Positions 1 to 41,911 of a stretch of 41,911 nt of DNA are shown here, one piece after another (position 1 is the stretch's first letter; each line of letters starts with the position of its first letter). The stretch covers positions 1 to 41,911 of the forward strand of contig SKKO01000126.1 in NCBI GenBank assembly GCA_007123715.1. Direction: 5' to 3'. A program made the translations under genes and the position numbers. A model generated the notes under the pieces. It had not been told where the DNA came from and made no database searches. It saw only the letters and a program-made list of their open reading frames with translations. This DNA is from Balneolaceae bacterium (GTDB lineage Bacteria > Bacteroidota > Rhodothermia > Balneolales > Balneolaceae).

Positions 1-365
1 CTATTGCAAGACGGGATAAAGCGAGAATTATTCCTACAGGCGTTCAAGCCTTAAATAAATTGGGGTTATCTACGCAAGTTCCTATGAAAGTGGTTTACCT
101 AACTGATGGGGCTGCAAGAACCCTAAAAGTTGGCAAGCGAACGATCACATTTAAAAAAACAAGCCCGAAGAACCTTTTAGTAAAAGGAGAAATAAGCGGT
201 TTGGTTATTCAGACACTCAAAACCATTGGTCAAAATAAGGTAAATGAAAAAGCAATAGAAAAAATCCAAGCCGTTCTAAAGAATGAAAAGAAAGAGAACA
301 TCATAAACGATGCTAAACTCTCCCCTGCTTGGATAAACAAAATATTAATGCAAGCAATTCAATGA
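1..365 (+). CDS. AbiE-type antitoxin, DUF6088 family (5' partial)
   Basis: The reading frame is open from the first bases of the window, so the N-terminal half (normally a winged-helix DNA-binding region) lies upstream and only about 120 residues are visible. The visible part contains the stretch LNKLGLSTQVPMKVVYLTDG and a lysine-rich basic segment, which resemble the C-terminal domain of DUF6088/AbiEi-like antitoxins. These proteins usually repress their own operon and counter the partner nucleotidyltransferase toxin. The stop codon overlaps the start of the next gene in an ATGA junction, so the two are translationally coupled. A TTG at 60 is not the true start, because homologous-looking sequence continues upstream of it. 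The family call rests on remembered sequence flavour plus the AbiEii neighbour. The coupling is seen directly. Confidence 0.75.
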   Translation, partial: IARRDKARIIPTGVQALNKLGLSTQVPMKVVYLTDGAARTLKVGKRTITFKKTSPKNLLVKGEISGLVIQTLKTIGQNKVNEKAIEKIQAVLKNEKKENIINDAKLSPAWINKILMQAIQ

Positions 366-1363
366 ACACCACTTGGCTCGCACTATCAAAGGAAAGAAGG
401 ATTGAAATTCTCAATCAGGCAACAGAATTGACAGGTTTGCCAGCCATAGCCATTGAAAAGGATTGGTGGGTTTCATTATGTTTGAATGCTTCATTTTCTT
501 TGCCCTACAGCGAGCACATTATATTTAAAGGAGGAACTTCTTTGAGCAAAGGCTTCGATTTGATAGAGCGATTTTCAGAAGATATTGACTTGGCAATTGA
601 CCGAAAATTTTTCGGGTTTGAAGGAGACATTAGCAAAACACAAATAAGAAAGCTTAGAAAACTATCTTGTAAATTTATTTCAACAGAATTTCTCAAAGAC
701 TTAACACAAACTTTGACAGCTTGGGGAGCAATAGCTGAATGTGAACGATTTGCACAGCCTGTTAACGATTCAGACAAAGACCCACAGGTTATTGAAATTC
801 ATTATAATTCAGTAGTTGACAGTTCGGAATATCTTCCACAAAGAGTTTTGATTGAAGTAAGTTCTCGTTCGTTGATGGAGCCGACAGAGAATCGAGAAAT
901 CAATTCCATTTTAAGTGTGAATTTTCCAAAGTTGGATTTTGCAACTGATGCATTTATCATTCCAACTGTACTGCCACAGCGAACCTTCTTAGAAAAGATA
1001 TTCCTGCTCTACGAAGAATTTTCTCAAGAACCTGAAAGAATCCGTATAGACCGACTTTCAAGACATTTGTATGATTTGGAAAGATTAATGGATACCAAAC
1101 ACGGAATAATAGCACTCCAAGACAAAGAACTTTACAACAATATTGTTGCTCATAGAGAAAAATTCAATCCGTTGAGGGGACTTGACTATGGTAACCATAC
1201 TCCTGATAAAATTGAAATTATACCACCAGAAACTGTTATAAAAGAATACGAGAGTGACTATTCAGAAATGGCCAAGTTTATGATTTATGGGGAGGCGTTG
1301 ACTTTTGACAAATTGGTTAGGAGAATTTCAGAACTTCAAACACGAATAAATCAATTAAGATGA
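362..1363 (+). CDS. AbiEii/AbiGii-type nucleotidyltransferase toxin
   Basis: This is a protein of about 333 residues in the nucleotidyltransferase (DNA polymerase beta-like) fold family of AbiEii toxins. The signature motifs are clear: FKGGTSLSKG near residues 54-63, followed by SEDIDLAID near residues 71-79, which carries the acidic residues that bind metal. Known AbiE systems are toxin-antitoxin modules that give abortive infection, and related MenA-type toxins transfer nucleotides to tRNA. The substrate here cannot be read from sequence. The start is the ATG at 362, which overlaps the upstream antitoxin stop. A TTG at 329 in the same frame would overlap the antitoxin by 37 bases and is less likely. 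An attC-like palindrome follows directly, so the pair appears to travel as one cassette. Confidence 0.88.
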   Translation: MNTTWLALSKERRIEILNQATELTGLPAIAIEKDWWVSLCLNASFSLPYSEHIIFKGGTSLSKGFDLIERFSEDIDLAIDRKFFGFEGDISKTQIRKLRKLSCKFISTEFLKDLTQTLTAWGAIAECERFAQPVNDSDKDPQVIEIHYNSVVDSSEYLPQRVLIEVSSRSLMEPTENREINSILSVNFPKLDFATDAFIIPTVLPQRTFLEKIFLLYEEFSQEPERIRIDRLSRHLYDLERLMDTKHGIIALQDKELYNNIVAHREKFNPLRGLDYGNHTPDKIEIIPPETVIKEYESDYSEMAKFMIYGEALTFDKLVRRISELQTRINQLR

Positions 1364-1380
1364 AGAGAACCACTACCCAC

Positions 1381-1504
1381 AACAGCCGTTTGGCGCAATG
1401 GCGGGTGAAGTGGTTAATTCAACATTCTACCTCGCATCAACTTTTGTGGAGTATTGACAGTTTTGTGCTCCGAAATCCGCCACTGAGCCAAGCGCCAAAC
1501 CGTT
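1381..1504 (+). repeat. attC-like palindrome A (downstream of AbiE cassette)
   Basis: This is a 124-bp imperfect inverted repeat opening with AAC (1381-1383) and closing with GTT (1502-1504). The closing core, GTTGAGC at 1502-1508, fits the integron consensus GTTRRRY. Stems are gtttggcgc (1388-1396) with gcgccaaac (1492-1500), and tggcgg (1399-1404) with ccgcca (1477-1482). An internal box TGGTTAATTCAA begins 30 bases after the opening AAC. Length, spacing and box recur in palindromes B and C. Confidence 0.7.
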
Positions 1505-1563
1505 GAGCGTCATACAAAGAAAGACAACTAGCAACAGGGTTGATAACATTAACAGAGAAAGAA

Positions 1564-2331
1564 ATGAATAAAAAACAATGGTACGAAACATTATTTGAAA
1601 ACTACGGCGAAAAATACGACAATGATTGTTTTGCACAAGGAACGATTGGCGAATGTGATTTTATCGAGAAAGAAATTAATCACAATAAAACATTGAAGAT
1701 AATTGACATTGGGTGTGGTACTGGTCGTCATACCATTGAATTATCAAAGAGAGGTTATTCAATGACAGGCATTGATTTGTCGGAGTCCTTACTTGAAAGA
1801 GCAAGAGAAAAAGCAAAACAAAACGGTTTGCAAATCGATTTTTTAAAACATGATGCACGTAATCTGCCGTTTAACAAAAAATTTGATGTTGCAATACTGA
1901 TGTGCGAAGGCGGCTTCCCATTAATGGAAACAGACGAAATGAATTACGAAATTCTCAAAAATGTTTCTCAATCATTAAAGGAAAATGCAAAATTTATTTT
2001 TACTACCCTCAATGGTTTATTTCCAATATTCAATTCTATCGAAGAATTTTGCGCCTCCAATATCGATGACGGAAATGCAACATATCACAAAAACAATTTT
2101 GATTTAATGACATTCAGAGATTACAACATAACAAAAGTTGAAGATGACAATGGCATAGAAAAAGAACTCGAATGTAACGAAAGATATTACATCCCATCGG
2201 AGATTACATGGTTATTGAAAACTCTTGGATTCACAAAAATTGAAATTTTCGGAGCAAAGCCTGGAGCTTTTTCTCGTGAAGATAAACTGAAAACAGAAGA
2301 CTTTGAAATGTTAGTAATTGCAGAAAGATAA
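1564..2331 (+). CDS. class I SAM-dependent methyltransferase (cassette gene)
   Basis: This is a 255-residue Rossmann-fold methyltransferase. Motif [11 protein letters not shown], lies at about residues 47-56. It is followed by an acidic motif, [12 protein letters not shown], which should bind the ribose of S-adenosylmethionine, and by a post-motif with HDARNLPF. The C-terminal half ([30 protein letters not shown]) resembles small-molecule methyltransferases of the UbiE/Methyltransf_25 type, but the substrate is unknown. I chose the ATG at 1564 because a purine-rich AGAGAAAGA sits just before it. An in-frame TTG at 1540 has no supporting signal. The gene is AT-rich, stands alone between attC-like palindromes A and B, and has no visible promoter of its own, as expected for a cassette gene. 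Confidence 0.85.
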
Positions 2332-2346
2332 AATGCACGAACACAC

Positions 2347-2471
2347 AACACGCGGTACAAAAAAATTACCTGGACATGTGGTTATTCAAGGGTTGTAGCC
2401 CGTTTCAATCTTTGTGTAACTTGACAGGAAATCACCCGCAATCGGCAACTATTCATACCGCCAACCACGTT
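2347..2471 (+). repeat. attC-like palindrome B (downstream of methyltransferase cassette)
   Basis: This is a 125-bp element opening with AAC (2347-2349) and closing with GTT (2469-2471), in the context CACGTTAGCAC. The outer stem is gcggta (2352-2357) with taccgc (2456-2461). The internal box TGGTTATTCAA starts 32 bases after the AAC, matching palindromes A and C. The closing core GTTAGCA deviates from GTTRRRY in its last two bases. The inner stem is weaker than in A and C. Confidence 0.6.
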
Positions 2472-2513
2472 AGCACTCATTTTAAAAACGACATTACGAA
2501 CAATAAAAAAAAT

Positions 2514-3785
2514 ATGAACGAGATAATTTGCCCAAATTGTAAGAAAGCATTTAAAGTTGACGAAGCAGGTTTTGCTGACATTTTAAAACAAGTTCGTGAC
2601 CACCAATTTGAAGAAGAATTAAAAAAACGACTTGACCTAGCCGACAAGGAAAAAGAAAGTGCTGTAAAATTAGCGGAAGCTAACATTAAAAATTCTCTTC
2701 AAGAACAACTTAACAAGAAAGACACGGAATTAGCTGAACTCAAAGCTCAGAAAGAAATTGAACTTTCTCAAAAATTAGCACAAAAGGAAACTGAGTTATT
2801 ACAAGTAAAATCTAAACTTGAAAAGGCAGAAGTTGAGAAAAAACTATCTATTAGAGAAGCCACCCAAAAAGTTGAAAAAGAACGGGATGATTTGGCAAAC
2901 GTTGTAAAAATCAAAGACACTGAAAAACAACTCCTTGAAAAGTCAATAAGCGAAAAATATTTAGCTGAACTGAAAGAAAAAGACGCAATAATTAAGCATA
3001 AGGACGAAGAGATTGCACTCCGAAAAGATATGAAGTTAAAGCTATCAACAAAGATGATAGGTGAAACACTTGAACAGCATTGTGAGACAGAGTTTAACAA
3101 ACTACGTGCAACAGCTTTTCAAAGAGCATATTTTGAAAAAGACAATGACTCAAAATCAGGTAGTAAAGGAGATTTTATTTATAAGGAGTCTGATGAAGCA
3201 GGGAATGAAGTTATTTCAATAATGTTTGAAATGAAAAATGAAGGGGACGAAACAGCTACCAAAAAAAGGAATGAAGACTTTTTAAAAGAACTCGACAAAG
3301 ACCGAAATGAGAAGAAATGCGAATACGCTGTTCTTGTTTCACTTTTAGAAGCGGACAGTGAATATTATAATTCGGGAATTGTTGATGTTTCACACAAATA
3401 TCCCAAAATGTATGTTGTTCGACCTCAATTTTTCATTCCAATAATTACACTACTCCGCAACGCGGCTATGAACTCCATACAATACAAAGCGGAACTTGCC
3501 TTGGTAAGAAATCAAAATGTGGACATTACCAATTTTGAAGAAAAAATAAATACGTTCAAAGAAGGGTTTGCAAGAAATTACGAATTGGCAAGTCGAAAAT
3601 TTAAAACTGCTATTGACGAAATAGATAAAACCATTGACCATTTACAAAAGACCAAAGACGCATTATTATCCTCTGACAATAATCTTCGACTTGCAAACCA
3701 AAAAGCAGAAGATTTAACTATTAAGAAATTAACACACGGCAACCCGACAATGAAAGCGAAATTTGACGAACTGAACAACCAATGA
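2514..3785 (+). CDS. DUF2130-type protein: zinc ribbon, coiled coil, PD-(D/E)xK-like nuclease domain
   Basis: This 423-residue protein starts with a CPNC knuckle (C6, C9), half of a small zinc ribbon. Residues of about 30-190 form a long charged coiled coil with repeated segments such as [10 protein letters not shown]. The C-terminal part shows a likely PD-(D/E)xK core: D220 in KGDF and E239-M240-K241 in FEMKNE. These features match DUF2130, a family placed in the restriction-endonuclease-like superfamily whose biological role is not settled. The start is the ATG at 2514. An open frame back to 2376 only reads through attC-like palindrome B and would add 46 implausible residues. It occupies its own cassette between palindromes B and C. 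A defence or DNA-processing role is inference from the fold and the company it keeps. Confidence 0.82.
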
Positions 3786-3808
3786 AGATAGACAGAAAAA
3801 CGAGTGCA

Positions 3809-3932
3809 AACAGCACCTACCCAAAAGTGGCGGTTCAGTGGTTAAATCAAACTTTATGCTTCTGACAAAGTATGTGACTGGTTGAAAGTGAAGTGCTTAT
3901 AAATCGCCACCTTCGGGTAGCTGCAAACCGTT
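3809..3932 (+). repeat. attC-like palindrome C (downstream of DUF2130 cassette)
   Basis: This is a 124-bp imperfect palindrome opening with AAC (3809-3811) and closing with GTT (3930-3932), in the context AAACCGTTGCCG. Stems are ctaccc (3817-3822) with gggtag (3915-3920), and gtggcg (3827-3832) with cgccac (3905-3910). The internal box TGGTTAAATCAA starts 30 bases after the AAC, as in palindrome A. This is the last such element in the window and marks the end of the cassette region. Confidence 0.65.
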
Positions 3933-3936
3933 GCCG

Positions 3937-4172
3937 TTTTGTTGGGAATCGGATGGAGTTAAAAGAGAAAAGGACAGCGGGAATCAGACATGAATCCAAT
4001 ACATTTATTTCTGACCTGACCCGAATTGTCAAGGGTCACTAGGATTCCCCACCCCCAAAAAAACGACCCCGCCCCCCCTAATCTCCCCCCTTTTGGGTTT
4101 ATTTTTGGTATATTGAAATACGGGCGGCTGACAGCTCAGCCTGTGTCAATTGTTCAGTGAAATCGGAGAGCG
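3937..4172. other. non-coding boundary between cassette region and core chromosome
   Basis: No gene is visible in these 236 bases. The sequence changes from AT-rich cassette DNA to the more GC-balanced core genome. It contains an unusual run of C and A homopolymers at about 4049-4090, strongly biased between strands. A small inverted repeat, gaccc/gggtc, lies at 4018-4037. The last 80 bases presumably hold the promoter of the oxidoreductase operon. TATATTG at 4109-4115 is a possible -10/-7 element, but no well-spaced upstream box is clear. A good ribosome binding site, GGAG, sits at 4165-4168. Confidence 0.5.
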
Positions 4173-6410
4173 ATGACAGACCTAAGCAGAATGATCGAAA
4201 TCAGAGGGCACGCCAGGGGCGGACAAGGTATGGTTACCGCTTTTGAGATGCTCGCCAAAATCTTTAGCTATCGCTATGATTTTGAGGTACAGGCATTTCC
4301 GTTTTTCGGTGTGGAGCGCACCGGTGCACCTATCCAGGCTTACCTCCGGATTTCACCCGGGCCGATCCGGGTACGCAGCTACATCTATCACCCCAATATG
4401 GCCATCGTGTTCGATGAGGGGCTCATGGAAAATCCCGCCCTGCTCGACGGACTCACCGCAGACGGGACACTCATCATCAACAGTGAAAAACCGCCTTCTG
4501 CCTTTAAAGGGAAAACCCGGCGTGTTGTCACCGTGCCCGCCACCCGGATCTCTGTTGAGAGAAAGCTGGGAAGCAAATCACTACCCATCGTCAATGCCGC
4601 CATGGTAGGCGCCATACTGAGGGTACTTGGCACCGATGTGGAAGAGGCCAGGGAGATCATCGCGCAGGAAGTACCCGTAAAACCCGAAGCCAACGTGGAT
4701 GCCGCTATTACGGCATTCAGCAGCATCAACGAATTTGTGGACGAGCTTTTTCGTCCGCAGCAAACCAACGGCTCTGTTGCCAAATCGCCCAAGCCGGAAT
4801 CCGCGGTACCGTTCTGGGACAAGCCGATGTCTATCAACAAAACGGGCAACTGGAGAGTGGTGGCCCCCAAATACGAAACACGCCAGGCCCCGTGCAGCTA
4901 TAACTGCCCTGCGGGCACCGATGTCCGACTGTTTGTGGATCTCGCCGCAAAAGGAAAGTTCGATGAAGCACTTGATGTGATTTACCGGCACAACCCGTTT
5001 CCCTCGATCTGCGGACGGGTCTGCCCGCATTTCTGCCAACAAAAGTGTAACCGGATGTATCTGGATGGGAATGTTAATATCGGCGCTATTGAGCGGTTTA
5101 TCGGGGATTACGGGAAAGGCGCCCCAACAGCGGTGGTGCCGGTGACCAAAGAAGAGACGATTGCCGTGGTCGGGTCAGGACCTGCGGGTCTCACGGCCGC
5201 GCTGCAGCTCAGAAATCTAGGGTATCACGTTACGGTGTATGAAGCGATGCCCAAAGCCGGGGGCATGATGCGGTCGGGAATTCCGCGATTCCGTCTGCCG
5301 GAAGAAGTGCTGGATGATGAAATCAGGCGTATTGAAGAGCAGGAAGTGGAGATCATCACCGGCAAAAAAGTAACAATCGAAGAGCTGGACGGAAAGTATT
5401 CGGCGATCATCACGGCGGTCGGGTCGCATCTGGGTATGGGTCTCAACCTGGGCAGCCATGATAGCGTTACAGACGGAATAGAATTCCTGCGGGAACTTCT
5501 CATTCATCAAAAAACCGGAAAACTGAACCGGGGTGAAACTGTTGCCGTAATCGGGGGCGGGAATACCGCTGTGGATGTGGCTAGAACGGCCCTTCGTTTC
5601 GGTGCCGTGCCCACCATCTTTTACCGCAGAACGAAGCAGGAAATGCCCGCCATTGCCCACGAGGTGGAAGAGGCAATGAAGGAAGGGGTTGTGCTTGAAT
5701 TTTTATCAGCGCCGGTTGACCTGAAACCGGGAGCAAACGGCCGGCTCGATATGGTAATCCAAAAAATGGAACTGGGTGAGCCGGATGAATCGGGAAGACG
5801 AAGGCCGATGCCGGTACAGGGATCGGAGAAGGTAGTTGCGGTGGATCACATCATCACCGCGATAGGTCAGCGCTCTGATCCGTATGTATTTTCGAACCGA
5901 TCCGTGAAAGCACGCCAGGGTCGGGTGGAACTTGAGAAGCCGCAAACAGGAACCCCCGTTTTCTGTGCCGGTGATATGGCATGGGGCGGCACGGTGGTGG
6001 AAGCGATCGGCAGCGGGAATGATGTGGCCAAAGAAACTGACGCTTTCCTGCGCGGTAAAACCTGGACCAAAAAGGAATCCAGTCTGCCGGTTACCGGGTA
6101 TGATGAGATCAACACGGCTTATTTTATGCCTGCACCCGGCCATGCAACACCGGTGAATATCCCGGCAAACCTTCTGAATAATTTTGAAGAGGTTGCAGGC
6201 GGCCTCAGTCGGGAGACGCTGATGGAAGAAGCGCGGCGGTGCCTGCATTGCGGGGAATGTTTTAATTGCGGCAACTGCCTTAATTTCTGCCCGGATGCCG
6301 CCATCTATATCGATGAGGAGAATCGCCTCAGGGTGAATTACGACTACTGCAAAGGGTGCGGAGTCTGTGTGCGTGAATGCCCCAGCTCGGCGATTCACTA
6401 TTCAGAATAA
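4173..6410 (+). CDS. fused 2-oxoacid:ferredoxin oxidoreductase gamma / NAD(P)H oxidoreductase (GltD-like) / 2[4Fe-4S] ferredoxin
   Basis: This 745-residue protein has three modules. Residues 1 to about 190 are the gamma subunit of a pyruvate/2-oxoacid:ferredoxin oxidoreductase, with RGHARGGQGM at 11-20. Residues of about 240-640 are a glutamate-synthase-small-subunit-like flavoprotein: cysteines in CSYNCPAGTD and CGRVCPHFCQQKC for iron-sulfur clusters, an FAD-binding GSGPAG near 334, and an NAD(P)-binding GGGNTAVDVA near 462. Residues of about 690-740 carry two [4Fe-4S] motifs, CGECFNCGNCLNFCP and CKGCGVCVRECP, equivalent to the delta subunit. The fusion suggests electrons pass directly between the 2-oxoacid centre and NAD(P)H. 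It leads an operon with the alpha and beta genes. The start is ATG 4173 with a GGAG site before it. Substrate (pyruvate is likely) and direction are inferred. Confidence 0.9.
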   Translation: MTDLSRMIEIRGHARGGQGMVTAFEMLAKIFSYRYDFEVQAFPFFGVERTGAPIQAYLRISPGPIRVRSYIYHPNMAIVFDEGLMENPALLDGLTADGTLIINSEKPPSAFKGKTRRVVTVPATRISVERKLGSKSLPIVNAAMVGAILRVLGTDVEEAREIIAQEVPVKPEANVDAAITAFSSINEFVDELFRPQQTNGSVAKSPKPESAVPFWDKPMSINKTGNWRVVAPKYETRQAPCSYNCPAGTDVRLFVDLAAKGKFDEALDVIYRHNPFPSICGRVCPHFCQQKCNRMYLDGNVNIGAIERFIGDYGKGAPTAVVPVTKEETIAVVGSGPAGLTAALQLRNLGYHVTVYEAMPKAGGMMRSGIPRFRLPEEVLDDEIRRIEEQEVEIITGKKVTIEELDGKYSAIITAVGSHLGMGLNLGSHDSVTDGIEFLRELLIHQKTGKLNRGETVAVIGGGNTAVDVARTALRFGAVPTIFYRRTKQEMPAIAHEVEEAMKEGVVLEFLSAPVDLKPGANGRLDMVIQKMELGEPDESGRRRPMPVQGSEKVVAVDHIITAIGQRSDPYVFSNRSVKARQGRVELEKPQTGTPVFCAGDMAWGGTVVEAIGSGNDVAKETDAFLRGKTWTKKESSLPVTGYDEINTAYFMPAPGHATPVNIPANLLNNFEEVAGGLSRETLMEEARRCLHCGECFNCGNCLNFCPDAAIYIDEENRLRVNYDYCKGCGVCVRECPSSAIHYSE

Positions 6411-6486
6411 CAATAAACAATTACACAGGTTCAATGGTTTTATAACCAACTCACATTAATTGAGTATCCAAAAAGCAAGAAAACAA

Positions 6487-7686
6487 ATGACTGAAACACG
6501 GACCACCGAACAGCCCCCTGCCAGACAAGGAGTGTTGCCGCCGCATCATACCAAACGGGTGATGAAAGGGAACAGCGCGGCTGCCGTGGCAGCAAAACTA
6601 TGCCGTGTTTCCCTGGTTACGGCGTATCCCATTACACCGCAAACATCCATAATCGAAGAAATTACCTCCATGATTGACCACGGCGAGTTTGACGCGACTT
6701 CGGTAAACATGGAGAGCGAACACTCTGTATTTGCAGCGCTTAAAGGGGCTTCACTGGTTGGAGAGAGGGTATTCACTGCTACCAGCGGACAAGGCCTGCT
6801 CTACGCCCACGAAGTACTGCACGCCATCGCCCACATGCGTCTGCCGATTGTGGCCTGCAACGTAGGCCGTCCCTCATTCCCATGGAATATCTGGGCCGAC
6901 CAGACCGACTCCATCTCCCAGCGCGATACCGGGTGGGTTCAATACTACTGTGAAAGCTCGCAGGAGGTTTTGGATACTATCATCCAGTCCTACAAACTGG
7001 CAGAAAAACTGCAATTGCCGGTGATGGTGGTGCTGGACGCATTCTACCTGAGCCATACCAGCGAAAATGTATTCCTGCCCGATCAGTCGCTCGTGGATGC
7101 ATTCCTGCCTCCGGCAGAAAATGCGGGCAACCGGATCGATACGAATCACCCGAGAGCATTCGGCGGACTGGTAGGCCCCAATACCTACGACGACTACAAC
7201 CGCCTCTTCTGGGAGGATATGAATAGGGTTGATGAGGGAACCAATGTCATCGGCCGTGAATTCGGCGAACATTTTGGCAGACATTACGGTGCGGTGGAGG
7301 CGGTCAACATCCATCAAAACACCAAAAAGATCCTGGTAGCGATGGCTACCATCACAACCACCGTGAGAGAAGTACTGGACAATTACCCCGATATCGGCCT
7401 GCTCAAAATCCGCCTTTTCAAGCCGTTTCCGAAGATTTCAATCCTGGAAGCCATCAAACCGGCCGGGGAGGATTGTGCCATCATCACCATCGACAGGAAT
7501 TTCACGGGAGATTCCGAAGGCGCCCTGATGCAGGAGATGAAACGGGCGCTATACGGCAATACCGGTAAAGTGTTCGGAGTTTATGCCGGGCTGGGCGGCA
7601 GGGATGTTTCGGTAGAAACAATCGAAAAAATCATCAACCTGGATGTGGATTCTCCACAGACCGATGAAGTAACCTGGATAAAATGA
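6487..7686 (+). CDS. porA: 2-oxoacid:ferredoxin oxidoreductase alpha subunit (pyruvate synthase PorA-like)
   Basis: This 399-residue subunit belongs to the pyruvate:ferredoxin oxidoreductase alpha family. It has the pyrimidine-binding domain signature GNSAAAVAAKLC, then AYPITPQTSIIEEI and ESEHSVFAALKGASLVGERV, followed by TATSGQGLLYAHEVLH. The C-terminal transketolase-like domain ends near GVYAGLGGRDVS. The motif YPITPQT is diagnostic of the pyruvate/2-oxoacid oxidoreductase alpha chain. The ATG at 6487 is preferred over a TTG at 6460. The gene ends in an ATGA overlap with the beta gene. With the upstream gamma/GltD/delta fusion, all four classical subunit functions are present in three genes. 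The choice of pyruvate over 2-oxobutyrate or another substrate is inferred from similarity and from the neighbouring pyruvate-consuming pathways. Confidence 0.9.
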   Translation: MTETRTTEQPPARQGVLPPHHTKRVMKGNSAAAVAAKLCRVSLVTAYPITPQTSIIEEITSMIDHGEFDATSVNMESEHSVFAALKGASLVGERVFTATSGQGLLYAHEVLHAIAHMRLPIVACNVGRPSFPWNIWADQTDSISQRDTGWVQYYCESSQEVLDTIIQSYKLAEKLQLPVMVVLDAFYLSHTSENVFLPDQSLVDAFLPPAENAGNRIDTNHPRAFGGLVGPNTYDDYNRLFWEDMNRVDEGTNVIGREFGEHFGRHYGAVEAVNIHQNTKKILVAMATITTTVREVLDNYPDIGLLKIRLFKPFPKISILEAIKPAGEDCAIITIDRNFTGDSEGALMQEMKRALYGNTGKVFGVYAGLGGRDVSVETIEKIINLDVDSPQTDEVTWIK

Positions 7687-8597
7687 ACAACATGGAACCC
7701 GCAAACAAATTTATCATACAGCAGGAAAATATGTACAGCGGCGCGCTGAGCTGCCGGGGCTGCGGGTGGACGCTCCTCGCGCGGTATGTATCTCACATTA
7801 TGGGTGAAAATACCGTTTATGTAGTGCCTGCTTGCTGTTTTTCCATAATTGCAGGGCCCAATCCCATGAACCTGATGAAGGGTACTGTAGTACACACCCT
7901 GTTTGCTGCAGCTGCCGCAACCGCAACCGGGGTAAGGCATGCGCTCGACAGGCAGGGCAAAACGGATACATCGGTGGTGGTATTGGCCGGAGATGGCGGC
8001 ACGTTTGATATCGGCCTGCAGGCATTATCGGGCGCGGCCGCCAGGCAGGAGAACATTATCTATATCTGCAACAACAACGCCGCGTATATGAACACTGGTG
8101 TTCAAAGCAGTACGGGTACCCCTTCCGGTGCCAAAACCACGACGGACCCATCCGGCAAAAAACTACCCGCAAAGAACCTGATGGGAATTATTGAGGCGCA
8201 TAACCTGCCTTATTATGCCACGGCTTCGCCTGCTTTTCTGAATGACCTTGTTTCGAAACTGGAAAAAGCCAGGGATTCCCGTGGCTTCCGGTTTTTGATG
8301 ATTGACGGGCCTTGTCCGCCGGGGCATAAACACGACCCGGAGATCTCCATCGAACTGGCACGGCTGGCTGTAGAGACCCGGTACTTTCCACTTTTAGAAT
8401 CTGAAAACGGCGAACTAAAAATCAGCTTTGTACCAAAAGAAAAGAGGCCGGTAACCGATTACCTGAAACCCCAGGGTAGATTTGCGCATCTGTTTAACGG
8501 TACTTATTCAAACGGCATTGAAGAGATCCAGAAACAAGTTGATGATAGCTGGCAGCGATTGCTAAATATTCAGAATATAGCATCTCCCCTCCCTTAA
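7683..8597 (+). CDS. porB: 2-oxoacid:ferredoxin oxidoreductase beta subunit (pyruvate synthase PorB-like)
   Basis: This 304-residue subunit binds thiamine diphosphate. The binding motif runs from GDGGTFDIGLQALSGAAARQ (about residues 101-120) to NNNAAYMNTGVQ (about 130-141). The N-terminal cysteines in CRGCGW (about 24-29), CC (near 57-58) and a later cysteine in GPCPPGH match those that hold the beta-subunit [4Fe-4S] cluster. It starts at ATG 7683, overlapping the alpha stop; ATG 7692 is a possible internal alternative. The complex would interconvert pyruvate with acetyl-CoA plus CO2 using low-potential electrons. No terminator with a T-run follows. A dispersed repeat begins within the last codons. 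Confidence 0.9.
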   Translation: MNNMEPANKFIIQQENMYSGALSCRGCGWTLLARYVSHIMGENTVYVVPACCFSIIAGPNPMNLMKGTVVHTLFAAAAATATGVRHALDRQGKTDTSVVVLAGDGGTFDIGLQALSGAAARQENIIYICNNNAAYMNTGVQSSTGTPSGAKTTTDPSGKKLPAKNLMGIIEAHNLPYYATASPAFLNDLVSKLEKARDSRGFRFLMIDGPCPPGHKHDPEISIELARLAVETRYFPLLESENGELKISFVPKEKRPVTDYLKPQGRFAHLFNGTYSNGIEEIQKQVDDSWQRLLNIQNIASPLP

Positions 8598-8736
8598 TCC
8601 GGCCAGGAAATTAACGATCACGGCTTTTAAAGAAATCGTATTAGGGCCACTAATACCCTATGATTTCACAAGTCTATTAAGTTGTTATTATCATTCTTTG
8701 TGATCCTTCGTGTCTTCGAGCCTTCGTGGCTAAAAA
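8588..8736 (+). repeat. dispersed repeat copy 1 (upstream of ppc)
   Basis: These roughly 150 bp recur in the same orientation at 11882-12026. Shared blocks include CAGGAAATTAACGA, GGGCCACTAATACCCTA, GATTTCACAA and a nearly perfect 3' block at about 8694-8736. That block contains three related octamers: ccttcgtg, tcttcgag, ccttcgtg. The two copies bracket ppc. Confidence 0.85.
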
Positions 8737-9004
8737 CAATATAGTTGATTACACATTCCTTCACTGACCTCATAAGCTATAAATAAAAGTGGATTCCGGA
8801 TTGTCATCTCTTCATTTATAGCGAATATTCATCAAAGTTTATTATTTTTGGATGATCTTTGCTTTTATTGAGAAAGTACTTGAAAAGATTACAATTCACG
8901 CATTTGAATAGGAGTGTTTTCAACCGCTGGATAGTTAAAAAAACAAATTTTTTCAAAGAGGCTCCTGCACTCAGACCCATACAGTAATAATTTCAACTAA
9001 AGCT
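8598..9004. other. intergenic region upstream of ppc
   Basis: These 407 bases contain no convincing gene. The first 140 are copy 1 of the ppc-flanking repeat. The remaining 270 are AT-rich and should carry the ppc promoter, but I see no strong -10/-35 pair and no clear ribosome binding site before the ppc ATG. Confidence 0.5.
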
Positions 9005-11782
9005 ATGTATTTCAGTGTAACTGACGACAGTATTGAGCTTGAAAAAATCAGGAATGATCTTCAATTTTTACACGAATGTTTTATGAAGATGCTCCGGGAT
9101 TGCGGCGAAGATAACATTGCATCTCTGCTAGAGGATAACAGTTACACCGGGGTTGAATCCCATAAAATCAGTAAGGCATTTTCGCTTTATTTCCAGTTAA
9201 TCACCATCGCGGAAGAGAACGCCGCTGTTCAGCTTCGCCGAAAACTGGAAACAACTCACGGGCTACACCGCATATCAGGATTGTGGGGTCGCACGCTGAA
9301 AGACCTGAAAGAGAGTGGCGTTTCCCCCGAAGAGATCGCTGTAGTACTCCAGGCAAGCATGATTGAACCGGTACTTACCGCCCATCCCACCGAGTCAAAA
9401 CGGTCAACCGTGATCGACCAGCTTCGCTCCATTTATCTTTTGATGGTAAAACGGGAAAATCCGATCTGGACCGGTACCGAGCGGGAACAGATTGAAAACG
9501 AAATTGTTGCGGCCATGCAGCGGCTTTGGCATACCGGCCAGGTATTTCTTCAGAAACCACAAATTGAAGACGAACGGCGAAACATTCTCCATTACCTGCT
9601 GAACGTGTTCCCCCAGGTACTTCCCTTACTGGTTCAGCGGCTCAGGGATGCCTGGGAAAAAACCGGGTTTGATCCGAATTTACTGAGTTCAAGACATTCA
9701 CTTCCTGTGGTTAGTTTTGGCAACTGGGTAGGCGGCGACCGTGACGGGCATCCATTTGTCACAGATGAGGTAACGAACGGGACACTCATGGAATTCAGGC
9801 AACACGCCCTGCACCTGCTGCGGGATGCACTCTCCGGCCTTGCACAGAAGCTCAGTATTTCGGTGCATGAAGCTGCTGTTCCCGAAACCCTGGAGAAGCG
9901 GATAGAGGAAATCAGCCGGCAAATCGGCAAGGGAGCAGAACCTGCACTGGAACGCAATCCGGAAGAACCCTGGAGACAATTTTTGAACCTGATTCAACTT
10001 CTGCTTCCCCTGCACCAAAACGGCGATGTGGTTACAGAACCGGGCTCCGGCTGTTATTATGGTGATGAAACGGAACTGTTAAAAGATCTCGACCTGCTTA
10101 CCGAATCGCTGAGAGAGATCAAAGCTTCACGCATTGCCGATTCCGATGTTGAACCCGTTGCGATTCTGGCAAAAACGTTTGGCTTTCATCTTGCCAGGCT
10201 TGATGTTCGCCAGAACAGCCGCTTCCATGATGCGGCCTTGTCACAAATTCTGAAAGCATCCGGTGTACCCGACGGAGAAAACTTTGCCGAATGGCAGGAA
10301 GAACGCCGGGTTGAATTTCTGAGCCGTGAACTCGAAACACCCAGGCCCTTTGTCCGCGACAATTACGGCCTTGGCAGCGAAGCGGTGGCCGTTTATTCCA
10401 GTTACCGGGTACTTTACAAATATATCAGCCGGTTTGGAAGCCGCGGTATTGGTTCACTGATTGTCAGTATGACACGAAAACCGAGCGATCTGCTTTCGGT
10501 TTATGCGCTGTGCCGTGAGGCCGGCCTGATGAAAATGACGGATAATGGCTTGGTTTGCATGCTGCCCGTGGTACCGCTGCTCGAAACCATTGATGACCTT
10601 GAAAGAGGCCCCGCCATACTGGATGCTTTTTTATCGCATCCCATTACACGCCGTTCACTTGAACACCGTGCCATATCAGAATCAGAGGAACCTGCCCAGC
10701 AGGTGATGATCGGCTACAGTGACAGTAACAAAGACGGTGGTATTCTTGCCAGCCTCTGGAGCCTCCATCTTGCTCAGCGTTCGCTGGCTGAAGCCGGTGA
10801 AAAACAGGGTGTTCAAATCCACTTTTTCCACGGGCGCGGCGGAACCATCAGCCGGGGAGCCGGTCCCACCCACCGTTTTATTGCAGGCCTGCCGCCCGCA
10901 ACCATCAAAGGCCGGATGAGAATTACTGAACAGGGTGAAATGATCTCACAGAAATATGCCAACCGGCTCACTGCCCTCTACAACCTTGAGCTGCTCCAAG
11001 CCGGAACGGTAGGGTTAACTCTCGGTGTATTCGACAAAACCAATACTCGCCGGAATAATAATCAGTCCGATACCGGAAAACTTGAAGAGATCGTAAACCG
11101 CCTTTACGGATTCAGCCTCGGGAGTTATCAGAGCCTGGTTCACTCTGCTGAATTTGTCCGGTTTTTTTCACAGGCCACTCCAATCGATGTGATCGAAATG
11201 AGCAGTATCGGTTCACGGCCGGCCAGGAGAACCGGCAGGCGCACATTTGAAGATCTGCGTGCCATTCCCTGGGTGTTCAGCTGGAGTCAAGCTCGTTTTT
11301 TTCTTACGGGATGGTTTGGAATTGGCTCGGCACTGGAGCGCCTTCAAAAAGAAGATGAAGCTTCCTTTGATCTGCTGAGCCATCATGCCATACAATTTAC
11401 TCCTTTCAGGTATATCATAACAAGTGCTTCTTCGGCCATTGCACTCACGGATACGGAAATCATGAAAGCCTATACATCGTTAGTGGATGACGACGGGCTA
11501 GCCAGCCATTATCTTTCCCTGATTACAAAAGAATTTCATCTGACAAAAAATATGCTTGAACGCCTTTATGGACACCGGCTCAGTGAGCGTCGCCCGCGGC
11601 TCAACCAAATGATTGCATTTCGCTCCGAACGGCTGAAGCCTCTGCACGAACTTCAGATTCGGCAGCTGCAGGAATGGCGTTTGCTTCGTGAGAATGGACA
11701 GGATGAGGAGGCCTCTGAAATGCTCCCCGAGATGCTGCTTGTGCTTAATGCAATCGCCGGCGGCCTGGGAACCACAGGTTAA
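9005..11782 (+). CDS. ppc: phosphoenolpyruvate carboxylase
   Basis: This 925-residue protein has the usual length for bacterial PEP carboxylase, which adds bicarbonate to phosphoenolpyruvate to give oxaloacetate. Catalytic motifs are present in order: TAHPTESKRS near residue 125 (catalytic histidine), GNWVGGDRDGHPF near 238, GYSDSNKDGGILASLW near 570 and the glycine loop FHGRGGTISRGAGPTHRF near 608. The C-terminus ends GLGTTG, where well-studied enzymes end in QNTG, so the conserved Asn is Thr here. It lies alone on the + strand between two direct copies of a 150-bp repeat, directly after the pyruvate synthase operon. The combination allows CO2 to enter at both pyruvate and oxaloacetate. Allosteric control cannot be judged from sequence. 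Confidence 0.95.
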   Translation: MYFSVTDDSIELEKIRNDLQFLHECFMKMLRDCGEDNIASLLEDNSYTGVESHKISKAFSLYFQLITIAEENAAVQLRRKLETTHGLHRISGLWGRTLKDLKESGVSPEEIAVVLQASMIEPVLTAHPTESKRSTVIDQLRSIYLLMVKRENPIWTGTEREQIENEIVAAMQRLWHTGQVFLQKPQIEDERRNILHYLLNVFPQVLPLLVQRLRDAWEKTGFDPNLLSSRHSLPVVSFGNWVGGDRDGHPFVTDEVTNGTLMEFRQHALHLLRDALSGLAQKLSISVHEAAVPETLEKRIEEISRQIGKGAEPALERNPEEPWRQFLNLIQLLLPLHQNGDVVTEPGSGCYYGDETELLKDLDLLTESLREIKASRIADSDVEPVAILAKTFGFHLARLDVRQNSRFHDAALSQILKASGVPDGENFAEWQEERRVEFLSRELETPRPFVRDNYGLGSEAVAVYSSYRVLYKYISRFGSRGIGSLIVSMTRKPSDLLSVYALCREAGLMKMTDNGLVCMLPVVPLLETIDDLERGPAILDAFLSHPITRRSLEHRAISESEEPAQQVMIGYSDSNKDGGILASLWSLHLAQRSLAEAGEKQGVQIHFFHGRGGTISRGAGPTHRFIAGLPPATIKGRMRITEQGEMISQKYANRLTALYNLELLQAGTVGLTLGVFDKTNTRRNNNQSDTGKLEEIVNRLYGFSLGSYQSLVHSAEFVRFFSQATPIDVIEMSSIGSRPARRTGRRTFEDLRAIPWVFSWSQARFFLTGWFGIGSALERLQKEDEASFDLLSHHAIQFTPFRYIITSASSAIALTDTEIMKAYTSLVDDDGLASHYLSLITKEFHLTKNMLERLYGHRLSERRPRLNQMIAFRSERLKPLHELQIRQLQEWRLLRENGQDEEASEMLPEMLLVLNAIAGGLGTTG

Positions 11783-11788
11783 TTTTTA

Positions 11789-11818
11789 GTCGTTCATCAT
11801 AGGAGATGAACAGACGAC
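11789..11818 (+). terminator. hairpin just after ppc (weak terminator candidate)
   Basis: gtcg plus ttcatc pairs with gatgaa plus cgac, with a four-base bulge on the 3' side, starting 7 bases after the ppc stop. There is no T-run after it, so it may only stabilise the mRNA end. Confidence 0.3.
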
Positions 11819-11881
11819 CATGAATCAGGTAAGTAAATGTATACATGACCTGAAATTATTAAAATAATTCACCCAAATTCA

Positions 11882-12026
11882 CCTCCCGTAATCCGGTCAG
11901 GAAATTAACGAATAGGGCTTTTAAAAGATCTTTTTGGGGCCACTAATACCCTAAGATTTCACAAAGCTTATCAAGTCCATTATTCTTTGTGATCCTTCGT
12001 GTCTTCGAGCCTTCGTGGCTAAAAAA
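11882..12026 (+). repeat. dispersed repeat copy 2 (downstream of ppc)
   Basis: This is the second copy of the element at 8588-8736, in the same orientation, with an identical 3' block (tgatccttcgtgtcttcgag followed by ccttcgtggctaaaaa) and scattered changes in the 5' half. It lies between the converging ends of ppc and ilvD. Its 3' edge merges with the T-run of the ilvD terminator. Confidence 0.85.
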
Positions 12027-12045
12027 AATCCGGGGTAGCCGGATT
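12021..12045 (-). terminator. intrinsic terminator of ilvD
   Basis: Read on the - strand, a 7-bp stem aatccgg/ccggatt with loop ctacc is followed by eight or more T residues, directly after the ilvD stop. This is a textbook rho-independent terminator. Confidence 0.85.
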
Positions 12046-12051
12046 ACAGCT

Positions 12052-13728
12052 CTATCCATCTGTCACGCATCCTTCGCTTGCCGTGGATACGTATTTTGCG
12101 TATTTGTACAGAATTCCGCTCTTGTATTTTAATTCGGGAGCTTCCCAGTTTTGTCGGCGTTCTGCCAGCTCGTCATCCGAAAGGGCCACCTGCAGAATCC
12201 TCTCGTCAGCATCAATGGTAATCCTGTCCCCGTCTTGTAGCAGGGCGATGGCGCCACCAAGCTGTGCTTCGGGTGTGATATGGCCTATTACGAAACCGTG
12301 AGTTCCTCCCGAAAAGCGTCCGTCGGTAATCAGTGCCACCTCATTGCCCAGCCCGGCTCCCATGATGGCAGCGGTGATGGAGAGCATCTCCCTCATGCCG
12401 GGACCACCTTTGGGCCCTTCGTAACGAATCACAACAACGTCGCCTTTTTTTACTTTCCCCGCCTGGATACCTGTGAGGCAATCCTCCTCCGAATCAAACA
12501 CTTTGGCCGTACCCGTGAACCGTGTACCCTCTTTGCCCGTGATTTTCGCCACGCTCCCATCCGGTGAAAGATTGCCGTACATAATCTGCAGATGCCCTGT
12601 TTTTTTAACGGGGTCTGATACCTGACGAATAACGTTCTGTTCTTCCAGAAGTCCGGGTAAGTTGGCTACATTCTCTTCCAGGGTATAGCCCGTCACGGTG
12701 ATACAGTCTCCATGCAGGTATCCGTGTTCCAGCAACAGTTTTTGCACGGCAGGAACCCCGCCAACATTGTATAAATCTTCCATTACATACTTGCCGCTCG
12801 GCTTCAGGTTGGCAAGGAATGGTGTGCGGTCGCTCACTGACTGAAAATCATCAATTGTAAAATCAACTTCTGCCGCTTTTGCAATGGCAAGCATATGCAT
12901 GACGGCGTTGGTAGAACCGCCCAATGCAATAATCATGGCTACTGCGTTTTCAATCGATTTCCTGGTAATGATATCGCGCGGTTTGATGTCTTTTTCCAGG
13001 ATGTGATAAATCGCTTTGCCGGCCTTTTCGCACTCTGTAATTTTCTCTTTATGGGTAGCCGGAATGGATGAACTGTAGGGAAGGCTCATTCCCATCGTCT
13101 CAATGGCGGAGGCCATTGTATTGGCGGTGTACATTCCGCCACAGGCTCCGGCACCCGGGCAGGCGTGTTTCAAAACTCTGTTCATCTCCTCTTCATCCAT
13201 CTCTTTTGCAAGAAATTTACCATATGACTCAAAAGCAGAGACAATATCAAGCTTTTGGCCGTTCAGGTTGCCCGGACGTATGGTGCCACCATATACCATG
13301 ATCGAAGGACGGTTTACGCGGGCCATGGCCATCACCGAACCCGGCATATTTTTATCGCACCCAACCACTGAAATATTGGCATCATACCACTGCGCCTGCA
13401 TCACCACTTCAATAGAATCTGCAATGATATCGCGCGAAGGAAGCGAAAACTTCATGCCCTGTGTTCCCATTGAAATACCGTCACTTACACCAATGGAGTG
13501 AAATACAAACCCAACCATGTTATTTGCCCATACCGACTTCTTGATCACAGCAGCCAGATCGTTCAAATGCATATTGCACGGATTGCCGTCCCATCCGGTG
13601 CTTGCAATTCCAACCTGAGCCTTTTTCATGTCTTCCTCGCTCAAACCTGTGGCATAAAGCATTGCTTTTGAACCTACCTGTGCCTGTTCCTGGGTTAATC
13701 TGGAGCTATATTTGTTCAATTTCGTCAT
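12052..13728 (-). CDS. ilvD: dihydroxy-acid dehydratase
   Basis: This 558-residue protein is the IlvD/Edd-family dehydratase that converts 2,3-dihydroxy-isovalerate and 2,3-dihydroxy-3-methylvalerate to the 2-oxo acids of valine and isoleucine. Iron-sulfur ligands are visible in GCDKNMPG and in [19 protein letters not shown]. The C-terminal half carries [12 protein letters not shown] and the GRFSGGTHG signature. The length matches the family. It is divergent from ilvB and the rest of the pathway, with a 520-bp region between the two starts. It has its own terminator at 12021-12045. A palindromic AAGCGCTT site lies 63-77 bases before its start codon and may regulate it. Confidence 0.97.
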
Positions 13729-13790
13729 GTTTTGATGATATAATGTTAGTTATTGATATACAGTGTTTTAGGTACTCATATTTACATACA

Positions 13791-13805
13791 TGGAAGCGCT
13801 TTTAA
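13791..13805. promoter_or_regulatory. LacI-type operator candidate upstream of ilvD
   Basis: TGGAAGCGCTTTTAA, with a palindromic AAGCGCTT core, differs at one position from the site at 30285-30299 upstream of gapA. CG-centred palindromes of this kind are typical LacI/CcpA-family operators. No regulator gene is in the window. Confidence 0.45.
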
Positions 13806-13857
13806 TAAAACTATTCCACAATTCAAAATTTATTTTATCAATGATATAAAAAAAATC

Positions 13858-13884
13858 TTGACTCATATACACTCTTTGTATAAG
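13858..13884 (+). promoter_or_regulatory. candidate promoter for the ilvB leader/operon
   Basis: TTGACT (13858-13863) and TATAAG (13879-13884) resemble -35 and -10 boxes. The spacer is only 15 bases and the phylum often uses different consensus boxes, so this is a weak call. It would drive the small ORF at 13920 and ilvB. Confidence 0.3.
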
Positions 13885-13919
13885 TTTTTAGATCTGATGT
13901 TCACGTAACAGATTACACT

Positions 13920-14162
13920 TTGTCTACCGCAATAACTTACATAAATTCTTATCAAGGTCACATCATTTATGATGTTTGCAAATCGGTTACCGGTTTGGCA
14001 ATAGCAATTTTTGTTTCTGTTACCAGCTTCATTTTACTTTCCTATTTGGCAGTTTCTTTACTCTCTATCACAGTCATTGACAGTATCAGTATCATTTTCG
14101 GGCTGATTATACTTTCTATTTTAATTTCTGGCATTCTAATTCTAAACCTACTTATCAGATAA
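13920..14162 (+). CDS. small hydrophobic Ile/Leu/Val-rich ORF in the ilvB leader
   Basis: This is an 80-codon open frame with a TTG start. About half its residues are Ile, Leu or Val, for example SIIFGLIILSILISGILILN near the C-terminus. It predicts two membrane helices, at about residues 24-48 and 55-78. I recognise no family. It lies 36 bases after a possible promoter and ends 86 bases before the ilvB start. It could be a small membrane protein, a translated leader that senses branched-chain aminoacyl-tRNA supply, or a chance frame. The absence of an ATG and of a clear ribosome binding site keeps confidence low. Confidence 0.35.
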   Translation: MSTAITYINSYQGHIIYDVCKSVTGLAIAIFVSVTSFILLSYLAVSLLSITVIDSISIIFGLIILSILISGILILNLLIR

Positions 14163-14248
14163 CCATATCTGCCTGAGGTTAGAAGCCAAATCCTACATTT
14201 TAGATTTACTTTGACCTCTGGCGGGAAACGTACACCCCCTGAGGCAAC

Positions 14249-16039
14249 ATGAAATCAACCAAACCAATAAACCCTGCTGAAAACATTCCACCGAAATCCA
14301 CATTGAAGCCGTTCATCAGGCAACAAACTGATAGCGATACCCAATCATACAGCGGATCGGAAATCTTGATCAAAACCCTTGTAGATCTGGGTGTAGACAC
14401 GATTTTCGGTTACCCGGGCGGAGCAGTACTTCCGATCTATGATACACTTTTTGGAAATCATGACCTGAAGCACATTCTGATTCGTCACGAGCAGGCCGGC
14501 ACCCATGCTGCCGACGGTTATTCACGTGCTACCGGAAAACCGGGTGTCGTTCTCGCCACTTCAGGTCCTGGCGGAACCAACACAGTTACCGGTATTGCCA
14601 CTGCCATGATGGATTCCATCCCCCTCGTGGTGCTCACGGGCCAGGTGCCCACCAGTGTTATCGGAAATGATGCCTTTCAGGAAGCGGATATTGTGGGTAT
14701 TACCCGTCCTATCACCAAACAAAACTACCTGGTACGCGATGTTAATAATCTGGAACACGTATTAAAGGAAGCATTTCATATCGCCACTCACGGACGGCCC
14801 GGACCCGTTTTAGTCGACCTGCCCAAAGATATGCTCAATACCAAAGGCAAATATGCCGGGCTCGATAATGATGTAGATATTCCCAGTTTCAAGCCTACAC
14901 TTTACGGACATCACCCACAGATTGCCAAGGCAGCCGAGATGCTTAGCAATGCCAAAAAACCATTGATCTATGTTGGCGGCGGAGCCATCCTCGGGAGGGC
15001 ATGGGAGGAGGTAACTGCATTTGCCGAACGTTTGAATATCCCTGTAACAACCACTCTGATGGGCCTTGGAGCCTTTCCGGAAAGCAAACCACAGTCTCTT
15101 GGAATGCTCGGGATGCACGGTACCTGGTATGCCAATATGGCTATGACCGAATGTGATGTTCTGATTGCCGTTGGCGCCCGCTTTGATGACCGTGTTACAG
15201 GCCGTTTAGATGGATTTTCTCAAAACTCTCTTAAAATACATATCGATATTGATCCTTCCTGCATCGGCAAAAACGTTGAAGTTGAAGTACCGATCGTGGG
15301 CGATGTGAAACATGTGATTCCTGCCATTGACAAACTGGCCACACCGCCAAAAATTGACAAGTGGTGGGCTACTATCCATAAATGGCAAAAAGAGCATCCG
15401 CTTGTGGTGCCCAAGGCTGATGATAAAATTTATCCTCAGCATATGGTTAAAATGATTTCTGAAATAACCAACGGCAATGCCATTGTGGTAACCGATGTGG
15501 GGCAGCACCAGATGTGGGCCGCGCAGCACTATCACTATAATCATCCCCGCTCCTGGATATCCTCGGGCGGATTGGGAACGATGGGATACGGTTTTCCTGC
15601 AGCTATGGGAGCGGCGCTTGCCTGTCCCGACCGCGATGTTGTCTGCATCACGGGCGATGGAGGTTTCCAGATGTCATCCTATGAACTGGCCACCGCCGTT
15701 GAGTACAAAATCCCCGTGAAAATTGCCCTCATGAATAATAATTGCCTCGGGATGGTTCGCCAGTGGCAGCAACTCTTTTTCGACAAACGCTATAGTTACT
15801 CTGTGTTTGGTTCCAATAATCCCGATTTCGTTAAAATGGCAGAAAGCTATGGATGCTTAGGGCTGCGGGCTACCAATCCCAAAGAATTAAAAGACGTACT
15901 GGAGCAGGCAATGGCTGTAAAAGATGCCCCTGTTCTTATGGACATACGGGTTGTGGAAGAAGAAAACTGTTATCCGATGGTGCCTTCAGGGGCAGCACTA
16001 AATGAAATGGTTGAATCAGACGAAGAGGCTGGTATATAA
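14249..16039 (+). CDS. ilvB: acetolactate synthase large (catalytic) subunit
   Basis: This 596-residue thiamine-diphosphate enzyme condenses two pyruvates to acetolactate, or pyruvate with 2-oxobutyrate to acetohydroxybutyrate. Motifs seen are IFGYPGGAVLPIYD near residue 52, HEQAGTHAADGYSRATGKPGV with the catalytic glutamate, and the cofactor motif GDGGFQMSSYELATAVEYKI to NNNCLGMVRQWQQLFF. About 30 extra residues precede the core at the N-terminus. The start ATG 14249 has GAGG four bases upstream. One base separates its stop from the ilvN start, so the two subunits are co-translated. Confidence 0.96.
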   Translation: MKSTKPINPAENIPPKSTLKPFIRQQTDSDTQSYSGSEILIKTLVDLGVDTIFGYPGGAVLPIYDTLFGNHDLKHILIRHEQAGTHAADGYSRATGKPGVVLATSGPGGTNTVTGIATAMMDSIPLVVLTGQVPTSVIGNDAFQEADIVGITRPITKQNYLVRDVNNLEHVLKEAFHIATHGRPGPVLVDLPKDMLNTKGKYAGLDNDVDIPSFKPTLYGHHPQIAKAAEMLSNAKKPLIYVGGGAILGRAWEEVTAFAERLNIPVTTTLMGLGAFPESKPQSLGMLGMHGTWYANMAMTECDVLIAVGARFDDRVTGRLDGFSQNSLKIHIDIDPSCIGKNVEVEVPIVGDVKHVIPAIDKLATPPKIDKWWATIHKWQKEHPLVVPKADDKIYPQHMVKMISEITNGNAIVVTDVGQHQMWAAQHYHYNHPRSWISSGGLGTMGYGFPAAMGAALACPDRDVVCITGDGGFQMSSYELATAVEYKIPVKIALMNNNCLGMVRQWQQLFFDKRYSYSVFGSNNPDFVKMAESYGCLGLRATNPKELKDVLEQAMAVKDAPVLMDIRVVEEENCYPMVPSGAALNEMVESDEEAGI

Positions 16040-16040
16040 T

Positions 16041-16565
16041 ATGTCGGACTCAATAGCGATCAAACAGCCAAAGCACACACTTTCTGTGCTTGTTAAACAT
16101 AATCTCAATACACTTTCCCGGATAATCGGTATTTTCAGCGCAAAAGGATTCGAACTGGATAGTGTCACCTTTGCTGCAGAAGCAGAACCGGGAATGGCCA
16201 GAATTACCATCACTACCCGGGGCGATGAAAAAACGGTTGAACAAATCAATAAACTCCTTCACAATGTGGTGGATGTTTTAAAAGTGATTAACCTCACGCA
16301 TAAAAAATCGATTGAACGAGAACTGGCGATTATTAAAGTATCAACTGTAAAAGCCGGCCGGCCTGAAATCATGCTCATTGCACAGGCATTCAAAGCCAAG
16401 GTTATTGATATAACAATCGATAAACTGGCACTGGAAGTCACAGGAAATTCCGATAAAGTAGATGCAATGATCGAAGTACTGAAACCATACGGAATTGTAG
16501 CCATGTCACGTACAGGAAGCGTTGCACTGAAACGAGAATTCCAGGGCGCGGTAAACATTAACTGA
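16041..16565 (+). CDS. ilvN: acetolactate synthase small (regulatory) subunit
   Basis: This 174-residue protein has an N-terminal ACT domain, HTLSVLVKHNLNTLSRIIGI then FSAKGFELDSVTFA (about residues 12-45), followed by the typical KVSTVKAGRPEIMLIAQAFK and a C-terminal ALS_ss domain ending in LKPYGIVAMSRTGSVALKR. The family activates the large subunit and makes it sensitive to valine. I chose ATG 16041, one base after the ilvB stop. The frame is open back to 16002, but that segment overlaps ilvB. Confidence 0.95.
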   Translation: MSDSIAIKQPKHTLSVLVKHNLNTLSRIIGIFSAKGFELDSVTFAAEAEPGMARITITTRGDEKTVEQINKLLHNVVDVLKVINLTHKKSIERELAIIKVSTVKAGRPEIMLIAQAFKAKVIDITIDKLALEVTGNSDKVDAMIEVLKPYGIVAMSRTGSVALKREFQGAVNIN

Positions 16566-16595
16566 TGAACTGAAATATTTAATATTCGGCAAATA

Positions 16596-16678
16596 CCTCC
16601 TTGCAGAGGCTGTGAGAAAATCAATTTTCAAATGTAAATAATACTTTAATTAGTGACCGCCTCTGAAGGGGGCTTTTT
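16596..16678 (+). promoter_or_regulatory. attenuator-like structure between ilvN and ilvC
   Basis: gcctc (16659-16663) can pair with ggggc (16669-16673) and is followed by TTTTT (16674-16678), forming a short intrinsic terminator. The same 5' arm, gcctctg (16659-16665), is perfectly complementary to cagaggc (16604-16610), which in turn can form a hairpin with cctc (16596-16599). The alternatives are mutually exclusive, as in an attenuator. No leader peptide is evident. Confidence 0.4.
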
Positions 16679-16725
16679 AAACTTCAACAATTTATTACAA
16701 CTCAATTAAAACAAATAAGTAAAGA

Positions 16726-17733
16726 ATGAAAGCCAAAACATATTATAACGGAGATGCCGATCTCGATTATTTATCCGGAAAAACAGTAGCCATCATAGGT
16801 TACGGAAGCCAGGGACATGCACACGCACTCAACCTTCGGGACAGCGGCATTAACGTGATCGTAGGCCTCCGCAAGAGCAGCAAATCGTGGCAAGAAGCCG
16901 AAGATGCAGGGCTCAAAGTCTATGAAACCGCTGAAGCTGCCGAAAAGGGAGATATCGTGATGGTGCTTATCCCCGACCAGTACCAGGGGCCTGTTTACAA
17001 GGAAAGCATTAAACCGAATCTGAAACCGGGGAATGCGCTGATGTTTGCTCACGGCTTCAACATTCATTTTAACGAAATTGTACCCCCTGATGATGTTGAT
17101 GTATTCATGGTGGCGCCCAAAGGCCCCGGGCACCTTGTGCGTCGCGTATATACCGAAGGATCCGGCGTTCCCTGCCTCTTTGCCATCTACCAGGATGCCA
17201 GCGGTACCGCTAAGGATAACGCACTTGCATATGCGAAGGCGATAGGTGGAGCACGTGCCGGTGTACTCGAAACTACTTTCAAGGAAGAAACCGAAACCGA
17301 CCTCTTCGGCGAACAGGCTGTTCTATGCGGAGGTGCGTCAGAATTGGTAAAAATAGGATTTGAAGTGTTGGTTGAAGCGGGATACCAGCCGGAAATTGCC
17401 TATTTTGAATGCCTCCATGAACTGAAACTCATTGTAGATCTGATGTACGAAGGCGGTATCGAGCGGATGTATTATTCCGTAAGTGACACCGCAGAATACG
17501 GCGGTCTTTCAAGGGGAACACGTGTTATCGATTCCGACACCAAAAAACGGATGAAGAGCATCCTTGAAGAAGTACAGAACGGTTCTTTTGCCAAAGAGTG
17601 GATGGATGAAAACCGTGCCGGTCTGCCTGAACTCACAAAGATGAGAAGCTCTCTCGGTGATCATCAGATCGAAAAAATCGGAAAAGAATTGCGGTCCATG
17701 ATGGACTGGATAGAGGTTAAAAAACCAGCCTGA
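16726..17733 (+). CDS. ilvC: ketol-acid reductoisomerase (class I)
   Basis: This 335-residue class I enzyme converts acetolactate and acetohydroxybutyrate to dihydroxy acids using a pyridine nucleotide. The Rossmann motif [17 protein letters not shown] is at about residues 26-42. The knotted C-terminal domain carries [17 protein letters not shown] and [18 protein letters not shown], with the magnesium-binding acids. The loop after the Rossmann strand reads [12 protein letters not shown]; its serine and basic residues suggest NADPH preference. Length is that of bacterial class I. An attenuator-like structure lies just upstream. Confidence 0.97.
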
Positions 17734-17798
17734 ACCCCAGGCAGAAACCGCTGAATAAATTATTTTCGGTTGAGAAATTCAAAATAATCCATATCAAC

Positions 17799-19430
17799 AT
17801 GCCAGTACAAATCCAGATATTCGACACTACCCTCCGCGACGGAACCCAGGGCGAGAAAGTGTCCTTTTCGGCGGAGGATAAATTCCGGATTGCGATGCGT
17901 TTGGATGAGTTCGGGATTCATTACATCGAAGGCGGATGGCCGGGATCGAACCCGAAAGACATGGCATTTTTTGAAAAAGCGAAACACCATACTTTCCGGC
18001 AGTCAAAGATTGTGGCTTTCGGCAGTACCTGCCGAACCGGAAATTCCCCGCAGGAAGATCCAAACCTGCAGGCACTTATTGAAGCTGAAACACCCGCCGT
18101 TTCGGTGTTTGGCAAATCATGGCTCCTGCATGTAACTCAAGCTCTGAATATTACCCCTGAGAAAAACCTCGAGCTTATTTCAGGCTCTCTCAAATACCTG
18201 AAAGAACACGGTAAAGAGGTAATATATGACGCAGAGCACTTTTTTGACGGCTATAAGGACAATCCCGGTTATGCCATACAATCTCTGCTCGCTGCACAGG
18301 ATGCAGGTGCCGATGTTCTGGTTCTTTGCGACACCAACGGCGGAACTCTTACGCATGAAGTAATGGAAATTGTTCAGTGTGTACGTGATGCCGTTCACGC
18401 ACCCATTGGAATTCATGCCCATAACGATTCTGAACTGGCCGTCGCCAATTCTCTGGCTGCCATCCGTGCTGGTGCAATACACGTTCAGGGTACCATCAAC
18501 GGATATGGCGAACGCTGCGGCAATGCGAACCTCTGTTCTGTAATTCCAAACCTGCAGCTTAAACTCGGATACCGTTGTGTGAGCAGTGATCAACTGGAAC
18601 GGCTTTCCACTCTCTCTAAATTTGTGAGTGAACTTGGAAACCTAATTCCCGACAATAAACAGCCATACGTCGGGAAAAGTGCATTTGCCCATAAAGGCGG
18701 TGTTCATGTAAGCGCCGTTATCAAAAATGAACAGACTTACGAACACATCAAACCTGAACTGGTAGGAAACAGCCGCAGGGTGTTGGTTTCTGACCTGTCC
18801 GGCAAAAGCAACGTTTCCTACAAATCTGAAGAACTGGGCTTTGATTTTGATAAAAAATCTGTTGAAAGTTCACAGATTGTACAGGAGCTGAAAAAACTGG
18901 AAAACGAAGGTTACCAGTTCGAGGCTGCTGAAGCATCATTTGAATTGCTCGTGAAACGGATGACCAATAAAGCACCCGATTTTTTCAAGCTCGAAGGTTT
19001 TCGGGTCATTATGGAACGCAATGCGAATGGCGAATCCCGGTCAGAAGCTACGATTAAAGTGCGGGTGAATGACCAGATTGAACTCAGTGCTGCTGAGGGT
19101 AACGGCCCGGTACATGCACTGGATGCCGCACTGAGGCGTGCACTTTGCGAGTTTTACCCGGAAATTTCTTCCATGCATTTACAGGATTATAAAGTGCGGG
19201 TATTGAACGAAAAAGACGGAACCGGTGCCAAAGTACGCGTACTGATCGACTCGGCCAAAGACGGCTCAAGCTGGGGCACAGTCGGCGTTTCCGAAAATAT
19301 TATTGATGCAAGCTGGAAGGCGTTGTCTGAAGGTATCATCTATTTCCTGATGAATCAAAAAAGTAAACCAAAGAACAGACACAGCCTGGCCGATTCCGGT
19401 CAGGATGAAAAATTAAAAATTCCCTCATGA
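17799..19430 (+). CDS. cimA: (R)-citramalate synthase
   Basis: This 543-residue DRE-TIM metallolyase starts with [20 protein letters not shown]; the DTTLRDGTQ wording, with GTQ rather than GEQ, is typical of citramalate synthase. HAHNDSELAVANSLAAIRAG supplies metal-binding histidines, and HVQGTINGYGERCGNANL follows. The C-terminal part (about residues 400-520) is a LeuA-type allosteric dimer domain, including GPVHALDAALRRAL. The enzyme condenses pyruvate with acetyl-CoA to citramalate, which LeuC, LeuD and LeuB then convert to 2-oxobutyrate for isoleucine. Its position between ilvC and leuA fits this. A closely related alternative is a homocitrate or isopropylmalate synthase, but the sequence favours CimA. 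Confidence 0.9.
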   Translation: MPVQIQIFDTTLRDGTQGEKVSFSAEDKFRIAMRLDEFGIHYIEGGWPGSNPKDMAFFEKAKHHTFRQSKIVAFGSTCRTGNSPQEDPNLQALIEAETPAVSVFGKSWLLHVTQALNITPEKNLELISGSLKYLKEHGKEVIYDAEHFFDGYKDNPGYAIQSLLAAQDAGADVLVLCDTNGGTLTHEVMEIVQCVRDAVHAPIGIHAHNDSELAVANSLAAIRAGAIHVQGTINGYGERCGNANLCSVIPNLQLKLGYRCVSSDQLERLSTLSKFVSELGNLIPDNKQPYVGKSAFAHKGGVHVSAVIKNEQTYEHIKPELVGNSRRVLVSDLSGKSNVSYKSEELGFDFDKKSVESSQIVQELKKLENEGYQFEAAEASFELLVKRMTNKAPDFFKLEGFRVIMERNANGESRSEATIKVRVNDQIELSAAEGNGPVHALDAALRRALCEFYPEISSMHLQDYKVRVLNEKDGTGAKVRVLIDSAKDGSSWGTVGVSENIIDASWKALSEGIIYFLMNQKSKPKNRHSLADSGQDEKLKIPS

Positions 19431-19442
19431 GAGCGGATATTT

Positions 19443-19567
19443 CCGAAGGGATACCTTCGGCAAGAGGTGTGTTAAGGAAGGCTAACGCCCATTCATAAAC
19501 ACACTAATCGTTTGCCCCGATCACGACTGCGTCGTATCGGGACTACACTTTCCCCTCCCAAGAGGGG
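19443..19567 (+). promoter_or_regulatory. structured leader of leuA: three consecutive hairpins
   Basis: Three strong hairpins lie in the 172-base cimA-leuA gap. The first is ccgaagg-GATA-ccttcgg (19443-19460). The second is cccgat-c-acgac with loop tgc and gtcgt-atcggg (19516-19541), an 11-bp stem with one bulge. The third is cccctc-ccaa-gagggg (19552-19567), followed by ACTTTATAAT. None has a proper T-run. Roles could be mRNA processing, regulation, or simply inserted palindromic repeats. Confidence 0.55.
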
Positions 19568-19602
19568 ACTTTATAATACCAAAACCAAAACGATCAACGA
19601 TC

Positions 19603-20796
19603 ATGGACAGTCATATTACCATCTTTGATACAACACTTCGGGACGGCGAACAGTCGCCGGGATACAGCATGAACAAGCAGGAAAAGCTTCGTTTGGCTCT
19701 ACAGCTCGAAAAACTGGGTGTGGATGTGATTGAAGCCGGTTTCCCGATTGCCTCCGACGGCGACTATGAAACCGTAAAAGAAATTGGAAAAATCATCAAA
19801 ACCAGCTCCGTGGCAGCACTTTGCCGTACACGTCAGGTAGATCTGGAGCGTGCGATATCTGCTGTACAGCACGCCGCCAAACCACGTATTCACACGTTCA
19901 TAGCTACAAGTGATATACACCTGGAATATAAACTCCAGATGAGCCGGGCAGAAGTGATTGAATCTGCGGTAAATGCCGTAAAATTTGCCAAGTCGTACTA
20001 CGATGACATCGAATTTTCGGCTGAGGATGCCTCCAGAAGTGATCCTGATTTCCTGGTTGAAATTTTTACCGCGGTGATTGATGCGGGAGCAACCACCATC
20101 AACGTACCCGATACGGTGGGTTATGCATTGCCGTGGGAATACGGTGAACTGATCAAAACGCTGAACGATAATATTCCGAATATCGACCGGGCCATCATCA
20201 GTGTACACTGCCACAACGATCTCGGCCTTGCAGTTGCCAACTCACTCATGGCCCTGCGAAACGGGGCGCGCCAGGTAGAGTGCACTGTAAATGGAATTGG
20301 TGAACGTGCAGGTAATGCATCCCTTGAAGAGGTGGTAATGGCCATCGAAACCAGGAAGAATTCCATGCACTATTCCACTTCCATCAATACGAAGGAGATC
20401 TTTCCATCCAGCCAGCTTCTGGCACAAATTACCGGGAAGGGTGTTCAGCCGAATAAAGCTATCGTTGGTGATAATGCCTTTGCGCATGAAGAGGGAATCC
20501 ATCAGCACGGTGTTCTTAAAAATCCGCTGACGTACGAAATTATGACACCGGAGTCTGTGGGATTAACATGCAATAAAATCGTGATTGGAAAACACTCCGG
20601 GCGGTTTGCACTCGGTAAAAAACTGGAAGAACTGGGATATTTCCTCAATAAGGAAGACCTGAACCAGGTTTACATAAAGGTAACCCAACTGGCTGATAAA
20701 CAGAAAATTGTTGAAGATCAGGACCTGATCAACATCATGGCCAAAGCCAATTACTCGAACCAAAATCCAAAAAAAACGCTCGCAGCAGGTGGATAA
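19603..20796 (+). CDS. leuA: 2-isopropylmalate synthase, short form without regulatory domain
   Basis: This 397-residue protein begins [20 protein letters not shown], the classic isopropylmalate synthase signature. It contains [20 protein letters not shown] with metal-binding histidines and [20 protein letters not shown]. Typical LeuA is about 500 residues or more, with a C-terminal dimer domain that binds leucine. Here the protein stops soon after the linker (ending KKTLAAGG), and only 66 bases separate it from leuC, so the domain is absent rather than frameshifted. It condenses 2-oxoisovalerate and acetyl-CoA in the first step of leucine synthesis. Leucine feedback through the usual site is therefore unlikely. 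It is followed by leuCDB. Confidence 0.93.
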
Positions 20797-20862
20797 ACTC
20801 ACCGCGCACCTAACGAAACAATACAGAAAAACAAAACCTAATACAAAACTCCATCATTTATT

Positions 20863-22176
20863 ATGGGAATGACGTTAACCGAAAAAATATTAGCTAAACA
20901 CAGCGGAAAAGACCGGGTTTCACCCGGCGACAATGTGTGGGTGGATGTAGACATCCTGATGACCCACGATGTTTGCGGGCCGCCTGCGATTGGAATTTTC
21001 CAAAAACAATTCGGCGAAAATGCCAAAGTGTGGGATAAGGAAAAGCTGGTGATCATACCCGATCACTACATCTTTACCGCCGATAAATATGCCAACCGGA
21101 ACGTGGATATCCTGCGTGCATTTGCCGCTGAACAGGACCTACCCTACTTCTACGATGTTGGAACTGACAGTTATAAAGGTGTATGCCACGTTGCATTGGC
21201 TGAAGAAGGGTTTACACGTCCCGGCGATGTACTCTTCGGAACCGATTCCCACACCTGTACAGCAGGTGCATTCGGGCAGTTTGCCACCGGAATTGGCAAC
21301 ACCGATGCCGCTTTCATCATGGGTACCGGCAAACTTTGGGTAAAAGTGCCCGAAACCATGCGATTCGTATTCGAAGGCACATCCATGCCTCCATATCTTA
21401 TGGCCAAAGACCTGATATTGAAAATTATCGGAGATATCGGAGTTGACGGTGCAACGTACCGGACAATGGAATTCGCTGGCCCGGGCATTAAAGCTCTGAC
21501 CATGGAAGACCGGATGACCCTCACCAATATGGCCATCGAAGCCGGAGGTAAGAACGGTGTTGTTGAGCCGGATGCAATTACCGAGGCTTATGTTAAAGCC
21601 AGAACCAATCATCCGTACGAGCTGGTTTACAGTGATCCCGATGCGAAATACCACAGTGAACGTTATTATAATCTCGAAGAGATTGTCCCGATGATAGCAA
21701 AACCTCACAGCCCCGACAACAAAGCTACCGCCGAAGAGCTGGAAGGCACCTACCTGAACCGTGCTTACATCGGTTCGTGTACTGGCGGGAAACTTTCCGA
21801 TTTCAGGGCTGCTGCTGAAATTATCCAGAGCAACAAAGTGAAAATTGACACTTTCATTGTTCCTGCAACCACTGAAATCGCACGCGGGCTCGAAACAGAA
21901 ACCATCTTTGGCATTCCGCTGATTGAGATATTCAAGGAAGCTGGCTGCCAGATCGGGAATGCCTCATGCGCAGCCTGTCTGGGCGGCCCCTCCGATACAT
22001 TTGGCCGGCTGAACAGCGATGAAATCTGTATTTCATCAACAAACAGAAATTATCCCGGAAGGATGGGCTCCAAACAGGCACAGGTTTACCTGGCATCGCC
22101 TTACACAGTAGCCGCCTCAGCAATTACCGGGGTGATTACTGATCCGCGGGTTTTTATCCAGGAAACAGTTATTTGA
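20863..22176 (+). CDS. leuC: 3-isopropylmalate dehydratase large subunit
   Basis: This 437-residue aconitase-family protein has TDSHTCTAGAFGQFATGIGN near residues 127-146, GSCTGGKLSDFRAAAEI near 305, and CAACLGG near 367. These give the three cysteines (one in GSCTGG, two in CAAC) that hold the [4Fe-4S] cluster. It resembles the shorter archaeal/bacterial type rather than the roughly 465-residue E. coli type. With LeuD it isomerises 2-isopropylmalate and, very likely, citramalate from CimA. I use ATG 20863; an internal ATG two codons on is also possible. Confidence 0.95.
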   Translation: MGMTLTEKILAKHSGKDRVSPGDNVWVDVDILMTHDVCGPPAIGIFQKQFGENAKVWDKEKLVIIPDHYIFTADKYANRNVDILRAFAAEQDLPYFYDVGTDSYKGVCHVALAEEGFTRPGDVLFGTDSHTCTAGAFGQFATGIGNTDAAFIMGTGKLWVKVPETMRFVFEGTSMPPYLMAKDLILKIIGDIGVDGATYRTMEFAGPGIKALTMEDRMTLTNMAIEAGGKNGVVEPDAITEAYVKARTNHPYELVYSDPDAKYHSERYYNLEEIVPMIAKPHSPDNKATAEELEGTYLNRAYIGSCTGGKLSDFRAAAEIIQSNKVKIDTFIVPATTEIARGLETETIFGIPLIEIFKEAGCQIGNASCAACLGGPSDTFGRLNSDEICISSTNRNYPGRMGSKQAQVYLASPYTVAASAITGVITDPRVFIQETVI

Positions 22177-22196
22177 TCATAATTGAGAATAAAGGC

Positions 22197-22222
22197 CTGA
22201 CAGCGTCCCAGCGACCTGTCAG
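22197..22222 (+). repeat. perfect palindrome in the leuC-leuD gap
   Basis: ctgacag (22197-22203) pairs with ctgtcag (22216-22222), and an inner gtc (22205-22207) pairs with gac (22213-22215). No T-run follows. It could be a dispersed palindromic unit or an mRNA processing/stability element inside the leu operon. Confidence 0.6.
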
Positions 22223-22281
22223 CGCCTGCCTCTCTCACACAGATCGAACGAATCAAAACAGCTAAATAAGTTAATTAACCA

Positions 22282-22857
22282 ATGAGTACAACCCTCAAAC
22301 CCATCAAAGGAAAAGCTTTTGTATTGGGCAAGAATATCGACACAGACCAGATTATTCCGGCCGCACACCTGGTGTACAGTCTCGATGATCCCGAAGAACG
22401 AAAATTTTATGGCAAGTATGCACTCTCCGGTGTTCCTTCTGCCGAATCCGGCCTGCCTCAGGGGAACATACCGCTCACGAAAGAAGGGAAAACAGAAAGT
22501 GAGTTCCGAATCATAGTAGCCAGTGACAATTTCGGCTGCGGCTCATCACGTGAGCATGCACCCGCCTGTCTTGAAATTGCCGGAGTTGAAGCAATTATAA
22601 CTCCCACTTATGCACGAATATTTTACCGAAATTGCGTTGACGGCGGGTTCCTGATACCTTTCGAGAGCTACGAAGACCTCAGCAAGGAAGTTCACACGGG
22701 CGATGAACTGGAGATAGATCAGGAAAATTTCGTCCTAAAAAATCATACCCAGGGCAAGGAATATAAAATCAAACCACTGGGAAGTGTGGCTGATATTGTG
22801 CGGGCAGGAGGAATATTTGAATATGCACGTCAGAACGGAATGGTGGCAAAAATATGA
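22282..22857 (+). CDS. leuD: 3-isopropylmalate dehydratase small subunit
   Basis: This 191-residue swivel-domain protein carries GKAFVLGKNIDTDQIIPAAH at the N-terminus and the substrate-loop signature NFGCGSSREHAPACLEIAG near residue 85. It then has TYARIFYRNCVDGG. It forms the small half of isopropylmalate isomerase with LeuC. It carries a longer insert after IDTDQIIPA (LDDPEERKFYGKYALSG) than the minimal archaeal form. Its stop overlaps the leuB start in ATGA. Confidence 0.95.
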   Translation: MSTTLKPIKGKAFVLGKNIDTDQIIPAAHLVYSLDDPEERKFYGKYALSGVPSAESGLPQGNIPLTKEGKTESEFRIIVASDNFGCGSSREHAPACLEIAGVEAIITPTYARIFYRNCVDGGFLIPFESYEDLSKEVHTGDELEIDQENFVLKNHTQGKEYKIKPLGSVADIVRAGGIFEYARQNGMVAKI

Positions 22858-23951
22858 AAAAAATTGACATCATAGCCCTTCCGGGTGATGGTATTGGCCC
22901 GGAAGTAACCACTGTTGCCCTTAATGTTTTAAAAGCTGTTTGCAACAGGTATCACACCGAACTGAACGTCACTGAACTGCCGTTTGGCGGAATCTGCTAC
23001 GAACAGTACGGGGAACCGGTTACTGATGAAATTATTGACGCATGCAAAAAAACTAAAATAGTACTTCTGGGCGCTGTCGGTGGCCCTCAATGGGACGACC
23101 TCAACGCCGGCAAGCGCCCGGAAGCTGCTTTATTACGACTCCGAAAAGAACTCGGCGTCTTTGCCAACCTGCGTCCAATCCAGGTTCATCCGGCACTTGC
23201 GGGGGCATCAACCCTGAAACAGGAAGTGATAGAAGGCACCGACTTTCTAATTGTTCGTGAACTGACCGGCGGTATTTATTTTGGTCAGCCGCGTTATACA
23301 TCCGAAGAAAACGGTGATCCATTTTCGGTGGATACCATGCGTTACAGCAGGTCAGAAGTTCAGCGAGTGGCAAGAGTGGCATTCGATGCCGCAAGGCTTC
23401 GCAACGGGCGGGTCTGTTCTGTGGATAAAGCCAATATCCTGGAAAGCTCGCGAATGTGGCGAAAATCGGTCCTTGAAGTCGCCGAAGAATATCCCGATGT
23501 GGAGCTAACGCATATGCTTGTAGACAACTGCGCAATGCAGATCATCCGCGATCCGAAACAATTTGATGTGATGGTTACCGGCAACCTGTTTGGTGACATT
23601 CTGAGTGATGCCGCCTCTATGCTTACAGGCTCGCTGGGAATGCTTCCCTCGGCCAGTGTTGGCGGTGAGAACGGCCTTTATGAGCCTGTACACGGCTCAG
23701 CACCCGATATAGCGGGTAAAGGTGTGGCAAACCCGCTTGCGGCTGTTGCTTCAGCTGCAATGTTATGCCGGTACTCACTGAAAATGGAAGAGGCAGCCCA
23801 AAATATTGAAGAGGCGATCCTAAAAGTTCTGGGAAGCGGTTTGCGCACAGGGGATCTCTATACCAATGAAACCGGAACAATCCTTGCGAATACCAGTGAT
23901 GTTGCCGATTTGCTGTTAAAAGCGGTCTCAGAAGAAGAAACCGTTTCTTAA
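22854..23951 (+). CDS. leuB: 3-isopropylmalate dehydrogenase
   Basis: This 365-residue member of the isocitrate/isopropylmalate dehydrogenase family starts IIALPGDGIGPEVTTVAL. It has LRKELGVFANLRP and RELTGGIYFGQPR for substrate binding, and the metal/substrate site GNLFGDILSDAASMLTGSLG. The NAD-binding loop GSAPDIAGKGVANPLAA follows. It oxidises and decarboxylates 3-isopropylmalate to the leucine 2-oxo acid, and probably 3-methylmalate to 2-oxobutyrate in the citramalate route. It is translationally coupled to leuD and is the last gene of the block. Confidence 0.96.
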   Translation: MKKIDIIALPGDGIGPEVTTVALNVLKAVCNRYHTELNVTELPFGGICYEQYGEPVTDEIIDACKKTKIVLLGAVGGPQWDDLNAGKRPEAALLRLRKELGVFANLRPIQVHPALAGASTLKQEVIEGTDFLIVRELTGGIYFGQPRYTSEENGDPFSVDTMRYSRSEVQRVARVAFDAARLRNGRVCSVDKANILESSRMWRKSVLEVAEEYPDVELTHMLVDNCAMQIIRDPKQFDVMVTGNLFGDILSDAASMLTGSLGMLPSASVGGENGLYEPVHGSAPDIAGKGVANPLAAVASAAMLCRYSLKMEEAAQNIEEAILKVLGSGLRTGDLYTNETGTILANTSDVADLLLKAVSEEETVS

Positions 23952-23965
23952 ATCATGATTTCTCA

Positions 23966-23995
23966 AATGCCGGAGAAGAGATATTTTCCGGCATT
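23966..23995 (+). terminator. hairpin after leuB, likely end of the ilv-leu transcript
   Basis: A perfect 9-bp stem, aatgccgga/tccggcatt with a 12-base loop, lies 15 bases after the leuB stop. It is followed by CCCTTCTCTTT, a broken pyrimidine tract. It is probably a weak intrinsic terminator. Confidence 0.55.
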
Positions 23996-24214
23996 CCCTT
24001 CTCTTTATGATGATTCGTCAGGTTAAAAGATTCAGAAAGCCTTTTTACTCTTTTGTGATAGTCTCTTCTTCAAGCTTTCCTATTATTCTGAATATTCAAA
24101 CATCTTACTTTTTATCACTTTTTTATTTTTGTGATGAACTATATTGACTTCAACCTTATTCCTAATGAATGCGGAACTTATAAAACCACACCCGATTTAC
24201 ACGCACCCTAAGCT

Positions 24215-24550
24215 ATGGAAAAAACCTATTACAACCCTGATGACCTGAAAAAATTCGGGAATGTCGGCGACTATCAGAAAGAACTGGCCGATAAATTCTT
24301 CGATTACTATGGAGCCGTTTTTGCCGATAGTTCTCTATCTGCAAAAGAAAAATCAATTATTGCACTGGCCGTAGCCCATGCCGTTCAATGCCCCTACTGT
24401 ATTGATGCTTACACACAGGATAGCCTCGAAAAAGGGTTTTCAGAAGAACAGATGATGGAGGCCGTTCATGTGGCAACAGCCATCAGGGGTGGCGCATCAC
24501 TGGTACACGGGGTACAGATGATGAACAAAGTAGATAAACTTACAATGTAA
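24215..24550 (+). CDS. AhpD/carboxymuconolactone decarboxylase-like protein of the arsenosugar type
   Basis: This 111-residue all-helical protein has the CxxC redox pair in AVQCPYCIDAYTQDSLEKGF (about residues 59-78), followed by AVHVATAIRGGASLVHG. This is the AhpD-like alkylhydroperoxidase/CMD fold. The N-terminus YYNPDDLKKFGNVGDYQKEL and the radical SAM gene that follows are characteristic of the peroxidase-like partner of ArsS. Its biochemical role is unknown; a thiol redox or peroxidase role is inferred from the CxxC motif. A 260-base AT-rich gap separates it from leuB, so it probably has its own promoter. Confidence 0.82.
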   Translation: MEKTYYNPDDLKKFGNVGDYQKELADKFFDYYGAVFADSSLSAKEKSIIALAVAHAVQCPYCIDAYTQDSLEKGFSEEQMMEAVHVATAIRGGASLVHGVQMMNKVDKLTM

Positions 24551-24693
24551 CCAAACGTTAATATTTGACACAGAGAGGCACTGAATCGTACTGAAAAACT
24601 ATGTGTATCCCTGTGCTTTTGGCAATCTTGAACCCGGATGCTGTCAGAATCACGAAAAGCATGTGATTGCTGTCAGATCCTCAAATACGCTCC

Positions 24694-25740
24694 ATGAAAT
24701 CCCTTATTGCACAAAGCCATTCACTTGCCGATCCTGAAGTTCAGCTGGATGTGATCAATAATCACTCTGAAAAAGTGAAAAACTTTGACAAGTTTCAAAA
24801 AAAGCTGAATGAAATCGGACTTTTCCCCCTCTTGCCCACCGGTATCGAAATATTTCAGATCAACGTAGGCTACATGTGTAATATGACCTGCAAGCACTGC
24901 CATGTGGACGCAGGGCCCGACCGCAAGGAAATCATGACCCGGGAAACACTTGAATATTGCCTTGAAGCAATCCGAACTTCCGGCATTGAAACTGTTGACC
25001 TCACAGGAGGCGCCCCTGAAATGAACCCTCACTTCCGGTGGTTTGTGGATGAGGCGTCAAAACTGAACAAACAGATCATTGTGCGATCAAATCTTACCAT
25101 CCTCGACACCAAAAAATTCGAAGACCTGCCCCGGTTTATGGCAGAACGGGGTGTTGAAATCACCTGCTCTCTCCCCTTCTATAATAAACGGCGAACCGAT
25201 GCGCAGCGTGGAGAAGGCACCTATGAGAAGTCTGTCAAAATACTGAAGATGCTGAATGAAATCGGATATGGAAAAGAGCAAGAAGGGCTGAGGCTGAATC
25301 TGGTTTATAATCCTGTAGGAGCTTTTTTGCCTGCCGATCAAAAATCTCTTAAACAGGACTACAAGGAAAGACTCTGGAAAGATCATGGTATAATTTTTAA
25401 CGATCTCTTCACCATAACCAATCTGCCCATCAGCCGTTACCTTAATTTCCTGCTTACAAGTGGTAACCTTGAGGAATACATGGAAAAACTGGTCACTTCA
25501 TTCAATCCATCAGCCGCAATGGGTGTGATGTGCCGCAATACCATTTCAATTGGGTGGGACGGCACCCTTTATGACTGTGATTTCAACCAGATGCTTAAAC
25601 TGAGAACCAACCATGGTGCACCCGATCACATCAAAAACTGGGATCTCAAAAAACTGAATAGCCGTGAAATAGTTGTGAATCAGCATTGTTACGGATGTAC
25701 GGCCGGGGCAGGAAGCAGTTGTGGCGGGTCGGTTACGTGA
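24694..25740 (+). CDS. arsS: radical SAM/Cys-rich protein, ArsS-like (arsenosugar biosynthesis)
   Basis: This 348-residue radical SAM enzyme has the cluster motif CNMTCKHC (CxxxCxxC), preceded by IFQINVGYM. A glycine-rich SAM contact, VDLTGGAPEMNPHF, follows. The C-terminal domain is cysteine-rich: MCRNTISIGWDGTLYDCDFN, then HCYGCTAGAGSSCGG at the end. This architecture matches ArsS, which makes dimethylarsinoyl sugars with ArsM in other bacteria. Some members use selenocysteine, but all relevant positions are Cys codons here. I prefer ATG 24694; a TTG at 24667 would add nine residues. No arsM, purine phosphorylase or arsenic resistance gene is in the window, so the arsenic role rests on family membership and the AhpD-like partner. 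Confidence 0.83.
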   Translation: MKSLIAQSHSLADPEVQLDVINNHSEKVKNFDKFQKKLNEIGLFPLLPTGIEIFQINVGYMCNMTCKHCHVDAGPDRKEIMTRETLEYCLEAIRTSGIETVDLTGGAPEMNPHFRWFVDEASKLNKQIIVRSNLTILDTKKFEDLPRFMAERGVEITCSLPFYNKRRTDAQRGEGTYEKSVKILKMLNEIGYGKEQEGLRLNLVYNPVGAFLPADQKSLKQDYKERLWKDHGIIFNDLFTITNLPISRYLNFLLTSGNLEEYMEKLVTSFNPSAAMGVMCRNTISIGWDGTLYDCDFNQMLKLRTNHGAPDHIKNWDLKKLNSREIVVNQHCYGCTAGAGSSCGGSVT

Positions 25741-25880
25741 AACCGGACTTGGAATGCTGCATTCAGCCAAACCCATAGTATCAGGTAATATTCGCTGTTT
25801 CATGATTTTCTACGAAAATTACTCCTCAATGCTTAAAAAAATCGGTAATTTCTAAACAATTGAAATCAACCAACTATCGA

Positions 25881-26297
25881 ATGAAAATATCATTACAAAG
25901 GCTCAATGATGCTGTACATATGGAAGCGGTAAATGAAAGCGGTGCAACTTTGCAAATAGACGGGACTGAAGAAATTGGCGGGATCAATGCCGGTTTTCGT
26001 CCTATGCAGATGCTTCTTGCCGCTGCCGGAGGCTGCTCAGCCATAGATGTGGTGGGTATTCTAAAGAAACAACGTCAAAATCCTGACGACCTTAAAATTG
26101 AAATAACCGGAGATCGTATCAGCGTTGATACTTACTCCGAATTTAAATCCATTCATATTCACTTTATACTGACAGGAAACCTTGATGAAAATAAAGTGGC
26201 ACGTGCTATAGACCTATCACTCAATAAATATTGTTCGGTTTCCAAAATGCTGGAAAAAACCGCAACCATCACCAGCAGCTTTGAAATAATTTCGTAA
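25881..26297 (+). CDS. OsmC-like protein
   Basis: This 138-residue protein is of the OsmC/Ohr superfamily. It shows RPMQMLLAAAGGCSAIDVVG, in which the conserved Cys sits in a GGCS context, then LKKQRQNPDDLKIEITGDR, and a C-terminal LNKYCSVSKMLEKTA with the second conserved Cys (KYCSV). The pair of cysteines is that of thiol-dependent hydroperoxide reductases. The start is ATG 25881; an upstream in-frame TTG at 25860 has no support. It lies between arsS and metZ on the same strand. A redox or sulfur-stress role is inferred. Confidence 0.88.
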   Translation: MKISLQRLNDAVHMEAVNESGATLQIDGTEEIGGINAGFRPMQMLLAAAGGCSAIDVVGILKKQRQNPDDLKIEITGDRISVDTYSEFKSIHIHFILTGNLDENKVARAIDLSLNKYCSVSKMLEKTATITSSFEIIS

Positions 26298-26365
26298 AAT
26301 AGCAAAGTTTGAAATTACTTTTCACATTTCATCCCGAGGGTCGGGGCTGTCGCATTCGCTCCAGC

Positions 26366-26442
26366 TTTTCACTTTTCACTTTTCACTTTTCACTTTTCAC
26401 TTTTCACTTTTCACTTTTCACTTTTCACTTTTGACTTTTGAC
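26366..26442 (+). repeat. tandem heptanucleotide array (TTTTCAC) running into the metZ start
   Basis: Eleven contiguous 7-base units: nine perfect TTTTCAC (26366-26428) and two TTTTGAC (26429-26442). The TTG start codon of metZ (26438) is inside the last unit. Arrays of this kind change length by slipped-strand mispairing and would alter the leader of metZ. Confidence 0.95.
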
Positions 26443-27604
26443 TAAAAAACACTTCGAAACTGAGTCCATCCGCACACAGACTCCCACTACACCCGAAAGA
26501 GAGCATTCTACACCGCTGTATTTAACTTCCAGCTATACGTTCGATTCGGCCGAGCAGGCACGCGCCCTCTTTGCCAACGAAATTGAAGGCAATGTTTATA
26601 GCCGCTACTCCAATCCCACCACCGATGAGTTTATCGAGAAAATGTGTAAACTTGAAGGTGCCGAAATGGGTGTGGCTACAGCTTCGGGTATGGCAGCGGT
26701 ATTCGCCACGTTTGCCGCTTTACTCAGCCAAGGCGACCACGTTATTGCTTCAAGGTCGCTGTTTGGGTCGTCGCATCAAATCCTGAGCCAGATTTTACCC
26801 AGGTGGGGAATTACTTTTACGTATGCCGACACACTGGAAACCAGCCGTTGGGAGAAGCTGGTTCAGCCAAACACAAAAATGCTCTTCCTTGAGACCCCAT
26901 CCAATCCAGGCCTCGATCTTGTAGACCTTACGTGGGCCGGAAAGTTTGCAAAAAGCCATAACCTTATTTTTGCTGTTGACAACTGCTTTGCAACACCGTA
27001 TCTGCAGAAGCCCATTCAATTTGGTGCAGATATTGTACAGCACTCTGCTACCAAATTCATTGACGGACAGGGGCGGGCAATCGGCGGGATCATCGTTGGT
27101 AAAAAGGAATACCTGCAAGAGATTTATTTCTTTGCCCGGCATTCCGGACCTGCACTATCGCCTTTTAATTCCTGGCTCTTCAGCAAAAGCCTTGAAACAC
27201 TTCCTGTACGCATGGAACGCCACTGCGACAATGCCGAAGCCATTGCTCACTTTCTGGGAAATCATGAAAAAGTAAACTTTGTAAAATACCCGTTTCATAA
27301 AGACCATCCGCAGCGGGAATTGGCAAAAAAACAGATGAAACGCGGAGGCGGAATTGTGTGCTTTGAGATTGCCGGCGGTTTTGAACAAGCCAAAATTTTC
27401 ATTGATAACGTCCAAATGATATCACGATCAGCCAACCTCGGTGATACCCGGACTATTGTTACTCATCCTGCATCCACTACTCATTCAAAACTGAATAATG
27501 AAGATCGTGAAGCAGTGGGCATTACACCAGGCCTTATCCGAATAGCGGCCGGCCTTGAGCACATCGATGATATTATTGCCGATATTGAACAAGCTTTAAA
27601 TTAA
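26438..27604 (+). CDS. metZ: O-succinylhomoserine sulfhydrylase (MetZ-type, PLP-dependent)
   Basis: This 388-residue Cys/Met-metabolism PLP enzyme has the substrate/phosphate motif YSRYSNPTTDEFIEKMCKLE near residue 55 and ASGMAAVFATFAAL. The PLP-binding lysine lies in HSATKFIDGQGRAIGG (about residue 208), and the C-terminus has TIVTHPASTTHSKL. The sequence favours O-succinylhomoserine sulfhydrylase, which makes homocysteine directly from sulfide. Cystathionine gamma-synthase is the closest alternative. The start must be the TTG at 26438: an in-frame TGA lies at 26432-26434, and the N-terminus MTKKHFETESIRTQ looks family-typical. The start is embedded in the heptanucleotide array, and no Shine-Dalgarno sequence is visible. 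Confidence 0.88.
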   Translation: MTKKHFETESIRTQTPTTPEREHSTPLYLTSSYTFDSAEQARALFANEIEGNVYSRYSNPTTDEFIEKMCKLEGAEMGVATASGMAAVFATFAALLSQGDHVIASRSLFGSSHQILSQILPRWGITFTYADTLETSRWEKLVQPNTKMLFLETPSNPGLDLVDLTWAGKFAKSHNLIFAVDNCFATPYLQKPIQFGADIVQHSATKFIDGQGRAIGGIIVGKKEYLQEIYFFARHSGPALSPFNSWLFSKSLETLPVRMERHCDNAEAIAHFLGNHEKVNFVKYPFHKDHPQRELAKKQMKRGGGIVCFEIAGGFEQAKIFIDNVQMISRSANLGDTRTIVTHPASTTHSKLNNEDREAVGITPGLIRIAAGLEHIDDIIADIEQALN

Positions 27605-27780
27605 CCATGCATTGTGCAAGATAAATCCGCACTATGTGAACAATTGCATTCTTTGGTGCTCACCGTATATGTGATTCTATTAATCAGGCATTTTTTTTAA
27701 GATAGGATATTTGCTTTTTCTCGTTTTGGCTATTATGATGGAGTAAGATGTATCAATCACCGCAACCAGTACATACTTCC

Positions 27781-29082
27781 ATGAACATAGTAAAAAATGC
27801 CGCCTTCATTCTTACACTCATGATCATTCTGGTTTCCTGCGGGGCAGAATCTTTTGAGGATCATACTATTTTCACGAATGCAACCATCTGGGATGGGAAT
27901 TCACTCACTGTGCAGCCCAATTCTGCATTGATAACATTTGAAGGACGTATCGTGGATATCATCGATATGAACGATCCTGATTTCCCCGGGGGGGCTACGG
28001 TTATTGACCTTGGAAATCGTTTTGTAGTACCCGGTTTAATTAATGCTCACGGACATGTTGGCATTGCCAAAGGGTTACAAACCGGCCCTGATGTACACAC
28101 CGAAGAAAATGTTAAAAACCAGCTTGCTCTTTATGCAAGATATGGAATTACAACCGTAGTAAGCCTTGGAGATGAACCACAGGCCGCTTTTGATATTCGA
28201 GACCATACAAATTTCGCTGATGAAGGCCTTGCAAGATTGTTTTTATCCGGGCCTGTATTGAACCCCTCCGTTGCTGAAGAAGCTGAGAGTGCCGTTGCGT
28301 ACCTCATACAGAGCAACCCCGACTGGACCAAAATCCGTGTAGACGACGGGCTCGGAACAAGGAGCAAAATGCAGCCAGCCGTATACGCTGCAGTTATTGA
28401 TGCTTCACACAGCCATGGAGTGCCACTGGCAGCGCATATTGTTACCCTGGAAGATGCAAAAGGAATCGTGGAGAGTAATGGCAACCTGATAGCGCACAGC
28501 ATACGGGATGTGCCCGTTACCCGTGAATTTATCAACATGATGCTTGAAAAAGATATTTGTATCACTCCCACACTAACCCGTGAAGTGTCTGTCTATATTT
28601 ATTCGGAGCGTCCGGCTTTTTTTGATGATCCATTTTTCCTTTCCGAGGTACACCCTGAAGTACTGGAACAATTGGAAAGTCCGGATATTCAGCTGCAATA
28701 TACAGGGAGAGCGGCCGATTATTTTCGTGAAGCGCTGCCCCTTGCAAAAGCAAATATGATGTCACTTCATAATGCGGGCGTCCGTATTGCCTTTGGCACC
28801 GATAGCGGCCCCCCTGCCCGATTCCAGGGATATTTTGAACACATGGAGATGGAAATGATGCAAAATGCTGGAATGAATCCTATCGAAATATTAAGATCTG
28901 CTACTCGCTATGCCGCCGAATGCATGAACCTTGATGATGAACTGGGTACACTTGAACCAGGTAAGTGGGCCGATTTTGTAGTGGTTAGCGAAAACCCCTT
29001 TGATGACATCCAAAATCTCAGAAGTTTACACAGTGTATATATAGGTGGAAATGAAATAAAGCAGGTAGTCTCTCAGCAATAA
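27781..29082 (+). CDS. amidohydrolase-family lipoprotein
   Basis: This protein of about 433 residues has a lipoprotein signal peptide: MNIVKNAAFILTLMIILVSC with a lipobox LVSC and Gly after the Cys. It is thus probably anchored in the cell envelope. The amidohydrolase core shows VVPGLINAHGHVG (metal-binding HxH), HIVTLED and HSIRD histidines, and GTDSGPP with the catalytic aspartate. The C-terminus has the usual LDDELGTLEPGKWADFVVV. It resembles imidazolonepropionase-like or prolidase-like amidohydrolases; the substrate is unknown. I chose ATG 27781 over ATG 27748 because it starts directly at the signal peptide. It converges with gapA across a shared hairpin. Confidence 0.87.
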   Translation: MNIVKNAAFILTLMIILVSCGAESFEDHTIFTNATIWDGNSLTVQPNSALITFEGRIVDIIDMNDPDFPGGATVIDLGNRFVVPGLINAHGHVGIAKGLQTGPDVHTEENVKNQLALYARYGITTVVSLGDEPQAAFDIRDHTNFADEGLARLFLSGPVLNPSVAEEAESAVAYLIQSNPDWTKIRVDDGLGTRSKMQPAVYAAVIDASHSHGVPLAAHIVTLEDAKGIVESNGNLIAHSIRDVPVTREFINMMLEKDICITPTLTREVSVYIYSERPAFFDDPFFLSEVHPEVLEQLESPDIQLQYTGRAADYFREALPLAKANMMSLHNAGVRIAFGTDSGPPARFQGYFEHMEMEMMQNAGMNPIEILRSATRYAAECMNLDDELGTLEPGKWADFVVVSENPFDDIQNLRSLHSVYIGGNEIKQVVSQQ

Positions 29083-29108
29083 AAAAAGGGACGGTTATTG
29101 CCGTCCCT
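29081..29108 (-). terminator. intrinsic terminator of gapA
   Basis: On the - strand, gggacgg/ccgtccc with a 6-base loop is followed by seven Ts (29087-29081). It begins 33 bases after the gapA stop and abuts the stop of the convergent amidohydrolase gene. Confidence 0.88.
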
Positions 29109-29140
29109 CTAAAAAAAAGTACTGATTCGTCGGGTTTTCG

Positions 29141-30181
<1,041 letters not shown>

Positions 30182-30267
30182 TTATTATTATTTCTGCTTA
30201 GCAGTTATTGATTATTCATATTAAAATAACGGTTTATTCTCTCTCTATCCATTTTTATAGTTTGATA

Positions 30268-30288
30268 TTCACATTAATTTAATGTGAA
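30268..30288. promoter_or_regulatory. perfect 21-bp palindrome upstream of gapA
   Basis: TTCACATTAA-T-TTAATGTGAA is a perfect palindrome with a single central base, 120 bases before the gapA start. It looks like a homodimeric regulator site. Its half site TTCACA/TGTGAA is reminiscent of Crp-family half sites but in inverted order. Confidence 0.5.
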
Positions 30289-30299
30289 AGCGCTTTTAA
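30285..30299. promoter_or_regulatory. LacI-type operator candidate upstream of gapA
   Basis: TGAAAGCGCTTTTAA shares 14 of 15 bases with the site upstream of ilvD (13791-13805). The core AAAGCGCTTT is palindromic. It overlaps the end of the 21-bp palindrome by four bases. Confidence 0.5.
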
Positions 30300-30334
30300 A
30301 TGGTTGTTATTCTATATCCACGGACTGGCTTTAG

Positions 30335-30475
30335 CCGGAATTTCACATAATGTAAAATAATGGTTTCAATCAGATGGTTCTGCCACATATTTACCACAGG
30401 CATAGCTCTCTCTATGGAGCAGCCTGCCCGTTTACGGGGCGTTTATAACAGGGGGTACCATTATGTGATATCCGG
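30335..30475. repeat. nested inverted-repeat element of about 141 bp
   Basis: The outer arms are ccgga (30335-30339) with tccgg (30471-30475), and tcacataatg (30343-30352) with cattatgtga (30459-30468), the latter perfect over 10 bp. Inside are smaller hairpins, including catag-ctctct-ctatg and cccg-ttta-cggg. It could be a miniature mobile element or a structured RNA. Confidence 0.6.
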
Positions 30476-30696
30476 TTGCAGATATTCGAAGTATCCAAAA
30501 TCGCATATCATCTAAACTGGATTTAAATAAATAGCCCAAATTTCCCTGACTTGAAAATCAGTATAATAATGCCAGGCTGCAAAAGGATGGCTAAGATAAA
30601 CCAGTTCTAATGGTCACTCCGGTCTCCCGTCTTCGGTCTTTTCAGATCTATCCAAAAGCCAGTGGGATACCTGTAGCAAAATTCATGGTAGTACTA

Positions 30697-31392
30697 TCAG
30701 ATATCATCTTCGATTTCTACATCATCCGGCGGCAGGTCGCTGTCATCCGATATCAGTTCATCCACCGAAGATGAGGAATCATCATCTTCGTCATCTTCAT
30801 TTTCTACGGGTACCACTTTTTTTCTGGTTTGCGCTTTTGCACCGGCGCGTCTCAGCTGCATAACGATATCGGGATTATCATTATCAAGAGCGATGTTAAG
30901 TGCTGTGTCTCCATTTCTGTCCCGAAGTCGCACGTTCGCTCCCGAGTCCAACAAAAACTTGACGATAGAGTTGTGGCCCTCTCTGGCAGCCAGCATCAGT
31001 GCGGTTTGCCCCCATCGCTGCTGAGCATTAATATTTGCACCTGATTTTACCAGCATTACAACTGCTTCATAGTATCCCTCACGGGCAGCAACGATTAATG
31101 CAAGGTCTCCTATAGGTGTGCCGTTATCCAGCAGAAACTTCATGATTTCCAGATTACCGCTTTCAGCAGCACGATTCAGGGCAGTTCCTCCCATTTTTGT
31201 CTGTAAAGCAGGATTAGCCCCGTTATCAATAAGATATTGAATGATATGAATATGGCCATTCTCGGATGCATAGATCAGGGCAGAAGACCCGTTTTTGCTA
31301 ACCTGGTCAATATCTTCTCCCTTCAAGTGAAGTTCTTTAACTTTATTCAGATTCCCATCTCTGGCGGCCTGTAAAAATGATGAAAGCTCCAT
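30697..31392 (-). CDS. ankyrin-repeat protein with acidic tail
   Basis: This 231-residue protein is made of about six ankyrin repeats (residues 1 to about 190), with consensus pieces such as GSSALIYASENGHIHIIQYL, GGTALNRAAESGNLEIMKFL, GQTALMLAAREGHNSIVKFL and GDTALNIALDNDNPDIVMQL. The third unit is degenerate. A basic patch, RKKVV, is followed by a strongly acidic, serine-rich tail (about 198-231). There is no signal peptide, so it is probably cytoplasmic. Ankyrin repeats bind other proteins, and no partner can be named. It stands alone between gapA and fmt. Confidence 0.88.
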   Translation of the reverse strand: MELSSFLQAARDGNLNKVKELHLKGEDIDQVSKNGSSALIYASENGHIHIIQYLIDNGANPALQTKMGGTALNRAAESGNLEIMKFLLDNGTPIGDLALIVAAREGYYEAVVMLVKSGANINAQQRWGQTALMLAAREGHNSIVKFLLDSGANVRLRDRNGDTALNIALDNDNPDIVMQLRRAGAKAQTRKKVVPVENEDDEDDDSSSSVDELISDDSDLPPDDVEIEDDI

Positions 31393-31563
31393 TTTTTATA
31401 ATTATTTAATTCTGGATTAAAAATTTCTTCTTTTTAAAGATTGATCAGTATATCTCAAAAAAAGATCACTTAGTCAACCTCTGTATATAAAATCATTATT
31501 ATTTTAAAACAACTGGTGTCCCCTTATCCATTTCTCCGCATAACGGATATATACAAGGTAACA

Positions 31564-32487
31564 TTATTTGAAAGGCACTGAAAGGCCGTACGAATTTACA
31601 AAATCAGCGCCTGTCATTCTTTTTTTACCCGGCAGCTGCAGCTCAATAATTTCAACTGAACCAGTCCCGCATCCTGCAAATAATTTTCCATCCCGAAAAT
31701 CGAGTTGCCCCGGTTTTAGAGTTTCACCAGTATATGGGGCAGCATGATGAATTTTTACCTTTTCATTACTATATGTGCACCACGCCAGCGGAAATGGATA
31801 CAGTCCACGAATAAAATTATGAACATCTGCAGCATTTTTTCCAAACTTTATCCGGGTGTTTTCACGAAAGAGTTTTGGGGCAGGTGTTGCCAGATCATCA
31901 TTTTGCGGCATTTTCTCACAGGTTCCGCAGGCAATTTCATTAACCGATTCCAGCAATAAATCCGCACCCAGAATTTTTAATCTGTTGTACAAATCACCCG
32001 TTGTTTCATCTGGACCGATCACGGTCTTTTTTTGACTGATGATTTCTCCCGTATCCACCTTTTCATCAAGAAAAAAAGTGGTGCAGCCGGTTTCTTTTTC
32101 TCCGTTAATAATTGCCCAATGGATAGGTGCAGCACCCCGGTATTTCGGCAACAATGATGCATGAAGGTTAATAGAACCGGATTTTGGGATTGCCAGAATT
32201 GTTTGCGGTAAAATTCTGAAAGCCACAATTACAATGAGATCAGGTTCGATAGCTTTTAAAGCGTTGCTGAATTCCCGGGATTTGGGATCCTCGACATCAA
32301 TAACAGGTAATTCAAGCTCCGCAGCTTTTCTTTTCACATCGGTAGGCAGCGGCCGTCCGCCTCTTCCTCTTCTTTTGTCCGGATTGCTTACCACGGCCTC
32401 TATAATATGCCGCGAAGATGCAAGTTTTTCAAGACTTGGTACGGCGAAGTCAGGTGAGCCCATAAAAATAATACGTAACGGGTTCAT
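31564..32487 (-). CDS. fmt: methionyl-tRNA formyltransferase
   Basis: This 307-residue enzyme formylates initiator Met-tRNA. The N-terminal Rossmann domain starts IIFMGSPDFAVPSLEKLA. The catalytic region has INLHASLLPKYRGAAPIHWA (Asn and His) with an aspartate in the following FLDEKVDTGEI. The C-terminal OB-like domain ends GADFVNSYGLS. Its start overlaps the def stop by an ATGA junction, which pairs formylation with deformylation in one transcript. It is the last gene of the HU-ruvX-def-fmt operon. Confidence 0.96.
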   Translation of the reverse strand: MNPLRIIFMGSPDFAVPSLEKLASSRHIIEAVVSNPDKRRGRGGRPLPTDVKRKAAELELPVIDVEDPKSREFSNALKAIEPDLIVIVAFRILPQTILAIPKSGSINLHASLLPKYRGAAPIHWAIINGEKETGCTTFFLDEKVDTGEIISQKKTVIGPDETTGDLYNRLKILGADLLLESVNEIACGTCEKMPQNDDLATPAPKLFRENTRIKFGKNAADVHNFIRGLYPFPLAWCTYSNEKVKIHHAAPYTGETLKPGQLDFRDGKLFAGCGTGSVEIIELQLPGKKRMTGADFVNSYGLSVPFK

Positions 32488-33059
32488 TCCTGTTCTATGG
32501 GTAGTTTTGGCACGAGTGCGTATTCGGTCTGCAAAGAACCTTCCTTTATTTTTTTAAGTGTATTTCTGTGAAGCCGCCTTCGAAACGCACTTAAATAGTC
32601 CAGAAATAAAATTCCCCTGAGATGATCATATTCATGCTGAATCACTCTGGATATCCAGCCATCTGCTATCAGTGTTTGAGAATCAAAGTTCCGGTCTTTA
32701 TACGTGATTGTGATTTTTTGCGGCCGGCTCACTTCATCCCGAACCTCCGGGATACTCAAACAACCCTCTTCTATTTTCAAATATTCCTCATCACTGGCAA
32801 TAATAACCGGGTTAATAAAAACCAATGGCCCCAAATCTTCTTCATCATCGAGCTCATTCGTCATTTCATCCGCGTCTATTACAAACAGTTGAACCGCCTT
32901 TCCAACCTGAGGTGCGGCCAGGCCCACACCCTTGGAGTTATACATGGTTTCGAACATATCATCGATGAGTGTCTGCAGTTCTTCACTGTCTGCCTCAACA
33001 GGATCTGCCTTCTGCCTTAATACGGCATCGTTATATGTTACGATGGGTAAAATAGCCAT
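32484..33059 (-). CDS. def: peptide deformylase
   Basis: This 191-residue metalloenzyme removes the N-formyl group from new proteins. All three family motifs are present: GVGLAAPQVG (about residues 45-54), EEGCLSIPEV with the metal-binding Cys, and QHEYDHLRGILF with the HExxH-like histidines and glutamate. It has a DEMTNELDDEEDLG insert before the second motif, which is common in this group. Two bases separate it from the ruvX stop. Confidence 0.96.
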   Translation of the reverse strand: MAILPIVTYNDAVLRQKADPVEADSEELQTLIDDMFETMYNSKGVGLAAPQVGKAVQLFVIDADEMTNELDDEEDLGPLVFINPVIIASDEEYLKIEEGCLSIPEVRDEVSRPQKITITYKDRNFDSQTLIADGWISRVIQHEYDHLRGILFLDYLSAFRRRLHRNTLKKIKEGSLQTEYALVPKLPIEQE

Positions 33060-33061
33060 AT

Positions 33062-33493
33062 TTATAATTCGGGACGTGCTTCTAAAAAATGTTGCAATAT
33101 CAATGCGGCTGCAGCCTGATCAATCCGGCCTTTTTTCCTGCGTTTCATCTTTGGAACACCCGATTCAACCAGAATATCTACTGCCTGGCGGGATGTATAA
33201 CGCTCATCCATCGTATAGATTTTGATTCCCTTGAATTTATTTCTGAGCCTGTTCATATACTTCTTTGCGAGCGTAGTTGCGTTAGTAGGTACTCCTTCCG
33301 GGGTCAAAGGCCAACCGACCACAATACCGATTACAGGCCCTTCTTCCATCACCTGCCTTACAATTTCATCAAATGAATCGTCAGGTGAAAAGGTACCAAT
33401 AGGGCTGGCAAACATTCGAAGTAAATCAGTCCTTGCCAGCCCCACTCTTTTGCTTCCAACATCAACACCCAGAATTCTTCCAGATTCAGCCAA
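33062..33493 (-). CDS. yqgF: YqgF/RuvX family pre-16S rRNA nuclease or Holliday junction resolvase-like protein
   Basis: This 143-residue RNase H-fold protein shows ILGVDVGSKRVGLA (catalytic Asp in VDVG), VVGWPLTPEG, MDERYTS and the C-terminal RIDQAAAALILQHFL. In E. coli YqgF is needed for 16S rRNA 5' maturation. The start appears to be TTG 33493, because only four codons lie between it and the HU stop at 33506. No ATG fits before the conserved N-terminus. The gene lies in a tight operon with HU upstream and def downstream. Confidence 0.92.
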   Translation of the reverse strand: MAESGRILGVDVGSKRVGLARTDLLRMFASPIGTFSPDDSFDEIVRQVMEEGPVIGIVVGWPLTPEGVPTNATTLAKKYMNRLRNKFKGIKIYTMDERYTSRQAVDILVESGVPKMKRRKKGRIDQAAAALILQHFLEARPEL

Positions 33494-33505
33494 TTGATAA
33501 GCTAA

Positions 33506-33817
33506 TTATAAATCCTTAAGTGGTGTTTTTAAGAACTTTTTGAGCTTTTTGCTTGGTTTGAAGTGAGTTTTTCTGTGTGCCGGCACATAAATCACTTCAT
33601 TGGTTTTCGGATTACGGGCTTTTGGTTTGGCTTTTGTCTCTTTTACTTCAAACACACCAAAATTTCTGAGTTCAATTCTGCATGTCGGGTCTGCTGCAAG
33701 CATTTTTGCGCGCAGCGCATCAATCACACTATCCACCCATGGCTCTGCCTGGTTTAGAGGGACATTCATCTTGTCCGCAACGGTTCGAACAATATCACGT
33801 TTCGTATATGTTACCAT
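33506..33817 (-). CDS. HU/IHF-family DNA-binding protein
   Basis: This 103-residue histone-like protein starts TYTKRDIVRTVADKM. The DNA-binding arm has LRNFGVFEVKETKAKPKARN then PKTNEVIYVPAHRKTHFKPS, with the characteristic GxFxV and RNPKT motifs. The tail KKLKKFLKTPLKDL is slightly longer and more basic than in E. coli HU. The protein bends and compacts DNA as a dimer. It is the first gene of the ruvX-def-fmt operon, with a roughly 147-base promoter region before it. Confidence 0.94.
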   Translation of the reverse strand: MVTYTKRDIVRTVADKMNVPLNQAEPWVDSVIDALRAKMLAADPTCRIELRNFGVFEVKETKAKPKARNPKTNEVIYVPAHRKTHFKPSKKLKKFLKTPLKDL

Positions 33818-33964
33818 TTTTACTTGTGTTTTAGATTAGTATTCACTCCACTGTATGGTTTACAGCATATCTTCAATAAAAATATGAAGATTTACGAAAA
33901 GCCCATATTTTTTTCTTCTAATAAGTTAAATATAAGTGTTTGTACCTAATTTACATAAGAGATT

Positions 33965-36208
33965 TCACTCATATCGCACCACGGTTTTTATACCGTCAAC
34001 TCTTTCAAGTTTTTGAATTATTTTTTCAAGATGTTTCAAATCGTTTACATATGCCGTAATCACTCCTTCAAACATACCCCCCTCGCTGTTTACATTTATG
34101 CTCTTCATATTGGTTTGAAGGGATTTGGATAACACTTCGGTTAAATCATTTACAAGCCCCACACGGTCTTCTCCAATCACTTTTATTGCACCCAGAAATT
34201 GTGTATCAATATTTTTTGCCCATGATACATCAATGATGCGTTCACTGTCTGTCCTGATCAAATGATGGGCATTTTTACAATTTGAACGGTGAATTTTTAC
34301 ATCCCCGTTTCTGCTTATAAACCCGATCACATTATCCCCCGGTATAGGATCACAACAATTTGCATACGAGTACTTTACATCATTCAATTCACCTTCAACA
34401 AGGAGCGCCTTACCGTCACCTACCGATCGTGCTGTGGTAAAGTATTCTTCAGGGGCCTGATCACTATACTGTTTTTTATGATCATCAGGTTCATCATCAA
34501 GCCGTCCTTTACTTTTGAGTTGTTTTACACGCTTATACAGTGCATTTACTTCGAAAGCCCCTGAACCAATTTCATAAAACATTTCCTGGGCATCGCTGAA
34601 CTTAAAGCGCTTGGCAACTTTTGTAAGTTCCTGGTCAGAAATTTCGATTTTGCCTCTTGCCGCACGTTTTTCCCATAAATCCCGCCCTTGATTGGCAACT
34701 TTCCTCTCTTTTTGTTTGATGAATTGACGAATTCTCGCTTTCGCTTTATGTGTTACCACATCCTCCATCCAGTCCGGATTCAGGTTTATTTTATTGCCGG
34801 TAATGATTTCAACCTGATCGCCTGATTTGAGTTTTTGCCTTAATGGCACCATTTTGCCATTCACTTTGGCAGCAAGTGCCCGCTCTCCGATTTCACTGTG
34901 TATTTCAAATGCAAAGTCAATACACGATGCGCCGTTTGGCAAAGTTTTCAATTCCCCGTTTGGAGTAAAGATATAAATTTCGTCCTGGTAAAGATTCAGC
35001 TGAAAATCCTTCACAAATTCAATAGCAGCATCAGGGCGGGGAGCATCGAGCACATCCCGTACCCAGTGCACAAATTTATCGAGTTCTGTGCTTCCGCTAT
35101 TATTTCCCTCTTTGTATTTCCAATGTGCGGCAAGGCCCTGCTCTGCGATGTAATCCATCTTCCTTGTTCGAATCTGGACTTCAACTTTTCGCCCCTGTTT
35201 GGTAATCACGGTTGTATGAAGGGATTGATATCCGTTTGCTTTGGGTACGGATATAAAATCTCTGAACCTTTTTGGAATGGGAGTATACCAGTCGGTAATG
35301 ACGGAATATACGCGCCAGCAATCTTCCTTGGTATGGGATTCCTCCAGAATAATCCTTATCGCAAACAGGTCGTAAATTTCTTCAAAGGGCTTTTGCTGCG
35401 TCTGCATTTTACGATAGATGGAATAGATATGCTTTGGCCTCCCCTTTATTTCAAACCTAAAATTCTGTTCACCCAGTTCAGAACGGATCGGGAGCATAAA
35501 CTCATCAATAAAAATTTCACGTGCCTCTCTCTTTTCACGCAGTTTTCGAACCAGAAATTTGTATGAATTCGGGTCAATAACTTTGAAACTAAGATCTTCA
35601 AGCTCGTTTTTTATTTTAAAAAGCCCAAACCGATGAGCAAGTGGTGCATATAGCTCCATTGTCTCTGTAGCCTTATTCAGCTGTTTTTGCAGTGGGAGAT
35701 GCGAAATCGTACGCATGTTATGCAATCGATCAGCAAATTTGATCAGCACCACCCTGATGTCTTCGGCCATTGACAGAAGCAGCTTCATAAATGTTTCTGC
35801 CTGCTTAGTATCCCTGTTCTCAAACACACCCATGATCTTTGTAAGCCCATCAATGATATGCATTACGGTTATGCCGAACAGATCTTCAATCGTTTTGAGC
35901 GTTACACTTGTATCTTCAACTGTATCGTGCAACAGTGCTGCAACCACCGAAACATCATCAATGTTAAATTCTTCTGCCATTATTTTGGCAACTTCCACAG
36001 GATGCAGATAGTAAGGCTCTCCGGATGCTCTCGTTACATTCTCGTGCGATTTACAACACAATTTAAAAGCTCTTGTAATAAGTTCTTCATTCACTGTCTC
36101 CAGGTGCTCATTGCACAGTCTGAGCAATACAACGAGAGATCCTTTCTGTTGCCTGTCTAATTCAAACTGGTCAATTTCTTCGCGGATATGTGTATCCACT
36201 TTTGGCAT
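33965..36208 (-). CDS. bifunctional (p)ppGpp synthetase/hydrolase (RelA/SpoT family)
   Basis: This 747-residue Rel protein contains, in order, a hydrolase HD domain with YYLHPVEVAKIM and ALLHDTVEDT (HDxxED intact, so hydrolysis is likely), a synthetase domain with YSIYRKMQTQQKPFEEIYDL and GYQSLHTTV, a TGS domain (IYIFTPNGELKTLPNGASCI), a zinc-finger-like region with YANCCDPIPGDNVIGF, and a C-terminal ACT domain. Both catalytic halves look active, as in single-copy Rel enzymes. The start is ATG 36208; a TTG two codons upstream is less likely. It stands alone, with 156 bases to the HU start and 166 to tsaD. Confidence 0.95.
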   Translation of the reverse strand: MPKVDTHIREEIDQFELDRQQKGSLVVLLRLCNEHLETVNEELITRAFKLCCKSHENVTRASGEPYYLHPVEVAKIMAEEFNIDDVSVVAALLHDTVEDTSVTLKTIEDLFGITVMHIIDGLTKIMGVFENRDTKQAETFMKLLLSMAEDIRVVLIKFADRLHNMRTISHLPLQKQLNKATETMELYAPLAHRFGLFKIKNELEDLSFKVIDPNSYKFLVRKLREKREAREIFIDEFMLPIRSELGEQNFRFEIKGRPKHIYSIYRKMQTQQKPFEEIYDLFAIRIILEESHTKEDCWRVYSVITDWYTPIPKRFRDFISVPKANGYQSLHTTVITKQGRKVEVQIRTRKMDYIAEQGLAAHWKYKEGNNSGSTELDKFVHWVRDVLDAPRPDAAIEFVKDFQLNLYQDEIYIFTPNGELKTLPNGASCIDFAFEIHSEIGERALAAKVNGKMVPLRQKLKSGDQVEIITGNKINLNPDWMEDVVTHKAKARIRQFIKQKERKVANQGRDLWEKRAARGKIEISDQELTKVAKRFKFSDAQEMFYEIGSGAFEVNALYKRVKQLKSKGRLDDEPDDHKKQYSDQAPEEYFTTARSVGDGKALLVEGELNDVKYSYANCCDPIPGDNVIGFISRNGDVKIHRSNCKNAHHLIRTDSERIIDVSWAKNIDTQFLGAIKVIGEDRVGLVNDLTEVLSKSLQTNMKSINVNSEGGMFEGVITAYVNDLKHLEKIIQKLERVDGIKTVVRYE

Positions 36209-36374
36209 AGTCAATTACAACGATTTATGATGTGATATTACAATAACTCTGTTTTTATTAACGTAGTTCGTATTCTTATATATTATAAAAAAGTGATGAT
36301 CAATATTAGAATTATTTTACAAGCATAAGGGAACATAACTTTTTTTACATTTCAATATTTACTCCGATCTTTTT

Positions 36375-37370
36375 TTAACACCCTTTTTCAATTCTTGCAA
36401 ACGGCTTAAGAGTGAGATCATCAATAATATTTTCCCTCATTTTCAGCGCGCCTGTTACCGCAATCATGGCCGCATTATCGGTACAGTATTGAATCGAAGG
36501 AATCATCAGGTTCAGTCCGGATTCTTTTGCATAAGACATGACCTTTTGGCGAAGCATGGAATTTGCTGATACTCCTCCTGCAATCAAGATATGATGTACC
36601 CCGGTTTTTTCTGCCGCTTTTTTCAATTTCTCAACCAAAACATCGGTTATGGCTTCGGAGATACTTGCACAAATATCATTCAGGTTATGTTGAACATATG
36701 TTTCTCCTTTCTCCTGAATATAGTACAATACGCTGGTCTTTAAACCTGAAAAACTGAAATCCAAACCCTTGTGAATCATCGACCGCGGAAATTGATGAAA
36801 GCTGCCGTCACCATCCCGCGACAATTTATCGACAACCGGCCCTGCCGGATAAGGCAGATTTAAAATTTTTCCGATTTTATCAAATGCTTCACCTGCGGCA
36901 TCATCCCTTGTTTTACCTAATAATTTATGCTGAAATATCTTTTCTGTATAAACCAGACGTGTATGCCCACCGGAAACAATTAATGCCACAAAAGGATATG
37001 CTTCTTTATGTTCGATAAAATTGGCATACATATGGGCATCAATATGGTTTACACCAATCAACGGAATATGATTGGATACTGCCAGGCCTTTGGCAAAACT
37101 CAGGCCTACCAGCAGCGAACCCATCAAGCCCGGCCCTCTTGCCACTGCAATTCCATCGAGATCACCAAGGCCGGTACGCGCTTCGCTCAGTGCCTGTTCA
37201 ACTGTAGCCGTAATAGATTTATGATGAGCCCGTGAAGCAAGCTCAGGAACAACTCCGCCAAATTTTTGATGTACCGCCTGTGATGCAATAATGTTGGATA
37301 AAATATTTCCATCTGCATAAACGGAAGCAGCCGTTTCGTCACACGATGATTCAATGCCTAAAATCTTCAT
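36375..37370 (-). CDS. tsaD: tRNA N6-adenosine threonylcarbamoyltransferase (Kae1/TsaD)
   Basis: This 331-residue ASKHA-fold protein is needed for t6A at position 37 of ANN-decoding tRNAs. It starts MKILGIESSCDETAASVY, then has a metal-binding HxxxH in GVNHIDAHMYA, the phosphate loop ALIVSGGHTRLVY and the C-terminal AGGVSANSMLRQK. The start is ATG 37370. A frame open to 37421 would run into the dnaK terminator stem and add 17 unlikely residues. The gene lies directly after dnaK's terminator. Confidence 0.95.
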   Translation of the reverse strand: MKILGIESSCDETAASVYADGNILSNIIASQAVHQKFGGVVPELASRAHHKSITATVEQALSEARTGLGDLDGIAVARGPGLMGSLLVGLSFAKGLAVSNHIPLIGVNHIDAHMYANFIEHKEAYPFVALIVSGGHTRLVYTEKIFQHKLLGKTRDDAAGEAFDKIGKILNLPYPAGPVVDKLSRDGDGSFHQFPRSMIHKGLDFSFSGLKTSVLYYIQEKGETYVQHNLNDICASISEAITDVLVEKLKKAAEKTGVHHILIAGGVSANSMLRQKVMSYAKESGLNLMIPSIQYCTDNAAMIAVTGALKMRENIIDDLTLKPFARIEKGC

Positions 37371-37419
37371 CTTGTAAAAATAATTGTTCTTATGATATGA
37401 ATCCTGAAGAATCCCATCC

Positions 37420-37448
37420 AAAAAAAAAGCTCCCGAAACGGGAGCTTT
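37420..37448 (-). terminator. intrinsic terminator of dnaK
   Basis: On the - strand, a perfect 10-bp stem aaagctcccg/cgggagcttt with loop ttt is followed by a T-run reaching 37420. It lies between the dnaK stop and the tsaD start. Confidence 0.9.
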
Positions 37449-37494
37449 CTGAATTGGAAACCGGTTAAACGGTTCTTTTTTCTTTTACGAAGGC

Positions 37495-39423
37495 TTAGGC
37501 TTTCTTGTCGTCTTCGTCTTCGTCAACCACTTCGAAGTCGGCATCAACAGCATCATCACCGGCTTCAGAACCATTCGCTTCACTTTGAGTGCCCGCGTCT
37601 GCCGTTTGGCTTTCCGACTCAGCTGCCTGATAAATCTCCTGTGAAGCTGCCGCCCAGGCTTTATTCAATTCGTCAATGGCATTATCGATCTCGTCGGTAT
37701 TTTCTGATTTATGCAGTTCTTCGAGTTTCGTTAATGCTTCTTCGATCTTCGCCTTGTTGCCTTCAGAAACTTTCTCTTTGTGTTCATCAAGCTGCTTTCT
37801 CGTTGAGAAAATCAGCGAATCAGCCTGATTGAGTTTCTCGACTTTCTCGCGAAGTTTTTTGTCTTCATCAGCATGTTCTTTGGCAGCTTGCCTCATTTTT
37901 TCAATCTCGCTATCACTTAAGCCGGATGAAGATTCGATACGGATACTTTGCTCTTTACCCGTCCCTTTATCTTTCGCGCTTACATTCAGCACTCCGTTCG
38001 CATCGAGGTCAAAAGCCACCTCAATTTGTGGCATGCCTCTTGGTGCCGGCGGTATTCCGTCAAGATGGAATCGGCCCAGCGTACGGTTATCCTGTGCTTT
38101 GGCACGTTCACCCTGCAGAATATGAATCTCCACGCTGGTCTGGCTATCAGCCGCTGTGGAAAATACTTCTTTCTTGCTGGTTGGGATGGTTGTATTGGAT
38201 TCAATCAACTTGGTCATAACACCACCGAGTGTTTCAATACCCAGTGTAAGCGGTGTCACATCAAGAAGTACCACATCATCAACTTCTCCTGAAAGTACGC
38301 CACCCTGGATCGCGGCACCTACAGCCACAACTTCGTCGGGGTTTACGCCTTTACTGGGATCCTTGCCAAAAAACTCTTTTACTACTTCCTGGATTTTTGG
38401 AATTCTGGTTGAGCCGCCCACGAGTATTACCTGGTCAATTTCTTTTTTCGTGATACCGGCATCCTTGATGGCTTTTTCACACGGACCGATGGTTCGCTTT
38501 ACAAGATCATCCACCAGCTGTTCAAATTTAGGCCGGGTAATGTCGATATTCAGATGTTTCGGCCCGGCTTCGGTCGCGGTGATAAATGGCAGGTTCACAT
38601 TGGTTTTTTGTGAGCTTGAAAGTTCAATTTTGGCTTTCTCAGCCGCATCCTTAAGCCGCTGCATCGCCATCGCGTCTTTTCGAAGATCGATGCCTTCATC
38701 TTTCCTGAATTCATCAGCCAGGAAATTGATCAGACGCTGGTCAAAATCATCACCACCAAGATGAGTGTCCCCACTGGTTGATTTTACTTCGAATACACCA
38801 TCACCCAATTCAAGAACGGACACATCAAATGTACCTCCTCCCAAATCGTAAACGATGATGGTTTGGTCTGTATCTTTTTTATCAAGGCCGTATGCCAGGG
38901 ATGCCGCTGTAGGCTCGTTAATGATTCTTTTTACATCAAGGCCTGCAATCTTACCTGCTTCCTGGGTGGCTTTTCTTTGTGCGTCGTTAAAGTATGCCGG
39001 AACGGTAATCACGGCTTCTGTGACTTTTTCTCCCAGATATTCTTCTGCAGTTTGCTTCATTTTCTGAAGAATCATCGCAGAAATTTCCTGCGGAGCATAT
39101 TTTCTGTCATCAATCTGCACACGGGCAGTACCGTCATCTTCTGATTTAACAACTTTGTAAGATGCCTGCCCCATCTCTCCCTCAACCTCGTTATACATCC
39201 GGCCCATAAATCTTTTTATGGACGATACCGTTTTTTCCGGATTCGTGATTGCCTGTCGTTTTGCAGGAGCGCCCACCAGGCGTTCTCCGTCTTTGGTGAA
39301 CGCAACAACCGATGGTGTGGTTCTGCCGCCTTCTGAGTTTTGGATCACGATAGGCTCGTTGCCTTCCATAACTGAAACGCAAGAGTTTGTGGTGCCCAAG
39401 TCAATTCCTATGATTTTACCCAT
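37495..39423 (-). CDS. dnaK: chaperone DnaK (Hsp70)
   Basis: This 642-residue Hsp70 starts [20 protein letters not shown]. The ATPase domain has [19 protein letters not shown] and [16 protein letters not shown]. The substrate domain has [20 protein letters not shown] and [20 protein letters not shown]. The C-terminal lid ends in an acidic tail, [16 protein letters not shown]. It folds and refolds client proteins with DnaJ and GrpE, which are not in the window. It is preceded by hsp20 with a 39-base gap, so the two are probably co-transcribed from upstream of hsp20. A strong terminator follows. Confidence 0.98.
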
Positions 39424-39462
39424 AATTGTAGTCCTTTTTCTATTTTTCTTTGATTAAACTCG

Positions 39463-39894
39463 TTATTTGATCGGAATGGATTGTGAGTGATCCTCACTTT
39501 CCAAACCAGTTTTTGAAATTTTTATTCGTAAAACACCGTCTTTAAAAGTTGCTGCTACTGACGCTGTATCCACATTATCGGGAAGAGCAAATGAACGGGA
39601 GAATGAACCCTGTCTTCTTCCTGCCCTCTTCAATTGTTCACCATCTTCCAGATAGAGTTCCCTTTCACCACTAACGGTGAGAACTCTGTCTTTCAGTTTT
39701 ATCTTGATTTGTTTTTTATTCATGCCCGGTAAATCCATCAGGATGGAATAAATCTCGTCACTTTCCACCAGGTCGTAATCGGGGTTAAATCCGCTATGGG
39801 GGCTCTGTGGTTGTGCCACTTTTTCCACAAACTGCTGGATATCCTTACCAAGCCTGGACAATTGTTTTTCAATATCGATAGTAAAATTGCTCAT
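39463..39894 (-). CDS. small heat shock protein (Hsp20/alpha-crystallin family)
   Basis: This 143-residue holdase has an alpha-crystallin domain at about residues 40-135. Consensus parts are ESDEIYSILMDLPGMNKKQI, LTVSGERELYLEDG, GSFSRSFALPDNVD and TFKDGVLRIKISK (the GVLxIxxxK signature). The short C-terminal extension ends SIPIK, which contains the IxI motif used in oligomer assembly. It lies 39 bases upstream of dnaK on the same strand. I see no CIRCE element before it. Confidence 0.95.
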   Translation of the reverse strand: MSNFTIDIEKQLSRLGKDIQQFVEKVAQPQSPHSGFNPDYDLVESDEIYSILMDLPGMNKKQIKIKLKDRVLTVSGERELYLEDGEQLKRAGRRQGSFSRSFALPDNVDTASVAATFKDGVLRIKISKTGLESEDHSQSIPIK

Positions 39895-40015
39895 AATGTG
39901 TCGTTTTCTATCATATCAGAGCAACCTCAATGCCAAATAAATTTGCTTCAGCAGTTCACTGACGTATTGACATAGATAACAAAGAAAATGTGACCTGATG
40001 CCAGTTTCTGGTTTA

Positions 40016-41302
40016 TTATCTGCTGATTTGCTTGAGATGATGCCAGAAAGCGGGATAAGATATGGCTGTGCACTCCGCATCCTTTACCGTGGATGTTTTC
40101 CGCGATTTTGTTGCAAGTACTGCGGCGGCCATAGCCATACGGTGGTCATGATAGCTCGGGAAATCTGCGGCTAAGGGTATAAAATCTTTGTTCCCGTGAA
40201 TAGTAATCCCGTCTTTTGCCAGTTCAACGACGGCGCCTGAAAGTGACAGAATCTCTGCCATGGCAGAAAGCCTGTCAGTTTCTTTATGACGTAATTCTTC
40301 GGCTCCCATCACCGTTGATGTACCCTCTGCAAAACACATCGCCACCATTAAAATGGGCAGTTCATCAATGCAGTTGGGTATCAAAGCCGGATTGAGGTCT
40401 ATAGCCGTTAATTCAGCTGGTTCTATTCTCAAATCTGCAACGGGTTCTTTTCCTTCCATCCGCGGGTTTTCAGTTGTGATGGATGCTCCCATTTCTGCTA
40501 ATATATTGAGAGCTGCAATCCGGCTAGGATTCAAGCCGGTATTTTTTAAAAGAAGTGAAGAATCATTGTGAATGGTTCCTGCTACAAGCCAAAAAGCTGC
40601 TGCTGAAAAATCGCCCGGGATGGTATAATTTTGTGACGGTATCAGGTCTGCACGGCTGCTTCGAACTATTTTCCCTGTACCGTATGCTTCCGATTTTAAA
40701 TTCAGCAATCTTTCGGTATGATCCCTGCTCAGAACATGCTCGATTACCTCAACAGAATCTTCACTGAACAGGCCGGCGAGCAATATTGCCGATTTTAATT
40801 GAGCGCTTGCAATCGGAAGAGGGAACCGCATTCCCCTCAGTCCATCGTTACGGGAAACCATCAATGGTGCAAAATCACCGTTTTTTCCCTTAATTTTACA
40901 ACCAAGTGCACTCAGTGGATCTATAATGCGTTTCATGGTGCGGGATGAAAGCGATTCATCGCCAATAAGTTCACAGCTGATCCCTGCTCCGGCCACAATA
41001 CCACCGAGCAGCCTCATGGTAGTACCGGAATTCCCGCAATCGAGTGGTTTTTCGGGTATACGGAACCCCTCCCTGCCTACACCATGCACGGTCACCTTGT
41101 CTTGAGTCTGGTCAACCTTCACTCCAAGCTGCTTGATGCAGGAAAGGGTACTTTGAGGGTCGGCCGCGGCAGAATAATTACTGATAACACTCACCTCATC
41201 CGAAATAGCCGCAAACATGGCTGATCTGTGAGAAATGGATTTGTCGGGTGGAGGGGTGATGGTACCTTTCAGTAATTTAGCCGGTTGTACTTCCTGAATC
41301 AT
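40016..41302 (-). CDS. aroA: 3-phosphoshikimate 1-carboxyvinyltransferase (EPSP synthase)
   Basis: This 428-residue enzyme transfers enolpyruvyl from PEP to shikimate-3-phosphate. It shows PPDKSISHRSAMFAA at the N-terminus, LDCGNSGTTMRLLGGIVAG (about residues 87-105), and SRTMKRIIDPL. The C-terminal half has the KETDRLSAMAEILSLSGA motif and FPSYHDHRMAMAAAVLA. In the N-terminal active site the sequence LDCGNSGTTMR has the ordinary Gly, as in glyphosate-sensitive class I enzymes. Three bases separate it from the upstream TPR gene stop. Confidence 0.96.
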   Translation of the reverse strand: MIQEVQPAKLLKGTITPPPDKSISHRSAMFAAISDEVSVISNYSAAADPQSTLSCIKQLGVKVDQTQDKVTVHGVGREGFRIPEKPLDCGNSGTTMRLLGGIVAGAGISCELIGDESLSSRTMKRIIDPLSALGCKIKGKNGDFAPLMVSRNDGLRGMRFPLPIASAQLKSAILLAGLFSEDSVEVIEHVLSRDHTERLLNLKSEAYGTGKIVRSSRADLIPSQNYTIPGDFSAAAFWLVAGTIHNDSSLLLKNTGLNPSRIAALNILAEMGASITTENPRMEGKEPVADLRIEPAELTAIDLNPALIPNCIDELPILMVAMCFAEGTSTVMGAEELRHKETDRLSAMAEILSLSGAVVELAKDGITIHGNKDFIPLAADFPSYHDHRMAMAAAVLATKSRKTSTVKDAECTAISYPAFWHHLKQISR

Positions 41303-41305
41303 ATT

Positions 41306-41911
41306 TTAATTGCTTTGCAGCAGGCGTTGTGCTCTACTTGCTCCGGGAGTGCCTGGGTAATTTTCAACAATGGAATTAAGTAAAGAAATGGCATCACCAC
41401 GTCTGCCATCCCTGATATAAATTTCTGCCGTTTTGTACTGTGCCTCTGCCACCCACTCTCCAAATGCCTCAAAGAGCACGCGCACTTTAGAGTATTCATC
41501 AAGTGCGGCCGGCCGGTTGCCCTCAGATAAATACGTTTCCCCAATTAAAAATTGGGCCTCAGCACCTATTTCCGTAGTGTTAGAACCTGCTACAAGGTTA
41601 AAAAACCGACGTGCCTCCTCAAGCCTTCCATCTCTGTACAACACTTTCCCAAGGCCTACCCTTGCCGCATCGTTTTCGGAATTAACAGACAGAACCCTTT
41701 CAAAATTTTGCCGGGCTTCTGTCCTGTTTTGAAGGGCAAGGTGAGCATTCCCCTGGCCAAGATAAGCCTCCTGCAGATATTGTGAATCGAGATTTGCAAG
41801 TTCTTCGAATCTGCGCAGGGATTCCTGGTAACTCCCCAGGGAATAATGAATTTTTCCCAGTTCGATCAATGCAGTCCCTTTTCTTTCTGATTCCGGAAAA
41901 TCATTGACAAG
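41306..41911 (-). CDS. tetratricopeptide-repeat protein (5' partial)
   Basis: The frame stays open to the window edge, so the N-terminal part is missing and about 200 C-terminal residues are seen. They form consecutive TPR units: GKIHYSLGSYQESLRRFEEL, GQGNAHLALQNRTEARQNFE, GLGKVLYRDGRLEEARRFFN, IGETYLSEGNRPAALDEYSK and KTAEIYIRDGRRGDAISLLN. The last repeat ends with NYPGTPGASRAQRLLQ, as in envelope-associated YbgF/BamD-like TPR proteins. Residues before the TTG at 41869 continue in the same style, so that codon is not the start. It is probably cotranscribed with aroA. Function is unknown. Confidence 0.85.
   Translation of the reverse strand, partial: LVNDFPESERKGTALIELGKIHYSLGSYQESLRRFEELANLDSQYLQEAYLGQGNAHLALQNRTEARQNFERVLSVNSENDAARVGLGKVLYRDGRLEEARRFFNLVAGSNTTEIGAEAQFLIGETYLSEGNRPAALDEYSKVRVLFEAFGEWVAEAQYKTAEIYIRDGRRGDAISLLNSIVENYPGTPGASRAQRLLQSN

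What the first reader, a model, noticed from the sequence alone, without database searches (positions are those of the whole stretch)
4173..6410. 2-oxoacid oxidoreductase gamma and delta parts fused to a GltD-like NAD(P)H flavoprotein
The protein joins the gamma subunit, an FAD/NAD(P)-binding GltD-like module with its own cysteine clusters, and a 2[4Fe-4S] ferredoxin domain. The complex could therefore couple 2-oxoacid chemistry directly to NAD(P)H, or bifurcate electrons as other GltD-like flavoproteins do, without a separate ferredoxin reductase.
Basis: partly seen in the sequence, partly recalled or inferred. Interest (0 to 1): 0.55.

Follow-up and report, generated by a model that had tools for sequence, protein, structure and literature searches.

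The report
Pyruvate oxidoreductase fused to NADP(H) flavoprotein
A bacterial enzyme that splits pyruvate-like acids carries, welded into one of its own subunits, a flavin module that most likely hands the electrons straight to the cell's NADP; it is a rare new arrangement of known parts rather than a new kind of enzyme.

Summary
Window 4173-6410 (+) encodes one 745-aa protein: PorC-type gamma subunit (7-186), GltD-like Fe-S/FAD/NADP(H) module (about 213-632), 2[4Fe-4S] PorD-type domain (694-742), followed by porA and porB. It is not an artefact: the same fusion occurs in 12 distinct sequences of one clade, in 8 of 128 genomes of the order and in Rhodothermaceae, Cyclobacteriaceae and Phaeodactylibacter. 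Its origin is visible: relatives keep gamma and GltD-Fd as adjacent genes in the same order, in one case in frame with a single TGA between. Related GltD-Fd proteins also sit beside NifJ pyruvate:ferredoxin oxidoreductases. The cofactor-site residues are invariant. The GltD cluster-binding segment that is N-terminal in Nfn lies here beside the ferredoxin domain. Best reading: a 2-oxoacid (probably pyruvate):NADP+ oxidoreductase, running pyruvate to NADPH. Classical bifurcation is unlikely: the genome lacks NfnA/PyrK-type and NfnB partners, and GltD-like modules without them do not bifurcate (PMC9365771, PMC10482914). No activity has been shown. New variant of a known kind.

The parts
4173..6410 (+). 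whole fused subunit gamma-GltD-Fd, 745 aa
4191..4730 (+). PorC-type gamma domain, residues 7-186
   Evidence: TIGR02175 above cut-off, PF01558; P. furiosus POR gamma chain 9bt4_E 3.2e-30 (the organism name of 9bt4 is recalled)
4731..4808 (+). variable linker, residues 187-212, joining gamma to the GltD-like module
   Evidence: low conservation and length variation in alignment A1; pN 0.35 against 0.09-0.10 on either side
4809..5150 (+). GltD-like Fe-S head (Fer4_20), residues 213-326; Cys 241, 245, 280, 284, 288, 292 and Glu307 in the place of the NfnB glutamate ligand
   Evidence: PF14691; alignment to StnC and NfnI-L; invariant in 9 of 9
5151..6068 (+). FAD and NAD(P)H Rossmann domains, residues 327-632; GSGPAGL, GGGNTA and YRRT motifs
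   Evidence: PF07992; motifs in A1
6183..6251 (+). relocated GltD cluster-binding segment, residues 671-693 (F-E-V..GL...EA-RCLHC)
   Evidence: HMM of this segment matches residues 35-64 and 42-71 of Nfn-type proteins, E 4e-5 and 6e-5
6252..6398 (+). PorD-type 2[4Fe-4S] ferredoxin domain, residues 694-742
   Evidence: TIGR02179, PF12838
6460..7686 (+). porA, alpha subunit (true start probably ATG 6487, where the relatives' proteins begin)
   Evidence: PF01855 2.6e-59; POR alpha 9bt4_B 3e-77; relatives align from residue 10
7683..8597 (+). porB, beta subunit with TPP domain and four Cys aligned to cysteines of POR beta
   Evidence: PF02775; 9bt4_C 3.2e-57; overlaps porA by 4 bases

Best explanation
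The three genes encode a heterotrimer-based 2-oxoacid:NADP+ oxidoreductase, most likely pyruvate + CoA + NADP+ -> acetyl-CoA + CO2 + NADPH. PorA/PorB decarboxylate the oxoacid on TPP and pass electrons one at a time to the PorB [4Fe-4S] cluster, then through the two clusters of the C-terminal PorD-type domain. These are joined to the two GltD clusters, because the segment with Cys690 and Cys693 is inferred to complete the outer GltD cluster together with N-terminal cysteines. The inner cluster (with Glu307) passes the electrons to FAD, which makes a hydride for NADP+. The fusion fixes the stoichiometry and keeps the chain in one polypeptide, so no free ferredoxin or separate reductase is needed. 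Shown here: domain order, intact motifs, operon, single origin, gene-pair relatives. Inferred: reaction, substrate, NADP preference, cluster ligation, direction.
For: All parts present and above or near family cut-offs. FAD/NADP motifs, Glu307, Arg374, YRRT and all 16 cluster cysteines invariant in 9 of 9 fused proteins. dN/dS of the FAD/NADP part 0.078 against 0.055 for gamma (window vs L059). Gene order fused/porA/porB in 8 of 8 genome-contig loci (porB cut by the contig end in L063). Split relatives gamma / GltD-Fd / porA / porB in L100 and L101. Further pairings of GltD-Fd with PorGAB (L105) and with NifJ in 5 Bacteroidota and 3 Pseudomonadota loci. The GltD-like proteins of the structures aligned share the YRR motif and are named or described as NADP(H) enzymes; a lone GltD-like protein, CAC0764, was purified and is strictly NADP(H)-dependent (PMC9365771, passages). 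StnC shows a GltD-like module acting as a linear NADPH conduit (PMC10482914, abstract, section 9 and passages).
Against: No biochemical data. NADP versus NAD rests on motif similarity. The own genome also has NifJ, two KorA-type genes, PDH and OGDH E1, so the need for this enzyme is unclear and the substrate may not be pyruvate. The cluster ligation could not be modelled: AlphaFold2 gave mean pLDDT 60.4 and under 50 for 635-745. Four GltD-Fd-like proteins of 577-578 aa (L044, L051, L055, L057) have no 2-oxoacid oxidoreductase in the roughly 1.4 kb flanks read, so the pairing is not universal in the wider family.
Confidence: 0.7

Rival explanations
1. The complex bifurcates or confurcates electrons: the GltD-type FAD splits NADPH electrons between a high-potential acceptor and the oxoacid/ferredoxin branch, as NfnB does in Nfn.
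For: Glu307 and Arg374 stand where NfnB has its glutamate ligand and Arg201 (alignment, numbering counted by hand; PMC10482914).
Against: The same Arg is in non-bifurcating StnC and a Glu ligand is in GltS (PMC8097209 passages), so neither is diagnostic. NfnA-type [2Fe-2S]/FAD partner missing: PF10418 matches 0 in the window's genome and in G017 and G020, the nearest fused relatives. CAC0764 without NfnA did not bifurcate (PMC9365771). Pyruvate oxidation is strongly downhill to NADP+ (recalled potentials), so no coupling is needed.
Confidence: 0.07
2. Reductive use: NADPH drives acetyl-CoA + CO2 -> pyruvate (pyruvate synthase), feeding the PEP carboxylase and branched-chain amino-acid genes downstream.
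For: ppc and an ilv/cimA/leu cluster lie downstream in the window; ppc follows also in L059 and L060, and ilv genes in L110.
Against: Uphill from NADPH by well over 100 mV (recalled). Other fused loci (L061, L064, L065, L066, L103, L104) have other neighbours.
Confidence: 0.1
3. An ordinary ferredoxin-dependent oxidoreductase whose GltD module only serves as a side exit or as structure, with free ferredoxin the true acceptor.
For: The PorD-type domain is complete and could still dock a free ferredoxin.
Against: The FAD/NADP part is under purifying selection like the catalytic parts and its motifs are invariant.
Confidence: 0.08
4. Same mechanism but another 2-oxoacid, for example 2-oxoisovalerate, or NAD+ as acceptor.
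For: PorB scores best with a 3-methyl-2-oxobutanoate dehydrogenase beta model (PRK11864, 340 bits, below its cut-off of 405) and PorA below all equivalog cut-offs; the genome already has PDH and NifJ.
Against: PorA scores higher with the pyruvate model (362 bits) than with VOR (314 bits), and shares the Thr (not the Arg of oxalate oxidoreductase) and the NIW-D--DSI-QRDTGW stretch of the POR alpha chain 9bt4_B.
Confidence: 0.2

Closest known systems
PorGDAB-type pyruvate:ferredoxin oxidoreductase (PDB 9bt4)
   Same: alpha, beta, gamma and delta modules all present by sequence
   Different: gamma and delta are one chain with a GltD-like flavoprotein between them; four-subunit POR has no flavin (recalled)
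PRK12771/NF009410 'NAD(P)-binding protein' (GltD-Fd, about 540-590 aa) beside PorGAB or NifJ
   Same: same GltD-Fd order and the relocated cluster segment; scores of 499 and 488 bits just under the cut-off of 516 for two fused proteins, 584-768 bits for four free-standing ones
   Different: here carries the gamma subunit as an N-terminal domain; fused clade is separate, 100/100 support. No function given by the family
2-oxoglutarate:NADP+ oxidoreductase KorABC of Azoarcus (Aromatoleum) evansii
   Same: recalled, not read: an FAD-containing NADP-linked 2-oxoacid oxidoreductase with a separate GltD-like KorC
   Different: recalled: no gamma-GltD fusion, other substrate. The paper is not held, so this is a lead only
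Phenylglyoxylate:NAD+ oxidoreductase PadEFGHI (A. evansii)
   Same: 2-oxoacid oxidoreductase that uses a pyridine nucleotide directly (title of Hirsch 1998 seen in a reference list); PadE, G, I models match gamma, alpha, beta below their cut-offs
   Different: flavoprotein PadH is another family: its model does not match P0001's locus at E 1e-3
Pyruvate:NADP+ oxidoreductase (PNO) of Euglena
   Same: POR fused to an NADP reductase, same net reaction (name and role seen in PMC8611851 passages; domain make-up recalled)
   Different: PNO uses a cytochrome P450 reductase-type FMN/FAD module (recalled); no such domain here
StnC of the Stn transhydrogenase; CAC0764 ferredoxin-NADP+ reductase
   Same: GltD-like module as non-bifurcating NADP(H) conduit; StnC-like proteins (L112, L068) also have the cluster segment C-terminal to the GltD domain
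   Different: partners are NuoG/Hyd-type subunits or free ferredoxin, not a 2-oxoacid oxidoreductase

Membership tests
2-oxoacid:acceptor oxidoreductase (POR type) | alpha, beta with TPP fold, gamma and delta modules in one operon | tested here: met
2-oxoacid:acceptor oxidoreductase (POR type) | CoA- and TPP-dependent oxoacid oxidation | not testable with these tools
   needs enzyme assay
GltD-like NAD(P)H flavoproteins | Fer4_20 head with two cluster sites plus FAD and NAD(P)H Rossmann domains | tested here: met
   part of the cluster-binding segment lies C-terminal
PRK12771/NF009410 subfamily | score over curated cut-off 516 | tested here: not met
   499 bits for P0001, 488 for L064; nearest family all the same
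Nfn bifurcating transhydrogenase | NfnA partner with [2Fe-2S] (PF10418) and second FAD | tested here: not met
   no match in the window's genome, 98% complete
PadEFGHI phenylglyoxylate:NAD+ oxidoreductase | PadH-type flavoprotein | tested here: not met
   NF045765 search of the own genome does not list the locus
Pyruvate:NADP+ oxidoreductase (PNO) | C-terminal flavodoxin/P450-reductase module | tested here: not met
   no such Pfam match in P0001, PorA or PorB
KorABC 2-oxoglutarate:NADP+ oxidoreductase | separate GltD-like KorC with fused gamma-alpha KorA | tested here: inconclusive
   architecture recalled only; papers not held. Here gamma is fused to GltD, not to alpha

The most novel reading that the evidence does not exclude
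GltD-Fd proteins with a relocated cluster-binding segment define an uncharacterised class of NADP-linked 2-oxoacid oxidoreductases. They assembled more than once, with NifJ and with PorGAB, and once fused through gamma: a prokaryotic counterpart of Euglena PNO built from an unrelated flavoprotein, and reversible enough to serve as an NADPH-driven pyruvate synthase at high CO2.
Probability: 0.2. Interest if true: 0.6.

Novelty: new variant of a known kind. Interest (0 to 1): 0.4.

Why it matters
If right, oxoacid oxidation in these bacteria yields NADPH directly, bypassing the ferredoxin pool. That changes redox book-keeping in genome-based models, where such loci are likely to be read as ferredoxin-dependent. 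A single-chain NADP-linked POR subunit would also be a handy part for NADPH supply or CO2 fixation. The relocated segment shows how GltD modules become wired to ferredoxin domains. No description of this fusion turned up in the searches of open-access papers, which miss most subscription journals.

Tried and rejected
Rejected: (1) Artefact of assembly or frameshift: the fusion recurs in independent assemblies. (2) PadH as the nearest flavoprotein: I recalled it as GltD-like, but its model does not match. (3) Nfn-like bifurcation: no partner. (4) A role in the ppc/ilv/leu cluster: neighbours differ in most fused loci.

Led nowhere: AlphaFold2 on 9 rows gave a poor model, not used for any claim; the second prediction job and fold searches were not run because a deeper alignment would need sequences the tool does not admit. 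Paper searches gave mostly unrelated hits. Sigma-70 and terminator scans were about at the level of shuffles (promoter-like 6 against 5.4, sd 2.0; terminator-like 10 against 6.9, sd 3.1). Other phyla could be sampled only through the plasmid collection, where 0 of 143 records with a match cover 80% of P0001.

Caveats on counts: the gene-pair count comes from the best-scoring GltD-Fd hits, not from a random sample; G451 matches like the split form but its neighbours were not read, nor were those of the two further fused hits G364 and G365. dS is saturated in several comparisons. The 388 targets still held four fused rows with a different start, which I left out when reading the result. In one search the core used for the tree was residues 210-610, because the window row was read from the gapped alignment. 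Residue correspondences to NfnB and StnC were counted by hand on the alignments.

Full report
What is there. Window 4173-6410 (+) is one open reading frame of 745 codons starting with ATG. Three parts follow one another: a PorC-type gamma domain (TIGR02175, 141 bits, residues 7-186), a GltD-like module (Fer4_20 237-313, Pyr_redox_2 330-613) and a PorD-type 2[4Fe-4S] domain (TIGR02179, 691-743). The whole stretch 219-742 fits one NCBIfam model, PRK12771/NF009410, at 499 bits, just under its cut-off of 516. porA (6460-7686, probably from ATG 6487) and porB (7683-8597) follow; porA and porB overlap by four bases. The antisense frames inside the gene (for example 5706-6398, minus) were not followed.

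Is it real. Full-length homologues were found in 6 of 40 close genomes, 5 of them among the 25 of the same genus, own genome included, in 8 of 128 genomes of the order, and in 3 of 296 and 2 of 394 genomes drawn from the phylum (the draws overlap). A separate named collection gave 8 loci: four Balneolaceae, one Rhodothermaceae, one Cyclobacteriaceae and two Phaeodactylibacter MAGs, some of them the same genomes. In all 8 the fused gene is followed by porA and porB (porB is cut by the contig end in L063). A tree of the GltD core puts the 12 distinct fused sequences on one branch with 100/100 support. The distribution is patchy, so loss or lateral transfer is likely; I did not test which.

Where it came from. 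Two relatives, G288 and G077, carry gamma, GltD-Fd, porA and porB as separate genes in exactly that order (L100, L101). In G288 gamma and GltD-Fd are in the same frame with a single TGA between. A third, G197, has gamma, porA, porB, GltD-Fd (L105). Others place a GltD-Fd protein directly before a single-chain NifJ enzyme: five Bacteroidota (G052, G137, G164, G072, G183) and three Pseudomonadota records (Phenylobacterium, Methylovirgula, Aeromonas). So GltD-Fd proteins partner 2-oxoacid oxidoreductases of two builds. These loci were taken from the best matches; four more distant 577-578-aa relatives had no such neighbour in the flanks read.

The cysteines. The GltD head has six cysteines (241, 245, 280, 284, 288, 292) and lacks the EAxRCLxC segment that precedes it in Nfn-type proteins. 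That segment is found instead at 671-693, next to the ferredoxin domain. A profile made from 23 such C-terminal segments matched residues 35-64 and 42-71, the N-termini, of two Nfn-type proteins at E 4e-5 and 6e-5 among 388 frames; the best shuffled frame gave 0.24, and four of the five GltD-type heads seen gave only 0.08-0.2, no better than that. StnC-like proteins have it C-terminal too. I infer that Cys690 and Cys693 complete the outer GltD cluster and that the other eight bind the two ferredoxin clusters. The structure prediction was too poor to test this.

Cofactor sites. By hand count on the alignments, Glu307 stands where NfnB has its glutamate ligand and StnC has Lys170; Arg374 stands for NfnB Arg201 and StnC Arg239. 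Both are invariant in 9 of 9 fused proteins, as are the FAD and NADP glycine motifs and YRRT. The YRR motif is shared with the aligned Nfn and Stn chains. PorB Cys24, 27, 52 and 211 align with cysteines of the POR beta chain 9bt4_C (counted by hand). Selection on the FAD/NADP part is about as strong as on gamma (dN/dS 0.078 and 0.055, window against L059), while the linker is free; synonymous sites are near saturation, so these are rough.

How it likely works. Pyruvate (or a related oxoacid) and CoA are oxidised at the TPP of PorA/PorB; electrons pass the PorB cluster, the two ferredoxin clusters, the two GltD clusters and FAD, and leave as a hydride on NADP+. Precedents: CAC0764, a lone GltD-like protein, is strictly NADP(H)-dependent and does not bifurcate (PMC9365771, passages read); in StnC the GltD-like module is a straight NADPH conduit (PMC10482914, abstract, section 9 and passages); a review describes GltD-like modules as making NAD(P)H electrons available to partner domains through low-potential clusters (PMC8097209, passages). 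Direction pyruvate to NADPH follows from redox potentials (recalled).

Bifurcation. The window's genome (98% complete) has no PF10418 match and no other GltD-like protein above 55 bits; three fused relatives (G007, G012, G029) have a PF10418 gene next to a TIGR01316 gene, an NfnAB-like pair, elsewhere in the genome. RnfC over cut-off was absent in 9 of 9 genomes searched, G048 being the nearest at 205 bits. So the complex has no visible partner for classical bifurcation.

Context. The genome also has NifJ, two KorA-type genes, and PDH and OGDH E1-type genes. The fused enzyme is therefore an accessory one, and its substrate may differ from pyruvate. The ppc and ilv/leu neighbours are shared only with the closest relatives.

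Known or new. The parts and the principle of an NAD(P)-linked 2-oxoacid oxidoreductase are known (PadEFGHI, PNO; KorABC of A. evansii is recalled and could not be read). PadH belongs to another flavoprotein family and PNO uses another reductase (recalled). What I found no mention of in the searches made is the gamma-GltD-Fd fusion and the recurrent GltD-Fd/NifJ pair (no search was aimed at the NifJ pair alone). I file it as a new variant of a known kind.

Noticed in passing
L067 4941-11230, L069 4905-11231, L106 5180-11484: Cassette GltD-Fd / NifJ / dihydroorotate-dehydrogenase-like protein in Alphaproteobacteria plasmids and Bacteroidota; together the parts recall those of dihydropyrimidine dehydrogenase.
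   Followed up: partly
L108 5759-13832 (G000:C260): In the window's own genome NifJ is followed by a DHOD-like protein, a ferredoxin and KorA/KorB-like genes, without a GltD-Fd gene.
   Followed up: no
window 9005-23951: PEP carboxylase followed by ilvD (minus strand), ilvB, ilvH, ilvC, a citramalate-synthase-like gene (17799-19430), leuA, leuC, leuD, leuB (named by eye from the translations).
   Followed up: no
L100 2410-4897: Behind the split POR operon of G288 lies a second alpha/beta pair of 2-oxoacid oxidoreductase type.
   Followed up: no
L008 25-2928: A 968-aa GltD-like protein with the EAKRCLRC segment at its extreme C-terminus, another order of the same cluster-binding piece.
   Followed up: no
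L044, L051, L055, L057: 577-578-aa GltD-Fd relatives in Bacteroidota without a 2-oxoacid oxidoreductase in the flanks read; partner unknown.
   Followed up: no
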